Positions 1 to 64,000 of a stretch of DNA of 64,000 nucleotides are shown here, piece by piece; the first letter of the stretch is position 1; each line of letters opens with the position of its first letter. This DNA is from Comamonadaceae bacterium (GTDB taxonomy: Bacteria; Pseudomonadota; Gammaproteobacteria; Burkholderiales; Burkholderiaceae_C), in assembly GCA_027484105.1 (NCBI GenBank), contig JAIXUG010000004.1, positions 186,001 to 250,000 of the forward strand, in the 5' to 3' direction. The position numbers were made by a program, and so were the translations under genes. The notes beneath the pieces are model-generated. The model saw only the letters and a list, made by a program, of their open reading frames with translations, was not told the DNA's origin and searched no databases.

Positions 1-1092
1 GGTGACCTGGTTGACCAGGGTGCCCAGCTGCGGGGTGGAGATGCTCACCACATCGCCCACCACATGGGTAAAGCCCTGCCCGGGGCCGTGGCGGTCTTGT
101 GTGGGGGCGAACATGGTGCCCAAAAACAGCATCATCCCGTCCGGGTACTGGTGGTATTGGCCCATGGCCTGCGCGACCAGGTCCAGCGGGTCGCGGCTGA
201 TCTGGCTCAGGGCGCTGCTGCCTTGCATCACAAAGCCTTCAGGGCCTTGCACCTTGAGGCTGAGCTCACACTGACGCACGTCGTCGATGCCGAAGTGTTC
301 GTCAAACAGGCGGATGAAGGGGCCGATGGCGCAACTGGCATTGTTGTCCTTGGCTTTGCCCAGCAGCAAAGCGCTGCGGCCTTCAAAATCACGCAGGTTC
401 ACGTCGTTGCCCAAAGTCGCGCCCACCACTTCGCCGCGCGAGTTGGCCGCCAGCACGATTTCGGGCTCGGGGTTGTTCCATTGACTCGCAGGGTGAATGC
501 CCACCAGGGCACCGCTGCCTACAGCACTCATGGGCTGGGCTTTGGTGAAGATTTCGGCATCCGGCCCAATGCCCACTTCAAGGTATTGCGACCACATGCC
601 TTGGGCCAGCAACACTTCCTTGAGTCTGGCCGATTCGGGCGAGCCGGGCACCACGCTGCGCAGGTTGTCACCGATCACGGCCACCACCGCCTGGCGCACG
701 GCTTCGGCACGGCTGGCATCGCCGCGAGCTTGCTCTTCAATCACCCGCTCCAGCATGCTGGCCACAAAAGTCACGCCTGCGGCTTTGACGGCTTGCAGAT
801 CGCAGGGGGCCATGAACCAAGGCAGGGCGGGATCACGTCGGGTTTCGTCGCTGTTGGCCCATACAGCAGTGGTGTCAGCAATTTCTTTGGCCTGGCCTGA
901 GCGGATGCATTGCCTCACCCGGTGTGCCACTTGCGCCTGTTCGAGCAGCTCACTGCAGGTCAGGGCGAGGCTGGACAAGTCCATCACCTTGTGCGGCGTG
1001 ACCGCCACCAGGATCGGTCCTGTGCGGGGCTGCCACATGCGGCCGATCAGCAGGGCTTTCTCAGGAAAAAGGGGCAGGGCAGAAGTGTTCAT
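1..1092 (-). CDS. Fumarylacetoacetate hydrolase (FAH) family protein, 3' end outside window
   Basis: The frame opens at an ATG at 1092 and stays open to base 1 (364 residues), so the last part is missing. The C-terminal two thirds show the FAH fold signature: a GIGPDAEIFTK segment, a stretch reading HPASQWNNPEPEI (metal ligand glutamates of the family), then SRGEVVGATLGNDVNLRD and a terminal GDVVSISTPQLGTL. FAH-family enzymes cleave or hydrate beta-diketo or 2-keto-enol acids using Mg2+. The gene lies 21 bases after the MarR gene in the same direction and so probably belongs to the aromatic-acid operon. The true substrate cannot be read from sequence; a 2-keto acid hydrolase or dehydratase is equally possible. 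Confidence 0.85.
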   Translation of the reverse strand, partial: MNTSALPLFPEKALLIGRMWQPRTGPILVAVTPHKVMDLSSLALTCSELLEQAQVAHRVRQCIRSGQAKEIADTTAVWANSDETRRDPALPWFMAPCDLQAVKAAGVTFVASMLERVIEEQARGDASRAEAVRQAVVAVIGDNLRSVVPGSPESARLKEVLLAQGMWSQYLEVGIGPDAEIFTKAQPMSAVGSGALVGIHPASQWNNPEPEIVLAANSRGEVVGATLGNDVNLRDFEGRSALLLGKAKDNNASCAIGPFIRLFDEHFGIDDVRQCELSLKVQGPEGFVMQGSSALSQISRDPLDLVAQAMGQYHQYPDGMMLFLGTMFAPTQDRHGPGQGFTHVVGDVVSISTPQLGTLVNQVT

Positions 1093-1113
1093 GGCGGGTG
1101 TGCGAGGAAGCCC

Positions 1114-1638
1114 TCAAAGGTAAATTTTTTGCAACAGCGTCAACAAAGTTTTGCGCTGTGCGGGTGTCAGCCGGGCGGTTTTTTCCAGTTCGAGTTCGGT
1201 GGCCGTTTGCTCGGCCTGGCTCATCAACTCGTGTCCCTTGGCAGTGGCGTGGAGCCCCACCGCACGGCCATCGTGGGGGTGGGGTCTGCGTTCGATCAGG
1301 CCGCGCGATTCCAGTGACTGGATCAGGCCAACCAGGTTGGGGGGCAATAAATTGAGCGTATTGCACAGTTGGCGTGAGGTCACGCCAGGGTTGTGGCAAA
1401 TCGTGGACATGACCGAAAAATCCACAGGCTTGAGCCCAAAGGGGGCCAGCCGTTCAAGAAAGACCTCAATGATGCTGAGCGCTGCTCTGCGGGCGTTGTA
1501 GCCCATCAAGGTTTGCAAATAGCGGGTGTCTACCTCATCCACGGCACAAGGCTTTGTGCTGGGGGCAGACTCGGCACCGCTGGATCGCTGGGCGCTGCCT
1601 TCGGATGTGTTGGGTGCGGGACGGGTCTTGCGGGGCAT
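1114..1638 (-). CDS. MarR-family transcriptional regulator
   Basis: A 174-residue protein starting at the ATG at 1638; a longer frame upstream overlaps the acyl-CoA dehydrogenase gene and is not needed. A winged helix is visible from about residue 70: a PVDFSVMSTI helix, GVTSRQLCNTLNL, then NLVGLIQSLESRGLIERRPHPHDGRAVGLHAT, which is the classic MarR recognition helix and wing ending in DGRAV. MarR proteins repress catabolic operons and are released by a ligand; in hydroxycinnamate clusters (CouR, FerR types) the ligand is the CoA thioester made by the pathway ligase. Its place 11 bases behind the acyl-CoA dehydrogenase suggests autoregulation with the operon. The ligand here is inferred. Confidence 0.9.
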   Translation of the reverse strand: MPRKTRPAPNTSEGSAQRSSGAESAPSTKPCAVDEVDTRYLQTLMGYNARRAALSIIEVFLERLAPFGLKPVDFSVMSTICHNPGVTSRQLCNTLNLLPPNLVGLIQSLESRGLIERRPHPHDGRAVGLHATAKGHELMSQAEQTATELELEKTARLTPAQRKTLLTLLQKIYL

Positions 1639-1649
1639 GGTGCCCGAGA

Positions 1650-3368
1650 TTATGCCGCCGCTGTGCACTGCTGGACGATGATGAAGCTGCGCATCTGGAA
1701 TTCGGGCAACACCCAGCTGCGCAGGGCTTGGGCCGGGGCTTTCCAGCGCTTGTCGGCGTTGGGCGTGCTGTCCTCCACACCGGCTTCGATGCGCAACCAG
1801 GCCCAGTCCATCAGCACCAGGGCCACTGCGCGCAGGTAGTCGTCGGCGACGCGGCAAGCCAGGGCCGCGTCTTGCGGGGCGGCTTTGACAATTTGTGCGG
1901 TGATGGCGCGCAGGGTTTGAATTCTCGCGCCAGCCGGTGTGCTGGCTTTGGCGTTTTTGGGCAAGTCGGCTTGCAGGCTGTCGAGCAGGGTGTTCATGCC
2001 GCTGCCACCATCGGCCAGCACCTTGCGCACCAAAAGGTCAATGGCCTGGATTTCGTTGGTGCCTTCGTAAATCATGGCCACGCGGGCGTCGCGCACGATC
2101 TGTTCGATGCCCCATTCGCGCACATAGCCGTGGCCGCCAAACACCTGCAGGCAGTCGCTGCCGCCGTGGAAGGCCTGATGCGTGAACACCGATTTCATGA
2201 CCGGCGTGACCAGGGCGCACCAGCGCTGTGCCGCGGCTTGCGTGTCGGCATCGGGACTGTGTTTGATCAGGTCGAGTTCGAGGGCGGTGCGGTAGGCCAA
2301 CACGCGCCCGGCATCCACCCAGGCGCGCTGCGTGTCCAGGATGCGTCGCATGGCGGGGTGCTCGCCGATCAGGTCGGCTTCGCCTGCGCTTTTGCCTTGG
2401 CCGGGGGCACGCATTTGGCGGCGCTCTTGCGAATAGGCATCGGCTTTTTGCCAAGCGGCGTCCAGCAGGCCAATGCCTTGCAGGGCCACGTGCAAGCGGG
2501 CGGCATTCATCATCACGAACATCGCGTTCAGGCCCTTGCCGGGCTCGCCCACGATGGAAGAGACCGCTTCGTCAAAGCGCATCACGCAAGTCGGGCTGCC
2601 GTGCAGGCCCATTTTTTCTTCGATGCGGTCACAGTGCACACGGCTGCGCGAGCCGTCGGGGTAGAACTTGGGGACCAGAAACAGCGACAGCCCTTTGGGG
2701 CCGGGCGGTGCGTCGGGCAGGCGGGCCAGCACCAGGTGCACGATGTTGTCGGTGAGGTCGTGTTCGCCACCCGAGATGAAAATTTTGGTGCCGCTGACGG
2801 CATAGTTCCCGTCGGGCAGGGGCACCGCCTTGGTGCGGGCCAGCCCCAAGTCAGAGCCCGCGTGGGGCTCGGTCAGGCACATGGTGGCCAGCCATTCGCC
2901 GGTGGCCACCTTCTCCAAATACTGCGCTTTGATTTCGTCGCTGGCGTGGTGCTTGATGCATTCATAAGCGCCATGCAGCAGCCCAGGGGCCATGGTCCAG
3001 CCGTGGTTGGCGGCCGACAGCATTTCGTACAGCATGGCTTCGAGCACGCTGGGCAGGCCTTGGCCGCCGTCTTCGCTGCTCGAGGCCAGCGCAGGCCAGC
3101 CCGATTGCCAAAACGCTTGGTATGCGTCTTTGAAACCCGGCGGCATGGTGACCGCGCCGTCCTTCCATTGGGCACCGATTTCGTCGCCATCGCGGTTGAG
3201 CGGGGCGATCACTTCACCCACAAACTTGCCCGCTTCCTCCAGCACTTGTTGCATGAGCTCAGCGTCCACCTCGGCAAAGGCGGGCAGGGCTTGCAGTTGG
3301 GCTGGCGCGTTCAAAACGCGGGACAACACAAACTGCATGTCGTCGGTGCGGGCTTGGTAGGTGTTCAT
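1650..3368 (-). CDS. Acyl-CoA dehydrogenase, long (about 570 residue) DmdC-like subfamily
   Basis: A flavoprotein that introduces an alpha-beta double bond into an acyl-CoA and passes electrons to ETF. The 572 residues contain the FAD-binding signature (CLTEPHAGSDLGLARTKA, near residue 165), the middle-domain GTKIFISGGEHD, and the C-terminal YEGTNEIQAIDL, whose glutamate is the usual catalytic base in this family. The extra C-terminal domain after about residue 460 makes it longer than short-chain enzymes (about 380) and like the 3-methylmercaptopropionyl-CoA dehydrogenase group. In this operon it could oxidise a saturated phenylpropanoyl-CoA so that dihydro-cinnamates enter the same beta-oxidation route. 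Substrate is inferred from context only. Confidence 0.92.
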   Translation of the reverse strand: MNTYQARTDDMQFVLSRVLNAPAQLQALPAFAEVDAELMQQVLEEAGKFVGEVIAPLNRDGDEIGAQWKDGAVTMPPGFKDAYQAFWQSGWPALASSSEDGGQGLPSVLEAMLYEMLSAANHGWTMAPGLLHGAYECIKHHASDEIKAQYLEKVATGEWLATMCLTEPHAGSDLGLARTKAVPLPDGNYAVSGTKIFISGGEHDLTDNIVHLVLARLPDAPPGPKGLSLFLVPKFYPDGSRSRVHCDRIEEKMGLHGSPTCVMRFDEAVSSIVGEPGKGLNAMFVMMNAARLHVALQGIGLLDAAWQKADAYSQERRQMRAPGQGKSAGEADLIGEHPAMRRILDTQRAWVDAGRVLAYRTALELDLIKHSPDADTQAAAQRWCALVTPVMKSVFTHQAFHGGSDCLQVFGGHGYVREWGIEQIVRDARVAMIYEGTNEIQAIDLLVRKVLADGGSGMNTLLDSLQADLPKNAKASTPAGARIQTLRAITAQIVKAAPQDAALACRVADDYLRAVALVLMDWAWLRIEAGVEDSTPNADKRWKAPAQALRSWVLPEFQMRSFIIVQQCTAAA

Positions 3369-3440
3369 GGGGCGCTGGACTGGGTGGGGAAATCCGGTGC
3401 ACCCGTCAAGATGCGCCAGATTTCAGGGGATTACAAGGGA

Positions 3441-4442
3441 TCAGGAGTCGACGGTGAAACCGATGCGCTTGATCAGGGGGCCCCAGCGCTCGAGTTCCAC
3501 TTGCGAACTCTTGAGCTGGTCTGCGGTTGTGCCGCCGAAGGGGATGAGACCCACCACGGTCAAGGCATCTTGGACACCCTTGTCCTTGAGTGCTGCATTG
3601 ATTGCCGCGTTGGCTGCTTGCACCACGTTGGCCGGGGTTTTGGCGGGGGCGTAAAAACCAAACCACTCTTCCACTGTCAACTCAGGGAATCCTTGCTCGG
3701 CAAAGGTGGCCACGTCAGGCACAAATGGCGAGCGTGTTTTGCCCGATGTGGCCAGGATGCGCATCTTGCCAGCCTTGTGGTTGGCAATGAAGTCGCCGTG
3801 CGGGGTGAACATGCACGCGATCTGGCCGCCGACCACGTCGGTCACGCCGGGCACCGAGCCACGGTAAGGCACATGTTTGAACTCAAAGTTTTGGTTCAGG
3901 CCGAGCAACGCGCCAATGAAGTGCGGTGTGGAGCCTGCAGCGGGCGAGCCGTAGCTGGCTTGCGCGGGGTTGGCTTTGGCCCACGTGATGAAGTCCTTCA
4001 CGTTCCTCACGCTGGCAGGCACCATGGGACCCACGGCAAAACCATGCTGGATCATGGAGGCCGTCCCTACCGGAATGAAGTCCTCAAAAGGCTTGTACTG
4101 CAGGTTTTTGAAGATGTGGGGGTAGAGCGAGATGGCCGAGAACGGGGTCATGGCCAACACCGAGCCGTCGGCCGGTGCGCTTTTGAGCAAGTTCAGGGCA
4201 ATTTGGCCGCCAGCGCCGGGGCGGCTGTCGATGATGCCGGCATTTTTACTGTAGGGCGTGCCGCCAAATTTTTCGGCCACCCGGCGCGCGCAGATGTCGC
4301 CCGAGCTGCCCGGTGGAAAGCCATAGAGCACTTTGACTTGCTCGATCGGCAAGCCGCTTTGTGCCCAGGCTTGCTGGAATGCGGTGCTGCCCAGAATGGC
4401 AGCGCCGATGCTGGTTTGGATGAATTCGCGGCGGTTGGTCAT
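3441..4442 (-). CDS. Bug-family tripartite tricarboxylate transporter substrate receptor
   Basis: A 333-residue periplasmic solute-binding protein. The N-terminus (MTNRREFIQTSIGAAILG...AWAQ) is a signal peptide with a twin-arginine-like NRREF motif and an AQA-type cleavage region near residue 27. The mature part has the Bug hallmarks: VLYGFPPGSSGDICARRVAEK near the start, then the RPGAGGQIALNLLKSAPADGS stretch, and later GVPGVTDVVGGQIACMF. Bug receptors feed carboxylated or aromatic acids to TctAB carriers, but no tctA or tctB is present here, the usual orphan state in Burkholderiales. Its position inside the CoA operon suggests that the captured acid is the pathway substrate or an intermediate. 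Confidence 0.92.
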   Translation of the reverse strand: MTNRREFIQTSIGAAILGSTAFQQAWAQSGLPIEQVKVLYGFPPGSSGDICARRVAEKFGGTPYSKNAGIIDSRPGAGGQIALNLLKSAPADGSVLAMTPFSAISLYPHIFKNLQYKPFEDFIPVGTASMIQHGFAVGPMVPASVRNVKDFITWAKANPAQASYGSPAAGSTPHFIGALLGLNQNFEFKHVPYRGSVPGVTDVVGGQIACMFTPHGDFIANHKAGKMRILATSGKTRSPFVPDVATFAEQGFPELTVEEWFGFYAPAKTPANVVQAANAAINAALKDKGVQDALTVVGLIPFGGTTADQLKSSQVELERWGPLIKRIGFTVDS

Positions 4443-4501
4443 GTTGGGCTACTCGGCGTGCGGTTGAAAAAGGGTTGAAGAAAGGGGTGCAGTAGTGGTC
4501 T

Positions 4502-5185
4502 TCAATTGGCTGAAGCTGATCGGGCCGCTTTGTCGGCCGAGCCCTCCAACCCAGCCAGCAAAGCTTTGCTGTTGCCAGGGATGACCATTTGAAATTGGTT
4601 GTCGACAAAGGTGTAGTCGTAGTAGCCCATCCGAGCCAGGGGCTGGATTTTGAGCACGTCGATCAAGCCTTGGCCGTTGATGACTTCGTCGTCGATGTGG
4701 ATGGCCACCACGCGGCCAAACACCACATCCGCCGTGCCCATGGGCGGTTTGCCGGGAAAGCGCAAGCTGTTGAGGTACACACACTCGAACTGGATGGGCG
4801 AGCCTTGGACGCGCATGGGCTTGACCAAGCGACTGGGCAGTTTGGAGAGGCCGGCGCGTTCGAACTCGTCTACGCCATGGGGCACTTCTTCGGCCGAGAT
4901 GTTGACCGCTTCACGCAGCGCGTAGGTGGCCATGTTCCAGACGAATTCGCCGGTTTGTTCTGCGTTGCGCACCGAGTCCTTGCGTTCGCCCTCGGTAGTT
5001 TGGTTGGCGCTGAACATGACGATGGGCGGATCAAAGGTCACGTTCTGGAATTGGCTGTAAGGGGCCAGGTTGTGGCGTCCTCGTGCGTCAACAGTAGAGA
5101 TCCAGCCGATCGGTCTTGGGATCACGCACGACTTGAAAGGGTCGTGCGGCAAGCCATGAGGGGTGATACCGGGTTCGTAGTACAT
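4502..5185 (-). CDS. Flavin reductase-like (FMN-binding split-barrel) protein
   Basis: A 227-residue protein starting at the ATG at 5185 (MYYEPGITPHG); a longer upstream frame overlaps the thioesterase gene. The split-barrel FMN-binding fold is suggested by the early CVIPRPIGWISTVDARGRHNLAPYSQFQ segment, the PPIVMFSAN motif, and TGEFVWNMATY, all typical of the DIM6/NTAB flavin reductase-like family. Such proteins reduce FMN for a partner monooxygenase or act as flavin oxidoreductases by themselves. No partner flavin monooxygenase is encoded nearby, so its role is open. It sits 16 bases after the thioesterase stop codon and is clearly co-transcribed with the beta-oxidation genes. Confidence 0.88.
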   Translation of the reverse strand: MYYEPGITPHGLPHDPFKSCVIPRPIGWISTVDARGRHNLAPYSQFQNVTFDPPIVMFSANQTTEGERKDSVRNAEQTGEFVWNMATYALREAVNISAEEVPHGVDEFERAGLSKLPSRLVKPMRVQGSPIQFECVYLNSLRFPGKPPMGTADVVFGRVVAIHIDDEVINGQGLIDVLKIQPLARMGYYDYTFVDNQFQMVIPGNSKALLAGLEGSADKAARSASAN

Positions 5186-5204
5186 GCTCAGTCCCAGGGC
5201 GTGT

Positions 5205-5624
5205 TCAACTGCAGAGAGCTTTGATGTCTTCGGGCACCGGAATCGCTTTGATCCGGTCCGGGTCTTCGGGGTGCTTGATGCAAAAAGCGCGCACCTCGGT
5301 GCCCTCGCACAGCACGGTGTCACCCCGCATCACGACGTGTTTGTGCACGAACACTTTGTCGCGCCATTCCTGAACGCTGGTGTGCACCTGCAGGGTTTCG
5401 CCGTAGGTGGCGGGGCGGATGAATTTGGTGTTGATCTCCAAGAGGGGCGTGCCGATGATGCCGCGCGTCTTGACCAGTTCGCGCCAAGGCAAGATGCCGC
5501 ACTTCATGAAGAAGTTGAGCGACGAGGCGTCCATCCACTTGGAAAAATTCGGGAAGAACACGATGCCTGCCGGGTCGCAGTCACCGAACATCACTTGCAC
5601 TTCGTAAACAACGGTTTTGCTCAT
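5205..5624 (-). CDS. Acyl-CoA thioesterase, 4-hydroxybenzoyl-CoA thioesterase type
   Basis: A 139-residue hot-dog-fold thioesterase. Residues 13-22 read FGDCDPAGIV, followed by FPNFSKWMDASSLNFFMKCG; spacing and sequence closely match the 4-hydroxybenzoyl-CoA thioesterase of Pseudomonas sp. CBS3 as I remember it, including Asp17, the catalytic residue of that enzyme. It hydrolyses an aroyl-CoA to the free acid in the cytoplasm. Placed directly downstream of the ligase, hydratase, dehydrogenase and thiolase, it would release 4-hydroxybenzoate or vanillate from the aroyl-CoA made by thiolysis. That substrate assignment is an inference from family resemblance plus context, and a good one. Confidence 0.92.
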   Translation of the reverse strand: MSKTVVYEVQVMFGDCDPAGIVFFPNFSKWMDASSLNFFMKCGILPWRELVKTRGIIGTPLLEINTKFIRPATYGETLQVHTSVQEWRDKVFVHKHVVMRGDTVLCEGTEVRAFCIKHPEDPDRIKAIPVPEDIKALCS

Positions 5625-5633
5625 TTTTTTCTT

Positions 5634-6398
5634 TCAACGTGGGGCCATGCGCAAGGCGCCATCGAGGCGGATGACTTCGCCGTTCAGGTGGTCGTTGTGC
5701 ACGATGTGGCAGGCCAGTTCGGCAAATTCGCTGGGCTTGCCCAGACGGGCCGGGAAGGGAATGCTGGCGGCCAGGGATTGCTGCACCGGCTCGGGCAAGC
5801 TGGCCAGCAGCGGTGTTTTGAAGAGGCCAGGCGCAATGGTGCATACGCGGATGCCGTGCTGTGCCAAGTCGCGTGCCATGGGCAGGGTCATGCCCACCAC
5901 ACCGGCTTTGGAGGCGCTATACGCCTGCTGGCCCACTTGCCCGTCAAAGGCTGCGACCGAGGCGGTGAACACCATCACGCCACGCGCGCCGTCTTCCATG
6001 GGGTCGAGTTGGGCGCAGGCCTCGGCAAACAAACGCGCCGCGTTGTAGGTGCCGATCAGGTTGACGTGGATGACCTTGGCAAAATCGTCGAGCGGTGCGG
6101 CTTTGCCATCTTTGCCGACCACGCGCTTGGCGGTGCCGATGCCGGCGATCTGCATCAAGATGCGGGCGGGGCCGTGGGCTGCGGCGGCTGTCTGGATGGC
6201 CTGGGCCATGCTGTCCGCATCGCTCACATTGCAGTGCACGGCCACGCCGCCAATGTCGTTTGCCACGCGTTCGGCGTTGGCCATGTTCAGGTCCAGCACC
6301 GCGACCTTGGCGCCGAGCCTTGCCAGTTCGCGGGCGGTGGCTTCGCCCAGCCCCGAGCCGCCGCCGGTGACCAGTGCTGCTTGTCCTTGGATGTTCAT
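5634..6398 (-). CDS. SDR-family 3-hydroxyacyl-CoA dehydrogenase (type II / HSD10-like)
   Basis: A 254-residue short-chain dehydrogenase. The NAD-binding motif TGGGSGLG lies at residues 11-18, the catalytic serine at 147 in TASVAAF, and the YSASK tetrad motif at 160-164. The AVLDLN end of beta-2 favours NAD over NADP. Overall it resembles the type II 3-hydroxyacyl-CoA dehydrogenases, including the phrase CNVSDADSMAQAI and the ending LNGEVIRLDGALRM. Its expected reaction is oxidation of the 3-hydroxyacyl-CoA produced by the hydratase to the 3-ketoacyl-CoA used by the thiolase encoded 12 bases upstream. The exact acyl group is inferred. Confidence 0.93.
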   Translation of the reverse strand: MNIQGQAALVTGGGSGLGEATARELARLGAKVAVLDLNMANAERVANDIGGVAVHCNVSDADSMAQAIQTAAAAHGPARILMQIAGIGTAKRVVGKDGKAAPLDDFAKVIHVNLIGTYNAARLFAEACAQLDPMEDGARGVMVFTASVAAFDGQVGQQAYSASKAGVVGMTLPMARDLAQHGIRVCTIAPGLFKTPLLASLPEPVQQSLAASIPFPARLGKPSEFAELACHIVHNDHLNGEVIRLDGALRMAPR

Positions 6399-6410
6399 GT
6401 CAGTGCCTTT

Positions 6411-7661
6411 TCAAATGCCTTCAGGGTTTTCAATCAACAAGGCAATGCCTTGCCCGCCGCCCACACAGGCGCTGGAGACGCCGTAACGCAAGCCAGAGCG
6501 CTGCAGTTCACGCGCCAGTGTGATAGTTAGGCGCACGCCGGTGGCGGCCAGGGGGTGGCCCAGCGCAATCGCACCGCCGTTGACGTTGAGCTTGGCCACA
6601 TCCAGACCCAGCTCTTTGGCCACGGCCAGGGTTTGGGCGCCTTGCGCTTCGTTGATCTCAAAGCGGCCAATGTCCGACAGCTTCAGACCCGTGCGCTCCA
6701 GCAGCAAGCCGATGGCCGGGGCAGGGCCGATGCCCATGATCTCGGGGGGCACACCCACAGCCGCAGCAGCCACCACGCGCGCGATGGGTTTTTTGCCGTG
6801 GGCTTTGGCATAGGTTCCGGAGGTCACCACACAAGCGGCTGCCGCATCGACCAGGGCCGAGCTGTTGCCCCCGGTTTGCACGCCGCCTTCATACACCGGT
6901 TTGAGCTTGCCCAACACCTCGGGGGGGGAAATGCGGGCATGGGTGTCGGCCGTGACTTCGGTCACTTTGCCTTGCAGCTTGATGCCTCGCGGCTTGTAGC
7001 CGTCGAGCTCGAACTTTTCAGTGACCACCGGCACGATTTCGTCTGCATGAAAACCTGCAGCCTGCGCCGCCACGGCCTTGGCGAACGAGTCGGACGCGAA
7101 CTGGTCCACTTCTTCGCGGGTGATGCTGTATTTTTTGGCCAGGTTTTCGGCCGTCTGGATCATGTTGATGCCCGCGGCCGGGTCTTTCAGGGCTTCCCAC
7201 ATGAAGTCCTTGAAGCCCACCGGTGCGCCCAACTTGAAGCCGGTGCGGTGGTCAAAGGCGGCGATCGGGTTGCGCGTCATGCTCTCGGTGCCGACCACCA
7301 GCGCGGCCTCGCACACGCCCGCTTCAATCTGCTCTCCGGCCTGGCGAAACAGCTCAAAGCCGGTGCCGCAAATGCGCTGCACCATGATGGCGGGCACTTC
7401 TTGCGGCACCCCAGCATAAAGGCCGATGTGGCGCGGCAGCACAAACTGGTCGAAGTCGCCGGGGGCCATGTTGCCGGTGATGACCGAGCCGATTTCGGTG
7501 GGGGCGATGCCTGCGCGCTTCAATGCTTCGCGTGCCGCCTTAATGCCCAGGTCGGTGGGCGAGATGTGGCCCAAAGCGCCGCAGTAATCGACCATGGGCG
7601 TGCGCACGCCCTCGTGCATCCACACATCGGCAAACGCGTTGAAAAATCCTTTGGAGCTCAT
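6411..7661 (-). CDS. Thiolase (acetyl-CoA acyltransferase / 3-ketoacyl-CoA thiolase)
   Basis: A 416-residue thiolase; the start at 7661 (MSSKGFF) is preferred over a longer frame running into the intergenic repeat. The nucleophilic cysteine is at residue 98 in MVQRICGTGFE, the conserved histidine is in NGGAIALGHPLAATG, and the second cysteine is in VSSACVGGGQGIALL. The enzyme should cleave a 3-ketoacyl-CoA with CoA to acetyl-CoA and a shortened acyl-CoA, here presumably an aroyl-CoA for the thioesterase. It carries a short N-terminal extension before the usual VRTP start of the fold, otherwise normal length. Confidence 0.93.
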   Translation of the reverse strand: MSSKGFFNAFADVWMHEGVRTPMVDYCGALGHISPTDLGIKAAREALKRAGIAPTEIGSVITGNMAPGDFDQFVLPRHIGLYAGVPQEVPAIMVQRICGTGFELFRQAGEQIEAGVCEAALVVGTESMTRNPIAAFDHRTGFKLGAPVGFKDFMWEALKDPAAGINMIQTAENLAKKYSITREEVDQFASDSFAKAVAAQAAGFHADEIVPVVTEKFELDGYKPRGIKLQGKVTEVTADTHARISPPEVLGKLKPVYEGGVQTGGNSSALVDAAAACVVTSGTYAKAHGKKPIARVVAAAAVGVPPEIMGIGPAPAIGLLLERTGLKLSDIGRFEINEAQGAQTLAVAKELGLDVAKLNVNGGAIALGHPLAATGVRLTITLARELQRSGLRYGVSSACVGGGQGIALLIENPEGI

Positions 7662-7680
7662 GGTTTTCTTTCTGTGTTGT

Positions 7681-7752
7681 GTAGGGGCCCACCCCGAGGG
7701 CGATGGCCTTTGGAACTTCAGCCGGCCCATCGCCCACGCGGTGGGCTCCTAC
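7681..7752. repeat. REP-like inverted pair (BIME-like element)
   Basis: Two arms of about 28 bases, 7681-7708 and 7724-7752, are inverted copies of one another with only three mismatches and one indel, separated by 15 bases. Each arm starts GTAGG(G/A)GCCCACC and continues CG(A/T)GGGCGATGG, and each arm is itself partly self-complementary (GCCCAC with GTGGGC). That is the layout of repetitive extragenic palindromes arranged as a pair. It fills most of the 98-base gap between the thiolase and ligase genes, and could act as an mRNA-stability or attenuation hairpin within the operon. Confidence 0.75.
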
Positions 7753-7759
7753 AGGAGGG

Positions 7760-9610
7760 TCATTGGGGTTGGACGATGTTCGGCAAGTCACCTGCGTGCA
7801 AAGCGGCCACCAAGTCAGCCCGGTGCGCCAGCACAGAGCGCTGGTTGATCGAGCCCTTGTCGGTGATCTCGCCTTTGTCGATGGTGGGGGGCTCACTCAA
7901 CAAGCAAAGCCGGGCAATGCGGTTGGCGCTGCCGGTGGCGGTTTGGGCCAGTTCGTTCACGATGGCCTGGAATTTCGTCAGCACCTCTGGCGTGGCCAAG
8001 ACCTCTGCCAAAGAGGCTTCGGGGGGCAAACGGCACAGACTGCGCACGGCGGGCGTTGGGAAAATCATGGCGCCCACTTCGGTGAGGTTGATGCCGGTCA
8101 GAACCGCGTCTTGGATGTAGGGCGCACCCAAGGAAATGATCTTGGCACGCAAGGGGCCCACACTCACAAAAGTGCCCGTGGCCAGTTTGAAGTCTTCGGC
8201 AATCCGTCCGTCAAATTTGAGGCCCAAATGCGGGTTGGTCTCGTCAATCCACTGGACGGAATCGCCTGTTTTGAAAAAGCCTTCTTCGTCAAACGCCTCT
8301 GCCGTTTCTTTGGGGGCTCGCCAATAGCCTGGGGTGACGTTGGGGCCACGGTAGCGCACCTCGGTTTTGCCGTCGATGTCCACCAATTTCAGCGCCATGC
8401 CCGGGGTGGGCACGCCCAAGTCGCCCGCCTTGACGTTGGGGTTGGTCACAAAAATGCCAAAGGGCCCGGATTCGGTCATGCCCAAGCCGGTGGTCATGAC
8501 GATGCGCTCGCCGACTTCGCGCTCTTGCGATTCGTACAAACTGTCCCAAATCGGTTGGGCCAGAGCCGCGCCTGCGTAAAAGAACATCTGCACCCGCGAC
8601 AGCAATGTTTTGCGCAGGGCATCGTCGGTTTTCATCGCATTGGCGATCGCATCAAAACCGGTGGGGACGTTGAAATACACCGTGGGCGCGATTTCGCGCA
8701 AGTTGCGCAGGGTTTCGTGGATCAAGGCGGGCGTGGGTTTGCCGTCGTCGATGTACAAGGTGCCGCCGTGGAACACCGTCATGCCAAAGTTGTGGTTGCC
8801 GCCAAAAGTGTGGTTCCAGGGCAGCCAATCGACCAGGACCAATTCTTGTTCGGCCAGCACGGGCATGGACTGGGCCATCTGCCTTTGGTTGGAACACCAC
8901 AGGCGTTGTGTGTTGATCACGGCTTTGGGCAGTTTGGTGGAGCCGCTGGTGAACAGGAATTTGACAATCGTGTCGGGTCCGGTGGCCGCGATTGCCGCGT
9001 CCACTTGGGCGGTGGCTGGGGTGGCACACAGACTTTCAAAGCGGGTGACCTCTCGGCCCTCTACACCGTCCTGGGCCATCACCACTTCCATGTCCGGGCT
9101 CACAGTGGCGGCAATGGCTTTGGCGTAGCGAGCGTCCGAGGCAAACACCATGCCCGGTGTGACGGTGCGCAGCACATGCTTGAGCTTGTCATAGTCCACG
9201 CTGACCAAAGAATAAGGCGGGGAGGTGGGCACAAAAGGCACACCGGCCACCATGCAGCCCAGAGCGAGCAAGGCGTGTTCCAGGCTGTTTTCGCTCAAGA
9301 TCACCACGGGCCGCTCGGCGCTCAAGCCCCGATCGATCAGGCCTTGCGCAATGTTGCGCGCGGTGCTCCAGGCCTGGGCGTATGTCAGGTGTTGCCAGTC
9401 GCCCAAAGAGCCATCGGCTTGTTTGATCCGCCGCGCCATGAAGCTGTGTGCAGGCTTGACTTGGGCCCAGTGCTGCAGGCGGTCGGTCAGGCGGTCCGGG
9501 TAGTCTTGCAAGGCTTGATCGGCCTGCACATAACGTGTCCCGGGAGGGCCATCCTGGATGGTGACGCGGGTCACGCCGAATTTCAGGGGTCGGAATTTGA
9601 TGTCGCTCAT
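7760..9610 (-). CDS. Feruloyl-CoA synthetase-like acyl-CoA ligase (ANL superfamily)
   Basis: A 616-residue AMP-forming ligase, starting at the ATG at 9610 (a TTG three codons upstream is possible). The AMP-binding P-loop TSGSTKLPK is at about residues 221-229, followed by DWLPWNHTFGGNHNFG, the adenine-pocket TTGLGMTESGP, and the hinge-region KTGDSVQWID...FDGRIAEDFKL. Length, the early FGVTRV/GTRYVQADQAL sequence and the SPPYSLVS motif match the feruloyl-CoA synthase group of Burkholderiales, longer than most acyl-CoA ligases. It would activate a hydroxycinnamate (ferulate, p-coumarate or caffeate) with ATP and CoA, the committing step of this operon. The precise acid is an inference. Confidence 0.88.
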   Translation of the reverse strand: MSDIKFRPLKFGVTRVTIQDGPPGTRYVQADQALQDYPDRLTDRLQHWAQVKPAHSFMARRIKQADGSLGDWQHLTYAQAWSTARNIAQGLIDRGLSAERPVVILSENSLEHALLALGCMVAGVPFVPTSPPYSLVSVDYDKLKHVLRTVTPGMVFASDARYAKAIAATVSPDMEVVMAQDGVEGREVTRFESLCATPATAQVDAAIAATGPDTIVKFLFTSGSTKLPKAVINTQRLWCSNQRQMAQSMPVLAEQELVLVDWLPWNHTFGGNHNFGMTVFHGGTLYIDDGKPTPALIHETLRNLREIAPTVYFNVPTGFDAIANAMKTDDALRKTLLSRVQMFFYAGAALAQPIWDSLYESQEREVGERIVMTTGLGMTESGPFGIFVTNPNVKAGDLGVPTPGMALKLVDIDGKTEVRYRGPNVTPGYWRAPKETAEAFDEEGFFKTGDSVQWIDETNPHLGLKFDGRIAEDFKLATGTFVSVGPLRAKIISLGAPYIQDAVLTGINLTEVGAMIFPTPAVRSLCRLPPEASLAEVLATPEVLTKFQAIVNELAQTATGSANRIARLCLLSEPPTIDKGEITDKGSINQRSVLAHRADLVAALHAGDLPNIVQPQ

Positions 9611-9640
9611 GGGGTTCAATGCCTCAGTGGGAGCCGATGG

Positions 9641-10447
9641 TCAGCTTTTTTGAACTTTGGCGGCTTTGCCTTCCAGGAAGGCGCGCACGCGGGCTTTGGC
9701 CTCGGGGGCGGCTTGGGCGATCGAGGCCATCAGGGCTTCGGTGAACAGCCCGTGGTCTGCCGGTTGTTCCGCAATGCGGGGCAGGGCGTGGGTGAGTGCG
9801 AAATTCGTCAGCGGGGCATTGGTGGCTATGCGCGTGGCCAACTCCATGGCTTTGGCCAAAGCGCCTCCGGTGGGGACCAAGTACTGCGACAGCCCGATGC
9901 GTTCACCGTCTTGGGCGTTGTAAACACGGCCGGTCAACATCATGTCGGTCATGCGGGCCGCACCGATCAATTTGGGGATGCGCACCGAACCGCCCCCTCC
10001 CACGAAGATGCCGCGCGTGCCTTCGGGCAAGGCAAAAAAAGTGCTCTCGTCGGCCACGCGGATGTGGCTGGCGCTGGCCAACTCCAGGCCGCCACCGACC
10101 ACCGCGCCGTGCAGCGCAGCCACCACGGGCACCGGACCTTGTTCCACCGCGTTCAGGGCGACATGCCAGCTGCGGGAATGGTGGATGCCTTCACCCGCAT
10201 CGCGCTCCTTGAGCTCCGACAAGTCAAGCCCGGCGCAAAAGTGATCGCCTTCGCCATGGATGACCGCAGCCCGGGCTTGCACAGGCAAGTTTTGAAACAC
10301 ATCACGCAGGCCTTCGATGAGGCCGTCGTTCAGGGCGTTGCGTTTGGCAGGACGGCACAAACGCACGACGGCCACGGCCCCTTGCATCTCCAGTGACACG
10401 CCATGGGCGGCCGCGCGTTCAAGGATGGGGTCTGGGGTGGGGGTCAT
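9641..10447 (-). CDS. Enoyl-CoA hydratase/isomerase (crotonase) family protein
   Basis: A 268-residue crotonase-fold protein, first gene of the operon, with a good AGGAG ribosome site before the ATG at 10447. The CoA-binding and oxyanion elements are visible: RPAKRNALND, then FCAGLDLSELKERD (first oxyanion loop) and LHGAVVGGGLELASASHIRVAD (second loop), followed by LPEGTRGIFVGGGGSVRIPKLIG. It would hydrate the enoyl-CoA formed by the ligase. A lyase activity of the hydroxycinnamoyl-CoA hydratase-lyase kind cannot be excluded, but the dehydrogenase, thiolase and thioesterase genes that follow fit a beta-oxidation route better. Confidence 0.88.
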   Translation of the reverse strand: MTPTPDPILERAAAHGVSLEMQGAVAVVRLCRPAKRNALNDGLIEGLRDVFQNLPVQARAAVIHGEGDHFCAGLDLSELKERDAGEGIHHSRSWHVALNAVEQGPVPVVAALHGAVVGGGLELASASHIRVADESTFFALPEGTRGIFVGGGGSVRIPKLIGAARMTDMMLTGRVYNAQDGERIGLSQYLVPTGGALAKAMELATRIATNAPLTNFALTHALPRIAEQPADHGLFTEALMASIAQAAPEAKARVRAFLEGKAAKVQKS

Positions 10448-10540
10448 TCACAGCTCCTGATGGGGTCTTGGCTAGCTTGCCAATAAAGTTATTCTTGATA
10501 ATCATATTGTCCCCATCTGGCGCTGAATGAATCTAAGTGA
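10448..10540 (-). promoter_or_regulatory. Promoter region of the hydroxycinnamate CoA operon with a small AT-rich dyad
   Basis: This 93-base gap in front of the enoyl-CoA hydratase is clearly more AT-rich than its surroundings and must hold the operon promoter. A short dyad TTAT-N5-ATAA is centred at 10495 (10489-10501), in the range expected for a MarR operator although its arms are only four bases. No convincing -35/-10 pair can be picked by eye. Confidence 0.35.
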
Positions 10541-11899
10541 TTACCCTGATTTGGGCGTCCAGGCGGTGAATTTCACGGCAGCCGCCGTGAAAAGGCCATA
10601 GACCACCATGGTGATGGCGATCAAGGTGTAAAAGTCCTGCGCTGTGCCACCGTGCTGGGCCAACCCAAAACCAGCACCGGCGACCAGCACCAGTCTGACC
10701 GTGCCCGCCAGCACCGGCCCGATGACTTGGCCTGCCCCCTGGGAGGCAAAGTACAAGGTCAAGCCGAGCCCAAAGAATGCAAAAGCCGGTCCGGCGGTGA
10801 CCAGGTATTGCCTTGCAAAGACCAGCACGGCCTCGTCTTGGGTGAACATGCCGGCCCACACATCGGGGGCCAGCGTGACCACCGCACCGATCAGCCCCAA
10901 ATTGCCCCCCGACACCCAGCCAGCCGTCCATGCCACGCGTCGGGCCCGGTCCACTTGGCCTGCGCCCATGGCCATGCCCACCATCGGGACCGCGGCCACG
11001 CCAATGCCAAAGGCAATCGGAATCAAAAGGAATTCAAGCCTTTGACCAATGCCGTAGCCCGCCAGAGCTTCGGTGCCTTGCTGCGCCAGCAGGCCCGTGA
11101 AAATCAAAATCGCCAGCACCGATTGCACGGGGGAGAGACATGCCATGGCGCCGACCTTCAAGATGTCGGCGAACATCGATTTTTCGAGCGCGAATGTCGC
11201 CACCTGGAGCTTCAAGCGACCCTGGCCTTGGAGCAGGTAAGCCCCCAAATAGGCCACGCCAGCGGCTGTGGCCAGCAGCTGACCCCAAGCCACACCCACC
11301 ATCCCCATGGCCGGTATGGGGCCTGCACCCAGGCCCAGCAGACCACTCAGGAGGATCTGCAAAAGAGCCGTCACCATCAGGGTGAGGGAGGGGGTCTTCA
11401 TGTTGCCCGTGCCGCGCAGGATGGAGGCCAGGGTGTTCAACAGCCAAACCAGAGCGGCCCCGGAGAAAACCACTTGGCCATAAGCCGTGGCCTCGTGCAG
11501 CACCGCATCGCGTCCACCCAGCAAGGCATACAAGGCAGGCCCCGCCCAGACAAACAGCAGGCTGTACACCAGTCCCGCCGACAGGCCAATCACCAGGGCA
11601 TGTTGCATCAATGTGTGGGCACGCCCCACATCCTTCGCACCCAGGGCTCGGCTGATCGCGGCCGACACCCCGCCGCCCATGGCGCCGGCGGACATCATTT
11701 GTGTGAGCATGGCAAATGGGAAAACCAGGGCCAAGGCGGCCAATGGGGCGGTGCCCATTTGGCCCACGTAATAAATCTCAGCCACGCCCACCAGCACCGA
11801 CATGGCCATGGCCAGCACATTGGGGGCTGCCAAGCGCAGCAAAGTGGGCAAGATGGGCGCCGTCAGCAATCGCTGCAAGTCTGTCGAGGGTGTGTTCAT
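10541..11899 (-). CDS. MATE-family multidrug/toxin efflux transporter
   Basis: An integral inner-membrane exporter of 452 residues with about twelve hydrophobic segments in two MatE repeats. The first repeat begins with LAAPNVLAMAMSVLVGVAEIYYVGQMGTAPLAALAL, typical of the family; the second begins near VGAMACLSPVQSVLAILIFTGLLAQQG. MATE proteins expel cationic drugs or metabolites using H+ or Na+. I chose the ATG at 11899; a GTG at 11917 would overlap the stop codon of the preceding small gene (GTGA) and is possible. It may protect against aromatic acids, but that is a guess. Confidence 0.9.
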   Translation of the reverse strand: MNTPSTDLQRLLTAPILPTLLRLAAPNVLAMAMSVLVGVAEIYYVGQMGTAPLAALALVFPFAMLTQMMSAGAMGGGVSAAISRALGAKDVGRAHTLMQHALVIGLSAGLVYSLLFVWAGPALYALLGGRDAVLHEATAYGQVVFSGAALVWLLNTLASILRGTGNMKTPSLTLMVTALLQILLSGLLGLGAGPIPAMGMVGVAWGQLLATAAGVAYLGAYLLQGQGRLKLQVATFALEKSMFADILKVGAMACLSPVQSVLAILIFTGLLAQQGTEALAGYGIGQRLEFLLIPIAFGIGVAAVPMVGMAMGAGQVDRARRVAWTAGWVSGGNLGLIGAVVTLAPDVWAGMFTQDEAVLVFARQYLVTAGPAFAFFGLGLTLYFASQGAGQVIGPVLAGTVRLVLVAGAGFGLAQHGGTAQDFYTLIAITMVVYGLFTAAAVKFTAWTPKSG

Positions 11900-11913
11900 G
11901 TGTGGGTCTGACC

Positions 11914-12237
11914 TCACTCATCGGCGCGCGCGCGCTGCACCCTCGGCCACTGAAGCAGCTCGGCCAAGCGGCAAACCACCCAATGGGCTTCTTCGGGGGA
12001 GACCACGGCCGGACCGGTCAGCAAACCGGCCTCGCATTGCGCCAGCACCAATTCTTCGGTGATGCCCAGCGTGAACTGCAAGTTGGCCGCTTTTTCGGTC
12101 AGCAGATTGGCCAAGTCTTCGCAGAGTTCGTAGCGCGCAGCCAGCGCGCGCAGACCCAGCGTGGGTTTGATTTTTCCGGGCGGCAGGTACAGCGCCATGA
12201 AAGAAGCAGGGATGTCAATTTGGAATTCGTCGGACAT
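11914..12237 (-). CDS. Small conserved protein of unknown function
   Basis: A 107-residue acidic soluble protein starting MSDEFQIDIPASFMALYL (ATG at 12237); a longer frame to 12327 would run into sequence without coding character. It has no signal peptide or membrane segment and contains ARYELCEDLANLLTEKA and VLAQCEAGLLTG. Similar small proteins recur in Comamonadaceae genomes, sometimes labelled as ATPases with chaperone activity, but no ATP-binding motif is visible here. Its end abuts the MATE gene, so the two are probably co-transcribed. Confidence 0.7.
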   Translation of the reverse strand: MSDEFQIDIPASFMALYLPPGKIKPTLGLRALAARYELCEDLANLLTEKAANLQFTLGITEELVLAQCEAGLLTGPAVVSPEEAHWVVCRLAELLQWPRVQRARADE

Positions 12238-12385
12238 GGCAAGGCGCAGGTGCAAGGGGTGAATTAACGCACAGACGGCCCGGCCTGGGTCTTTTTTAAT
12301 CAAAACCGGCTTGGCTTCATGGGTCAATCGGTCGTTTTCATGACCTGGCCAGGACCGGCGTTTTTTTCATTGAAAGGACATTTTC

Positions 12386-12865
12386 ATGCGACATTTTTCT
12401 ATCCATGCCTTGGCTTTTGGAGTCTTGGCGGTGTGTGCCACCCAGGTCTGGTCGCAAAACACGAGCGGCCCCAAAACGCGCGAACAAGTGCGCATCGAAC
12501 TCATGGAGGCCATTCGCACAGGCAATCTCCCGGCCAACGATGAGTCGGGTCGCATGCTCAACGAGGTCAACCCTTCTGCCTATCCACCCAAACCGGTGGA
12601 GCCTTGTAAAACACGGGAGCAGGTGCGGGCTGAACTGGCCGAAGCACGGCGCACGGGCAATATGCCCGCCAACGATGAGAGTGGTTGCATGCTCAATGAG
12701 GTCAACCCTTCAGCCTACCCGCCCAAGCCCGCGGTAGCCTGCAAAACACGTGAGCAAGTGCGGGCTGAGTTGGAAGATGCGCGCCGCACCGGCAACATCC
12801 CCGCCAGTGACGACAGCGGTTGCATGCTCAGAGACATGTACCCGGACCTGTATCCCAAAAAATGA
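12386..12865 (+). CDS. Secreted DUF4148-like protein with three 45-residue repeats
   Basis: A 159-residue protein with a signal peptide (MRHFSIHALAFGVLAVCATQVWSQ). The mature part is three near-identical units starting at residues 30, 75 and 120, each of the form KTREQVR.EL..A.RTGN.PA.D(E/D)SG.ML followed by NPSAYPPKP in the first two; the last unit ends DLYPKK. The KTREQV...EL..A...G motif is that of DUF4148, common in Burkholderiales as a single copy. A start at 12386 follows a GAAAGGA ribosome site. A cysteine precedes units two and three, and a third lies inside units two and three (SGCML). Function is unknown. Confidence 0.85.
   Translation: MRHFSIHALAFGVLAVCATQVWSQNTSGPKTREQVRIELMEAIRTGNLPANDESGRMLNEVNPSAYPPKPVEPCKTREQVRAELAEARRTGNMPANDESGCMLNEVNPSAYPPKPAVACKTREQVRAELEDARRTGNIPASDDSGCMLRDMYPDLYPKK
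12473..12865 (+). repeat. Three tandem in-frame repeats of 135 bases
   Basis: Units begin at 12473, 12608 and 12743 with a constant 135-base period; the third is cut at 120 bases plus stop. Units one and two are nearly identical at protein level apart from a few residues, and the DNA repeats are easy to align (for example AACGATGA(G/A)(T)CGGG-like blocks and ATGCTCAA(C/T)GAGGTCAACCC in both). They are a site prone to slippage or recombination. Confidence 0.85.
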
Positions 12866-12890
12866 GAGCGGGCGGGGTGGAGGCTGCGGC

Positions 12891-14270
12891 CTAGACCAGC
12901 AGCTGCCACCCCAAACCCAGGGCCGTGCAAAGGCCCAGCAGCTTGAACACGCTCAACTCTTTTTTGATCAGCAGCCAGGTGGCCAGCACCGTGAGGGCCA
13001 CAGCCGCCAAATCGGGCAGATGGTGCCAGCCGCCGGGCAGCCAGGTCTGGCGGGCGAACACGCCAGCCAGGTGCAAGATCACGCCCACCACGGCGGCCAT
13101 GATGCCTTGCAGGGGCCCTGTCAGCGCAGGCATCTGGCGCGTGGACTCGACCAGTGGACCGCCCGCCAAAATGAACACGAAGGAGGGCAAGAACGTGAAC
13201 CAGGTCGCCACGCAGGCCGCCACAAGGCCACCCAGCCAGGGGTGGCCAAAAAGTGCTTGGCTGTGCCCGCCCAGAAACCCCACAAACGCGACCACCATGA
13301 TCAAAGGCCCCGGCGTGGTTTCGCCCAAGGCCAGGCCATCCATCATTTGTGAAGCCGTGAGCCAGCCGTACTGCATGACGGCCGCCTGCGTGACAAAAGG
13401 CAGCACCGCATAAGCCCCACCAAAAGTCAACAAAGCGGCTTGGGTGAAGAAGCCACCCATCTGTGTGAGGGTGTGCCCCCAACCGAACAACAAAACGATC
13501 AGGCCCAGACCCGCCCCCCAGATGCCCAGCCCCATCAACACCGCACGCACCAGTCGCTGCTGGCTGAAGTGCGTGTGTGGGGGGGCGGGTGTGTCGTCAT
13601 CCAGCCAGGCCCGGTCATTGCCACCAGGCCCACCGGGCTTGGCAGGCTGGATGTCTTGCGGCGCTGCACCGGTCAGGGCGGTGGTGCCCGTGGGCTGGCG
13701 CAGCGACGGGCGCGACATGTAAAACCCTGTGGCAGCGGCAGCGGCAATGATCAGGGGAAATGGCAAGTCCCACAGCATGCCGAGCAATGACAGGGCGGCC
13801 AAGCACCACAACCACCTCTCCTTCAAGGTGCGCAGGGCCAATCGGTGCACTGCATGCAGAACCAGCGCCGTCACCGCTGGCTTCAGGCCCCAGAGCACCG
13901 CTTGCCCCCAGGGGTGGTTGCCCCAAGCGGTGTAGGCCCAGCTCAGCACAATCAAGAGCAGCAAAGACGGCAAAACAAACAAAGCCCCGGCCACAATGCC
14001 CCCGCGGGTGCCATGCATCAACCAACCGGTGTAAGTGGCCAATTGCTGTGCCTCCGGGCCTGGCAAGAGCATGCAGTAGTGCAAGGCGTGCAGAAAACGT
14101 TTTTCAGAAATCCAGCGCCGACGCACCACCAACTCTTCATGCATCAGGGCGATTTGGGCGGCAGGGCCGCCAAAGCTCACGCACCCCAACCACAGCCAGA
14201 ACCGGGTGGCTTGGCCCCAGCTCACCCCATGGGCGTCTGTCTGTTCCGAGGCAGGCCCGACAGAGCTCAT
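12891..14270 (-). CDS. chrA: Chromate transporter, CHR family (long, two-domain)
   Basis: A 459-residue inner-membrane protein with two CHR domains. The first has FWLWLGCVSFGGPAAQIALMHEE and LLPGPEAQQLATYTGW, both diagnostic of ChrA; the second has GGFFTQAALLTFGGAYAVLPFV and LALGETTPGPLIMVVAFVGF. It exports chromate. It starts at 14270 with an ATGA overlap with the stop codon of the preceding 126-residue protein, showing translational coupling. No chrB regulator is encoded nearby, so expression may be constitutive or governed from elsewhere. Confidence 0.93.
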   Translation of the reverse strand: MSSVGPASEQTDAHGVSWGQATRFWLWLGCVSFGGPAAQIALMHEELVVRRRWISEKRFLHALHYCMLLPGPEAQQLATYTGWLMHGTRGGIVAGALFVLPSLLLLIVLSWAYTAWGNHPWGQAVLWGLKPAVTALVLHAVHRLALRTLKERWLWCLAALSLLGMLWDLPFPLIIAAAAATGFYMSRPSLRQPTGTTALTGAAPQDIQPAKPGGPGGNDRAWLDDDTPAPPHTHFSQQRLVRAVLMGLGIWGAGLGLIVLLFGWGHTLTQMGGFFTQAALLTFGGAYAVLPFVTQAAVMQYGWLTASQMMDGLALGETTPGPLIMVVAFVGFLGGHSQALFGHPWLGGLVAACVATWFTFLPSFVFILAGGPLVESTRQMPALTGPLQGIMAAVVGVILHLAGVFARQTWLPGGWHHLPDLAAVALTVLATWLLIKKELSVFKLLGLCTALGLGWQLLV

Positions 14271-14647
14271 GCCAGATCGAACGCCTCAGAAAATGCCTGG
14301 ACAAAAGCGGGCGTGCCGCTCAAGGTCAGGCTCAAGGCCATGGATTGGTGTGCCTGCGGTTCGGGCAGCAAAGTCAAACGGTTTTCGCTGGGCACAAACC
14401 GGGGTTGAACGACTTGGGAGCGTGCGCCTTCCTGCACCAGCGTGACCTGCAGGTCAAAGTCCCAATTGGCGCCATGCTCCAAAGGCCCGGGCCCATGCTC
14501 GTCAAATTGATGTGCCCAAACCAGCACTTTGACCACTTCCTGCAGCAAGGCGGCATTGTGGGCGGGGGCCGGTTGGGCCAGCGCGTCCCAGCACACCACA
14601 CCCTCGGCATCTTCACTGCGGTCGAAATCCAGCAACTGCAAACCCAT
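14267..14647 (-). CDS. Small conserved protein coupled to chrA
   Basis: A 126-residue soluble protein, start ATG at 14647 (MGLQLLDFDRSEDAEG). No recognised domain. It reads as a small alpha/beta protein with the phrases WDALAQPAPAHNAALLQEVVKVLVWAH and GANWDFDLQV. The frame continues far upstream over the vanR promoter but that part lacks coding sense. The stop overlaps the chrA start by four bases, so it is likely a chrA-linked accessory protein. A role in chromate handling is guessed from linkage only. Confidence 0.7.
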   Translation of the reverse strand: MGLQLLDFDRSEDAEGVVCWDALAQPAPAHNAALLQEVVKVLVWAHQFDEHGPGPLEHGANWDFDLQVTLVQEGARSQVVQPRFVPSENRLTLLPEPQAHQSMALSLTLSGTPAFVQAFSEAFDLA

Positions 14648-14810
14648 GGAACGCTCCCCCTCTTTTGGGCTGATTGTCACCGACTGCAGTGCGGCTCGCC
14701 CCGGGTGTTGTCGCCCATGCAGCCCTGCCGGGTGCTGCCGATGACTCTTGGGATACATTAAGGGTGAAATTCTTCCAAAAAACCCTAAGATCAGCCTTAT
14801 GGAAGTTTTT

Positions 14811-14822
14811 TTTGTATACATT
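14811..14822. promoter_or_regulatory. VanR-type operator in front of vanR-vanA
   Basis: The sequence TTTGTATACATT holds a perfect eight-base palindrome TGTATACA at 14813-14820. FCD-type GntR regulators such as VanR bind sites of the form ATTGTATACAAT, which this matches closely. It is 39 bases before the proposed vanR start and in an AT-rich stretch suited to a promoter, so it could give autoregulation and control of the downstream vanA gene. Confidence 0.6.
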
Positions 14823-14861
14823 GATAAGACCCGCACCGTTTTCCAAGCTCGACAGATGGTC

Positions 14862-15632
14862 ATGAACGCCACCCCACTCAGGCAACTGCCCAGCCCTTTG
14901 GCCGAAGCAGGCAGCACCCAAGCCGTCAAGGCGCAGCAGCGCTTGCGCGAGTGGATCCTGGCTGGGCAATTGCCTGCCGGTTCGCGCATCACTGAACAGG
15001 CCTTGGTGGAGCGGCTGGGCATGTCACGCACGCCAATCCGTGCAGCCTTGTTGCGTCTGGGACAAGAGGGGCTGTTGTTGGCTTTGCCGCATGGCGGCTA
15101 TGCGGTGCGGACCTTTTCCGAGCGAGAGGTGGCCGATGCCATTGAGCTTCGTGGCACCCTGGAAGGTTTGGCGGCGCGCCTGGCCGCCGAGCGCGGCGTG
15201 AGCCCGAATTTGCTGCACAGCGCTGGCGCATGCCTGGACCACATTGACCTGCTTTTGCAGCCCGCCAGCTTGAACGATCAGGCCTTCTCGGACTATGTGC
15301 GCCAGAACGCCGTCTTTCACCAACTTTTGGTGGAGATGGCCGACAGCACGGTGCTGGCGCGGGAGATCGAGCGCGCTTGCAGCTGGCCCTTTGCATCCCC
15401 CTCGGGTTTTGTGGGGGTGCAGGCCAACCAAGCGGGTGTCCGAGACACTTTGGTGGTGGCTCAGCACCAACACCGCCAAGTGCTTCAGGCCATTGCCCAG
15501 CGTGAGGGGGGACGGGCCGAAGCCTTGATGCGAGAACACGCCCGCATCGCCCGCCAGCACCTGAGTCTGGCCCTTCAAAATCCACAGCCGGTGTCCACGC
15601 CCGGTGTTCAACTCATTCGCCAAAAGGGGTAA
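14862..15632 (+). CDS. vanR: GntR-family (FCD) regulator, VanR-like
   Basis: About 256 residues from the ATG at 14862 (an ATG two codons upstream at 14856 is equally possible). The N-terminal winged helix has LREWILAGQLPAGSRITEQALVERLGMSRTPIRAALLRLGQEGLL, the GntR signature; the C-terminal FCD domain has VADAIELRGTLEGLAARLAAERG and an H...H...H metal set (for example AVFHQLLVEMADS, HQHRQVL, MREHARIA). It stands directly in front of vanA, three bases apart, with a VanR-like operator upstream. VanR represses vanillate demethylase genes and is released by vanillate. Assignment rests on family plus context. Confidence 0.82.
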   Translation: MNATPLRQLPSPLAEAGSTQAVKAQQRLREWILAGQLPAGSRITEQALVERLGMSRTPIRAALLRLGQEGLLLALPHGGYAVRTFSEREVADAIELRGTLEGLAARLAAERGVSPNLLHSAGACLDHIDLLLQPASLNDQAFSDYVRQNAVFHQLLVEMADSTVLAREIERACSWPFASPSGFVGVQANQAGVRDTLVVAQHQHRQVLQAIAQREGGRAEALMREHARIARQHLSLALQNPQPVSTPGVQLIRQKG

Positions 15633-15634
15633 AC

Positions 15635-16687
15635 ATGTTCATCAAAAACACTTGGTATGTCGCCTGCACCGAGGCCGAACTCGATGGTCTGGGTGTTAAG
15701 CCTTTGGGGCGCACCATTTGCAACGAAAAAATGGTGTTTTTCAAAGGCCCGGATGGCCGTGTTGCAGCGGTGGAAGATTTTTGCCCGCACCGTGGCGCAC
15801 CTTTGTCGCTGGGCAAAGTCTGCGACGGCAAGCTGGTCTGTGGTTACCACGGCCTGGAGATGGGCTGCGAAGGCAAAACCGTGCACATGCCCGGTCAGCG
15901 CGTGCGCGGTTTCCCGGCCATCAAGGCCTATGCCGTGACCCAGCGCTATGGCTTTGTCTGGGTCTGGCCAGGCGACCAGACCCAGGTTGATGAATCGAAG
16001 ATGCCGGTGTTCGAGTTTTTTGACAACCCGGCATGGGCTTATGGCGGCGGGCTGTACCACGTCAAGGCCGATTACCGCCTGATGGTCGACAACCTGATGG
16101 ACTTGACGCACGAGACCTATGTGCACGCCAACAGCATTGGCCAGCCTGAGATCGACGAGACGCCTTGCACCACCACGGTGGAGGGCGACCAGGTCATCCT
16201 GCAGCGCCACATGCAAGGCATTCAAGCCCCGCCGTTTTGGCAAATGGCGATGAGCGCCAACGGGCTGGACCCGCAGGCCAAGGTGGACCGCTGGCAAATT
16301 TGCCGCTTCACGCCTCCCACCCACATCATGATCGACGTGGGCGTGGCCCTGGCGGGCAAAGGCGGCTTTGACGCTGCACCCGAGCACAAGGCCTACAGCG
16401 TGGTGGTGGATTTCATCACGCCCGAGACCGAAACCTCGCATTGGTACCACTGGGGCATGGCGCGCCAGTTCAAGCCGCACGATGCCGAGCTGACGGACAA
16501 AATCCGCGCCGGGCAGGGCGGCATCTTCAACGAAGACATGGAGATGCTGCAATTGCAACAAGCCAACATCAGCCAGTGGCCTGAGCGCAAACTGCTCATG
16601 CTCAACATCGATTCAGGCGGTGTGCAGTCGCGCCGCATCATCGACCGCTTGTTGGCCGAAGAACACCACCAGAAAGTGAACGCATGA
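15635..16687 (+). CDS. vanA: Vanillate O-demethylase oxygenase subunit
   Basis: A 350-residue Rieske non-haem iron oxygenase of VanA length. The Rieske cluster ligands are C50-P-H52 and C69-G-Y-H72. The catalytic domain opens with ADYRLMVDNLMDLTHETYVHANSIG, which carries the conserved bridging Asp/iron-ligand His residues. Typical VanA starts (MFIKNTWYVACTEAEL) and end (SGGVQSRRIIDRL) are both present. It demethylates vanillate to protocatechuate with release of formaldehyde, linking the cinnamate operon to the 4,5-cleavage operon. The stop overlaps the start of the ferredoxin gene by four bases (ATGA). Confidence 0.9.
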   Translation: MFIKNTWYVACTEAELDGLGVKPLGRTICNEKMVFFKGPDGRVAAVEDFCPHRGAPLSLGKVCDGKLVCGYHGLEMGCEGKTVHMPGQRVRGFPAIKAYAVTQRYGFVWVWPGDQTQVDESKMPVFEFFDNPAWAYGGGLYHVKADYRLMVDNLMDLTHETYVHANSIGQPEIDETPCTTTVEGDQVILQRHMQGIQAPPFWQMAMSANGLDPQAKVDRWQICRFTPPTHIMIDVGVALAGKGGFDAAPEHKAYSVVVDFITPETETSHWYHWGMARQFKPHDAELTDKIRAGQGGIFNEDMEMLQLQQANISQWPERKLLMLNIDSGGVQSRRIIDRLLAEEHHQKVNA

Positions 16688-16992
16688 GCGCGACCGATTT
16701 CACCCAAACCCCCATTTCTGCGGATGGCAGCTTTGAAGTTCAGCTGCAAAAAAGCGGCCAGACCCTGACAGTCAGCAAAGACCAGTCCATTTTGAAAGTG
16801 CTGCAAGACGCGGGTCACGACGTGCCGTTTTCTTGTTCCGAAGGCATTTGCGGCACTTGCCTGACGAAAGTGGTGGCGGGCACGCCCGACCACTGGGACA
16901 TGTACCTCACCCCGGAAGAGCAGGCCAAGGGCGATGTGATCATGGTGTGTTGTTCCCGCAGCCAAACAGCACGCCTGGTGCTGGACTTGTGA
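16684..16992 (+). CDS. Stand-alone plant-type [2Fe-2S] ferredoxin in the position of VanB
   Basis: Only 102 residues, whereas VanB is normally about 315 (FMN and NAD domains plus a C-terminal ferredoxin). The cluster cysteines are C51, C56, C59 and C89, with the FSCSEGICGTCLTKV and VMVCCSRS motifs and the LVLDL ending of VanB C-termini. The reductase part is entirely absent: no FMN or NAD motif is found in the short gap to the next gene. It is translationally coupled to vanA, so it very likely carries electrons to VanA, with the reductase encoded elsewhere. Confidence 0.88.
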   Translation: MSATDFTQTPISADGSFEVQLQKSGQTLTVSKDQSILKVLQDAGHDVPFSCSEGICGTCLTKVVAGTPDHWDMYLTPEEQAKGDVIMVCCSRSQTARLVLDL

Positions 16993-17028
16993 CCACCTGA
17001 TGGGCATGGCGTCTGAAAGTTCGGGGCG

Positions 17029-17982
17029 ATGACGGCCTTGCTGGACATCCTGGGCATCACGGTCCCCATTTATCTGGTGATTGCGCTGGGCTATGTCTGC
17101 ACACGGCAGGGTTTGTTTGCCAAGGCTGACCTTCAGGTGCTGGGCAAATTCACCCTGAACTTGGCCCTGCCTGCGCTTTTGTTCAATGCCTTGTCCCAGC
17201 GCCGGGTGGAAGACATCTTGAACTACCACTACCTGCTGGCCAATGCCACAGGGTCCTTGATGGTGCTGGCTGCCGGGCTGTTTTGGGCGCGTCAAATCCA
17301 GGGCCGCAGCCTCAGCTACAGCAGCATGATGGCCATGGGCATGTCTTGCCCCAACAGCGGTTTTGTGGGTTACCCCATCATCTTGTTGTCGTTGGGGCCG
17401 GTGGCGGGGGTGGCCCTGGCGCTCAACATGGTGGTGGAAAACCTGCTGCTCATCCCTTTGTTGCTGGCCATTGCCGACTCCGAAGGCGCAGCCCCCGGGC
17501 GCTGGAAAACCGTGCTGCGCCAAACCCTGCAAAACTTGCTGAAAAACCCCATGATCATCGGCATCGTGTTGGGGTTCCTGTTCGCCTTGTTCGGGCTGAG
17601 TTTGCCGGCACCTTTGGGGCACACCATCGACTTGTTTGCGCAAGCCAGTGCCGTGTTGTCCCTGTTTGTGATTGGGGGTTCTTTGGTCGCCTTGCAGGCC
17701 AAAGGGCTGCAGTCGACGGTGTTGCCGATCGCTGTGGGCAAACTGGTGTTGCACCCCTTGGCCATTTGGTGCGTCACCCTGTGGTGGGTGCCCATCGATG
17801 ATCCCGCACTGCGCGCAGCGGCCGTGCTCACAGGGGCCATGCCGATGCTGGGCATCTACACCATCCTCAGCCAACGCCATGGCCACGGCACGGTCAGTGC
17901 AGCGGCCCTGCTGGTGACAACGGTGCTGTCTTTCTTCAGCCTCAGTGCCTTGCTGTGGGTTTTGCAGTTGCAGCCTGTTTGA
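17029..17982 (+). CDS. AEC-family (auxin efflux carrier-like) permease
   Basis: A 317-residue inner-membrane protein with about ten hydrophobic segments. Family marks include the opening VPIYLVIALGYVCTRQGLF, KFTLNLALPALLFNALSQ and the central MGMSCPNSGFVGYPIILLSLG. AEC proteins move small carboxylates and other metabolites. It lies 36 bases after the ferredoxin gene in the same direction, so it probably belongs to the vanA unit and might move vanillate or a related acid; the substrate cannot be read from sequence. Confidence 0.88.
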   Translation: MTALLDILGITVPIYLVIALGYVCTRQGLFAKADLQVLGKFTLNLALPALLFNALSQRRVEDILNYHYLLANATGSLMVLAAGLFWARQIQGRSLSYSSMMAMGMSCPNSGFVGYPIILLSLGPVAGVALALNMVVENLLLIPLLLAIADSEGAAPGRWKTVLRQTLQNLLKNPMIIGIVLGFLFALFGLSLPAPLGHTIDLFAQASAVLSLFVIGGSLVALQAKGLQSTVLPIAVGKLVLHPLAIWCVTLWWVPIDDPALRAAAVLTGAMPMLGIYTILSQRHGHGTVSAAALLVTTVLSFFSLSALLWVLQLQPV

Positions 17983-18026
17983 GCACTTTGGGGGTCGGGT
18001 TGGGGCGCGTCAAGTGCCTTGCGGGT

Positions 18027-18938
18027 TCATGGCGGGCTGAGCCATTGCACGCCCAGCTCGGTCAGCAAGGCCAAGGCGGCTTGTTGTGTCAAGGTGCTGG
18101 GGCGTTGCGCGCTGATGGCCGTGGTCAGCTGGATGTGCAGGGCCGGTTGTTTCAAGGGACGCACTGAAAACGCCGAAGGCCGCACCGAGCGCATGACGGC
18201 ATTGCGCGGCAGGATGGCATGACCCGCGCCGTCGGCCACCAAGTCCAGGATGGCGCTCACGCCATCGATCTCCAGTGCAATCTGGGGGCGGCAACCGATG
18301 GCCGCCATTTCTGACTCCACATGCATGCGGATGGCGTTGGGGCGGGTGGGGATGACCAGCGGCAAATGGGCCACGTCTTTCAGGGCGATGGGCGGCGGTG
18401 GCGGGTCTTCCTGCAGTCCCGGTGGTCGAGCTTGCACCAGCAGCAATTCTTCTTGCACCAGCGGGGTGTGCTCGATGCCCGCCACCAGGCTGGGGTTGTA
18501 GAGGACCGCAATGTCCAGGCGGCCGTTTTGCAGGTTTTCCTGCATGGCGCTCGACAGGCCTTCGCTGATGGACAGTTGCGCTTCGGGCATGCGCTGGCGA
18601 AAAGCCCGGGTCAGTGGCACGGTGAGCACCCGCGCCACGCTGGGTGGCAGGCCCAAAGCCACGCGCCCCGTCAGACCCGTCCGTACCCGGCCCAGCTCTT
18701 CCCGCGCTCGGTCCACTTGGTGCAGGATGCCCCGACCGTGCTCCAAAAGCAGCAACCCGGCTTGGGTCGGGGTGGCGCCGCGCCCGTTGCGCACCAGCAG
18801 GTTTTGCCGCAGCTCGACTTCGAGCAGGCGCACCTGCCGGCTGAGCGCTGGTTGGGCGGTGTTCAGAGCCTGTGCGGCGCGTGTGAAGCTGCCCAGTTCG
18901 GCTACGCGCACAAAGTATTCGAGCTGTTTGAGGTCCAT
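18027..18938 (-). CDS. LysR-family transcriptional regulator, divergent from the protocatechuate operon
   Basis: A 303-residue regulator. The N-terminal helix-turn-helix is clear (MDLKQLEYFVRVAELGSFTRAAQALNTAQPALSRQVRLLEVEL). The rest is the two-lobed effector domain (GRVALGLPPSVARVL, LDIAVLYNPSLVAGIEHTPLVQEELLLV, ILDLVADGAGHAILPRNAV). It is divergent from ligJ across a 152-base gap that holds a strong palindrome, the usual layout for a LysR activator and its target. It is most likely the activator of the protocatechuate 4,5-cleavage operon (PmdR/LigR role) with a pathway intermediate as coinducer. Confidence 0.9.
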   Translation of the reverse strand: MDLKQLEYFVRVAELGSFTRAAQALNTAQPALSRQVRLLEVELRQNLLVRNGRGATPTQAGLLLLEHGRGILHQVDRAREELGRVRTGLTGRVALGLPPSVARVLTVPLTRAFRQRMPEAQLSISEGLSSAMQENLQNGRLDIAVLYNPSLVAGIEHTPLVQEELLLVQARPPGLQEDPPPPPIALKDVAHLPLVIPTRPNAIRMHVESEMAAIGCRPQIALEIDGVSAILDLVADGAGHAILPRNAVMRSVRPSAFSVRPLKQPALHIQLTTAISAQRPSTLTQQAALALLTELGVQWLSPP

Positions 18939-18973
18939 GGGGTCAATAGGGCTTTCGGTTGGTTTGATTTTGT

Positions 18974-18994
18974 CATACCCAAGGCTTGGTTATG
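18974..18994. promoter_or_regulatory. Near-perfect 21-base palindrome, likely LysR operator
   Basis: The site reads CATA-c-CCAAG-g-CTTGG-t-TATG: the two ten-base arms pair except for one position on each side of a central base. It lies 36 bases in front of the LysR gene and 97 bases before the ligJ start. LysR activators bind such interrupted dyads in the divergent promoter. The simple T-N11-A rule does not fit at its centre, so the exact contact bases are uncertain. Confidence 0.6.
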
Positions 18995-19090
18995 CAAATT
19001 CGTTCTAGCTGGTAGATGTACCAAGGGCTGGGCGTTCGCGGGGTGAGCCTGCACAATCTGTGCAACCCATTTGCCCCATCAGGATTGCCC

Positions 19091-20137
19091 ATGAGCCAAA
19101 CAAAACCCTTGATCATCGATGTGCACGGTCACTACACCACCGCCCCCAAGGCGCTGGAAGACTGGCGTAACCGCCAGATTGCCGGCATCAAAGACCCTGC
19201 CGCCATGCCCAAAGTGTCCGAGCTGAAAATCAGCGACGACGAGTTGCGCGAAAGCATCGAGCTCAACCAACTGGCCAAGATGAAAGAGCGCGGCTCGGAC
19301 ATCACCATCTTCAGCCCCCGCGCCAGCTTCATGGCCCACCACATTGGCGACTTCAATGTGTCGTCCACCTGGGCGGCGATTTGCAACGAACTCTGCTACC
19401 GCGTGAGTCAGTTGTTCCCGGATCACTTCGTGCCCGCGGCCATGCTGCCCCAGTCGCCCGGTGTGGACCCGGCCACCTGCATCCCCGAGCTGGTCAAGTG
19501 CGTGGAGCAATTCGGCAACGTGGGCATCAACCTGAATCCCGACCCCTCAGGCGGTCACTGGACTTCGCCCCCTTTGAGCGACAAGGCCTGGTACCCGATC
19601 TATGAAAAGATGGTGGAGTACGACATCCCCGCGATGATTCATGTGAGCACCAGTTGCAACAGCTGCTTTCACACCACCGGCGCGCATTACCTGAACGCCG
19701 ACACCACCGCCTTCATGCAGTGCCTGACCAGCGATTTGTTCAAAGACTTCCCGACATTGAAGTTCTTGATCCCGCACGGCGGCGGCGCGGTGCCTTACCA
19801 CTGGGGCCGATTCCGCGGCTTGGCGCAAGAGCTCAAAAAGCCCTTGCTCTCTGAGCACCTGCTCAACAACATCTTCTTTGACACCTGCGTGTACCACCAG
19901 CCGGGCATCGACCTGCTGACCAAGGTGATTCCGGTCAAGAACATCTTGTTCGCGTCCGAGATGATCGGCGCGGTGCGCGGCATCGACCCCGAAACCGGCC
20001 ACTACTTTGACGACACCAAGCGCTATGTGCAAGCCACGGCCAACCTGAACGACCAAGAGCGTTACATGGTGTACGAAGGCAATGCGCGCCGCGTGTTCAA
20101 GCGCTTGGACGACCAACTCAAAGCCAAAGGCCAGTGA
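19091..20137 (+). CDS. ligJ: 4-oxalomesaconate hydratase
   Basis: A 348-residue amidohydrolase-fold enzyme starting MSQTKPLIIDVHGHYTTAPK at the ATG at 19091. It matches LigJ of Sphingobium SYK-6 along its length, with the metal-site HGH near residue 12, the ITIFSPRASFMAHH segment, NLNPDPSGGHW, PHGGGAVPYHWGRFRG and the ending FASEMIGAVRGIDP.TGHYFDDTKRY. It hydrates 4-oxalomesaconate to 4-carboxy-4-hydroxy-2-oxoadipate. It is the first gene of the operon (pmdE position). The tautomerase (pmdU) and permease (pmdK) that precede it in Comamonas are absent here. Confidence 0.95.
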   Translation: MSQTKPLIIDVHGHYTTAPKALEDWRNRQIAGIKDPAAMPKVSELKISDDELRESIELNQLAKMKERGSDITIFSPRASFMAHHIGDFNVSSTWAAICNELCYRVSQLFPDHFVPAAMLPQSPGVDPATCIPELVKCVEQFGNVGINLNPDPSGGHWTSPPLSDKAWYPIYEKMVEYDIPAMIHVSTSCNSCFHTTGAHYLNADTTAFMQCLTSDLFKDFPTLKFLIPHGGGAVPYHWGRFRGLAQELKKPLLSEHLLNNIFFDTCVYHQPGIDLLTKVIPVKNILFASEMIGAVRGIDPETGHYFDDTKRYVQATANLNDQERYMVYEGNARRVFKRLDDQLKAKGQ

Positions 20138-20166
20138 GCCCTTGACTCGACATTCAGGAGAAAACC

Positions 20167-20850
20167 ATGTACGAACTTGGCGTTGTTTACCGCAACATCA
20201 CCCGCGCTGACCGCGCAACTGCCGATGGCCTGGGCGCCCTCGGCTCGGCCACGGTGCACGAAGCCATGGGCCGTGTGGGCCTCATGAAGCCCTACATGCG
20301 CCCCATCTACCCCGGTGCGCAAGTGTCGGGCACGGCCGTCACGGTGCTGCTGCACCCCGGTGACAACTGGATGATGCATGTGGTGGCCGAGCAGATTCAG
20401 CCCGGCGACATCGTGGTCGCGGCCATCACAGCCGATTGCACCGATGGCTACTTTGGTGACCTTCTGGCCACGTCTTTTCAGGCCCGGGGAGCGCGCGCTT
20501 TGGTCATCGACGCCGGTGTGCGCGATGTGAAAGAGCTGCAAAAGATGAACTTCCCGGTGTGGAGCAAAGCCATCAGCAGCAAGGGCTGCATCAAGACCAC
20601 CATTGGCTCGGTGAACATTCCGGTGGTGTGCGCGGGGATGATGGTTCACCCCGGCGATGTCATCGTGGCCGACGACGACGGTGTGGTGTGTGTGCCCCAA
20701 GCCCTGGCCGCCAAGACGCTGGCTGCCGCGCAAGCCCGCGAAGCCAACGAAGGTGAAAAACGTGCCAAGCTCGCCTCAGGCGTGTTGGGTCTGGACATGT
20801 ACAAGATGCGCGAGCCACTGGCGGCAGCAGGGCTGAGGTACATCGACTGA
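20167..20850 (+). CDS. ligK: 4-carboxy-4-hydroxy-2-oxoadipate (CHA) aldolase
   Basis: A 227-residue protein of the RraA-like/HMG aldolase fold. Key features are the start [32 protein letters not shown], the [41 protein letters not shown] stretch that carries the substrate and Mg2+ loops (R and D of GVRD), and [17 protein letters not shown]. It splits CHA into pyruvate and oxaloacetate, the last step of the pathway. It follows ligJ by 29 bases with an AGGAG ribosome site. This is the pmdF position. Confidence 0.95.
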
Positions 20851-20921
20851 TCAACAGCCAAGAGGATGCGCTCAGTTCAGGGCGCCAACCATCCCAAGCT
20901 TCACATCCTGAGGAGAATCCA

Positions 20922-23288
20922 TTGAACAAGAAACCCCTGTTTTTGATCACAGCCTCGGTGTTGGCGATCGTTGGCTTGTCGGCTTGTACCAGCGTGTCAT
21001 TGCGCGGCGCTGGTTTTGTGCCCGCTTCAGACAATGTGCAAATCGTGCGTACGACGCATGGCATTCCGCATGTCACCGCGGCCAATATGGAAATGCTCGC
21101 GTATGGCATCGCCTACGCGCATGCGCAAGACAATGTGTGCCTGAGCGCCGACGTCTTGGCGACCGTGCGAGGACAGCGTTCGCAGCATTTTGGCGCGACA
21201 GCCACGGGTGTGCTTGGTGTTCGCACGCTGCCCAATGCGGCCATCGATGCCTTTGTGCAGGCGCACATGGACGACGCCAAACTCAAGGCGGCTTGGGATC
21301 AATCCAGCGACAACAACCGTGCGATGGCGCGCGGCTATGTGGCCGGTTTCAATCGCTTTTTGCAAGATCACGCGGGCAAACTGCCAGCCGAGTGCAATGG
21401 CAAGCCGTGGGTCACGCCGATGACGCTGTCGGACATTTACCGCGCCACAGAGGCCATTCAAGTGCAAGCGGGTGCAGGCGCCTTGGCCGATGCGATTGCT
21501 GCGGCAGCGCCACCGGCGCGCACGGCCCAAGCTGCGCCATGGCCGAAAGCCTCTGACGACACATTGCAGGCCTATGCGCAAGGGGCGCGGGAACAATTGC
21601 GCGAGGCCGGCTTGCTGGACTCTCCTTTGGGTTCAAACGCTTGGGCTTTCGGCAAGCAAACCACGGCCAATGGGCGGGGCATGCTGATGGGCAATCCACA
21701 CTACCCCTGGGTGGGCCCGAGCCGTTTTTATCAGATGCACCTGACGATTCCAGGGCAGTTCGATGTCATGGGCGCTGCCCTCGGGTGGACGGCGGCCGTT
21801 CAAATTGGTTTCAACAAAGACGTCGCTTGGTCACACACGGTATCCACCGGCAAGCGCTTCACGCTGCACGAACTGAGCTTGGCACCAGGCAAGCCGACGA
21901 CTTATTTGATCGACGGCAAAGAGGAGGCCATGGTGGCCAAGAAGGTGATGGTCGGTGGGCGGGAGCAAACAATTTGGAGCAGCCGATTTGGTCCGGTGTT
22001 GGTGATGCCCCGCGCCGGTTTGAATTGGACCGCCGAACGAGCCTACGCGATTCAAGACGCCAATGCGGGCAGCGTGCGCTCGACGGACATGTACATCCTG
22101 TTTGCCAAAGCCCGCCATGTGGCTGACATGCGCAGCGCCATGAACTTGATGGGCACACCCTTCGTCAACACCATCGCTGCAGATCGTGCGGGCGACGTGA
22201 TGTTTGCGGATGTCAGCGGGGTGCCCGATCTGGAGATGGCCGACTTGCAGCGTTGTGCCCCCAGCCGCCCGGCTGCAGCGCTGTTGAACGCTGCCAACTT
22301 GGTGGTGCTCAATGGCTCGCGCAGCGATTGCAACTGGAAGCGCGACAGCGCGTCGCCTGTGCCGGGCCTCATCGCACCCACGCGCATGCCTGTGGTGGTA
22401 CGCCAAGATTGGGTCCACAACAGCAATGACAGCTTTTTCTACACCCACCCCGAACACAAATGGGGCCCTGTCTCCATCATGGTGGGCGACGATGTCGTCC
22501 GCCGTCCGCGTACGCGTTCGGAACTGATTGAAATTCCAGAAATGCTCGGAAAAGGCAAGATCAGCCTGGCTGGCATGCAAGCGCAGTTGTTCGAAAACCG
22601 CAATTTGGTAGCGCGCATGGTGCTTCCGGATTTGCTCGCGGCCTGTGCGCAGGCGCCCAATGCCGATGCCAAAGAGGGGTGTGCTGCGCTCAAGCTTTTC
22701 CACGATGCGGGCATGCGCAACAATGCCGATGCCAAAGGGGCTCCCCTGTTCCGTGAGTTTTGGCGTGCTGCCAGCCAGATCCCCAATGTGTACCGCGAGC
22801 CCTTTGACAAAGCGCGTGTCCTGGCCACCCCTGCTGGCTTGCGCATGGGTGATGGGCACACCGCCACCCGTGTCTGGGACGCGTTGATCGCTGCAGTCAA
22901 AAAAATGCGCGATGCCGGCTTTGCATTGGACGCGCCTTTGGGGCAAGTGCAGCGCGCTGTTTTCACCCATGAAAACATCCCCCTGCATGGCGGCGATGAA
23001 ATGGAAGGCGTGCTGAACAATGTGGGGGATCGTGCCCGACCCGGTTTGAGCAAAGACGGGATTCGCATTGATTACGGCACCAGCTATGTCCAAACCGTGA
23101 GGTTTGACGAGCGTGGACCCGTCGCACAAGGCCTGTTGACCTATGGGCAGAGCACACAGGCGGGCTCGCCCCATCAAACGGATCAGTTGAGGATGTATGC
23201 CGACAAGCGTTGGCCTTCATTGCCTTACCACCCGGAAGACATCGAACGGCAACGCACCGGCCAAGCGTTGATTTTGCGTAAACCTTGA
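20922..23288 (+). CDS. Penicillin acylase-family (S45) lipoprotein, possible acyl-homoserine lactone acylase
   Basis: A 788-residue N-terminal-nucleophile hydrolase starting at a TTG at 20922 with a strong AGGAGA ribosome site. It has a lipobox LSAC with the lipid cysteine at 22. The alpha chain carries VQIVRTTHGIPHVTA; the beta chain would begin at S238 in LDSPLGSNAWAFG after self-cleavage, the classic nucleophile context, followed by MLMGNPHYPWVGPSRFYQMHLT. This family cleaves amide side chains of beta-lactams, AHL signals or aminolipids. It lies between ligK and ligI, splitting an operon that is otherwise contiguous in related species, and its codon use looks somewhat less GTG/CTG-biased than the lig genes. 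Substrate is unknown. Confidence 0.85.
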   Translation: MNKKPLFLITASVLAIVGLSACTSVSLRGAGFVPASDNVQIVRTTHGIPHVTAANMEMLAYGIAYAHAQDNVCLSADVLATVRGQRSQHFGATATGVLGVRTLPNAAIDAFVQAHMDDAKLKAAWDQSSDNNRAMARGYVAGFNRFLQDHAGKLPAECNGKPWVTPMTLSDIYRATEAIQVQAGAGALADAIAAAAPPARTAQAAPWPKASDDTLQAYAQGAREQLREAGLLDSPLGSNAWAFGKQTTANGRGMLMGNPHYPWVGPSRFYQMHLTIPGQFDVMGAALGWTAAVQIGFNKDVAWSHTVSTGKRFTLHELSLAPGKPTTYLIDGKEEAMVAKKVMVGGREQTIWSSRFGPVLVMPRAGLNWTAERAYAIQDANAGSVRSTDMYILFAKARHVADMRSAMNLMGTPFVNTIAADRAGDVMFADVSGVPDLEMADLQRCAPSRPAAALLNAANLVVLNGSRSDCNWKRDSASPVPGLIAPTRMPVVVRQDWVHNSNDSFFYTHPEHKWGPVSIMVGDDVVRRPRTRSELIEIPEMLGKGKISLAGMQAQLFENRNLVARMVLPDLLAACAQAPNADAKEGCAALKLFHDAGMRNNADAKGAPLFREFWRAASQIPNVYREPFDKARVLATPAGLRMGDGHTATRVWDALIAAVKKMRDAGFALDAPLGQVQRAVFTHENIPLHGGDEMEGVLNNVGDRARPGLSKDGIRIDYGTSYVQTVRFDERGPVAQGLLTYGQSTQAGSPHQTDQLRMYADKRWPSLPYHPEDIERQRTGQALILRKP

Positions 23289-23361
23289 CCGCATCGGCAG
23301 CTTGTGCATTGGCATCGGCTGAAATTGATGGGGTCAGCACTTGTCATGAAGAAGGATCGAG

Positions 23362-24300
23362 ATGAGCAAACCCACCACGGGTGATTTCACCAAAACTGCT
23401 GGCTGGATGGATTGGTACACCGGTCCCAGCCAGCCCAGGTTCAAACTTCCGGCAGGTGCAGTGGATGCGCACTGCCACGTGTTCGGCCCCGGGGCAGAAT
23501 TTCCTTATGCACCCGAGCGCAAATACACGCCCTGCGACGCGTCCAAGCAGCAGCTGTTTGCATTGCGCGACCACCTGGGTTTTGCCCGCAATGTGATCGT
23601 GCAGGCCACTTGCCACGGCGCAGACAACCGCGCCATGGTGGATGCGTGCTTGAGCAGTGGGGGCAGGGCGCGCGGCGTGGCCACTGTCAAACGCAGCGTC
23701 ACCGATGAAGAAATCCAGGCCATGCACGACGCGGGTGTGCGGGGTGTGCGCTTCAACTTCGTCAAGCGCTTGGTGGACTTCACGCCCAAGGACGAGCTGA
23801 TGGAGATCGCGGGCCGCATTCAGAAATGGGGCTGGCACGTGGTCATCTACTTTGAAGCGGTGGACCTGCCCGAGCTGTGGGACTTTTTCACCGCGCTGCC
23901 CACCACCGTGGTGGTGGACCACATGGGTCGCCCCGATGTGTCCTTGCCGGTGGACGGCCCGCAGTTTGCGCTGTTTGAAAAGTTCATGCGCGAGCACACC
24001 AATGTGTGGAGCAAGGTCTCGTGTCCTGAGCGTTTGTCGGTGACGGGCCCCAAGGCCTTGAACGGCGAGCAAAACGCTTACCAAGACGTGATCCCGTTTG
24101 CCCAGCGCATCGTGCAGGCGTTTCCTGATCGCGTGCTGTGGGGCACCGACTGGCCTCACCCTAACCTGAAAGACCACATGCCCGACGACGGCCTGCTGGT
24201 GGATTTCATCCCGCACATCGCGCCGACTGCCGATTTGCAACGCAAGCTGCTGGTGGACAACCCGATGCGTTTGTACTGGCCAGAAGAACAGAAAGGCTGA
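23362..24300 (+). CDS. ligI: 2-pyrone-4,6-dicarboxylate (PDC) hydrolase
   Basis: A 312-residue amidohydrolase-superfamily enzyme. LigI features are GAVDAHCHVFGPGAEFPYAPERKYTPCDA, the NVIVQATCHGADN segment, GVRGVRFNFVKRLVD, VVVDHMGRPD and LWGTDWPHPN. LigI family members work without a metal and open the pyrone lactone to 4-oxalomesaconate. The gene sits 73 bases after the acylase gene and two bases ahead of ligA, matching the pmdD position. Confidence 0.95.
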   Translation: MSKPTTGDFTKTAGWMDWYTGPSQPRFKLPAGAVDAHCHVFGPGAEFPYAPERKYTPCDASKQQLFALRDHLGFARNVIVQATCHGADNRAMVDACLSSGGRARGVATVKRSVTDEEIQAMHDAGVRGVRFNFVKRLVDFTPKDELMEIAGRIQKWGWHVVIYFEAVDLPELWDFFTALPTTVVVDHMGRPDVSLPVDGPQFALFEKFMREHTNVWSKVSCPERLSVTGPKALNGEQNAYQDVIPFAQRIVQAFPDRVLWGTDWPHPNLKDHMPDDGLLVDFIPHIAPTADLQRKLLVDNPMRLYWPEEQKG

Positions 24301-24302
24301 AC

Positions 24303-25656
<1,354 letters not shown>

Positions 25657-25667
25657 GAGGAACCCCC

Positions 25668-26621
25668 ATGAGCAAAACCATCCAAGTCGCCCTGGCGGGC
25701 GCAGGTGCCTTCGGCATCAAGCACCTTGACGGCATTCAAAACATCGATGGCGTCAAAGTCGTCTCGCTGATCGGCCGCGAGTTTGCCAAAACCCAAGAAG
25801 TCGCCAACAAATACGGCATTTGCCACGTCACCACCGACTTGAACGAGTCGCTGGCTTTGAAAGAGGTCGATGCGGTGATTTTGTGCACCCCCACCCAGAT
25901 GCACGCCAGCCAGACCCTCGCTTGCCTCAAGGCGGGCAAGCATGTGCAGGTCGAGATCCCGCTGTGTGACGTGTACAAGGAAGGCCAGGAAGTCCTGCGC
26001 GTGCAAAAAGAAACCGGCTTGGTGGCCATGGTGGGCCACACCCGGCGCTTCAACCCCAGCCACCAGTGGGTGAACCAAAAAATCAAGGCCGGTGAGTTCA
26101 ACATCCAGCAGATGGATGTGCAAACCTACTTTTTCCGCCGCACCAACATGAACGCGCTGGGTCAGCCCCGCAGCTGGACCGACCACCTGCTCTGGCACCA
26201 CGCGGCCCACACGGTGGACCTGTTCGCCTACCAGTGCGGCAGCCCCATCGTCAAAGCCAATGCGGTGCAAGGCCCGATTCACCCCGCTTTGGGCATCGCC
26301 ATGGACATGAGCATCCAGCTGCAGGCTGCCAACGGGGCGATTTGCACACTCAGCCTGAGTTTCAACAACGATGGCCCGCTGGGCACGTACTTCCGCTACA
26401 TCGGCGACACCGGCACCTACCTGGCCCGTTACGACGACTTGTTCACGGGCAAGGAAGAAAAGATCGACGTGTCGCAAGTGGCGGTGTCGATGAACGGCAT
26501 TGAGCTGCAGGACCGTGAATTCTTTGCGGCCATTCGCGAAGGCCGTGAGCCCAATTCCAGCATTGCGCAGGTCTTGCCTTGCTACCAGGTCTTGCACGAT
26601 CTGGAGCAGCAACTGGCCTGA
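25668..26621 (+). CDS. ligC: 4-carboxy-2-hydroxymuconate-6-semialdehyde dehydrogenase
   Basis: A 317-residue Gfo/Idh/MocA-fold dehydrogenase starting at the ATG at 25668 behind a GAGAGGA ribosome site. The Rossmann motif is AGAGAFGIKHLDGI near residue 9. The family segment VILCTPTQMHASQ and the EIPLCDVYKEG (E-x-P) catalytic region are present, along with TYFFRRTNMNALGQPRSWTDHLLWHHAAHTVDLF. It oxidises the hemiacetal form of the ring-cleavage product to 2-pyrone-4,6-dicarboxylate with NADP. It completes the pmdDABC block. Confidence 0.95.
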   Translation: MSKTIQVALAGAGAFGIKHLDGIQNIDGVKVVSLIGREFAKTQEVANKYGICHVTTDLNESLALKEVDAVILCTPTQMHASQTLACLKAGKHVQVEIPLCDVYKEGQEVLRVQKETGLVAMVGHTRRFNPSHQWVNQKIKAGEFNIQQMDVQTYFFRRTNMNALGQPRSWTDHLLWHHAAHTVDLFAYQCGSPIVKANAVQGPIHPALGIAMDMSIQLQAANGAICTLSLSFNNDGPLGTYFRYIGDTGTYLARYDDLFTGKEEKIDVSQVAVSMNGIELQDREFFAAIREGREPNSSIAQVLPCYQVLHDLEQQLA

Positions 26622-26623
26622 GC

Positions 26624-27802
26624 ATGGCCCTGTTGACGCCATCCCAAGAACGCAGACACCTGCAACTGCTGGGGCTGGCGGGTTTTGCCAGCATGGCGTC
26701 GATGCGCATTTGCGACCCCATGCTGGTGGTGCTCGGTGAGGAGTTCCAGGTCAGCACCGGAGAAGCCTCGGCGGTGGTCTCGGCTTATGCCGTGGTGTAC
26801 GGCATTGCGCAATTTCTGTATGGCCCTTTGGGCGACCGAGTGGGCAAGCTGCGGGTGGTGTCGCTGGCCGTTCTGGCTTGCGCCGTGTTCAGCGCCCTCA
26901 CGGCTTTGTCCATCCATTTTCAAATGTTGGTCATTCTGCGTGGGTGCATGGGGGCCGCAGCGGCAGGCGTGATTCCCCTGGCCATGGCCTGGGTGGGTGA
27001 CCAGGTGCCTTATGCGCGCCGTCAGGAAACCCTGGCCAAAATCATGAGTGCCACCGTGCTGGGCATGATGAGTGGCTTGTGGTTTGGCGGTTTCACTGCC
27101 GACACGCTCGGTTGGCGAGGCGCTTTTGCGGTGCTGTCGGGCCTTTTCGCCGTGGCCGCTGTTTTGCTGCTGCGCCAGTTGCGCGGCCAAGGTCTGTCGA
27201 GGGCGGCGGACGCAACCGGCTTCTTGACGTCATTCCACACCACAGCACGCCTGTTGGCCATGCCCCGTGTGCGCTGGGTCTTGGCCGTCACTGCGATCGA
27301 AGGCGCTTTGGTGTTTGGCCCCATGGCCTTCATGCCCACCCATTTGCACGAACACTATGGCCTGAGTGTCGTGGCTGCGGGTTCGGTGATGATGCTCTAT
27401 GGCGTGGGGGGCTTGCTTTACAGCCAGATGGCACGCCAATGGTTGGCCAGTTTGGGTGAACGGGGCCTGGCCAAAACCGGTGCGGGCTTGGTGGCTTTGG
27501 GCTTTCTTGTGTTGGCCTGGGGCATCGCCTCCTGGATGGGCATGCTGGCTTGCCTGCTGGCGGGTTTGGGTTTTTACATGCTGCACAACACCTTGCAAGT
27601 GCAAGCCACCCAGATGGCACCGGCAGCACGCGGTACGGCCGTGACCCTGTTTGCCAGTTCACTGTTTTTTGGCCAATCCATCGGCGTTTTGTTGATGGCG
27701 CAAAGCGTGGACAGGGGCGCGTTGGCCTCAGCTTTCAGCGCCGCAGCTGCAGGTGTCCTCGTGTTGGGGATGGTGGTGTTTCGTTTGGTGGGACGGCACT
27801 GA
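26624..27802 (+). CDS. Major facilitator superfamily permease at the end of the protocatechuate operon
   Basis: A 392-residue protein with about twelve hydrophobic segments, start ATG at 26624, two bases after the ligC stop codon. The MFS loop 2-3 signature reads FLYGPLGDRVGKLRVVS, and GDQVPYARRQETLAKIMSATVLGMMSG resembles the drug:H+ antiporter (DHA-like) group. Being the last gene of the lig operon it could import or export an aromatic acid, possibly standing in for PmdK which is absent. The substrate is not evident from sequence. Confidence 0.85.
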   Translation: MALLTPSQERRHLQLLGLAGFASMASMRICDPMLVVLGEEFQVSTGEASAVVSAYAVVYGIAQFLYGPLGDRVGKLRVVSLAVLACAVFSALTALSIHFQMLVILRGCMGAAAAGVIPLAMAWVGDQVPYARRQETLAKIMSATVLGMMSGLWFGGFTADTLGWRGAFAVLSGLFAVAAVLLLRQLRGQGLSRAADATGFLTSFHTTARLLAMPRVRWVLAVTAIEGALVFGPMAFMPTHLHEHYGLSVVAAGSVMMLYGVGGLLYSQMARQWLASLGERGLAKTGAGLVALGFLVLAWGIASWMGMLACLLAGLGFYMLHNTLQVQATQMAPAARGTAVTLFASSLFFGQSIGVLLMAQSVDRGALASAFSAAAAGVLVLGMVVFRLVGRH

Positions 27803-27807
27803 GCGGC

Positions 27808-29076
27808 TCACGCTGCAGTTTTGGGCGTCTTGACCCAGGGCCACAGCGCCCACAGACCCAGCGCAGGGCCCGGGGCCAATAGCCACAGGGCCCAGCTGCC
27901 CCAAGTCTCCAGCGCCCAGCCCAGCAGCAAGATGCTGAGGACGGTGATCAAAAAACCCACGCCGTTTTGCAGCACCAGCGCACTGCCGAGCCACTGGGGG
28001 GGTGCATGCTGCGAAGACATGGCCGAAAACTGGGGCGAATCGGCCACCACGCAGACGCCCCAAAACAGCAAAGCCCCCAGCTGCACCAGTGGCCAGCGTT
28101 CGGGAATCAAAGGGTAGAGCAGGCACATCAGGCCCGAGGCCGCCAAAGCGCTGGCCGCCACACGGGCGCTGCCCACCCGGCGGCTCCAGATGCCGCCCAG
28201 CACACAACCGAAAAAGCCGATGCCAATGACCGCAAAGCTGACCCAGGCGACTGTGCCAGCCAAGCCCTCGGGTGTGTCGGTCAAGGCGCGTGCAATCGGC
28301 AGGCTCAGCCAGGGCAACACGCTCCAAAAAGCGTAGAGCTCCCACATGTGGCCAAAGTAGCCCAGCGCCGAAGCCCGAAACCCCCGAACCGCCAAAATGG
28401 CGCGCAGCGCATGCGTGTTCAGCTTCAAGCCGGCGGGTACCGGCGCTGCCGGGCTGGGCATGGCCTGTGCCCGGCTTGGCTCGCCCAAGCAGCCCACCAC
28501 CACAGCCCCCAACACCGCCAGCCAGGATGAGGCCAGCAGCACCTCTTGCCACGGCCAGCTTTGCCCCCAGGCGCGCAAGGCGTGCGGCATGGCCGTGCCC
28601 AAAGTCAGCATCCCGACCAACCAACCCAAAGCCGCTGCCGGTTTGCTGCCCACGCGCTGCACGATCATCTTCATGCCCAGCGGGTAAACGCCCGCCATGC
28701 AAACGCCCACCACAAATCGCAAAGCCCAGATGGCGCCCATGTCCGCTGTGCCCCAGACCACCGCGGCATTGGCCAAGGCCCCCAGCAGGCTGGACACCAC
28801 AAACACCCGGGTGGCGGCAAACCGATCGGCCACACCGCTGAGTGCAAAACCCAGCGTGCCCGCAATGAAGCCCAGTTGCGTGGCGGCCAGCAACCAGCCA
28901 AATCCAGTTGCACTGAGTTGCAGGTGGGCGATCAGGCTGTCAGACACCCCGCTGGGGCTGAACCACAAGGTGGTGCCCAAGCACTGCGCCAACACAATCA
29001 AAGCCACTGGCCAGGATGTGGCAGGCGTGTTGTTTGGAAGGTGTGATGTGGGGGAGGTGGACATGCGCGCGATCAT
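27808..29076 (-). CDS. Major facilitator superfamily transporter
   Basis: A 422-residue polytopic protein whose stop is five bases from the stop of the convergent lig-operon permease. It starts at 29076, preceded by GAGG at short distance (ATG at 29064 also possible). Loop sequences such as ALSGVADRFAATRVFVVSSLLG and YPLGMKMIVQRVG fit the MFS. The segment FSPSGVSDSLIAHLQLSATGFGWLLAATQLGF is typical of CynX/NarK-like permeases of this order. It may be unrelated to the aromatic pathway and its cargo is unknown. Confidence 0.88.
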   Translation of the reverse strand: MIARMSTSPTSHLPNNTPATSWPVALIVLAQCLGTTLWFSPSGVSDSLIAHLQLSATGFGWLLAATQLGFIAGTLGFALSGVADRFAATRVFVVSSLLGALANAAVVWGTADMGAIWALRFVVGVCMAGVYPLGMKMIVQRVGSKPAAALGWLVGMLTLGTAMPHALRAWGQSWPWQEVLLASSWLAVLGAVVVGCLGEPSRAQAMPSPAAPVPAGLKLNTHALRAILAVRGFRASALGYFGHMWELYAFWSVLPWLSLPIARALTDTPEGLAGTVAWVSFAVIGIGFFGCVLGGIWSRRVGSARVAASALAASGLMCLLYPLIPERWPLVQLGALLFWGVCVVADSPQFSAMSSQHAPPQWLGSALVLQNGVGFLITVLSILLLGWALETWGSWALWLLAPGPALGLWALWPWVKTPKTAA

Positions 29077-29130
29077 TCTGCCTCAGCCAGGGCGATAAGA
29101 TGAGGGCCTGATTGGCCAGGACCTTCTCGC

Positions 29131-29961
29131 ATGACAGACCGCTACGCCGTGATCGGCAACCCCATTGTGCAAAGCAAATCGCCCTTGATCCACAGCGCTT
29201 TTGCGCAGGTCACGGGGCAAGACATGGATTACAGCAAGTTGCTGGGCCCTTTGGGCGGCTTTGCAGCCACGGTGGACGCGTTTCGGGCCTCGGGCGGGCG
29301 CGGCATGAATGTGACCGCGCCCTTCAAGCTGGACGCTTTTGCCTATGCCACCGACCTGGCGCCCAGCGCGCAGATGGCTGGTGCGGTGAATGCGATGAAG
29401 TTCGAAGGCGACCGGGTTTTGGCCGAGAACTTTGACGGCGTGGGCCTGGTGCGCGATGTGGTGCACAACCTGGGCTGTCCGCTGCAAGGGCGGCGGGTGC
29501 TGATTTTGGGTGCGGGTGGCGCCACACGCGGGGCTTTGCTGCCGCTCCTGGCCGAGCAACCTGCCGAACTGGTGATCGTCAACCGCACCGTGGCCAAGGC
29601 GCAAGCGCTGGCGGCACTGGCGCACCAGCACCAAAGCGGCCAGGTGCCGGTGACGGGTTTGGCTTATGAGTCGGTGCAAGGCAATTTCGATGTGGTGTTC
29701 AACGCCACCTCGTCCAGCCTCACGGCGGAGCTGCCGCCGCTGGCCGCCAGCGTGTTTGCCCCCGGCTGCCTGGCCTATGATTTGACGTACGGCAAAGGCC
29801 TCACACCATTTTTAAAGCTGGCCCAGCAAGCCGGCGTGACCCACCTGGCCGATGGCGTGGGCATGCTGGCCGAACAAGCCGCCGAGGCCTTTGCCTGGTG
29901 GCGGGGCGTGCGCCCCGATACGGCAGGGGTCATTGCGCAGCTGACGGTGCCTCTGAACTGA
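29131..29961 (+). CDS. aroE: Shikimate dehydrogenase family protein (AroE-like, divergent)
   Basis: A 276-residue NADP-dependent dehydrogenase of the shikimate pathway. It has the catalytic lysine in NVTAPFK, the catalytic aspartate in ENFDGVGL, the cofactor loop GAGGATRGALLPLL with NRTVAKA, and the terminal GMLAEQAAEAFAWWRGVRPDT. Several normally fixed positions differ: NPIVQSKSP has Q for the usual H, NVTAPFK has A for V, NFDG has F for T, and NATSSSL lacks the usual glycine. The catalytic Lys and Asp remain, so it may be an active enzyme with altered specificity or the normal AroE of this lineage. The lig operon next door would use protocatechuate from quinate or shikimate. Confidence 0.82.
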   Translation: MTDRYAVIGNPIVQSKSPLIHSAFAQVTGQDMDYSKLLGPLGGFAATVDAFRASGGRGMNVTAPFKLDAFAYATDLAPSAQMAGAVNAMKFEGDRVLAENFDGVGLVRDVVHNLGCPLQGRRVLILGAGGATRGALLPLLAEQPAELVIVNRTVAKAQALAALAHQHQSGQVPVTGLAYESVQGNFDVVFNATSSSLTAELPPLAASVFAPGCLAYDLTYGKGLTPFLKLAQQAGVTHLADGVGMLAEQAAEAFAWWRGVRPDTAGVIAQLTVPLN

Positions 29962-29986
29962 TGCGTGTGAATGAAAGGATGAATCC

Positions 29987-30379
29987 ATGAATCCATTGGC
30001 AATTTGTTTGTTGGCTGGCATCACTTGGGCCAGCGTGCCCGCATGGGCCTCGGGTGAGGGCACTTACAAAGCCGTTTGTGCCAGTTGTCACGGGCAGGCT
30101 TTCCCCAAAGCACCGCAGGTGGGCAACAAAACACAATGGGCCCCGCTGATTCGTGAGGGCCAGGTCACCCTCACCGCACACGGCTATGTGGGGGTCAGAG
30201 GCATGCCTGCCAAAGGCGGTCAAGCCGACTTGACGCTGGAAGCCTTCGCCGAAGCTTTGAACCACATGGTCAACCAGTCTGGCGGCAACTGGAAAACCCC
30301 GGATGCCAAAACCTTGCAGGCCATGCAAGCCGAGGTGGCCAAGCGCCAAAAATCCAAAGCCTCCAAGGCAGGCGGCTAA
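29987..30379 (+). CDS. Small periplasmic class I c-type cytochrome
   Basis: A 130-residue precursor with a signal peptide (cleavage after AWA near residue 21) and one haem site CASCH near residue 31. The axial methionine is probably in the GMPAKGGQ segment. It resembles cytochrome c5-type electron carriers. The C-terminus is lysine-rich (KRQKSKASK). It follows aroE by 25 bases behind an AAGGA ribosome site, but a shared function with aroE is unlikely. Its redox partners are not evident. Confidence 0.88.
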   Translation: MNPLAICLLAGITWASVPAWASGEGTYKAVCASCHGQAFPKAPQVGNKTQWAPLIREGQVTLTAHGYVGVRGMPAKGGQADLTLEAFAEALNHMVNQSGGNWKTPDAKTLQAMQAEVAKRQKSKASKAGG

Positions 30380-30552
30380 AGCGCCGTCACCGTCTTGGCC
30401 CACCAAGGGCCTGAGCACGGGCCCTGTTGGTCCTCCTCCCAAACCCTGAGGACTACACCCTCCGATCGACCCCAAACACACCTTTGGCGGGATGGCCCAA
30501 GAGCCTGAAACGCAAGACGATGCAGGACATCGTTTTGAATCAGGAGCACTCC

Positions 30553-31779
30553 ATGGGCATGCAGCACAAGTTTCAAACCCGCCAACCCTGGGCTTGGTCA
30601 GGCCTGGCCTTGGTCACCGCAGGTTTGGTGGCCTGCGGCGGCAGCGGTGGCAGCACGCCCACCGGCACGCTCAAACTGGCCATGACCGACGCGCCCGCCT
30701 GCGGCTATGACCATGTGTATGTCACGGTGAACAAAATCCGGGTGCATCAAAGCGCGGCGGCCGATGGCACCGAGCTCTTGGGCTGGCGCGAATTGAGCAT
30801 TCCCACGCAGCGCATCGATTTGCTGTCGCTCACCAACGGCGTATTGCAAGAACTGGGCTCATTGCCTTTGCCCGTGGGCAATTTCCAGCAGCTGCGCCTG
30901 GTGTTGGCCGACAACCCAGCCAACCCCACCACGGCCAACCCTTTGGCCAATGCGCTGGTGCTCACGGGCAGTAGCACCGAGATCCCCTTGTCCACGCCCA
31001 GCGCGCAGCAAAGCGGCTTCAAGCTGCAAGCGCGTTTTGATGTGCAGAACGGGCAGGTGGCCGATATGGTGTTGGACTTTGACGCCTGCCGCTCCATCGT
31101 CAAGGCCGGGGCTTCTGGGCGCTACAACCTCAAGCCGGTGGTGGCGGTGATTCCGCGTCTGACCACGGCCATCGAGGGTTTTGTGGACCCTGCTTTGGCA
31201 TCTGGCTTGGTGGTGTCCACACGCGATCCAGACAACAATGTGCGTGCCACCGTGCCCAACCCCGTCACGGGCAAATTCACCTTGGCTTACTTGCCAGAAA
31301 ACACGAATTACACCGTGGTGGTGGCGGGGCAAAACCTGACCACAGCGGCCATCACCAACGTTCCGGTGTCTTTGGCTACGGGCGTGACCACGCTCAACAC
31401 CGCTCAAACCCCCATCGTGCCTGGCGCTTCGGCCATGGCCTTGGTCGCGGGTGTGGTCAGCAACAACAGCAATGCACTGCTGACCGATGCGCGGGTGTCG
31501 GCCAGCCAAACGCTCAGCACGGGCCAGTCTCTGCAGGTGGCATCCATGGGCGTGGACCCTGGCACGGCCGAGTACACGCTGGCCTTGCCTTTGGCTGCGG
31601 TGCTCAAGGCGCCTTATGTGTCGGGATCGCCCTTGGTGTTCAGCACCGACAGCATGGTGGCTGGGCGCTACAACGTGACGGGAGTGGTCACGGGCTACAC
31701 CACGCAGAGCACCAACCCCGTGCTGGACTTAGGTCTGGCGGGCAGCACCACCGTCAAAAACTTGGTGTTGACGCCATGA
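30553..31779 (+). CDS. DUF4382 lipoprotein
   Basis: A 408-residue exported protein. The start at 30553 is chosen because a CAGGAG site lies seven bases before it; an upstream in-frame start would lack one. The lipobox is LVACGGSGG (lipid cysteine near residue 29). The DUF4382 domain opens GTLKLAMTDAPACGYDHVYVTVNKIRVHQS and continues through LDFDACRSIV. The C-terminal half is a series of beta-rich segments (FTLAYLPENTNYTVVVAG, AEYTLALPLA) like carboxypeptidase-regulatory repeats. The function of this family is unknown. Confidence 0.85.
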   Translation: MGMQHKFQTRQPWAWSGLALVTAGLVACGGSGGSTPTGTLKLAMTDAPACGYDHVYVTVNKIRVHQSAAADGTELLGWRELSIPTQRIDLLSLTNGVLQELGSLPLPVGNFQQLRLVLADNPANPTTANPLANALVLTGSSTEIPLSTPSAQQSGFKLQARFDVQNGQVADMVLDFDACRSIVKAGASGRYNLKPVVAVIPRLTTAIEGFVDPALASGLVVSTRDPDNNVRATVPNPVTGKFTLAYLPENTNYTVVVAGQNLTTAAITNVPVSLATGVTTLNTAQTPIVPGASAMALVAGVVSNNSNALLTDARVSASQTLSTGQSLQVASMGVDPGTAEYTLALPLAAVLKAPYVSGSPLVFSTDSMVAGRYNVTGVVTGYTTQSTNPVLDLGLAGSTTVKNLVLTP

Positions 31780-31837
31780 GCTTGGACGTATCCGCTTTGT
31801 GAAGCAGAGATCACGGACAGGCTGACTTGACAAAGCC

Positions 31838-32719
31838 TCAGTGCTTCTGCCGCTGGGCCAGCAGCGTGACCAGCTCAGGCACCAACGCGTGCGGGGCGCC
31901 TTCTTCGCAAGCCGTCTGAAGCGTGTTTCGGATGGCCTCGGCCACCGTGCGCTCGGCCTGCGTGTCGCTGGCCATCTGGTGGTAATAGCTCAGGTCTTTG
32001 AGCGCGTTGCTCATGGAAAACCGCAGGCCCGAGGTGTCACCCGCCGTCAGCATGGGTTTCAGCCGGTCCAGCGCCGCACCCCAACCGCCGCCCTTGGACA
32101 GCACGTCCACCAAGGTGTGGGCGTCTACCCCGGCACGCTGGGCGCACGCAGCCGCTTCGGCCAGCAGGGTGACGGTGCCCAGCGAGACATAGTTGTGCAA
32201 GAGCTTCATGCGGTGGCCCGAGCCAATCGGGCCGGTGTGCACGATGTTCTCGGCAAAGCAGGCCAGGATGGGTTTGCAGCGTTCAAACAAGGCCGCATCA
32301 CCGCCCACCAGCAGATTCAGGCGGCCCTCGGCGGCTTCTTTTGGGGTGCGGGTCATGGGCGAATCGAGAAACTGACCGCCTTGGGCCATGACCATCGCCG
32401 CGACTTTTTCAGTCGACGCGGGCACGGCCGTGGAGCAGTCGATCACGATGGTCCCGGCCTGCATGCCCTTCAAAACGCCGTCCTCGCCCAGCAGCACCGC
32501 CTCGACCTGGGGCGTGCCGGTCACGCACAGGATGATCACATCCGATTGCGCAGCCAGGGCCTGGGGCGTGCGGCAGGTGCGCGCGCCTGCGGCGATCAGG
32601 GCGCCCAGCGGCTGGTTGCCGGGGTGCTCCAGCACCTTCAGGCTTTGCCCGTGCTTGAGCAAGTTGCTGGCAATGCCGTGGCCCATCATGCCGATGCCGA
32701 TCATGCCGATTGTTGTCAT
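31838..32719 (-). CDS. Beta-hydroxyacid dehydrogenase (3-hydroxyisobutyrate dehydrogenase family)
   Basis: A 293-residue NAD(P)-dependent oxidoreductase starting at the ATG at 32719. The cofactor motif is MIGIGMMGHGIASNLLKHG, the substrate-binding motif is DSPMTRTPKEAAEGRLNLLVGG, and the catalytic lysine is in GSGHRMKLLHNYVSLG. Members act on 3-hydroxyisobutyrate, tartronate semialdehyde, glyoxylate or succinic semialdehyde. None is favoured by context: the gene stands alone, convergent with the DUF4382 gene and 46 bases from the PAP2 gene. An upstream in-frame extension lacks coding sense. Confidence 0.9.
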   Translation of the reverse strand: MTTIGMIGIGMMGHGIASNLLKHGQSLKVLEHPGNQPLGALIAAGARTCRTPQALAAQSDVIILCVTGTPQVEAVLLGEDGVLKGMQAGTIVIDCSTAVPASTEKVAAMVMAQGGQFLDSPMTRTPKEAAEGRLNLLVGGDAALFERCKPILACFAENIVHTGPIGSGHRMKLLHNYVSLGTVTLLAEAAACAQRAGVDAHTLVDVLSKGGGWGAALDRLKPMLTAGDTSGLRFSMSNALKDLSYYHQMASDTQAERTVAEAIRNTLQTACEEGAPHALVPELVTLLAQRQKH

Positions 32720-32765
32720 GCCTGTTCCTGGAAGTTGCGAAGTGCCTGACTTTAGCCGCGAGGCC

Positions 32766-33530
32766 TCAGGATGCCAGTCTCGTGTTTGACTTTGCCCACC
32801 GGGCAAAAATCCAGTGGTTGGCCCATGCGATGGTGGCGCAGGTCCAGGCTGTCCAGGCGGTGTGGCTGGGGTAATGTGCGCCGCGCAGTGTCTGTGCAGC
32901 CCCCAAGGCCAGGCCTGCAAGGACCACAGCTGCCAACAGTTTTTGGCCCCGGCCCCGGTCACCCGGATCAAGGGATGTCAGCCACGGCAGACTGAGGGCT
33001 AAAAAAGCAAAAGCGCTGGAGGCATGGCCACCCGGAAAACAATGACCAGAACCGCCATCGCTCACGCCCCATGTCCAGTGCGACACATAGCTGGCCACGC
33101 CGCCAAAAGCCTGCAGCTCCCAAGGGCAGCTGGTCAGGCTCCACCGCTTGAGGGCAGAGACCGCCAACAAGCTCACCGTGATGCCCACGACGACTTCAAG
33201 CCTTTGAATGCGTGCGACCCGTCGCCAAATGCCCACGGGCCAAAACAGCATGGTCAAAACGTAGGCGTACATCAGCATCGCCAAGCGTTTGCCCCCATCG
33301 TGCATCACGGAAGCGAGCCACCCATGGTCGCGCAAGGCAAAGCCCTGCGTGTCGCCCAACCAGCCCATCACGTGCAGATCCGCCCCGGAGGCATCCCAAC
33401 TCAAGGTCAGGCACAACAAGACGGCCCATGGCCACAGCTTGGACAGCTTGGAGCGAAGCGGGCGTTCAGAGGCGGGAATGTGTGGGGGAGGGATGGCAGC
33501 GGCGTATTCGCCAAAGACTGGAAAGCGCAT
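32766..33530 (-). CDS. PAP2-superfamily membrane phosphatase, lipid A or phosphatidate type
   Basis: A 254-residue integral membrane protein starting at the ATG at 33530. The three phosphatase motifs are present: KRWSLTSCPWE (motif 1, with CP in place of the usual RP), PGGHASSAFAF (motif 2) and RGAHYPSHTAWTAW (motif 3, catalytic histidine; W replaces the usual Asp after HTAW). About six hydrophobic segments are visible. It is divergent from the two-component genes and shares the PmrA-box-like site with them. A role as LpxT, LpxE or LpxF-like lipid A phosphatase or in recycling of phosphatidic acid is inferred from the locus. Confidence 0.85.
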   Translation of the reverse strand: MRFPVFGEYAAAIPPPHIPASERPLRSKLSKLWPWAVLLCLTLSWDASGADLHVMGWLGDTQGFALRDHGWLASVMHDGGKRLAMLMYAYVLTMLFWPVGIWRRVARIQRLEVVVGITVSLLAVSALKRWSLTSCPWELQAFGGVASYVSHWTWGVSDGGSGHCFPGGHASSAFAFLALSLPWLTSLDPGDRGRGQKLLAAVVLAGLALGAAQTLRGAHYPSHTAWTAWTCATIAWANHWIFARWAKSNTRLAS

Positions 33531-33552
33531 GCTCTGATTGGAATGCCTCCGG

Positions 33553-33569
33553 ATTAAGTCTGCCTTAAT
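33553..33569. promoter_or_regulatory. PmrA-box-like direct repeat between PAP2 and response regulator genes
   Basis: ATTAAG at 33553-33558 and CTTAAT at 33564-33569 are separated by the five bases TCTGC. The PmrA/BasR and QseB box is (C/T)TTAA(G/T)-N5-(C/T)TTAA(G/T), so 11 of 12 fixed positions agree. The box lies 23 bases ahead of the PAP2 start and 89 bases ahead of the regulator start and may serve both promoters. Confidence 0.65.
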
Positions 33570-33658
33570 TTGGCCAGGCCACACTGCCCAGCATGCACAA
33601 CACACCTGCCACAATCCAGTCAGAACAGAGCGCCATGGGCACAGATGGGAAAAGGACT

Positions 33659-34336
33659 ATGCGGGTACTGATTGTGGAAGACGATGCAGGTATTGCGACC
33701 GCCTTGGCCGCCACCCTCAAATGCAACGGTTATGCGGCGGACGTCACGCCCACACTCAGCCTGGCTTCAGCGGCGCTGCGGGTCGAGCCATTTGACCTGG
33801 TCTTGCTGGATTTGGGTCTGCCCGACGGCGAGGGTCTGGACTGGCTGCGGCAGGTCCGACGCGAGGGCCATGCCATGCCGGTGCTGATCATGAGTGCCCG
33901 AGATGCCCTGCCTGACCGGGTGGCGGGTCTGGATGAAGGGGCCGACGATTACATGGTCAAACCCTTCGAGCCCGAGGAGTTGTTGGCCCGCATGCGTGTG
34001 GCTTTGCGCCGCAGCGAAGGGCGCGCTTCACCCCTGTTGCGCCATGGCGATTTGCTGGTCGATCCGGCCGCCCACAGTGTTTTGCGCAACGGCGAACCGG
34101 TGGTGTTGAGGGCCAAGGAATTCGCTTTGTTGCTGGCGCTCTTGCGCGGCAGTGGCCAAGTGCTCACACGCCAGCGCTTGGAGCAAGCCATGTATGGCTT
34201 TGACGAGGTGCTGGACAGCAACGCGCTCGAAGTGCACATGCACCATCTGCGCCGCAAACTGGGTGAGGGACTGGTCAAGACGGTGCGCGGCGTGGGCTAC
34301 TTTGTGCCTGCCCAGGACAGCCAGGGGGGTCACTGA
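33659..34336 (+). CDS. OmpR-family response regulator (PmrA/QseB type)
   Basis: A 225-residue regulator starting at the ATG at 33659 after an AAAAGG site. The receiver domain (1-115) has MRVLIVEDDAGI, the phosphoacceptor aspartate in LLDLGLPDGEGL and the lysine in DDYMVKPFEPEEL. The winged-helix domain has LRAKEFALLLALLRGSGQVLTRQRLEQAMYG and HLRRKLGEGLVKTVRGVGYFVP. Its stop overlaps the kinase start by one base (TGATG). The locus contents (eptA, dgkA, PAP2) indicate that it controls lipid A modification, like PmrA. Confidence 0.92.
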   Translation: MRVLIVEDDAGIATALAATLKCNGYAADVTPTLSLASAALRVEPFDLVLLDLGLPDGEGLDWLRQVRREGHAMPVLIMSARDALPDRVAGLDEGADDYMVKPFEPEELLARMRVALRRSEGRASPLLRHGDLLVDPAAHSVLRNGEPVVLRAKEFALLLALLRGSGQVLTRQRLEQAMYGFDEVLDSNALEVHMHHLRRKLGEGLVKTVRGVGYFVPAQDSQGGH

Positions 34337-35814
34337 TGGAACAGCCTGTGGGGGTTGGGCGTGAGGCAGGTCCGGTGACAGCCCGGTCGTTCTGGCGTTA
34401 CCTGTGGGCTTGGGCTTTTGGGGCGGTGCTGGCGCTGTGGATGTTGTTGGCGGGTTTGTCTTTTTCCACCGGTTACCACGAGGCCGATGAAATCGGTGAT
34501 GGTTTGCTGGTCTCTGCGGCGCAGTTGCTCTTGAATCAGCCCTGGCCGAGTGCCCCCGATGCACCGGGGGTTGATGCGGGGCTTCTTCAACCGGCAGGGA
34601 TCGAGTCCTTGTCACAAGTCCTGAATGAACACCCCTCCATGGTGTACAGCCCGGTGTTTCATGTGCTGTTGTGGGTGGATGACCGTTTGGTCTGGGACTC
34701 GCATGGCGTGCATGCCCAGCTGCCCCAGCAACTGCCACTGGGCCACCAAACGCTGCGCTTGACCATGCAAGGCAGCACCCAGGAATGGCGGGTGTACGTG
34801 GCTCAATCGCGCCGGGGTGGCCCTCAAGCCTCCGGGGCCGATCCGGGCAATTTGCGCCGCGTCGTGGTGTTTCTGGATCCGGCAAGGCGCGAGGCGCTGG
34901 CCGATGACATTGCCGAACACATTGTTTTGCCAGCGCTGTTTTTTTTGCCATTGGCCGCCTGGATGTTGGCTTCGGCCATACGGCGTGGCTTGTTGCCCCT
35001 CAAGCGCTTGTCGGGTCAGATTTCGACGTTGGACATCGATGCGGGACAAATGCTGGTGCCTCAGCAGCCTTATCAAGAGTTGGGCGTGACCGTGCAAGCC
35101 ATCAACCATTTGGTACAGCGTCTGCAAGCGCAACTTGAGAGGGAGCGGCGTTTTGCGGCCGATGTGGCCCACGAGTTGCGTACCCCCCTGACGGCACTGG
35201 TCTTGCAAGCCCGATTGGCCAGCGACAGTCCCTTGGCGTCCGACAAAACCCAAGCGCTCAAGGCGGTCGAGCAGGGGGCCCGGCAAGCGGCTCGCATTTT
35301 GTCGCAGCTTTTGGATTTGGCACGCGCGCAAAGCCTCCAGGGCGAACTGAAGGACCCTGTCGATCTGTGCGCCCTGGCCCACAGTGTGGTGTCTGAGCAT
35401 GCCGCTTTGGCCCACGAGTTGGGACAAGACATTGCACTGGAGGTCCCCAAGCAAGCCTTGCTGGTGAAAGGACAGGCGACCTTGCTGGCGCTGGCTTTGC
35501 GCAATTTGGTGGACAACGCTTTGCGCCACAACCCAGCCGGTACCTTTGTGGAGGTGCGTGTGGCCCAAGACAGCGCAGGCACTTTGCGCTTGTCGGTCAG
35601 CGACGATGGCAGCGAACTGGTCAGCGAGGCAACGTGTGGACCGGACACTGCACCGGGCTTGTTCAAAGGCCAAGCAGCCGGGCTGGGCATTGGTTTGACT
35701 TTGGTCGAGCGCATCGCACAAAGCCAGGGTGCACAACTGCTGCGTGAGCCCGGGGTTGGGCCATTTGGCAAGCGCTTTGTGTTGATTTGGCAGGCTTCTT
35801 CTTCGCTCGCTTAA
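34336..35814 (+). CDS. Sensor histidine kinase (PmrB/QseC type)
   Basis: A 492-residue inner-membrane kinase. The first membrane segment lies near residues 22-45, a periplasmic sensor of about 145 residues follows, and the second segment is near 195-215. The H-box is FAADVAHELRTPLTAL, the N-box is LVDNALRHNPAGTF, and the G-box LGIGLTLVERIAQ is present near the end. The periplasmic part has few acidic clusters of the kind that bind Fe3+ or cationic peptides, so the signal is not clear. It pairs with the response regulator, translationally coupled. Confidence 0.92.
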   Translation: MEQPVGVGREAGPVTARSFWRYLWAWAFGAVLALWMLLAGLSFSTGYHEADEIGDGLLVSAAQLLLNQPWPSAPDAPGVDAGLLQPAGIESLSQVLNEHPSMVYSPVFHVLLWVDDRLVWDSHGVHAQLPQQLPLGHQTLRLTMQGSTQEWRVYVAQSRRGGPQASGADPGNLRRVVVFLDPARREALADDIAEHIVLPALFFLPLAAWMLASAIRRGLLPLKRLSGQISTLDIDAGQMLVPQQPYQELGVTVQAINHLVQRLQAQLERERRFAADVAHELRTPLTALVLQARLASDSPLASDKTQALKAVEQGARQAARILSQLLDLARAQSLQGELKDPVDLCALAHSVVSEHAALAHELGQDIALEVPKQALLVKGQATLLALALRNLVDNALRHNPAGTFVEVRVAQDSAGTLRLSVSDDGSELVSEATCGPDTAPGLFKGQAAGLGIGLTLVERIAQSQGAQLLREPGVGPFGKRFVLIWQASSSLA

Positions 35815-35818
35815 GCGG

Positions 35819-35835
35819 CTTAATGTTGCGGTAAG
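35819..35835 (+). promoter_or_regulatory. PmrA-box-like site in front of eptA
   Basis: CTTAAT at 35819-35824 and GGTAAG at 35830-35835 are separated by five bases; ten of the twelve fixed positions of the PmrA box agree. A further CTTAAG at 35810-35815 lies just upstream, across the kinase stop codon, with nine-base spacing. The box ends 45 bases before the eptA start, suited to control by the encoded regulator. Confidence 0.5.
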
Positions 35836-35880
35836 TTTGGGTTTTCACAATGGTGGCTGTTGTGTCACTTTGTGTTGCCC

Positions 35881-37659
35881 ATGAGCCTTTTTTTTGCTTC
35901 TGTTCTTGCCGATGCGCCTGTGGCGGCGCCCAAAGGGGACCGGGTCTGGCACCCTTTGACACTGGTCATGGTCTTGGCCCTGTGGCTCACAACCCTGGGT
36001 AATGTGCCTTTGTGGCGAGCCCTGTGGGCCTTGAACGATCACCATGACCTGCGCAGCATGCTGGGTTTGGCGGCTTTCGGTGTGATTGTGCTGATGGCCA
36101 TGGCCGTGCTGGTGAGTGTTCTGGTCTGGCCACGCTGGCGCAAGCCGATGGGCGTGGTCTTGCTGATGGTGGCTGCGGCCAACAGCTACTTCATGGTCAC
36201 CTATGGCGTTGTCATGGACCCCAGCATGATGGTCAACACCCTCCAGACCGATCTGCGCGAGGTGCGTGATTTGCTGTCCTGGTCCATGTTGATCGTCCTG
36301 GTATGGGGCGTGGTGCTGCCGGGGGTGTGGTGGTGGCGACAGCCTGTCCAAAGGTGGCCTGCACTGCCACTGATGCTGCGACAGCTGGGTTTTGCTGCCT
36401 TGGCTTTGGTGCTGATGTTGGTCGTCATCTGGGCTTCATTCCAGGATTTGGCCTCGACCATGCGCAACCACAAATCCTTGCGCTACATGGTCAACCCTTT
36501 CAACACGGTCTATGCCGGCACGCGCATCGTGGCAGGGCAGGCCACTCAGACGGGCCAGCCTTTACAGCCCATTGGCGAAGATGCGCTGGTGGTGCGCAGC
36601 GCCAGTGCAGCGAGCGCTGCACCCTTGTTGGTGTTGGTGGTGGGAGAAACGGTACGGGCTGCGAATTTCGGCTTGGCAGGCTATGCGCGCGACACCACGC
36701 CGCAACTGCGGCAGTTGCAAGATGCAGGTGAGTTGTCCTATTTTTCCCAAGTGCGCTCTTGTGGCACGAACACCCAGGTGTCGGTGCCTTGCATGTTTTC
36801 TCATCTGGGGCGTGAAGCTTACGGGCAAAGCAAGCAAAAATTTGAAAACTTGCTGGATGTGTTGCAACGCGCTGGCATGCGGGTGCTTTGGCTGGACAAC
36901 CAGTCGGGTTGCAAAGGGGTGTGTGACCGGGTGGCCCATGCCAACACCCGCGAACTGAAGGACCCGGTCTTTTGCCCCCAAGGCGAGTGTTTCGACGAGA
37001 TCATGCTGCACGTCTTGCCCGAGCGCCTGGCCGAGTTGGAGCGCGGCAGCCTGTCTGGCCCGCCTGCGGCAGGCACCGTGGTCGTGCTGCACCAAATGGG
37101 CAACCACGGCCCGGCCTACTTCAAACGCACACCGGACAACATGAAGCCGTATCAGCCTGAATGTCGCAGCCAGGTGCTGCAAGACTGTCCTGCGCAGGAC
37201 ATCGTCAACGCTTACGACAATGCGGTGCGCTACACCGACCATTTTTTGGCGCAAACCGTGCGTTGGCTCAAAACCCAAAAACGTCCTACCGCGCTGTTGT
37301 ATGTGTCTGATCACGGCGAGTCTTTGGGCGAAAAAGGCTTGTACCTGCATGGCATGCCCTACATGATGGCCCCGCCTGAGCAGACCCACGTGCCCATGGC
37401 GCTGTGGTTGTCAAAGCCCATGCAGGCTCAGCTGGGTTGGGACGCCAAGTGTTGGCAAAACAAGGCGACCGATCCGATCACCCATGATCATTATTTTCAT
37501 TCGGTGCTGAGCTTGGCCAGGGTCAAGACCCGCTGGCAGCAGCCTGAACGCGATGTCTTTTCGGCCTGTGCGACTGGCTCGCGTCAGGCAGATGCCATCA
37601 GTGTGCCCACCAACGCCACAGGGCACTCAGCCAAACGCCACCACACAAGAGCAGGCTGA
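35881..37659 (+). CDS. eptA: Lipid A phosphoethanolamine transferase
   Basis: A 592-residue enzyme: five N-terminal membrane segments (about residues 20-185) then a periplasmic alkaline phosphatase-fold domain. The zinc and catalytic residues are in VVGETVRAANFGLAGYARDTTP (Glu) and CGTNTQVSVPCMFSHLGR (phospho-threonine), with VSDHGESLGEKGLYLHGMPY carrying the Asp-His pair and a further His. Cysteines suited to the family's disulphides are present. It moves phosphoethanolamine from phosphatidylethanolamine onto lipid A, giving resistance to cationic peptides and leaving diacylglycerol. A GTG at 35860 is an alternative start. Its last 62 bases overlap the convergent dgkA gene. Confidence 0.93.
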   Translation: MSLFFASVLADAPVAAPKGDRVWHPLTLVMVLALWLTTLGNVPLWRALWALNDHHDLRSMLGLAAFGVIVLMAMAVLVSVLVWPRWRKPMGVVLLMVAAANSYFMVTYGVVMDPSMMVNTLQTDLREVRDLLSWSMLIVLVWGVVLPGVWWWRQPVQRWPALPLMLRQLGFAALALVLMLVVIWASFQDLASTMRNHKSLRYMVNPFNTVYAGTRIVAGQATQTGQPLQPIGEDALVVRSASAASAAPLLVLVVGETVRAANFGLAGYARDTTPQLRQLQDAGELSYFSQVRSCGTNTQVSVPCMFSHLGREAYGQSKQKFENLLDVLQRAGMRVLWLDNQSGCKGVCDRVAHANTRELKDPVFCPQGECFDEIMLHVLPERLAELERGSLSGPPAAGTVVVLHQMGNHGPAYFKRTPDNMKPYQPECRSQVLQDCPAQDIVNAYDNAVRYTDHFLAQTVRWLKTQKRPTALLYVSDHGESLGEKGLYLHGMPYMMAPPEQTHVPMALWLSKPMQAQLGWDAKCWQNKATDPITHDHYFHSVLSLARVKTRWQQPERDVFSACATGSRQADAISVPTNATGHSAKRHHTRAG

Positions 37660-37984
37660 GCAAGACAGCGGCGCTGGCCGTGTCCTTGGCGCGTTTGGAC
37701 TGGGCATGCCATTGCGGACCAACCCGGTCAATGGCCGCCTCGACGGCGGTGTTGAGCAACTCCACCACCAGCACAGCCAGCACCACACCGACCAAGATCA
37801 ACGTTTCGGCCCAGCTTTGGCCCAACCACCAGGCCGCAGGCAGTATCAGCACGGCCAAAATCGCCTCTTGCCGAAAAGCCGGTTCGCGCCAGCCCGCCCG
37901 CAAGCCTTCGACAGAGAAAAAAAATGCGTGCCAGACGCGGGACAGGCCCTGGCGTTTGGGCGAAACAGTGGGTTGGTCGTTCAT
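37598..37984 (-). CDS. dgkA: Diacylglycerol kinase
   Basis: A 128-residue inner-membrane enzyme with three membrane segments. Family marks are GLRAGWREPAFRQEAILAV, VVELLNTAVEAAIDRVG (catalytic and metal-binding Glu/Asn) and SKRAKDTASAAVLLSLL. It phosphorylates diacylglycerol to phosphatidic acid. EptA produces diacylglycerol, so this enzyme would recycle the by-product, which explains its place beside eptA. The two genes are convergent and overlap tail to tail by 62 bases, so simultaneous high expression may produce opposing transcripts. Confidence 0.95.
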   Translation of the reverse strand: MNDQPTVSPKRQGLSRVWHAFFFSVEGLRAGWREPAFRQEAILAVLILPAAWWLGQSWAETLILVGVVLAVLVVELLNTAVEAAIDRVGPQWHAQSKRAKDTASAAVLLSLLLCGGVWLSALWRWWAH

Positions 37985-38062
37985 GGGGTGCAGCGTGTCA
38001 AATGTGGCCAGCTTAATGCTGCCATGTTAACGGGCGCTTATCGCCAGCTGCTCGGGTGCCGC

Positions 38063-39016
38063 TCAAACCACTTTGACAAACTCCCGAGCCAAGGTGACTG
38101 CCACCGGTCCCAACAGCACCGTCAGCAAGGACGGAAAGACGCAAAAAATCAGGGGAATCAGCAGTTTGACCGGGAGTTTGGCGGCGGCCTCTTCGGCCTT
38201 CAGGCGCCGCTGGATGCGCAGGGCCTCGGCGTAAACGGCCAGCGATTCGGACACGCTGGTGCCAAATCGGTCGGCCTGGATCAGCATGACCACCAAGGCG
38301 TCGATCTCTTTGAGTCCGATGCGTTGCGACAGATGGCGCAGCGCATCGGCCCGCGAAGCCCCCGCTCGCAGGGCCAAGCCGGTCAGGGCAAATTCTTCGG
38401 ACAACAAAGGGCGAGCATGGCGCATTTCGCGGCCGACCCGCTCAATGGCGGCATCCAGGCCAAGCCCGGCTTGCACGCACAGACGCAAAAGGTCCAAGGC
38501 ATCGGGAAACGCATGCGACAGCGCCAGTTGGCGGCGCTGAATGCGCATGTTCAGCAGCGCATCTGGCGAGTAATAGCCCACCGCTGCCGCTGCCGTGACC
38601 AAGGCCAGGCGCGTCATCCCGGCGGGCAACCACTGGTTGACCTCGAGCAGCGCCCAGGTCAGTGCCGGCAGCATCACCGTGAGCAGGGTTTTGCTGCTGT
38701 AAAAGATGGGCAGAGCCGATGGTGCACGCCATCCCGCTTGCACCAAGCGCAGGCGCAAGGCGGTAGGCTGCTCACTGTCTCCGCCCGACAGGCCTGCCGT
38801 CCAGGGACTGAGCCACAGCAGGGCAGACAACAAGCGGCTTTGGGCTTGTTGCCAGGCTCGGGTTGGCGTGACGCCAGCGTTCGCCTGCGTCGGTTGGGTC
38901 AGCTGCGCCAGGCGTAGCCCGCCGGGGTCAGGCAGCCAGCGCACCAGCACGGCCAAGCTGATGGTCACCACCAGGGCGAACACCAATGCGGAAAAAATCA
39001 AGGTGGCAGTCGTCAT
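38063..39016 (-). CDS. tadC: Tad pilus inner-membrane platform protein TadC
   Basis: A 317-residue T2SSF-domain protein, last gene of the minus-strand pilus operon. The GspF/TadC core appears as FPDALDLLRLCVQAGLGLDAAIERVGREM and DALRHLSQRIGLKEIDALVVMLIQADRFGTSVSESLAVYAEALRIQRRLKAEE, flanked by membrane segments at both ends. Together with TadB it forms the inner-membrane platform that couples the ATPase to pilin assembly. It follows tadB by 19 bases. Confidence 0.92.
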   Translation of the reverse strand: MTTATLIFSALVFALVVTISLAVLVRWLPDPGGLRLAQLTQPTQANAGVTPTRAWQQAQSRLLSALLWLSPWTAGLSGGDSEQPTALRLRLVQAGWRAPSALPIFYSSKTLLTVMLPALTWALLEVNQWLPAGMTRLALVTAAAAVGYYSPDALLNMRIQRRQLALSHAFPDALDLLRLCVQAGLGLDAAIERVGREMRHARPLLSEEFALTGLALRAGASRADALRHLSQRIGLKEIDALVVMLIQADRFGTSVSESLAVYAEALRIQRRLKAEEAAAKLPVKLLIPLIFCVFPSLLTVLLGPVAVTLAREFVKVV

Positions 39017-39035
39017 GTGGGATGCTTTGTGAAGG

Positions 39036-40019
39036 TCAAACGCGGATCTGGATCATCTTCCACATCCACAGGATGCCGATGCCCATCAAGACCAATGAAA
39101 AATACACCAGCTGCAAGCCCAAGGGGTCGGTCCAGAGCTTGGAGATGAAGGCGGGGTTGAGCAAACTCATGGCTGCGGCCAGGGCAAAAGGCAAGAGCGA
39201 CAAAATCACCGCCGATATGCGGCCCTCCGCCGACAACACCCGCACCACACCCGCTATTTTTTGGCGCTCGCGGATCAGCTGCGCCGTGTTCTTGAGCACC
39301 TCGGCCAGGTTGCCGCCGGTTTCGCTTTGGATGACCACAGCCACCACAAAATACTGCACATCCTCGCTCGCCACCCGGTGTGACAGGGCTTGCAGCGCTT
39401 GGGTGGTGCTGACGCCGAAGTTGATCTCTTCAAACACGGCCCGCAGCTCCTGGGACAAGGGGGGCGCGCAGTCTTTGGCGGCCACCTGCAAGGCGCTGGT
39501 GAACGCGTGGCCTGCTTGCATGGAACGTGCAATCAGGTCGAGTGCGTCGGGCAGGGCTTGGCCCATCTGCACCATGCGCTGGCTGCGGCGGTGTTGCAAA
39601 AATGCGGCCAACACCAGCAGTGCCAAGCCCGCGACAGCCCATGACAAAACCATGGGCCAGCCCAGACCGATACCCAGCGCCATGCTCAGCACCCACAACA
39701 GGGCGGTCATGGCCAGGGTTTGGGCCACCGTCAAACTCAAGCCGGTTTGCTGCAAAAAATGGTCCAGGGCCTGCGCTGCGCGCCAACTTTGCAGCCACTG
39801 CTCCAGCCATGCCCATTGGCTCAAACGCCGTCTCGAACGCAGCTTCAAGCCAGGTTCGGATGGGCCCGATGAACCCACCGCGGTCGCGGTTTTCAGTCTT
39901 TTCGCCAAGGCTTTTCGGCGTGGGTCGAGGTGCTGTTGCCACAGCCCCAAAGCCCCCCAAGCCGTGAAGACCAGGCACAGTGCGGTCAATGTCCAAAAAA
40001 TCCAGTAGGCCTGGCTCAT
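39036..40019 (-). CDS. tadB: Tad pilus inner-membrane platform protein TadB
   Basis: A 327-residue T2SSF-domain protein with an N-terminal membrane segment ([22 protein letters not shown]), a second pair near residues 110-155, and the core [28 protein letters not shown] and [51 protein letters not shown]. It is the partner of TadC. Its start is four bases before the end of tadA, so the two are tightly linked. Confidence 0.92.
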
Positions 40020-40022
40020 GGT

Positions 40023-41435
40023 TCAGCTCCAACCCTGTGTGGGCTCAAACAACTTGTCGCTCAGCACAATGCCGCGGGTGCTCAGGCGCTGGGCAAATTT
40101 GGGTCGAATGCCGGTCGCCACAAAGGCGCCCAGCACGCGACCTTCTGGCGACAGACCGGTTTGGTCAAACTTGAAAATCTCCTGCATGCTGATCACATCC
40201 CCTTCGATGCCCGTGATTTCTTGCAGGCTGGTGACTTTGCGTTGGCCGTCGGACAGGCGTGAGACCTGGATCACCACCGACAGCGCCGAGCCGATCTGTT
40301 GCCGCATGGCGCGGGACTCGGCCTTGAGGCCCGCCATGCCCAGCATGTGTTCGAGGCGGGTCAGCGCATCCCGCGGCGAGTTGGCGTGGATGGTGGTCAT
40401 GGAGCCATCGTGCCCGGTGTTCATGGCTTGCAACATGTCCAGCACTTCGCCACCCCGCACCTCGCCCATGATGATGCGGTCCGGCCGCATGCGCAGGCTG
40501 TTGCGCAACAGATCGCGCTGCGAGATCTCACCCTTGCCCTCGATGTTGGGCGGGCGCGACTCCATGCGCACCACATGGGGTTGCTGCAGTTGCAACTCGG
40601 CCGCATCTTCGATGGTGATGATGCGCTCGTCTGCCGGGATGCTCGCCGACATCACGTTCAGCAAAGTGGTTTTGCCGCTGCCGGTGCCCCCCGAGACCAG
40701 CAGGTTCAAACGCGCCTTGACCAAGCCCTGAATCAGCTCCGCCATCCCGGCGGTCATGGCCCCAAAACCGATCAGATCCTGGACCGTGAAGGGCACCACC
40801 GCAAAGCGCCGGATCGACAGCAGGGGTCCGTCAATGGCCAGTGGCGGGATGACCGCGTTGACGCGCGAACCGTCAGGCAGCCGTGCATCGACCATGGGGC
40901 TCATTTCGTCCACCCGCCTGCCGATGCGCGAGACGATGCGATCGATCACCCTCAGCAGGTGGGCTTCGTTGTCAAACTGCACATCGGTGTGCACGATTTT
41001 GCCGCGCCGCTCTGCATAGACCTGGTAAGGGCCGTTGACCAAAATATCGGACACCGTGGGGTCCGACAACAAAGGCTCGATCGGCCCCAGACCCAACATC
41101 TCATCCTGAATGCCCTGGATGATTTGCCTGCGATCCGTTTCGTTCAGCGCCAGTTTGTGGGTCTGGATCAGCTCTTCGGTCAGCACCTTGAGCTCTTGGC
41201 GCAGTCGCTCGGGGGCCATGCTTTCCATGCGCTGCCAGTCCATCAAGGACAAAATCTCTTGGTGGATTTGCGCCTTGACGTCGTCCAATCCTTTTCCGTT
41301 CGGGCGCTGGCTGCCGAACACGTTCAGCTCACCGCCCCAAAAGGCATGACCGTTGTGCAGGGGCGACTGTGCTGCATCCGCCAGGGCGTTGAGGGGCACA
41401 GTCGTTTCAAATTGGGAACGCAAGGTGGGGTTCAC
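40023..41435 (-). CDS. tadA: Tad pilus assembly ATPase TadA (CpaF)
   Basis: A secretion ATPase of about 470 residues. I choose the GTG at 41435, after a GGAGTCCTCT ribosome site; a longer frame enters tadZ. Motifs are the Walker [13 protein letters not shown], the Asp box [38 protein letters not shown] and the His box. The N-terminal domain has [14 protein letters not shown] and [26 protein letters not shown]. It powers assembly of Flp pili in the cytoplasm. Confidence 0.92.
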
Positions 41436-41475
41436 AGAGGACTCCGGTAAGGCTGGCCCGTGAGGTGGGACGGGT

Positions 41476-42720
41476 TCAAGCGGTTTGGCCCATCCAGCGC
41501 TGCAACCAATGGCGTTGACGGGCAGGGGTGGTGTCCAGCAAAGCGGCGCTGGTTTTTCGCAAGGCGTGCATGACGGTGTTGTGGTCGTGCACCGCCGACA
41601 GCGGTTGACCGGTGTGCAGCGATTCGCCCACCCATTGGGGCTTGCTGGGGATGGTCTGGTGCACCGGCAGACCCACGGCTTTTTCGAGCTCAGGCAGGCT
41701 GACCCAACCGTCCGGCTCGTAGCGGTTAACCAAGAGTCGCAGCTTGTGCTCATTCAAGCCGAGCGACAGCAAGGTGTTGACCAGTCTTTGGGCGTCGCGC
41801 ACATCCGGTGTCTGGTTTTGCATCACGATGTAGACCACATCCGCCAAATCCAGGACCTTGAGCGACAACGCATTCAGGATGCGCGGCAGGTCCACCACCA
41901 CATGGTCATGTTGGCTGCGCACCAAAGTAAGCACCTTGTCGATGTCTTGGGCGCTGATGGTCATGGCCTTGTCCAGCGTGTGAGGGGCCGCCAGCAGGTT
42001 CAGGCGTGGCGTGACGGCGTACAGGCAACTGGACAACAGCTGCGCATCCAGACGGTCGATTTGGCGCGTCAGGTCGCTGAGCGTGTTTTTGTTGGCGCCA
42101 CTGCCCAGGTAAAAGGACGCATCACCCGACTGCAGGTCCAGGTCGACAAAGGCGCATTGGCGATCGAATTCCGTGGCCATGATGTGGGCCATGTTGGCCG
42201 CCAGAAAGCTGGTGCCATTGCCACCTTTGCAGCCCATGAAGGCCACCAGCCGACCGGGTTGGCGTGGGGCAGAGACCTTGGCCGAGTTTTCGGAGTTCTT
42301 TGGGGGCGTGTCTTGCGGCATGTCGTCAGGCCGCGCAGAAAGCCGCTCGGTCCAGCGCTGTAAGCTTTTGGCCAGGTCCTGCGGCGCCGTGGCCAGGGGC
42401 AAGACTTCGCGCACACCGGCTTTCATGGCCTGCACGAGCAATGTGGGGCTGTTGTCTTCGCTCAGCAACAACACATTCAATTGGGGGCGGGTGCGCAGCC
42501 AGTGGTCCAAGTCCTGCAGGTCTTGTAGAGAGGTCTGGGCAGGGTGTTCCAGCAGCACCAGGTCTTGGGCTTGGGCGTTCGCCAGCCCTGCCAGCGATGC
42601 GGCCAGGCGCTGCCCGGGCAATCGCAGTGGGGCGCTGCCCCAATTCAAGCCCAATGGGGTGATGATGCTGCGCCACTGAGCCAGCAAGGTGGCGCTGGAG
42701 GTGATGAGGTGGATGGCCAT
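41476..42720 (-). CDS. tadZ: Tad pilus localisation ATPase TadZ (CpaE)
   Basis: A 414-residue MinD/ParA-fold protein with a receiver-like N-terminal domain (LVLLEHPAQTSLQDLQDL...NVLLLSEDNSPTLLVQAMKAGVREVLPL). The deviant Walker A is GCKGGNGTSFLAANMAH, with the Walker A' VDLDLQSGDASFYLG and the FVDLDLQ/VVDLPR aspartates. TadZ/CpaE marks the pole for pilus assembly. It is upstream of tadA with a 40-base gap, co-directional. Confidence 0.9.
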   Translation of the reverse strand: MAIHLITSSATLLAQWRSIITPLGLNWGSAPLRLPGQRLAASLAGLANAQAQDLVLLEHPAQTSLQDLQDLDHWLRTRPQLNVLLLSEDNSPTLLVQAMKAGVREVLPLATAPQDLAKSLQRWTERLSARPDDMPQDTPPKNSENSAKVSAPRQPGRLVAFMGCKGGNGTSFLAANMAHIMATEFDRQCAFVDLDLQSGDASFYLGSGANKNTLSDLTRQIDRLDAQLLSSCLYAVTPRLNLLAAPHTLDKAMTISAQDIDKVLTLVRSQHDHVVVDLPRILNALSLKVLDLADVVYIVMQNQTPDVRDAQRLVNTLLSLGLNEHKLRLLVNRYEPDGWVSLPELEKAVGLPVHQTIPSKPQWVGESLHTGQPLSAVHDHNTVMHALRKTSAALLDTTPARQRHWLQRWMGQTA

Positions 42721-42730
42721 CAGCAGCCTT

Positions 42731-43096
42731 TCAGCGTTTGATCAGTGAACCCGAGCCCACCGACGTTCCGGCGGCTGCGTTCGTGGGAGAGGCAAAACTT
42801 TCCTGATAGCGCTGAATGGCCGACTGGGCGCTTTCGCCATCGCTGTCTCTGGGGGCTTGATGGGCATCACCCCTCATGCGAGGGTGGCCACCCTGCATGG
42901 AGGCCATGCATTCACGGTGCGAGCGCCAGAGTGCGCAACTGGCCATGGGCAAATTTTGGGTTTGCTGAACCAGGGCTTGTTGCACCGACAAGCCAAAGTA
43001 CTGGTCAACTGCGGTGGGGGGCGATTGGCAGGCGGACAGTGCAACGCAGCACAGGCCCACGAGCCAGACACGGGAGAGGGGGTAGTCATTGGGCAT
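42731..43096 (-). CDS. Small lipoprotein of the Tad locus, possible CpaD-like accessory
   Basis: A 121-residue protein with a signal peptide and lipobox (VALSACQSPP; lipid cysteine at about 23). Two further cysteines follow (ASCALWRSHRECMAS). The rest, SDGESAQSAIQRYQESF and a serine/glycine-rich tail, has no known domain. Position between the secretin and TadZ genes is that of cpaD/rcpB, whose products help the secretin insert, but it is shorter than typical CpaD (about 200). Its function is inferred from position alone. Confidence 0.75.
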   Translation of the reverse strand: MPNDYPLSRVWLVGLCCVALSACQSPPTAVDQYFGLSVQQALVQQTQNLPMASCALWRSHRECMASMQGGHPRMRGDAHQAPRDSDGESAQSAIQRYQESFASPTNAAAGTSVGSGSLIKR

Positions 43097-43110
43097 GGTC
43101 AGCTCCAGGG

Positions 43111-44610
43111 TTAATCGGTGATCGGTGGGGTCTCTTCCACTGGGGCAGCGGGAACGGGCGTGGGTGGCTTGCCTTCGACTCGGCCCTCCAAGAAATACTC
43201 GCTGCGTTTGGGCGGGACATAGGTGTCGGTGGGCAAGACGAAGTCCGGTGGCAGGACTTTGGCCAGGCGCGGCGTGACCACAAAGATCAGCTCCGATTTG
43301 TCGGTCTGGAACGCGGTGCTGCGAAACAGTGCACCCAGGACAGGCAATTCACCCAAGACCGGAAAAGCCTTGATCGTCTGGGTCACGTTGTTTTTGACCA
43401 GACCGCCAATGGCAAAACTCTCGCCATCGCGCAGTTGCACGGTGGTGGAGGCCCTGCGGGTGGTGATGGTCGGCAACAAGCTGCTTTGGTTGCCCAAGCC
43501 TTTGACCACCGTGCCCACCTGCGACAGCTCGGACACCTCGGGGGTCACCTGCAAATTGATCAGGCCGTCTTCCAACACCGTGGGCAAAAACTTCAGGCCC
43601 ACGCCAAACTCTTTTTCTTGCAGCGTGATGATGGTGCCCCCTCCCAAAGTGGTTTGTGGGATGGGAATGAAAATTTTGCCGCCCGCCAAAAACGAACCCT
43701 CTTGCCCGCTCACGGCCGTGATGGTCGGCTCGGCCAGCACCTTGACCAAGCCCTTTTTCATCTCTGCAGTCAGCGTGACGGTGCTCAGCCCGTTGGCGCG
43801 CCCGGCGGTCAGTGCGGTCGATCCGGCACTGAGCAATTGCGACAAGAGGTTGACCGAGGTGTTGCCGAAGGTGCGGGTCAGGTTGACGTCCACCCCCAGT
43901 TCATCGAGCAAGGTTTTGGAGACCTCGGCCACCTTCACTTCGAGCATCACCTGCTGTGTGCCGTGCACGCGCAACAGGTTGATGATCTTGGCGCTGCCAT
44001 GGAAGGCCTGAGTCAAGGCCATCAGGCGTTGCACCTTCATGCCGTCAGCGACCCGGCCACTCAGCACCAAGCTGTCGGCCATGCTGTCCACCCTCAGGTT
44101 TTCTGCACTGGGCACGTACTCTTGCAGCTTGGCGTGCAGGGCATCGGTGTCGGCCCCCACAGCGATGTCGCGCAAGGTGGTGCTGCCCTGGGCTGTCCAG
44201 ACCAGCAAATTGGTCAAGCCGGTTTTTTTACCCAGCAGGTAAATCTCGCGCGGGTTGATCAGCACCACATCGGCCACTTCGGGGTTGCCCACCGACAGGC
44301 GAGCGGCGTTCTCCGGCAATTGCAGCAACATGGATTTGCCCGCTGTCAAGCGCAAGGACGGCGCGATCTGCACGGGCCCTTGTGTTTGAATTTCGGGCTG
44401 GCCTGAAACGTGGGTGCCACTGCGCGGGCTGGGCTTGGCGGCCACCGTGGGGGAGGTCAGCTGCGCGGCCGTTGGGGCCGACCATCCTGCTGCTGGCCAC
44501 ACACTGAGGGTGCTGAGCACGGCAGCGCCAAGCGCTGCCTGGCAAAGCCACTGAGGCGAAGCAGATGGCATCCATCGGCGGCTATGGGGAGTCGTTTGTT
44601 GAGCAGGCAT
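43111..44610 (-). CDS. cpaC: Tad pilus secretin (CpaC/RcpA)
   Basis: A 499-residue outer-membrane secretin; start ATG at 44610. A signal peptide is followed by the pilus N-terminal domain (VGNPEVADVVLINPREIYLLGKKTGLTNLLVW), a BON-like region (SMADSLVLSGRVADGMKVQRLM), and the secretin core: VMLEVKVAEVSKTLLDELGVDV, GTIITLQEKEFGVGLKFLPTV and TVQLRDGESFAIGGLVKNNV. It forms the channel through which the Flp pilus leaves. A cleaved signal peptide is likely near WSA (residue 44). Confidence 0.93.
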   Translation of the reverse strand: MPAQQTTPHSRRWMPSASPQWLCQAALGAAVLSTLSVWPAAGWSAPTAAQLTSPTVAAKPSPRSGTHVSGQPEIQTQGPVQIAPSLRLTAGKSMLLQLPENAARLSVGNPEVADVVLINPREIYLLGKKTGLTNLLVWTAQGSTTLRDIAVGADTDALHAKLQEYVPSAENLRVDSMADSLVLSGRVADGMKVQRLMALTQAFHGSAKIINLLRVHGTQQVMLEVKVAEVSKTLLDELGVDVNLTRTFGNTSVNLLSQLLSAGSTALTAGRANGLSTVTLTAEMKKGLVKVLAEPTITAVSGQEGSFLAGGKIFIPIPQTTLGGGTIITLQEKEFGVGLKFLPTVLEDGLINLQVTPEVSELSQVGTVVKGLGNQSSLLPTITTRRASTTVQLRDGESFAIGGLVKNNVTQTIKAFPVLGELPVLGALFRSTAFQTDKSELIFVVTPRLAKVLPPDFVLPTDTYVPPKRSEYFLEGRVEGKPPTPVPAAPVEETPPITD

Positions 44611-44691
44611 GGCACTCTCTGGGGAGGGTTGAAAAATCGGTGTGGTGCAGCGTGGACATCCACCCAAGGCTGGCATCCATTCGGCGTGGTC

Positions 44692-45525
44692 TCATTCCTG
44701 CGACAGCGACAGGCCGCGGATGATTTCAAAACGAGCTGGCTCAGGTGCCGGTGGGGCCGTTGGGACGGGGGCCGGCGCCTGCGCTTTGGGGCGTGATGCG
44801 GTCTTGGGCGCAGGTGGGGAGGGCGTTGGCAGCGCCACGCTGGGCAAAAAGTCGGGTTTTCTGGCCCCGGTGGTGGCCACGCTGTGTTGGTCACTTTGGC
44901 TGCGCAGCACCAAAGACAAGGTGCCGACGCTGCGGGCCAGATCGATTTGTTCGGCTTGTTGGGGCGTCACTTGCAATGTGACGGCATTGACCACCCGGGG
45001 CTTGTACTCATTGCTTGAGACATCCTGGGCCACTGCCAACACCTGGATTCGTTCGATCACGATTTTCGAGACCGGCTGGTTCTGCGCATCTTGCGTGTTG
45101 ACCATCACGTCCACATAGTTGCCGGGCAAGGCAAAACCGGCCACACCCACAATTTCATTGACTTTGACGGTGATCGCGCGTTGTCCTTGCGTGAGCACGG
45201 AGGACAAGCCGCCTTTTTCCCCGATCGGGGCCAGTTTGCTCATCAACAAGGGCTCGCCGCGCCAAACCGCCATGTGGATGACCCGGTCTTGCGCTTGGTC
45301 CAAGGAGGTCAGCGGGTCCTGGATCAGCGCTGCTTTGGGCCAGCGCACGGTTTCCAGCATGTCGGGTTGCAGACGGGTGCCCATTTGCAAATCTCGCTTG
45401 GCCACCAGCACTTGGATGGTGGCTTCGGAGCCTTGCTTTTGCAACCAGCTGGCTGCAAAGGCCGCAGCCGCCAAGCCCAGCAACAGGGCCAGCGTCAGCA
45501 CACCCAGGGGACGAATGTTTCTCAT
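44692..45525 (-). CDS. cpaB: Tad pilus assembly protein CpaB/RcpC
   Basis: A 277-residue protein with an N-terminal membrane anchor (VLTLALLLGLAAAAFAASWL), start ATG at 45525. The SAF-like beta-clip region has VLVAKRDLQMGTRLQPDMLETVRWP, followed by IHMAVWRGEPLLMSKLAP and RAITVKVNEIVGVAGFALPGNYVDVMV, and the VIERIQVLAVAQD...VTLQVTPQQAEQIDLARSVGTLSLVLR block common to CpaB. The C-terminal 50 residues are rich in Pro and Ala. It is thought to link the secretin to the inner membrane. Confidence 0.92.
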   Translation of the reverse strand: MRNIRPLGVLTLALLLGLAAAAFAASWLQKQGSEATIQVLVAKRDLQMGTRLQPDMLETVRWPKAALIQDPLTSLDQAQDRVIHMAVWRGEPLLMSKLAPIGEKGGLSSVLTQGQRAITVKVNEIVGVAGFALPGNYVDVMVNTQDAQNQPVSKIVIERIQVLAVAQDVSSNEYKPRVVNAVTLQVTPQQAEQIDLARSVGTLSLVLRSQSDQHSVATTGARKPDFLPSVALPTPSPPAPKTASRPKAQAPAPVPTAPPAPEPARFEIIRGLSLSQE

Positions 45526-45553
45526 GAAAAGTGATCCTTGAAGTGTCTGGAAA

Positions 45554-46096
45554 TCAGGGGGCAGGCCAGGTGTTGAACACATGCATTGCCGTCCCCATGC
45601 CGATGGCCACGGCATAAGGCATGCGGGTGCGACTCACCGGAAAAGCCGCCGGGTGGCCCACAGCACCGTGCTGGCGCTTGAGAAACCACATCAGCAAGCC
45701 GGACTGCAGGTTGCGCAGCACGGCGCCCAGCTGTCCCGTGCTCAAGGCCCAGACGAGGGACAACAGACCGCCAGCGGCCAAAATCAGCAGGTTCACCCAC
45801 AGCATGTCGGGGTGGCCGACAAACAAGCCCGTGGCAGCGGCCAGCTTGACATCGCCAGCGCCCACCATGCGCAACAGGTACAGCACCCCAAACCCGAGAA
45901 AGCCCACCATGCCCCCGGCCAAAGCCGAGCCCAGGCCCAAGCCGTGGGGTGACAACGACAGCCCCAAAGCGGTCGTTGCGCCCCACAGCACCAAGGCATT
46001 GGGAATGCGCCGGGCCCAAGCGTCATGCCAAATGGCTGCGCCCAGCATGACCGCGAGGGCGGTCATGCTGAAGGCATCAAATAGCGATATGGCCAT
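45554..46096 (-). CDS. cpaA: Prepilin peptidase CpaA/TadV
   Basis: A 180-residue integral membrane aspartyl protease, start ATG at 46096 (a TTG four codons earlier is possible). The first catalytic Asp is in AAIWHDAWARRIPN and the GxGD motif is in MVGAGDVKLAAATGLF. About five hydrophobic segments are visible. It cleaves the Flp prepilin and TadE-type pseudopilins in the inner membrane. It is 41 bases downstream of flp in the same direction. Confidence 0.92.
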   Translation of the reverse strand: MAISLFDAFSMTALAVMLGAAIWHDAWARRIPNALVLWGATTALGLSLSPHGLGLGSALAGGMVGFLGFGVLYLLRMVGAGDVKLAAATGLFVGHPDMLWVNLLILAAGGLLSLVWALSTGQLGAVLRNLQSGLLMWFLKRQHGAVGHPAAFPVSRTRMPYAVAIGMGTAMHVFNTWPAP

Positions 46097-46137
46097 GGGG
46101 GCTTTCAAAATGGAATGGTCAGTGCTGATTTTTCGGC

Positions 46138-46308
46138 TTACAGCGCTGCAGCAATCGCATTGAAAATACCGACCAATTCCGTCCGAACCAAGCCCAAAGG
46201 CGTGATGATTGCCACTGCAATCAGCGATGCCAGCAGACCGTATTCGATGGCGGTAGCGCCCTCTTCATCGGCCCAGAACGCTTGTACAGATTTGATTAAT
46301 TGAGACAT
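46138..46308 (-). CDS. flp: Flp/Fap-type major pilin
   Basis: A 56-residue prepilin, missed by length cut-offs. It starts MSQLIKSVQAF at the ATG at 46308 behind a strong CAGGAG site. The class IVb cleavage motif is EEG-ATAIEYGLLAS (cut after G17, mature N-terminus ATAIEY), followed by an uncharged helix LIAVAIITPLG and a short tail ending AIAAAL. It is the pilus subunit and first gene of the minus-strand pilus operon. Only one copy is seen here. Confidence 0.95.
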   Translation of the reverse strand: MSQLIKSVQAFWADEEGATAIEYGLLASLIAVAIITPLGLVRTELVGIFNAIAAAL

Positions 46309-46607
46309 GTTGAAAACTCCTGAATGAACAAAGTTGAGGTCGACTTCAAGCTTGAGCTTTCACGGTTGATCGTTTTTGACAAAACATCCAACAGCCCAGC
46401 AACAAGCTTTGCAGCGGCACTGGGATCTCAGCACCGAAGCTTCACTTTAGGAACAAGGCCCGCTGCACTCAGTGCGTTGAAGCACCAACACATGACAATT
46501 TCAAAAAAGCATTGGGGTGGTGTGCCAGCGCACCGAGTCCACGCGTTGCTGTGCTTAAGGTGATGCTTTTGCAACGGGTCATTCAAGACCGATTCAGGAG
46601 CCAGCCG
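46309..46607. promoter_or_regulatory. Divergent promoter region between flp and tadE
   Basis: A 299-base gap between two outward-facing pilus units. It is more AT-rich than its surroundings and must hold both promoters. TTGTCA and TTGACAA-like elements occur near 46376 but I cannot fix a -10 partner. No strong hairpin or repeated operator was seen, and no gene fits the gap. Confidence 0.35.
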
Positions 46608-47135
46608 ATGCCATCCCCATTGCACGACAAGCCACCTTCAGCCGCAGGACGAATCAAGTTTTTGCGGGCTGGCCCCCATGCCCCCAAACCAGCAGTCACC
46701 CCAGGTGCTTTGGAGCGAAGGGCATGCGGCCAAGCGCAAGGCGGTGCAGCTGCCGTTGAGTTCGCGTTGATCTTGCCGATGCTCTTGATCTTGCTGCTGG
46801 GGGCTATTGAAGGCAGCTTGGCGATGTACGACAAAGCCGTCATCACCAACGCCAGCCGTGAAGGCGCACGCGCGGGCATCGTGGCGCGCACCACCCCACT
46901 GAGCGAGGGCGATATCCGCCAAGTCGTGCAGGCTTATACGCAAAACGCGGTGGTTGATTTCGGACAACCCAAAACACTGCCCGTGGTGGCCATCAGCCAA
47001 GGCAGTTTGGGCGCCAACGCGACCCTGATCGTTTCGGTCAGCTACACCTTTCAGGGTTTGGCTCTGGGACGTCTTTTGGGCACCCTGGGGCAGCCCTGGG
47101 TCATGAACGCCCGCACCGTGATGGTGTATGAATGA
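46608..47135 (+). CDS. tadE: TadE-family pseudopilin
   Basis: A 175-residue protein starting at the ATG at 46608 behind a CAGGAG site. A long basic lead of about 44 residues is followed by the prepilin-type motif QGGAAAVEFALILPMLLILLLGAIEGSLAMYDKAVITNASREGARAG, diagnostic of TadE. The rest is a beta-rich periplasmic domain. It would be cut by CpaA and help to assemble the pilus. It is the first gene of the plus-strand arm and overlaps tadG by four bases (ATGA). Confidence 0.9.
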   Translation: MPSPLHDKPPSAAGRIKFLRAGPHAPKPAVTPGALERRACGQAQGGAAAVEFALILPMLLILLLGAIEGSLAMYDKAVITNASREGARAGIVARTTPLSEGDIRQVVQAYTQNAVVDFGQPKTLPVVAISQGSLGANATLIVSVSYTFQGLALGRLLGTLGQPWVMNARTVMVYE

Positions 47136-48262
47136 AAGGCCAAGCCATGCACACACAACCATCCCTGCACGCCACATCGGGTGTCAAGCTGCGCAAGCCA
47201 CTGGCCATTCGCCAGCATGCGTCCAAGCAAAAAGGCGCTGTCACTTTGCTCGTGGCCCTCACCCTGCCCATTCTGATCGGTGCCGCTGCTTTGGCCGTGG
47301 ACATGGCCCACTTGCATGTGGTGCGCAACGAATTACAAAACGACGCAGATGCCGCCGCACTGGCCGGAGCGCATGTGCTGTACAACAGCACCACCGGCAG
47401 CACAGACTGGAGCCTTGCACAGACCCAAGCGCAAGCTGCGATTGCTTTGAACCGCGCAACGGGGATTCAACTGACCGAGGGCCGCGTGCAAACCGGCTAC
47501 TGGAATCTGACGGGGTCAGCCACCAGCTTGCAAGGTTTGCCCATGACGCCGACAGTCAACGACGCGCCCGCCGTGCAAGTGACCGTGCGCAAAGCCGAGG
47601 GACAAAACAGCGGTCCGGTGCGCACTTTTTTGGCGGGCATTTTGGGCACCTCCACCGTGCCTTTGCAGGCCACAGCTGTGGCCGGGGTCACCAGTCCGGG
47701 CAGAGCCAGTTTGACTTTTCCGGTCGCCATGTCGCAATGCATGTACCAAAAGTTCTGGAACATGTCGGCCCAACCCCCCGCACCCGTGAATGACCCAAAG
47801 ACAGGCAAACCCTATGTGTTCAAGATTGGATCGCTGTACCACTATGACAATTGCGATTCGGGCCAATGGACCGCATTGAACTTTTCAGGCAAAGGCGCCA
47901 ACACCATTGACCAAATTTTGGCGCACGACCAAGAACTTTTCGATCCGCCACCGCCCATGCTGTCCATTGGCGACACGGTGTTCATGGACTCGGGCTCCAA
48001 AACCAGTCTGTACAAGGCGGTAGAACAATGCATCAAGGCCAAAGAATACCCCTGCAACACGGTCGTGATGCCGGTTCTGGACCAGGTGGTCGCAGGCACC
48101 AATGCCACCATCACAGGATTTGCTTGTCTCAAAATTTTGGGGGCCGTTGGAGGCAATCAAAAATTCATCGAAGTGCAGATGAGCAACACCTGTCCGCCCA
48201 TTCCGTCAGGCGGTGTGGGACCCAATTATGGCGTGGTGTCACCCCCCAGTCTGTTCCGCTGA
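47132..48262 (+). CDS. tadG: TadG-family pilus-associated protein
   Basis: A 376-residue protein with a basic leader and one membrane segment: QKGAVTLLVALTLPILIGAAALAVDMAHLHVVRNELQNDADAAALAGA is the TadG/Flp-assembly signature. The region after about residue 190 is unusual for its cysteines (in SQCMY, DNCDS, QCIKAKEYPCN, FACLK and SNTCPP), suggesting an exported, disulphide-linked domain. It lacks the von Willebrand A domain often found in TadG. Overlapping ATGA with tadE shows coupling. Confidence 0.87.
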   Translation: MKGQAMHTQPSLHATSGVKLRKPLAIRQHASKQKGAVTLLVALTLPILIGAAALAVDMAHLHVVRNELQNDADAAALAGAHVLYNSTTGSTDWSLAQTQAQAAIALNRATGIQLTEGRVQTGYWNLTGSATSLQGLPMTPTVNDAPAVQVTVRKAEGQNSGPVRTFLAGILGTSTVPLQATAVAGVTSPGRASLTFPVAMSQCMYQKFWNMSAQPPAPVNDPKTGKPYVFKIGSLYHYDNCDSGQWTALNFSGKGANTIDQILAHDQELFDPPPPMLSIGDTVFMDSGSKTSLYKAVEQCIKAKEYPCNTVVMPVLDQVVAGTNATITGFACLKILGAVGGNQKFIEVQMSNTCPPIPSGGVGPNYGVVSPPSLFR

Positions 48263-48288
48263 AGCTGTGGCAGGGCGAGCTGCAGGCC

Positions 48289-48699
48289 TCAGGCCCTCAG
48301 GTCGATGACTTGGCTGGGTGTTTGAGCAGTGCTTGACTGCGCTGTGATCAGGCGTTGGGGCTGGTCGTGAAATTGCACGGCGAAAGTGCTCTGGCCTTGC
48401 AGCAAGGCCAGGGCGCGGTGCACGGCTTGCAGGGGGTTGCCTGGGTGAATGGCGTCGATCAGGTGTGCGATCAATTCACCGTCGCTGTGGGTCTGGAATG
48501 GGTAACCACGGTCTTGCAATTGCGCGCGCAAGGCGTGGTGGTTGTCCACATGGCCATGGTGCAGCACAGCGACGCGGGCTGGCGATGCTGGATGGCTGTG
48601 GGGGCCGTGGCTGAACTGGGTGCGCGCCGGATCCAGGGTCATGAAGTGGGCCGATTGGATCGGGCTGCGCTGAAATGTCATGGCGATCGGCTGGGTCAT
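48289..48699 (-). CDS. Short GlmS-like class II glutaminase-domain fragment
   Basis: A 136-residue protein with a strong AAGGAG ribosome site. Residues about 28-115 align with the middle of the GlmS glutaminase domain: HSHPAS...VAVLHHGHVDNHHALRAQLQDRGYPFQTHSDGELIAHLIDAIHPGNPLQAVHRALALLQGQSTFAVQF parallels HPH...VVHNGIIENHEALR..L..RGY.F.S.TDTEVIAHL.........AV..A...L.G...... of GlmS. It lacks the amino-terminal catalytic Cys, which GlmS has at residue 1 after Met removal, and the two sugar isomerase domains. It may be a remnant or a domesticated regulatory subunit. It ends the exopolysaccharide operon. Confidence 0.6.
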   Translation of the reverse strand: MTQPIAMTFQRSPIQSAHFMTLDPARTQFSHGPHSHPASPARVAVLHHGHVDNHHALRAQLQDRGYPFQTHSDGELIAHLIDAIHPGNPLQAVHRALALLQGQSTFAVQFHDQPQRLITAQSSTAQTPSQVIDLRA

Positions 48700-48747
48700 G
48701 TTCAGGCTCCTTGAAGGTTGGCAGCAGAGGTTGTGGGATAGCGCTGT

Positions 48748-49014
48748 TCAGTGACCTGGTCGCTGTGGTTTGACGCGGCTGAGTGCGTTTTGCAAAAAGA
48801 CGTGGGTCAGGCGGTTTTGCTGTTCGGCGTCTTGGTGCAGGCCCTGAGCATGCAGCCGTGTGGCCAGGGTGTTGGACTGGCGGGCTTTGCGCAGGTGTTC
48901 ACCGATGATGCGAAAGTCGCTGTCACGGCGTGCCGGCGGGGGCAGCACGCCTGCGTGCATTGCGACCGAGGAGGGTATGGCAGCCGTGTTGGGTGTGGGG
49001 CGGGTGGTTGTCAT
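48748..49014 (-). CDS. Small hypothetical protein after the polysaccharide deacetylase
   Basis: An 88-residue open frame in the operon direction, starting nine bases after the deacetylase stop codon, with no clear ribosome site. It is basic, hydrophilic and has no signal peptide or membrane segment (RIIGEHLRKARQSNTLATRLHAQGLHQDAEQQNRLTHVFLQNALSRVK looks helical). It is not recognised. It is likely a small cytoplasmic protein of this locus, or a chance frame. Confidence 0.4.
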   Translation of the reverse strand: MTTTRPTPNTAAIPSSVAMHAGVLPPPARRDSDFRIIGEHLRKARQSNTLATRLHAQGLHQDAEQQNRLTHVFLQNALSRVKPQRPGH

Positions 49015-49023
49015 GGTGGGGTG

Positions 49024-50952
49024 TCACGGTGGGTTATCTTGGGCTTGCGGTGTCCAGCTCACGGTCAGGTGAGGCGTGGGGCCTGCCGTGACCAACCAGT
49101 GCTGTTCATGCCGTTCAATGCGGCCTTGGCCGTGGGTGATGTGCAGGTCTTTGGCGCTGTGCGCAGGAATGATCCAGGTCAGGGTGTCGAGTGAGTCCGG
49201 GCTTTGCGCCTGCAGCTCGTATTGGCCCGCGCGTTGTTGCAATTGCCAACGGACGCCAGCTCGCCGGTTCATGAAGTCGGACAAATCGGCCATGCGGTAC
49301 CAGCGGAAAACATTCTTTTGTTGCAACAGCTGGGCTTGTTCGCGCAGGGCCCGCATGGTTTTGGGGTACTGGGGGGTGGTGGCGGGGTGAAAGTAAAACA
49401 GCCGCACCAGGCGGTGGTCGCTGACGTGCGCGAACAAGTCCACGATGAAGTCGCGGATCTCCTGCTCCTGCAGGCCAAATTCCTCCAATTCGTCCACTGT
49501 GGCAATGCGCTTGAAGTTGGATATCGGAAAGTTCCACAGGCCTGTGTACGGCGATGGCTTGCCGTGAATGTAAGAGCGTGTGGCGCCCAGACCGGTGTCG
49601 GCGGTGGTGTAGAAGGCCTTGAAGCCGCGCGCATGCAGCCACGCGGTGGCCCAGCTGGGCTGGTTGCCCATGGGGGCCGAATAGACTTTGGGCTCTTGCC
49701 CTATGGCCTGGCTGATGCTGGCGTGGTTGCGTTCCAGATAGGGTTCAAAGCGGGCCTGGTTGTGCTCGTTGGCCTGGTAGCCAAAAACATTGTGGGTCCA
49801 TCCCCCATGGTTGCCCACCTCGTGTCCACGTTCATGTTGGCGCTTGAGGAAGTCACGCATCCACCGGTTCTCGCTCACGTTCAAGCCCAAACGGTCGCCA
49901 TCGTGATGGGCATGTGGCCCGGCAGTGACGTGAATGGAGAAGGGGCCATCCTCCAACCAGCCCGACCGCTCCAGATCGGTCAGGGGCTTTTGGGCCGAGT
50001 TGGAATCCACATGCAGGTTCAGCACCATGCCGCCGATGCCATCGGGCGTGGCGGCCAGCCTCGGCAGTTGGGCCATATCGGTCCCGAAGTGGCTCAATGC
50101 CCGGTGCAGCAAATAGCTGTCCGTGCGGGTTTTCAAGTACCCCAGGGGCAGGTTGGCAAACATCACCTGCCCTTGCCCGTGCCGATGCACCGACAAAATC
50201 GTGTCGCCCTGCCGGGAGCGAATCCAGGTGCGCAGCTTGTTTTTGTCCTTGCCCAGAGCGACAGGACCGCTGGCGCCGGGCGCCATACCCACAGCCTTGT
50301 CCAAGGGGGCGGTGCGGTAATGGTCGTACACCAAGTCTTCGTAGGCATAGGTAGTCAATTCGCCCCAGGCTTCGGTTGGGTCCTGCGGAAAATCCAATTT
50401 GCCCGGCTGGATGCCCAGTTCTCGCTCGCCGTCTTTGCTGACCTGTACCGTGCTGCTGTTCAGGGTGTGGTCACGCAAACCTTCGTACAGGGCGTAGCGC
50501 ACCCCGACCAGTGCCGACAGGCGTGACTCCTGGGCGGCGTAATGGCTGTGGTGCAACTTGAACAAGGCCGCATCAAAGCCCACCAGCAGTTGTCCTCCCG
50601 CTTCGACGTATTGGTAAAGCGTGTTGACCAACAGGTCGGATGCATGGGGGTGAACAGTGTCGGGCAGGATCACTCCCGCAATCGGCTGTTGATCAGCCCG
50701 GTGTCGGATGAATTCATCGTCGGTCATCGTCTGCAGAGGCAAACCCTCTTCGTGCGCCGCATCGATCCAGGCCTGGGCAGCGGGATGGGTCTTGGCTTGT
50801 GCGCTGGGCAGCAAAAGCACCAGGGTCATGGGCTCGGTGCTTTGGGTTTTGTGGGTGGGCCAGCTCCAAGCGGTCGCTGTGGCGATGGCCCCCAGGGCCA
50901 ACAGCCACAACAAGGCGCGCCATGGGCTGAGTTTGAAGAGCGCATGCGTCAT
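49024..50952 (-). CDS. Membrane-anchored two-domain protein with polysaccharide deacetylase-like domain
   Basis: A 642-residue protein with one N-terminal membrane segment (WRALLWLLALGAIATATAW). The first ~270 residues form a glutamine-amidotransferase-like domain (LVLLLPSAQAKTHPAAQAWIDAA, AGVILPDTVHPHASDLLVNTLYQYVEAGGQLLVGFDAALF). A NodB-like part follows: LNLHVDSNS supplies the first Asp and GHEVGNHGGWTH the metal histidines (one residue longer than the usual motif), with a later FYFHPAT segment. It may deacetylate an exported polysaccharide, like PelA or PgaB. A paralogue is encoded at 57049-59589. Start ATG overlaps the preceding stop codon. Confidence 0.7.
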   Translation of the reverse strand: MTHALFKLSPWRALLWLLALGAIATATAWSWPTHKTQSTEPMTLVLLLPSAQAKTHPAAQAWIDAAHEEGLPLQTMTDDEFIRHRADQQPIAGVILPDTVHPHASDLLVNTLYQYVEAGGQLLVGFDAALFKLHHSHYAAQESRLSALVGVRYALYEGLRDHTLNSSTVQVSKDGERELGIQPGKLDFPQDPTEAWGELTTYAYEDLVYDHYRTAPLDKAVGMAPGASGPVALGKDKNKLRTWIRSRQGDTILSVHRHGQGQVMFANLPLGYLKTRTDSYLLHRALSHFGTDMAQLPRLAATPDGIGGMVLNLHVDSNSAQKPLTDLERSGWLEDGPFSIHVTAGPHAHHDGDRLGLNVSENRWMRDFLKRQHERGHEVGNHGGWTHNVFGYQANEHNQARFEPYLERNHASISQAIGQEPKVYSAPMGNQPSWATAWLHARGFKAFYTTADTGLGATRSYIHGKPSPYTGLWNFPISNFKRIATVDELEEFGLQEQEIRDFIVDLFAHVSDHRLVRLFYFHPATTPQYPKTMRALREQAQLLQQKNVFRWYRMADLSDFMNRRAGVRWQLQQRAGQYELQAQSPDSLDTLTWIIPAHSAKDLHITHGQGRIERHEQHWLVTAGPTPHLTVSWTPQAQDNPP

Positions 50953-51746
50953 GGTGTGAGGTCTCCATCTTGGACAAGCCGTGCTTGTGCGTTATCAGGG
51001 CTCATGCGCAGTGCAGGCGTTGTGCTGGCCAGCCAGGCATAGAGTGCGATGAAGATCCATAAGTCCAGCAAAGCGCCAAAGCACAAAAAAAGCAAAGGCA
51101 TGAACAAAATCGACCCCTGCTCGAGGCACCACACATGCAGCAAGGTTTTGTGCGGCAGCATCAACGCAAAGTAAGCCATGAAGGCCAGTGGCGCCCCCAG
51201 TTTTTGCCAAACTGGTACAGGCAAAATGCCCCAGCCCAAGGCCAGCATGGGGCCGATCGCCAGCATCAAGCCATAGCCCATGCCCATGAGCGCGTCGGCA
51301 TGCGAGCCAATGCTGTAAGGGAAGCTGGAGGGCGTCAGCCAGAAAAAGAGACAGGCACACCATTGGATCAAACACATGGCCCGCAAGCTGATTTTCAAGG
51401 GGTAAAAGCGGTCGCTGAGACGATTGCCCAGCCACCAGATGCCGGCGGTCACTGCGGCGGTCACGACCAGCAGTTGTGCAGAGGGCGCAAAAGACCCATC
51501 GTCCAGTGGCGTCCACAGCAGCGTCTGCCCCTCTGGCGACAACTGGGTCACCAGGGACAGTTGCAGGGCATCGCCCCAAAAGCTCAGCGTCATTTGCCAA
51601 AAGGCCATCAAGGGCCCTTTCAGCATCAACAGCAAGCCCATGGGAATGGCGGACCACACCAGGCACTGGACGAGCCAGTTGGAAACGGCTGTTCTTGTGC
51701 CCGTCTTCGATGGCCATGACGGTGAAATGGCGTTGGCAGGGTTCAT
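50949..51746 (-). CDS. Polytopic membrane protein of the exopolysaccharide operon
   Basis: A 265-residue protein with about six or seven hydrophobic segments. No known domain. Segments include WLVQCLVWSAIPMGLLLMLKGPLMAFWQMTLSF and MGMGYGLMLAIGPMLALGWGILPVP, then PLLFLCFGALLDLWIFIALYAWL. A short soluble tail follows. Its start and stop codons overlap both neighbours by four bases, so it is certainly translated with the YaiO-like barrel and the deacetylase. It may be part of an inner-membrane export or modification complex; acyl transfer cannot be excluded. Confidence 0.75.
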   Translation of the reverse strand: MNPANAISPSWPSKTGTRTAVSNWLVQCLVWSAIPMGLLLMLKGPLMAFWQMTLSFWGDALQLSLVTQLSPEGQTLLWTPLDDGSFAPSAQLLVVTAAVTAGIWWLGNRLSDRFYPLKISLRAMCLIQWCACLFFWLTPSSFPYSIGSHADALMGMGYGLMLAIGPMLALGWGILPVPVWQKLGAPLAFMAYFALMLPHKTLLHVWCLEQGSILFMPLLFLCFGALLDLWIFIALYAWLASTTPALRMSPDNAQARLVQDGDLTP

Positions 51747-52564
51747 GGCCAGTCCTTGAACACGCCGATGTAAAGACCGTCGCGCTTGTAAAAGGGATTT
51801 TTGTAGTTTTCAATGCGGCCCTTGAGGCCCCAGTCGGGCCCCAGCCAGTGCTGCGCCGACAGCGTGGTTTGGTGGCTCGAAAACCGGGACACCAGGGTGT
51901 CCGAACCCAAGGTTTGGTAGCCTTCTTCTCCCCAGCCATGGCGGCCCGTCAGGCGGGTTTGGCCCGCTTGGCCCCAGGTGGCTGCCACGAAGTACTGCTG
52001 CGTGTCGATGCGCCCCGGGTTGCTCCGGTTGATGCGGGCTTCGGCCTGCAGCACCCAAGTGGCGGGCAGGTAGGCGGTGACACCCAGGCTGAGCTTGTCG
52101 TCCGTGTAGTCCAGAGGCGATCGGTAGTGGCCCAGCCCCAGACTGGTGATCAGGCTCAAATCGCTGAGCCATTTACGGTGGATGAAACCGTCAACCCGGT
52201 AGCGTGGCAAATACGCTGCGCCATCTCCAGCGCCGACCGAAAGGGACCCGAACCAATGCGGGTCGAAGACCAAGGTGTTGCCCAGGCCCAGGTAGTTGCC
52301 TTTTTCATTGAAACGTTCCATGCTGGCCAGCTCGCCCGACCACAGCTGAGGGCCAACGCGGTACAGGCCTCGCACACCCACTTCGCGCCATGAGCCGAAG
52401 TTGCCGCTCAGACTGTCTTGGGTGGTGTACATCTCCGCTTGTTGCAAACCTGGTGGTCGCGTGCTTTGCGCGCCCACCAGGGTGCTGGCCGAGCCGATCC
52501 AGCATGCGAGCCAGAATCTGGCGCGCCATGCACGGTTTGAACGCCTTGTCAGTGGTGTGGTCAT
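51743..52564 (-). CDS. YaiO-like outer-membrane beta-barrel protein
   Basis: A 273-residue protein with a signal peptide (start MTTPLTRRSNRAWRARFWLACW, cleavage near VGAQ). The mature part consists of alternating beta-strands such as ELASMERFNEKGNYLGLGNTLVF and LSLGVTAYLPATWVLQAEARINRSN, ending in KRDGLYIGVFKDWP, with an aromatic penultimate position suited to a BAM signal. It resembles YaiO of E. coli, an outer-membrane protein encoded near a glycosyltransferase. It might be the exit pore of the polymer. It starts ten bases after the epimerase gene. Confidence 0.75.
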   Translation of the reverse strand: MTTPLTRRSNRAWRARFWLACWIGSASTLVGAQSTRPPGLQQAEMYTTQDSLSGNFGSWREVGVRGLYRVGPQLWSGELASMERFNEKGNYLGLGNTLVFDPHWFGSLSVGAGDGAAYLPRYRVDGFIHRKWLSDLSLITSLGLGHYRSPLDYTDDKLSLGVTAYLPATWVLQAEARINRSNPGRIDTQQYFVAATWGQAGQTRLTGRHGWGEEGYQTLGSDTLVSRFSSHQTTLSAQHWLGPDWGLKGRIENYKNPFYKRDGLYIGVFKDWP

Positions 52565-52574
52565 GGCTTCGCTT

Positions 52575-53780
52575 TCAGTGGGGGCGCATGCCAATAGACC
52601 GCGCAGTCCATGGATGGGCCGCATGCCAGTGGGTGACGCCCTCCGGATGGCCTGTCAGCACATCGACAATCCGCATGGCCGAGTGGCCATCTCCAAAAGG
52701 GCAAGGGGTGGCCTGCATGACCCGGTACAGGTCGCCATCACGCAGCAATGCACTGGCCTGCTCGACAATGGCATGCGGGTCGGTGCCCACCAACAGAGCG
52801 CCGCCCGCATTCACCAACTCTTGTCTTTCGGTGCTTTGCCGGGTGATGAGCACGGGCTTTTTCAGGGCAGAGGCTTCTTCTTGTATGCCGCCCGAGTCGG
52901 TCAAGCAAAAATGGCAGTCGGCCAGCAGGCCAATCAAGGCCGGGTAGTCCAAGGGTTCGGTCAGGCAAATGCGTGCCCTGCCATCGGGAGTCAGACCTTC
53001 CAGGCCCAAGGCAATGTCGTGGCGCACACTGGGGTTGGGGTGTTGAGGCCAGACCACCACCAAGGCCGGGTTGACCTGCAGCAAGGCCCCCACAGCGGCA
53101 GCGATGTGTTGGATCGGGCGCCCCCAGTTCTCACGCCGGTGCGCAGTCACCAGCATCAGGGGTGCACCGGGGTGGGAGGCCATCATTTGCTGTACAGCTT
53201 CGGGGTAGTCGTTGCGCTGGCATGCTGCAGACCTGAGCTGCTGGACCCACAGCGCGGCATCGATCACGGTGTTGCCCACCTCATAAATGTCCCGTCGCTG
53301 CACCCCTTCGCGCAACAGGTTGTCGCTGGCAATTGGGGTGGGTGGAAAGTGCCAGTGGGCCAAACGGCCAATCATTTCCCGGTGTTTTTCTTCTGGAAAA
53401 GGATCGTGCTGTCCGGTGCGTAAACCGGCCTCGATGTGCGCCACCGGGATGTCCCTGAAATAAGCGGCCATCGCGCCGCCCAGGGCGCTGGAGGTATCGC
53501 CCTGGACCAGCACCACATCGGGTTTGCACTGGTCAAGCACCTGGTCAATGCCTTGCAGCAGTTCGGCCGTGAGCTGGGACAAACCCGAGCGCTCGCGCAA
53601 CAGCTGAATCTGGTGGTCCGGGCCCATGTCGAAAAAACGGTAAAGGCTTTGCGCCATCTCCTCATGCTGGCCGGTGTGCAGCACCTGCACGGTTTCACCT
53701 CGTTCTTTGAGCAGGCGATGGACCGGGGCCATCTTGATGATTTCGGGGCGTGTTCCGGTGCAAACCAGATAGGTGCTCAT
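52575..53780 (-). CDS. wecB: UDP-N-acetylglucosamine 2-epimerase (non-hydrolysing)
   Basis: A 401-residue enzyme; start ATG at 53780, overlapping the preceding stop by ATGA. It has MSTYLVCTGTRPEIIKMAPV, HTGQHEEMAQ, VLVQGDTSSALGGAMAAYF, HIEAGLRTGQHDPFPEEKHREMIGRL, LVTAHRRENWG and LTDSGGIQEEASALKKPVLITRQSTERQE, all WecB/MnaA signatures. It converts UDP-GlcNAc to UDP-ManNAc. Its presence inside the operon suggests that the polymer contains N-acetylmannosamine or a sugar derived from it. Confidence 0.94.
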   Translation of the reverse strand: MSTYLVCTGTRPEIIKMAPVHRLLKERGETVQVLHTGQHEEMAQSLYRFFDMGPDHQIQLLRERSGLSQLTAELLQGIDQVLDQCKPDVVLVQGDTSSALGGAMAAYFRDIPVAHIEAGLRTGQHDPFPEEKHREMIGRLAHWHFPPTPIASDNLLREGVQRRDIYEVGNTVIDAALWVQQLRSAACQRNDYPEAVQQMMASHPGAPLMLVTAHRRENWGRPIQHIAAAVGALLQVNPALVVVWPQHPNPSVRHDIALGLEGLTPDGRARICLTEPLDYPALIGLLADCHFCLTDSGGIQEEASALKKPVLITRQSTERQELVNAGGALLVGTDPHAIVEQASALLRDGDLYRVMQATPCPFGDGHSAMRIVDVLTGHPEGVTHWHAAHPWTARSIGMRPH

Positions 53781-54751
53781 GTGCAGTTCTCCTGTGATGG
53801 GGTGTTCAGTGTTGGGGTCATGGGTGGGCGAGGCAGGATCTGGGCGATCACTTCGTCGGTGACCGTCCACAGTGCCGAATGGCGATGGGGCAGGGCCCGC
53901 TGTTGCCAGCAACGAACGCTGGGCCAATCACCTTGGCGCCAAGCCACCAGCGCGACCAGTCCCCACGGAAACTCATGACCACTTTGGGCCAGCCACCGGG
54001 CACGGTGCTGTTTCATCCAGCGCGTGTAATGCGCTTGGGCATTTCCTGAAGCCAGGGGAAAGTCCCACAGCAAGGGGTAGATCTGGGCGGTGGCATCGGG
54101 GTAGAAGTGCGTGTCGGGGTGAGGGTGCGAGGCTTGAGTGCTGACGCGGTAAAGCTGCAGCGCAGGGTCCCAGAAGGTGCGCTGGATGGCCCGTGCCAAA
54201 CTCGGGCTGGGCCATGCCGACCACACCTCGAGGTTGTCCATGAACAGGCTGTGCCGGATGTGCGGTGACACGTGGTACAGGCCCGTCGCCGGGTTGTTCA
54301 GTTGTCGCAGGTCTTGTGCAGCGCGCGCTTGCAAGGTGTCGATGGGCAATTGATCGCGCACGCTGGAGGGCAATCGGTGCAAGAACTGCAACCACAAGGC
54401 CAGGGACGAATCGTCGGCGTCAGGCGGTTTGCACCAGCGCCAGGTGGTGAGCGGTTTGACCCCTGACTGGCAATAGCGGCCGATGTGACCGGCTTCCTGG
54501 TAGCGCTGTGCGAGCCAACGTGCCCAAGCCAAAGCGTAGGGGCTGATGTCCAGCCCATGCGACTGCGCCACGCCCAGGGCCTGCAAGGCAAAGTAAGGGT
54601 CAACGGTGTCCCCTTGGTATTGCACCGTGATGGCTCCGGTGGCATCGGTGTAGCCCCGCAAGTCGAGCACTTGGGGCTGGGCCTGGGCCAGCAGACTGCT
54701 CATGCCGCAGCAGAGCATGCCAAGCCAACGTGCAACTGCAGACCGGCTCAT
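53777..54751 (-). CDS. Secreted protein with probable alpha/alpha-toroid (glycoside hydrolase-like) fold
   Basis: A 324-residue precursor with a signal peptide (ending near AQA, residue 25). The mature protein is rich in aromatic residues and helices: DPYFALQALGVAQSHGLDISPYALAWARWLAQRYQE, DADDSSLALWLQFLHRLP and FYPDATAQIYPLLWDFPLASG. The last resembles the substrate cleft helices of (alpha/alpha)6 hydrolases. No catalytic motif can be named. Glycosidases of this kind often trim the polymer during export. ATGA overlaps occur at both ends. Confidence 0.6.
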   Translation of the reverse strand: MSRSAVARWLGMLCCGMSSLLAQAQPQVLDLRGYTDATGAITVQYQGDTVDPYFALQALGVAQSHGLDISPYALAWARWLAQRYQEAGHIGRYCQSGVKPLTTWRWCKPPDADDSSLALWLQFLHRLPSSVRDQLPIDTLQARAAQDLRQLNNPATGLYHVSPHIRHSLFMDNLEVWSAWPSPSLARAIQRTFWDPALQLYRVSTQASHPHPDTHFYPDATAQIYPLLWDFPLASGNAQAHYTRWMKQHRARWLAQSGHEFPWGLVALVAWRQGDWPSVRCWQQRALPHRHSALWTVTDEVIAQILPRPPMTPTLNTPSQENCT

Positions 54752-55383
54752 GGGCGTGCCCCATCTGAAGGCGTCAAGACTTTGCCGTAAACATGCGCCG
54801 AGTCGCTGACCGTCAGCGTCTCGGCGCTCAAGCTGGTGGGGCTTTCAGGGTTGCCAATCTGAGCGCCTTCGGCCAGTGTGACGGCGTGTTGAACCACCAC
54901 TGGGCCGAACGCCATGGCCGCTTTTTCAAGGCTCAGGGAAGAGGCAAACACCGCCCCTGAAAGCGCACTGCCAGGGGCCATTTGTACATGCCCGTACACC
55001 TTCACATCCCCCTCCACCACGCTGTTGGCACCACAGTACAAGTTGCCCATGACCACCAGCGCGCCGGGCCAACAGGTGCCCGCAGGGATTTGGCAATCGC
55101 CCGCTGTGCGTGAGCCCAGCGCACCCCATGGCTGTGCATGGGGCAAGCGGGCCAAAACCCTTTTGATTTTTTGAGGGGGCAACGTGACCCTGGGGCTGTC
55201 CTGCGCTGGTGCCATGTCTTGTGGCGCCATCTGGGGCAAAAGCTGCTTGGGCTCTGACCAGGTCAGGGCGGCCGCATCACGGGGTGTGCGCCATTCGCGC
55301 CACGCGGGGTAAAAAGGCCAGAGCAGCAAGTTCAGGGTGATGAACCCGAAGAGCAGGCCGAAGAGATCTTGCACAACGTTCAT
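54748..55383 (-). CDS. Membrane-anchored bactofilin-like polymer-forming protein
   Basis: A 211-residue protein, start at 55383 with an ATGA overlap of the synthase stop codon. The first 30 residues form a hydrophobic segment (DLFGLLFGFITLNLLLWPFYPAW), then a linker rich in Pro and Gln, then from about residue 95 a right-handed beta-helix pattern: ALVVMGNLYCGANSVVEGDVKVYGHVQMAPGSALSGAVFASSLSLEKA and similar turns up to HVYGKVLTP. This periodic pattern is that of bactofilins or DUF583 proteins. It may organise the synthase in the membrane. Confidence 0.68.
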   Translation of the reverse strand: MNVVQDLFGLLFGFITLNLLLWPFYPAWREWRTPRDAAALTWSEPKQLLPQMAPQDMAPAQDSPRVTLPPQKIKRVLARLPHAQPWGALGSRTAGDCQIPAGTCWPGALVVMGNLYCGANSVVEGDVKVYGHVQMAPGSALSGAVFASSLSLEKAAMAFGPVVVQHAVTLAEGAQIGNPESPTSLSAETLTVSDSAHVYGKVLTPSDGARP

Positions 55384-56816
55384 GTGCCTGCCTCCTGGCG
55401 GTAGCGCACGGTCTTGTGCCACACCAGCTCTTTACCCCGAAGCCGGTCCCATAACGCACTGCCCAGCGCGGCACTGATGGTGGGCAAACTGGCCACAAAA
55501 TTGAACATCTGCAGGGGCAGCAAACGGATGCGGTGACGGTGCCCATCGATCAGGACGGCAAACACCATCTGCAGGAAGGCTGAAAAGCCACCGATCGCTG
55601 CATAGGCCATGAGCAAGGCACTGGGTATGAAAAGCGTCAAGGTTTCCGCGCCGTTCATGAAGTACAGGGCCAGCGCCATGATCCAAGCCAGCAACAACAA
55701 GGGCTGCAACAAAAAAATGCCCAGCAGCATCAGGCCATCGAGTCGCTCGCGCCAAGTCAGCAAGGGCGAGCGCAAAACCCGCGCCGTTTGCTCCCACATG
55801 ACCTGGTCATGGCCTTTGGCCCAACGGTGGATCTGACGCAACCGCACCAGCCAGTCCTCGGGCACCTCTTCGTAGCAGGTGGCATGGTTGTTGTAGACGG
55901 TCTTCCAGCCCGCCAGCAGCAGGCGAAAGGTGATGTCGGTGTCTTCGGCCAACACATCGTCACGCCAGCCGCCGGCCGCTTGCACGGCTGACAAGCGCAC
56001 CCCACCCACGGTGCCGCCAAACTGCGGCACCCCCTTCAAATTCATCCGCGCTTGTTGATCGACCTGGTAGCCTGCTGAGCGCTCCATGTCCAACAATCGG
56101 GTGAGCAAATTACTCGACACATTGCGTGGCACCACGCGGCCCATCACCGCACCCACCTCAGGGTCCAGAAAGGGGGCGACCAGTTGCTTGAGCAAACCAG
56201 GTCCGGGGGTGTAGTCCGCATCAAAGATGAGGGCAATGTCCCCTCGTGCATGCTGCATGGCGTCCTTCAGAGCTGCCGCTTTGCCGGGTTTGCCCCGGGT
56301 CCTGTGAAAAGCCTTCAGGCGCTCCGGATGCAAGCTGACAAAGTCATTGACGATGTCCGTTGTTCGGTCGCTCGATCGGTCGTTGACCACCACCACCTTG
56401 AGCAGCCTCGCCGGGTAGTCACTGGCCAGCAAGGCCCGGATGCTGCCGGCGATCACTTTTTCTTCGTTGTGGGCCGCAATGAAAACCGTGACAGCAGGCC
56501 ATTGGGCGGGCTTGATGAAGGCATAGGGATAGCGCTGGACGCCGGTCATCCGGTGCAGGGCGTACAAGATCTGTCTGAGCCCGTAAGTCAGCATGACCCC
56601 CACGATCAAGCTCAGCACCATGGCCAAGACCAGGCTTGTGGGCCTTTGTGTCCATGTCTCCACAAAGGTCTGGGCGCCTGCGGGGGCACTGATCGCCGCC
56701 ACCATCCAGGCGCTCAACCAGCGCCACGTCTTCGCCTGGCGCGCAGGTGTTGACTGCAGAAACTGTTGGCGCAGCAGTTCAGGGGGTATCCGTTCATCGC
56801 GAGGGCGAGCGGGCAT
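55380..56816 (-). CDS. Processive family 2 glycosyltransferase, polysaccharide synthase
   Basis: A 478-residue membrane synthase and first gene of the exopolysaccharide operon, with an AAGGA site before the ATG at 56816. It has an early membrane pair, then the GT-A domain: VTVFIAAHNEEKVIAGSI, VVVNDRSSDRT, LIFDADYTPGPG (DxD), LAEDTDITFR (TED-like) and RQIHRWAKG (QxxRW, mark of processive synthases). Four or so membrane helices follow. It resembles PgaC, NodC and hyaluronan synthases; the sugar donor is likely UDP-HexNAc, given the epimerase gene. Confidence 0.9.
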   Translation of the reverse strand: MPARPRDERIPPELLRQQFLQSTPARQAKTWRWLSAWMVAAISAPAGAQTFVETWTQRPTSLVLAMVLSLIVGVMLTYGLRQILYALHRMTGVQRYPYAFIKPAQWPAVTVFIAAHNEEKVIAGSIRALLASDYPARLLKVVVVNDRSSDRTTDIVNDFVSLHPERLKAFHRTRGKPGKAAALKDAMQHARGDIALIFDADYTPGPGLLKQLVAPFLDPEVGAVMGRVVPRNVSSNLLTRLLDMERSAGYQVDQQARMNLKGVPQFGGTVGGVRLSAVQAAGGWRDDVLAEDTDITFRLLLAGWKTVYNNHATCYEEVPEDWLVRLRQIHRWAKGHDQVMWEQTARVLRSPLLTWRERLDGLMLLGIFLLQPLLLLAWIMALALYFMNGAETLTLFIPSALLMAYAAIGGFSAFLQMVFAVLIDGHRHRIRLLPLQMFNFVASLPTISAALGSALWDRLRGKELVWHKTVRYRQEAGT

Positions 56817-57048
56817 GGCGTCCTTTCTGGTTTCAAAGAAAGTTCATCCTCGCCCGCCCCGGTCTTTCACTCAGCGGTCCAACGCACACCGGCCCATTGC
56901 GCGAAGCGCAGTCGGTGGTGTAGAGCACTTGTGGTGCAGCCGGTGATGCAGCCAACGGACAAACGTGCCCGTCATTTCTAAATTCAATGTTCGTTCTCAG
57001 ACCTTGTTTGAGCGTCTGTTTTTTCATTGAAATGAAAGGGAGTGAGCT
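56817..57048. promoter_or_regulatory. Divergent promoter region of the exopolysaccharide operon and its deacetylase paralogue
   Basis: A 232-base gap between outward-facing genes. The half next to 57048 is AT-rich. Both starts have good ribosome sites: AAGGA before the synthase, GGGAG before the lipoprotein. The region is the natural target for the nearby Crp-type regulator but I cannot identify a clear TGTGA-type site. Confidence 0.35.
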
Positions 57049-59589
57049 ATGCAACACATCACGCAAGCACAATTTTCAAGGGGTACAGGCCGATGGTGGT
57101 TGTTCGCCGCCTGCAGCTTGGCCGTGGGGCTCAGCGCCTGTGGCGGAGGCGGGGGTGACCCTGCGTCGGCCCTGTTGACACCACCGTCTTCAGAGTCGGT
57201 GGACACGCTCGAGGCAGGCGTTTTGCCCGAGCCTTGGGTGGTGGACCCGAAGGCCCCCTTGCTTATGCCCACAGTGGCACTGCTGGCCTCCGTGCCCACG
57301 CAAGCGCCTGCACCCCAAGAAGCACCGGCAGCCAACACCTGGCTGAGCAATGCCGTGAACATGGCGGGCAGTTGGGCTCAGACCTTGGGCTTGTCCCCAG
57401 CGCCATCCCCATGGACATCCCCTGAGCTGATGCCCAGGTTACTCAGTGTGAGCAGCATGGCCCTGCCAGTGGCCGACCCTGGGGTATTGATGTTGTTGCT
57501 GCCCGATGCACAAGACCTGTCGTATCCCGGCGTATCGGCCTGGCTGGATGCCGCATCGGAGCTGGGGGTGCGTTTGCAGCCTATCACCGATTCACAGTTC
57601 ATGGCCTTGGGCGATCAGGCGCGCCATTTTGCGGGCTTGGTACTGCCCGATGGCTTGCATGTGCAGGCCACCGATGCGCTGCTGGAGGCGGTCAAGCGCT
57701 ATACCGAGCAAGGCGGTCGCAGCATGCTGGTGTTTGATTTTGGGGCATTGACCACTTTGAGCGATGGCACGCCGGTGTACCCGATTCCAAAATCCCGCTT
57801 GAGCGGCATGGCCGGTGTGGACTATGTGATGTATGAAGCTTTACGCGACAGGACCACCGGTCTTGGGCCCGTCACGGCCACACGCAGCACCCTGCGCCAG
57901 CTGCTGGTGCCACCCGGAAAGTCCATGCCCTTTGGCGGGCTGGCCGCCAGCACCGATAGCACCCCTTTGTTGAGTGCGGCGCAGATCACTCAGGATTCGG
58001 CCCTTTACCTGCCTGTGGATGTGCGCGATGCGGGAGGGGTGCGTGGCTTTGATCCACAGCAATACAGCCAGATGTCTTATGCCAAAAGCAGCAGCCGGGC
58101 AGAGCGAAAAACGCGAGGTCGGCAAGTGCGGATTGATTTGGGGCGTGCCTTCAAAGCTCAAACCGTCAAGGGCAGTTCCCAGCCAGCAGCGGGCCCATCG
58201 CTGCGTGAAATCACGACATCAGACACCGCCACGCGCGCGCTGGTGCTGGGGGCTGGCGAAGACCCTGTCGAGGCCTACAGCGGTTATTTGTTGGGCCCCT
58301 TGATTTACCCGACCTATGTAACCCAAGGGGAATTTGGCAGTTTGCCAGGCCAGAAGGTGTTGGCCACTTCACCCCAGTTTGGTTTGGTGGCGGGGGTGAA
58401 CCCCGTGGGTGCGGGGCAGGTTTTGTTTGTGAATTTGCCGCTGACTTATTTGAAAGGCCGCACGGATGCCTTGATGATGCATGGCTACCTGAATTACTTT
58501 GTGCGCGAGGTGCTGGAATTGCCACACTTGTCGGCCATGCCCAACGGCGTTGGCGGGATGACGTTTGACTGGCATCTCGACGCCAAGGCGGCGCAGGCCC
58601 CGACCGAGGCGCTGATGAAGCTCAATGTGTTCAACGATCCGCAGGCCTTGTTTTCGATCGAAATGACCGCAGGGCCAGATGCCATTGTGGCCGGTGATCG
58701 CTTGGGCTGGAACTTGGCGCGCAACAAGAAAGCGCAGCAATTCCTCAAGACATTCCAAACGGCTGGTCACAGTGTGGGTTCGCACGGCGGTTGGAACCAT
58801 GATTTTTATGGCATCAATGTCAGTGAGACCAATGAGCTGAACAGTACCAAGGGAGCCTGCGTGAATGCCCAGCTCAAGCAGGACAACTTCATGCAGTGTC
58901 TGGTGCTCAACCGCCGTGATGTCGATGCGGCCACAGGCGCACGCTCACGCAGCTATTCATCGCCCGAGGGCAACAATCCCTTGTGGTCGATGAATTGGCA
59001 TGAGCAACAAGGTGTGGTGTCGGCTTACTTTGCAGGTCACACCGGACTGGGAGCCACACGCCAGTACCGCGAAGGGCGTCTGCTGACCCCCAAGCTGTGG
59101 GTTTTTCCGGTCACACCAGCGGGCTTGTACGCCACCTACGAGGAGTTCCAGGACTACAACGTGCCGCAAAGCGAGGTGATCGCCTGGAAGCGCGCCATGA
59201 TCGACTTTGGGGTGACACACAACACCAGTCGCATGATCTATGCCCATCCACCAGGGGCTTATCTGTGGCGCAATGTGCTGCAAGACATGCTCAACTACGC
59301 CAAGAGCCGAGGTCCACAGTTTGCCTGGTACACCATGGAGCGGCTGGCCGACTTCAATGCCCGGCGTTTGCAGGTCAACTGGCAGCAAAGCCTGGATGCG
59401 GGCACAGGGCAAACCGTCTTCACGGCGACCCACCCGCTAAGCCTGCAAGAAATGGTGTGGCGGCTGCCCAAGTCACGCTATGCCAATCCGCCTGTCATCG
59501 AGTCCGGCAGCGCCAGTGTGGACGGCACCGATACCAGGTTCTGGTTGGTCAAGGCCCAGGGCGGCACCCGCTTGGTGTTCCGCCTGTGA
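57049..59589 (+). CDS. Lipoprotein paralogue of the polysaccharide deacetylase-like protein
   Basis: An 846-residue lipoprotein (lipobox LSACGGGGG, lipid cysteine near 31) with a Pro/Ala-rich linker of about 110 residues. From residue ~143 it follows the same two-domain plan as the protein at 49024-50952: VLMLLLPDAQDLSYPGVSAWLDAA, AGLVLPDGLHVQATDALLEAVKRYTEQGG, VGAGQVLFVNLPLTYLKGRTDALM, MTFDWHLDAKAAQ and GHSVGSHGGWNHDFYG. Sequence identity is low but positional agreement is high. It has an insertion around the DFYG-NDFMQCL segment with a cysteine. Probably acts on the same or a related polymer at the outer membrane. Confidence 0.75.
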   Translation: MQHITQAQFSRGTGRWWLFAACSLAVGLSACGGGGGDPASALLTPPSSESVDTLEAGVLPEPWVVDPKAPLLMPTVALLASVPTQAPAPQEAPAANTWLSNAVNMAGSWAQTLGLSPAPSPWTSPELMPRLLSVSSMALPVADPGVLMLLLPDAQDLSYPGVSAWLDAASELGVRLQPITDSQFMALGDQARHFAGLVLPDGLHVQATDALLEAVKRYTEQGGRSMLVFDFGALTTLSDGTPVYPIPKSRLSGMAGVDYVMYEALRDRTTGLGPVTATRSTLRQLLVPPGKSMPFGGLAASTDSTPLLSAAQITQDSALYLPVDVRDAGGVRGFDPQQYSQMSYAKSSSRAERKTRGRQVRIDLGRAFKAQTVKGSSQPAAGPSLREITTSDTATRALVLGAGEDPVEAYSGYLLGPLIYPTYVTQGEFGSLPGQKVLATSPQFGLVAGVNPVGAGQVLFVNLPLTYLKGRTDALMMHGYLNYFVREVLELPHLSAMPNGVGGMTFDWHLDAKAAQAPTEALMKLNVFNDPQALFSIEMTAGPDAIVAGDRLGWNLARNKKAQQFLKTFQTAGHSVGSHGGWNHDFYGINVSETNELNSTKGACVNAQLKQDNFMQCLVLNRRDVDAATGARSRSYSSPEGNNPLWSMNWHEQQGVVSAYFAGHTGLGATRQYREGRLLTPKLWVFPVTPAGLYATYEEFQDYNVPQSEVIAWKRAMIDFGVTHNTSRMIYAHPPGAYLWRNVLQDMLNYAKSRGPQFAWYTMERLADFNARRLQVNWQQSLDAGTGQTVFTATHPLSLQEMVWRLPKSRYANPPVIESGSASVDGTDTRFWLVKAQGGTRLVFRL

Positions 59590-59723
59590 GTCTTGTGTGT
59601 GTAGGCCTCACGGTCTATGCAAACAGATCTTTCGATCAATCGACGCCGCTGCGCCAAAGCACGAGCATCAGACCATGGCACTTCCTGCAATGGTTGCAGC
59701 GGCCGCGAACATTGGAGTCAGAC

Positions 59724-61127
59724 ATGTGGAACACCAACGCCATCAACCCCAGCGTCCTTCATCCCGCCAGCTTGATCAGCGGGCCAGAGTTGCAGGCGCT
59801 TTTGCACCAGCCTTTCGAGACGGATCACAAGCAGCGCCAGCCTTTTGGCTTGATGCCGCCCAAAAGTCAGCCGGTGTCGCCATGGCATGCAGGCGAGAAC
59901 TTGATCTTGGCCAGCCTCCCGCCGTTTGAGCAGACGGCCTTGGCACCCCATCTGGAGCGCGTGACGTTGACTTCGGGCCAGGTCATTGTTCAGCCGGGCC
60001 AGGCCTTGCAACACGTTTACTTCCCGACCCACTGCAGCCTCTCCTGGGTTTCTCACACGGCCGACGGGGAATCGGCCGAGTTGGCCCTGGTGGGACGAGA
60101 TGGCCTGATCGGCGTACCCTGGGTCTTGGGCGGGATGACCATGCAGCACACGGTGCAGGTGCAGTGCGGGGGCCAGGCCCTGCGCATGAGCGCGGACGAG
60201 TTTGTTCGTCAACTGCGCAGACCAGGACGCTTGCATCAACTGGCACTGCTGTATGTGCAATGGCAAATGACCCAGATGGCACAAAGCATTGTGTGCAGCC
60301 GCCACCATGCCGTGTCAGAGCGTTTGGGGCACTGGTTGCTGAGCAATGCCCATGGGGCCAATACGCGCGAGTTGCGTGTCACGCACGAAACCATTTCACA
60401 GATGTTGGGTGTGCGCCGAGAATCGGTCACACAAGCGGCAGGGCGCTTTCAGGCCGCAGGATGGATCGAGAACCACCGGGGCAGAATCACATTGAAAGAC
60501 CCCGATGGTTTGAGCACCATGGCTTGTGAATGCCATGCGCGCAGCCAAGCGGAGTCGCAGCGTTACTTGCAACAGTTGGCACAACAGGGGCGGCAGCATG
60601 ACGGGCATGCCCCCACTTTGGCTTTGCCAGAACCTGTGGATACGGCCGTGGTGCTGACGCCCTACGGCATGCCGCAAGAGGAGCAGGAATCCCAGGCATC
60701 TGACTTGCAAAAGTACGTGGATGCCTACGACTTTGCGCCGGTCGGTTTTGTCACGCTAGATGCGCATGGCCGTGTCTTGCAAACCAATCTGGCGGGCGCG
60801 ATCCTTTTGGACATCCAGCGCTCGCAATGCCAGCACCATCTTTTTTCGGAATTTCTGGAGCCGTCATCGCAAGCGTCTTTTGCACAATTTCACCAAGAGG
60901 TGCTGGGCGGGCAATGCCGCCGTTACTGCCTGGTGGTGTTGTCGGCCACAGCGCACCGTAAAGCCATGTGCGTGCGAATCGATGCCACAGCCGACGAGTG
61001 GGGTGTGGAAAACCGCATGGTGTTGATCGATGTGAGCGATCAAGCCACGCTCCAAGATGGTTTGTCAGCCTCTTGGGCCTATCCGTCCACGGCTGCTGCT
61101 GCCGCGCCTTTGGGGTATCGCCTGTGA
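59724..61127 (+). CDS. Crp/Fnr-family regulator with C-terminal PAS domain
   Basis: A 467-residue protein, start ATG at 59724 after a GGAG site. A cyclic-nucleotide-binding-like domain spans about residues 60-190 (LTSGQVIVQPGQALQHVYFPTHCSLSWVSHTADG, ELALVGRDGLIGVPWVLGG), followed by a Crp HTH (LRVTHETISQMLGVRRESVTQAAGRFQAAGWIENHRG, about 220-260) and, unusually, a C-terminal PAS-like domain (KYVDAYDFAPVGFVTLDAHGRVLQTNLAGAILLDI). The cAMP-pocket arginine-serine pair is not recognisable. Encoded 134 bases behind the deacetylase lipoprotein; likely regulator of the surrounding polysaccharide genes. Confidence 0.85.
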   Translation: MWNTNAINPSVLHPASLISGPELQALLHQPFETDHKQRQPFGLMPPKSQPVSPWHAGENLILASLPPFEQTALAPHLERVTLTSGQVIVQPGQALQHVYFPTHCSLSWVSHTADGESAELALVGRDGLIGVPWVLGGMTMQHTVQVQCGGQALRMSADEFVRQLRRPGRLHQLALLYVQWQMTQMAQSIVCSRHHAVSERLGHWLLSNAHGANTRELRVTHETISQMLGVRRESVTQAAGRFQAAGWIENHRGRITLKDPDGLSTMACECHARSQAESQRYLQQLAQQGRQHDGHAPTLALPEPVDTAVVLTPYGMPQEEQESQASDLQKYVDAYDFAPVGFVTLDAHGRVLQTNLAGAILLDIQRSQCQHHLFSEFLEPSSQASFAQFHQEVLGGQCRRYCLVVLSATAHRKAMCVRIDATADEWGVENRMVLIDVSDQATLQDGLSASWAYPSTAAAAAPLGYRL

Positions 61128-61149
61128 TGCATCAGGGGTGCAGGGTGTC

Positions 61150-63828
61150 GTGACCCACTGGCACGCCCTGAGCACCCAGCAGGTGCTGCACGAGCAGGGC
61201 GTAGACCTCCGCTCTGGCTTGGATTCGCAGGCCGTGGCACAGCGCTTGAGGCAGCATGGCCTCAACCACCTGACCGTCATGCCAGGCGAGCCTGCGTGGC
61301 GTCGTTTTTTTCGGCAATTTCACAACCCCCTGATATATGTGTTGCTGGCGGCGGGCGTCACCAGCCTGGCACTGCAGTCCCACCTGGATGCGGCGGTCAT
61401 TTTGGCGGTGGTGCTGATCAATGCCCTGATGGGTTTTGTGCAGGAAGGGCAAGCCGAAAAAGCCATGCACGGGGTGCGCAAGCTGTTGGCCAGCCGGGCC
61501 CTGGTTTTGCGTCAGGGCGAGCGACAGACCGTGATGGCCGATCAACTGGTACCAGGGGACTTGGTGTTGATCGAGTCGGGTGACAAGGTGCCCGCCGATT
61601 TGCGACTGGTTCGCTGCAAACAATTGCGCGTTTTTGAATCTTCGCTCACGGGTGAGTCGGTGCCGGTGGACAAAAGCACCGAGCCCGTTGCCCACAACGC
61701 CGGCATCGGCGACCGCCACAACATGGCCTATGCCGGAACCTTGGTGGCGATGGGGCAGGGCACCGGCGTGGTGGTTGCCACAGGCGTGCACACCGAGATC
61801 GGACACATTGGCCGCCTGGTGGGGGGGCTGCAGACGCTCCACACACCGCTGACGCGCCGACTGGACCAGTTTGCACGGCAGATCACGTTCTTCATTCTGG
61901 GCGTGGGTGCGCTGAGTTTTGCCTATGGCCATTGGGTGGCGCAGATGCCTGTGCAAGTGATTTTCATGGCCGTGGTGAGTCTGGCGGTGGCGGCCATCCC
62001 CGAAGGCTTGCCCGCCATCGTCACGGTGGTGCTGGCCATTGGCACGCGCAACATGGCCCGTCAAAGCGCCATCGTGCGGCGCTTGCCAGCGGTGGAGGCG
62101 CTGGGTTCGGTGACGGTGATTTGTGCGGACAAGACGGGCACGCTGACGCAAAACAGGATGACCGCTGTGCACCTGGTCTTGGCCGATCGCGAGCTGCAGG
62201 TTCAAAGCGCAGGTGATCGGCCCTTGGCCGACTTTGTGCATGCGGGCGAGCCGATCGATCCGGCGCAAGCACCAGACCTATTGGCGCTGGCGCGTTGCGC
62301 CATGTTGTGTAACGACGCGCGCATGGTGCAAAACGCCATCGGCCAGTGGCAGCCGGTGGGCGACCCCACTGAAGGCGCGTTGATGGCCTTGGCGCACACA
62401 GCCGGTGTGCAGCGCGAAGCGCGGGTTCAGCACGCCCTGCGCCTGGATGAAATTCCGTTTGATGCGCAGCACCGTTTCATGGCGGTGCTGGTGCAAGCCC
62501 CGGATGGGCAGCGCGCCTTGTTGCTCAAAGGTGCACCCGAGGTGGTGCTGGATCTGTGCGCCACGCAGGCTACCGGGAAACCGCTGGACGCAGCCCATTG
62601 GCAAGCGGCGGTGGCGCGCACGGCGGCCTTGGGCCAGCGCGTGCTGGCGCTGGCCCAAGCCCCCTGGCCAGCCGACGTGGCCAGCGTGCAATGGCGCGAC
62701 ATCACCCGCCGTTTTGAGCTCTTGGGTCTGGTGGGCATCATCGACCCGCCCCGGCCCGAGGCGGTGGCCGCGGTGGCCGACTGCCAAAGCGCGGGCATTC
62801 AAATCAAGATGATCACCGGTGACCACGCCATCACCGCCGCAGCCATTGGCGCGCAGCTGGGTTTGCGCGCCCAGGGCGTGATCACGGGCGAGGCCGTGGA
62901 GGCCATGGACGATGCCGCCTTGCAGCACCACGTCTTGCAAACCGATGTGTTTGCACGTGCCAGCCCCGCGCTGAAGCTGCGCCTGATCCATGCGCTGCAA
63001 GCGCAAGGCCATGTGGTGGCCATGACCGGGGATGGCGTGAACGATGCCCCTGCCTTGAAGGCAGCCAACATCGGAGTGGCCATGGGGCACAAAGGGACGG
63101 AAGCGGCCCGCGAAGCCGCAGACCTGGTGCTCACGGATGACAACTTCGCCACCATCGCCCACGCTGTGCGAGAGGGCCGGGTGGTGTTTGACAACATCAA
63201 AAAGTCGCTGATGTTCATTTTGTCCACCGATGTTGGCGAAGCGGGCGTGATTTTGCTGGCGATTTTTGCGGGTCTGGCCTTGCCGGTCACGTCGGTACAA
63301 ATTTTGTGGGTCAACCTCGTCACGGCGGTGACTTTGTCGCTGTCGCTGGCCTTTGAGCCCGGTGAGCCCGGGGTGATGCAACGCGGCCCGCGTTCTCCCC
63401 AAGAGCCCCTGCTGACGCGGCCGCTGGTGCTGCACATGCTTTTTGTCAGTGTGTTGATCGTGGCCGTGACTTTTGCTGCTTTTGAATGGGCGCTGGCCCG
63501 AGGCGACTCTTTGGCGCTGGCCCGCACCACGGCCGTGAATGCGCTGGTGTTCAGCCAGCTGGTGTGCCTGTTTCACGCACGTCACTTCACCCGTTCGGCA
63601 TGCCACCGTGAAACCTTCACGGGCAACCCGGTGGCGCTGTGGGTCAGCGCCATCATGCTGGTGCTGCAATTGCTGTTCACGTATGCGCCGCCGATGCAGC
63701 TGCTCTTCCAGACCGAGGGGCTGGACGCCAGCAGCTGGGTGTTCATTGGCTTGCTTTCCGGGGGCTTGTTTGTGGCGGTGGAGCTGGAAAAGGCCGTTTG
63801 GCGTTGGCGCGGCGTGGTGCGCCTGTGA
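61150..63828 (+). CDS. Cation-transporting P-type ATPase, Ca2+-ATPase (P2) type
   Basis: About 892 residues from the GTG at 61150; another GTG at 61138 is possible and the start is the least certain part. The actuator motif LTGESVPVDKS, the membrane motif VAAIPEGLPAIVTVV (PEGL, typical of P2A pumps), the phosphorylation site ICADKTGTLTQNRM (D327), the KGAPE nucleotide loop, and TGDGVNDAPALKAA hinge are present, with about ten membrane helices. The end NLVTAVTLSLSLAFEPGEPGVM is common to bacterial Ca2+ or Na+/K+-type pumps. The cation is not proven. Confidence 0.9.
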   Translation: MTHWHALSTQQVLHEQGVDLRSGLDSQAVAQRLRQHGLNHLTVMPGEPAWRRFFRQFHNPLIYVLLAAGVTSLALQSHLDAAVILAVVLINALMGFVQEGQAEKAMHGVRKLLASRALVLRQGERQTVMADQLVPGDLVLIESGDKVPADLRLVRCKQLRVFESSLTGESVPVDKSTEPVAHNAGIGDRHNMAYAGTLVAMGQGTGVVVATGVHTEIGHIGRLVGGLQTLHTPLTRRLDQFARQITFFILGVGALSFAYGHWVAQMPVQVIFMAVVSLAVAAIPEGLPAIVTVVLAIGTRNMARQSAIVRRLPAVEALGSVTVICADKTGTLTQNRMTAVHLVLADRELQVQSAGDRPLADFVHAGEPIDPAQAPDLLALARCAMLCNDARMVQNAIGQWQPVGDPTEGALMALAHTAGVQREARVQHALRLDEIPFDAQHRFMAVLVQAPDGQRALLLKGAPEVVLDLCATQATGKPLDAAHWQAAVARTAALGQRVLALAQAPWPADVASVQWRDITRRFELLGLVGIIDPPRPEAVAAVADCQSAGIQIKMITGDHAITAAAIGAQLGLRAQGVITGEAVEAMDDAALQHHVLQTDVFARASPALKLRLIHALQAQGHVVAMTGDGVNDAPALKAANIGVAMGHKGTEAAREAADLVLTDDNFATIAHAVREGRVVFDNIKKSLMFILSTDVGEAGVILLAIFAGLALPVTSVQILWVNLVTAVTLSLSLAFEPGEPGVMQRGPRSPQEPLLTRPLVLHMLFVSVLIVAVTFAAFEWALARGDSLALARTTAVNALVFSQLVCLFHARHFTRSACHRETFTGNPVALWVSAIMLVLQLLFTYAPPMQLLFQTEGLDASSWVFIGLLSGGLFVAVELEKAVWRWRGVVRL

Positions 63829-63907
63829 GGGTGTATCCACCCCGTGCGCTGCATTGGCATGACATGCAGGTGACGCCTGGCGTTCCACCAGTCGATAAGA
63901 TACCGCC

Positions 63908-64000
63908 ATGAAAAATCGCCACATCGCATCCTTCTCTGTCAGCGCCATCGGTTTGGGCTGCATGAACCTCAGCCATGCCTATGGCGCACCGGTCTCGGCC
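63908..64000 (+). CDS. Aldo/keto reductase, 5' end only
   Basis: The first 31 codons from the ATG at 63908. The SVSAIGLGCMNLSHAYGAPVS stretch is the usual opening of the AKR barrel (second strand) of bacterial aldo/keto reductases that act on aldehydes with NADPH. The remainder lies beyond the window. It stands 79 bases after the ATPase gene on the same strand. Confidence 0.8.
   Translation, partial: MKNRHIASFSVSAIGLGCMNLSHAYGAPVSA

Follow-up and report, generated by a model that had tools for sequence, protein, structure and literature searches.

To our knowledge, understanding of synthase-dependent exopolysaccharide systems extends to few cases, namely those for cellulose, PNAG, Pel, alginate and Pss. 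In the Pel system the polymerase is the GT4 enzyme PelF with PelDEG as its membrane partners, PelB is the export porin and the hydrolase domain is fused; a hexosamine polymer is trimmed and deacetylated in the periplasm. In the PNAG systems (PgaABCD/IcaADBC) the synthase is a GT2 that works together with a deacetylase and a barrel in the outer membrane, and the cellulose system (BcsABZC) includes BcsZ, which acts on the polymer. In E. coli K-12 the adjacent genes yaiS-yaiP-yaiX-yaiO encode a putative deacetylase, a GT2, a putative acyltransferase fragment and YaiO, with yaiX split by IS2. The exopolysaccharide of Listeria is reported to be a beta-1,4-ManNAc polymer with galactose that requires the deacetylase PssB (PMC6307706), and PssZ is described as an (alpha/alpha)6 enzyme of family GH126 (PMC7479077).

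The locus described here lies in a 64,000-nucleotide stretch of a Comamonadaceae genome, which as a whole we call the window. Its seven minus-strand genes, A to G, extend from 56816 to 49024, and very probably make, trim, chemically modify and export a sugar polymer. We consider it likely that they encode a synthase-dependent exopolysaccharide secretion system of a type for which we found no description, whose product would be a ManNAc-containing, variably modified polymer. The first-pass annotation had proposed that the seven genes form one coupled unit and that the locus includes a 2-epimerase, a membrane-anchored bactofilin-like protein, a YaiO-type barrel and two deacetylases. The protein assignments stood up, as given with each gene below, and so did the unit: ATGA overlaps join A/B, B/C, C/D, E/F and F/G, and the D/E junction is a gap of 10 bases when E is read from its inner ATG at 52564, or else an overlap of 50 bases. 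Rfam models at gathering scores and a tRNA search found nothing in the window.

Protein A (55380..56816, minus strand; 478 aa) is a processive GT2 glycosyltransferase with N- and C-terminal membrane helices and the motifs DAD (199-201), EDTD (291-294) and QxxRW (328-332, as QIHRW). Among NCBIfam models it scores best against PgaC_IcaA, with 131.5 bits where the cut-off is 422.3; it has 86.8 against 550 for NodC and 73.1 against 699.1 for CelA, and stays below every cut-off of these models. Of 90 genomes sampled from the order, two encode a protein that does pass the PgaC_IcaA cut-off. Unlike the PNAG systems, the locus has WecB, the bactofilin-like B, C and F, while a search of its seven proteins at E ≤ 0.1 detected no PgaA, PgaB or PgaD family, and phmmer at E ≤ 10 no match to E. 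coli PgaB or PgaD. Pel is approached through G, whose model matches PelA; however, the only glycosyltransferase of this operon is a GT2, the barrel is of the YaiO family, the (alpha/alpha)6 protein is separate, and no Pel family was found among the seven proteins. With cellulose the locus shares the BcsZ fold of C, but A is far from CelA and no BcsB family occurs in the seven proteins. The K-12 yai genes have no annotated WecB, C or F, and YaiP reaches only 34 bits against A. The logic of PNAG and Pel export with different parts, inferred beforehand from the letters alone, is supported. That the gene set is not a described system agrees with our search of titles and abstracts of open-licence PMC papers, which returned no description, absence there being weak evidence. 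The system joins modification of the Pel sort to a synthase of its own and an epimerase devoted to it, and in kind it is synthase-dependent exopolysaccharide secretion, not something categorically new.

A GTDB genome scan seeded with C yielded 25 loci, and the window proteins alone recognised A to F together in 24 of them; at the twenty-fifth (L019) the contig ends after D, with a consistent gene order up to that end. The order A-B-C-D-E-F is kept at 20 of the 25, so it is not peculiar to this genome with unrelated neighbours elsewhere. The other five are L019, L030, where E is displaced, and the Acidovorax loci L013-L015, which are rearranged with all six genes present. Where named, the affiliations of these loci are Burkholderiales, or Comamonadaceae and Oxalobacteraceae within it, several loci being labelled merely Proteobacteria, Betaproteobacteria or uncultured bacterium; Limnohabitans, Acidovorax, Thiomonas, Hydrogenophaga, Curvibacter, Ramlibacter, Sapientia and a Pandoraea MAG are among the carriers. 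Of the named strains, Limnohabitans radicicola JUR4 carries both deacetylases, Hydrogenophaga sp. IBVHS2 is another carrier, and Thiomonas delicata DSM 16361 has A to F with no deacetylase in the stretch covered. In the reverse direction, a search with A (E ≤ 1e-40) matched 14 of 200 genomes of the family, and a C search of the same kind of draw matched seven, all within those 14. The seven genomes outside the C set (L086-L092) have A, B, D, E, F and a deacetylase, together with a divergent C-like protein at 64-77 bits. All six roles are present in 13 of the 14, the contig of G109 being 3.8 kb long and showing A and C; the one further match, from G006 at 37% identity, proved to be a different GT2. 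In this family sample, then, the A-type GT2 keeps this gene company wherever the contig allows a view.

Over 44 loci in total, A, B, D and either C or its relative c2 are found at all 44, and E and F at 43 because of the cut contig of L019. This recurrence of the six-gene content is more than chance. The profiles behind these counts were built partly from the loci that they score, which makes the count with window proteins alone (24 of 25) the cleaner one; L065-L067 and L086-L092 stood outside profile building and the six roles were detected there too, with C in L086-L092 at merely the 64-77 bits given above. C and c2 were counted jointly because the c2 profile mixes the second C-like protein of L012 with the C rows of L051-L057. 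Nor are the 44 loci as many independent events, since L066 is almost the same as L067, L013-L015 resemble one another and the C- and A-seeded sets overlap. Duplicates (L035-L037 and L053, of L012, L020, L028 and L019) had been excluded, as had short match loci such as L001-L009, L040-L050, L074-L085 and L093. Beyond the core, a GlmS or GlmM match occurs at 8 of the 44 loci and a Crp-like match at 18. A deacetylase is found at 27, an acyltransferase at three, and neither within the fetched stretch at 14, one of these contigs being cut. Of the seven genes first described, A to F recur across genomes, and the deacetylase falls outside the invariant core. The core is A to F, and the tailoring enzyme is interchangeable, a deacetylase at 27 of the 41 non-enterobacterial loci and an acyltransferase at all three Escherichia loci.

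Those Escherichia loci have the same six roles, with the acyltransferase in the deacetylase's stead. The second-best plasmid match of A (48.6% identity) is on an IncI1/B/O conjugative plasmid of Escherichia fergusonii, where the genes run polymer-forming cytoskeletal protein, wecB, YaiO, F-like, acyltransferase, C-like and GT2. Profiles matched these plasmid proteins, in a search space of only 15 proteins, with E-values of 5e-51 for C, 5e-16 for F and 7e-23 for B. The acyltransferase of the E. coli locus belongs to Acyl_transf_3. In E. coli the cassette is chromosomal in 3 of 5426 genomes, and its neighbours in two strains are fimbrial genes, a FaeA/PapI-type regulator and TraI/UvrD-type genes; sequence records that bear the names Salmonella enterica and Citrobacter freundii also contain relatives of the E. 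coli C protein. The set is carried as well by a Cupriavidus plasmid (L065), on which the C-like protein occupies two places. The presence of the set on a conjugative enterobacterial plasmid suggests that the cassette is mobile. In phylum samples the C profile was found in 4 of 398 genomes and the E. coli C protein in 4 of 397, all within the window's order or closer, an order sample gave 8 of 399, and C had no match in phages. By these low counts the system is sporadic; it is nonetheless widespread, and apparently mobile.

Non-hydrolysing WecB enzymes interconvert UDP-GlcNAc and UDP-ManNAc. D (52575..53780, minus; 401 aa from the ATG at 53780) is clearly such a 2-epimerase (WecB/MnaA), with 376.1 bits to TIGR00236 (wecB) against an equivalog cut-off of 210.15, and it is the sole match to this model in a genome rated 100% complete. 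Because a WecB is encoded at all 44 loci, across Burkholderiales, Escherichia and plasmids, UDP-ManNAc is, judging from sequence, the most likely donor of the synthase, and the polymer likely contains ManNAc, at least partly. A second precursor gene may once have belonged to the neighbourhood. H (48289..48699, minus) is the probable remnant of a second glmS, a glutaminase piece that matches GlmS over residues 84-172 with 40% identity and thus has no N-terminal part, in which GlmS carries its catalytic cysteine. As a full glmS is present elsewhere in the same genome and a complete glmS adjoins the locus in L025 and L051, H is best read as the relic of a precursor-supply gene, outside the machinery itself.

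The secreted protein C (53777..54751, minus; 324 aa) has no Pfam or NCBIfam family in the window. Its own family counts 558 proteins at E ≤ 0.001 in a large protein set, and a Pfam scan of 75 members gave scattered weak matches and no family. A profile search of the PDB returned two chance-level matches, PssZ not among them, and hhalign against one sequence, E. coli BcsZ, returned nothing; membership of GH8 is thus unsupported by sequence and was set aside. The AlphaFold2 model (pLDDT 92.5) is an (alpha/alpha)6 barrel with the GH8/GH126 hydrolase fold. Polymer hydrolases of the BcsZ/PssZ type, including 6r2m (PssZ), are among its fold neighbours, with Foldseek E-values all above 0.001 (best 0.0021) and a barrel that is common, being found also in epimerases, isomerases and a cyclase. 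Acidic residues are conserved in an alignment of 36 distinct rows. In a second, more divergent C-like family of 10 rows, D111, D113 and E175 are present in all ten and D114 and D172 in eight, and positions 51, 299 and 300 have no acids. On the strength of the model, C is likely a hydrolase or lyase of the polymer.

The first of the two deacetylases, G (49024..50952, minus; 642 aa), has an N-terminal anchor or signal helix and an N-terminal GATase-like domain, and scores 33.2 bits against the polysaccharide deacetylase family (cut-off 23.1), with H314, D316, H382 and H387 invariant in an alignment of 49 rows. Its structure model has the PelA-type deacetylase architecture, with most of the protein covered by the matches, and aligns to PelA over 443 residues (9cgy residues 263-847) and to Agd3 over 481, at ranks 38 and 50 among its fold matches and with an rmsd of 8-9 A. 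This kinship is absent from the PDB profile search and appears by fold alone; the VIA results are headed by deacetylases and an allantoinase that belong to the single-domain CE4 type, and Foldseek puts human NDST1 first. The likeness to Pel is firmer than could be known from the letters. The second enzyme, I (57049..59589, plus; 846 aa), is divergent from A, paralogous to G and a predicted lipoprotein with an LSAC lipobox, and its match to PF01522 lies below the cut-off. Next to it, J (59724..61127, plus, 59724 being a plausible start) is a candidate regulator of the Crp/Fnr type with a PAS-like tail.

B (54748..55383, minus) has 211 aa from the ATG at 55383, within an ORF that opens at 55422, and appears to be a membrane-anchored beta-helix protein. 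It scores 18.8 bits against Bactofilin (PF04519), below the gathering threshold of 27.9, whereas all 19 of its homologues examined list Bactofilin at E ≤ 1 (best 1.3e-7) and the enterobacterial counterparts bear the NCBI name polymer-forming cytoskeletal protein. By sequence, B is bactofilin-like rather than a proven member of the family. Its single hydrophobic helix, at residues 3-25, is followed by basic residues, and by the positive-inside rule the beta-helix would be cytoplasmic. E (51743..52624, minus, with a possible start at 52564) is an outer-membrane beta-barrel of the YaiO family (TIGR04390, 154.2 bits against a cut-off of 32). F (50949..51746, minus; 265 aa) is a polytopic inner-membrane protein with conserved W, P, R and H residues and no known family; a Pfam scan gave scattered chance-level matches and a PDB search no relative at E ≤ 1.

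The position of A among GT2 enzymes bears on which described polymer the product may resemble. In a tree of 38 GT2s, with 23 locus synthases picked from the window and the 44 loci and with E. coli BcsA cut to about residues 251-600, the locus synthases fall together in a single clade (100/99), distinct from PgaC, NodC, BcsA, the GT2s of Listeria and Enterococcus, and YaiP, which is on a separate branch. A does not, then, group tightly with the PNAG, NodC or cellulose synthases included. The deep forks of this tree are weak and its long branches meet, and a grouping of the Listeria and Enterococcus GT2s with the locus clade is absent from it. That pair joins the clade (94/89) in a tree of 26 rows, from which 12 of the 38, including NodC, BcsA and YaiP and with them the longest branches, had been dropped. 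Constraint trees with alternative placements gave AU p values of 0.379 (PgaC as neighbour), 0.396 and 0.48, none being rejected, and sisterhood of A and the Listeria GT2 was dropped as a proof of ManNAc.

A narrower form of our explanation, possible though rather doubtful in our judgement, is that the locus is the Gram-negative counterpart of Listeria Pss, making a beta-1,4-ManNAc homopolymer that is deacetylated in part by G, corresponding to PssB, and trimmed by C, corresponding to PssZ. The composition of the Listeria polymer, its need for PssB, the place of PssZ among the fold neighbours of C and the shared GT2 agree with it, as do the grouping in the smaller tree and the scores of A, which reaches 155 bits with the Listeria GT2 and 164 with that of Enterococcus but 106-113 with three PgaC proteins. 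However, an uncharacterised GT2 from another genome of the order also beats PgaC, with 126 bits, the grouping in the smaller tree is not significant and is lost in the larger one, and C is not tied to GH126 by sequence. Moreover, the L. innocua locus that we examined, which from gene content and recall we take to be the pss locus with its GT2 as PssC, has BcsB-like and GGDEF-like genes that are absent here, where a YaiO barrel and a lipoprotein of Gram-negative kind are found. It is improbable that the product is instead a GlcNAc polymer of the PNAG kind and WecB a passenger feeding another surface glycan. PgaC_IcaA is indeed the top NCBIfam model for A and a position next to PgaC is tolerated by the AU test, but A stays far below that cut-off, the PgaA, PgaB and PgaD families are missing from the seven proteins, and a passenger would not be found at every one of the 44 loci, plasmid and enterobacterial ones included. 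It is very improbable that the locus serves the Tad pilus beside it, through glycosylation or anchoring, and makes no free exopolysaccharide. Although Tad/Flp genes follow immediately downstream in the window (43111-48262) and Tad-like genes were recognised by eye near L010 and L012, Tad-like families occur at those two alone of 27 loci, and protein glycosylation is not the work of a set that unites a polytopic processive GT2 and a polymer deacetylase.

We return to the exopolysaccharide secretion system with its ManNAc-containing polymer. Gene set, order, conservation, folds and motifs were read from sequence or models, and from them we infer the donor sugar, the export route, the activity of C and the roles of B and F. 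D would convert UDP-GlcNAc into UDP-ManNAc, which A would polymerise, alone or with UDP-GlcNAc, threading the chain through the inner membrane, perhaps with the help of F. At the inner membrane face, B may act as a bactofilin-like scaffold on which the synthase is positioned or clustered. Once the chain is in the periplasm, C may cut or trim it, as BcsZ does with cellulose and PssZ with the Listeria polymer, and G would strip N-acetyl groups; E is the putative outer-membrane exit, and the lipoprotein I could deacetylate the polymer further, probably at the outer membrane. We put forward more tentatively, as a hypothesis somewhat short of an even chance, the full picture of a Gram-negative ManNAc exopolysaccharide system in which A uses UDP-ManNAc from its own operon, B positions the synthase, the polymer owes its charge to a swappable tailoring enzyme, either a deacetylase or an O-acyltransferase, and mobile elements carry the cassette between Burkholderiales and Enterobacteriaceae.

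With its conserved six-gene core, a constant source of UDP-ManNAc, an operon-borne bactofilin-like protein and the unnamed families C and F, the locus would add one system to the few that are understood. Bactofilin-like proteins would thereby be tied directly to polysaccharide secretion, and a specific polymer is predicted in environmental Burkholderiales.

The exopolysaccharide operon (genes A-G, minus strand, 56816-49024) is adjoined directly downstream by Tad/Flp pilus genes (43111-48262), among which those for the secretin, RcpC/CpaB and the prepilin peptidase lie on the minus strand and those for TadE and Tad_C proteins on the plus strand. Tad-like genes were also identified by eye near two of the compared loci, L010 and L012. 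On the other side, an ORF for a P-type cation ATPase (61057-63828, plus strand) overlaps the end of J, the Crp/Fnr-type regulator gene encoded on the same strand, and a homologue of this ATPase is found near L010.

A second, divergent (alpha/alpha) protein resembling C, the secreted (alpha/alpha)6-barrel protein of the operon (53777-54751, minus strand), is encoded close to the operon in L011, L012, L013-L015, L017 and L029-L034; that of L012 has, as judged by eye, a twin-arginine-like start. In L086-L092 a divergent form is the only C-like protein found. In six loci (L016, L020, L022, L025, L032 and L033) a very large protein family is represented no more than 10 kb away from the operon, and the L022 member (about 2200 aa) contains GH94 and glucoamylase domains, resembling cyclic beta-glucan synthase.

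The Escherichia coli cassette (L066 and L067) adjoins fimbrial genes and a FaeA/PapI-type regulator gene, together with DsbA-like, PAPS-reductase-like, IbrB-like and TraI/UvrD-type genes (1-10000 and 17537-20971), and the region may represent a mobile island subject to control of the fimbria type. In E. coli K-12, yaiS-yaiP-yaiX-yaiO (L062, 4070-8617), in which IS2 interrupts yaiX, looks like a distant, reduced analogue of the operon.
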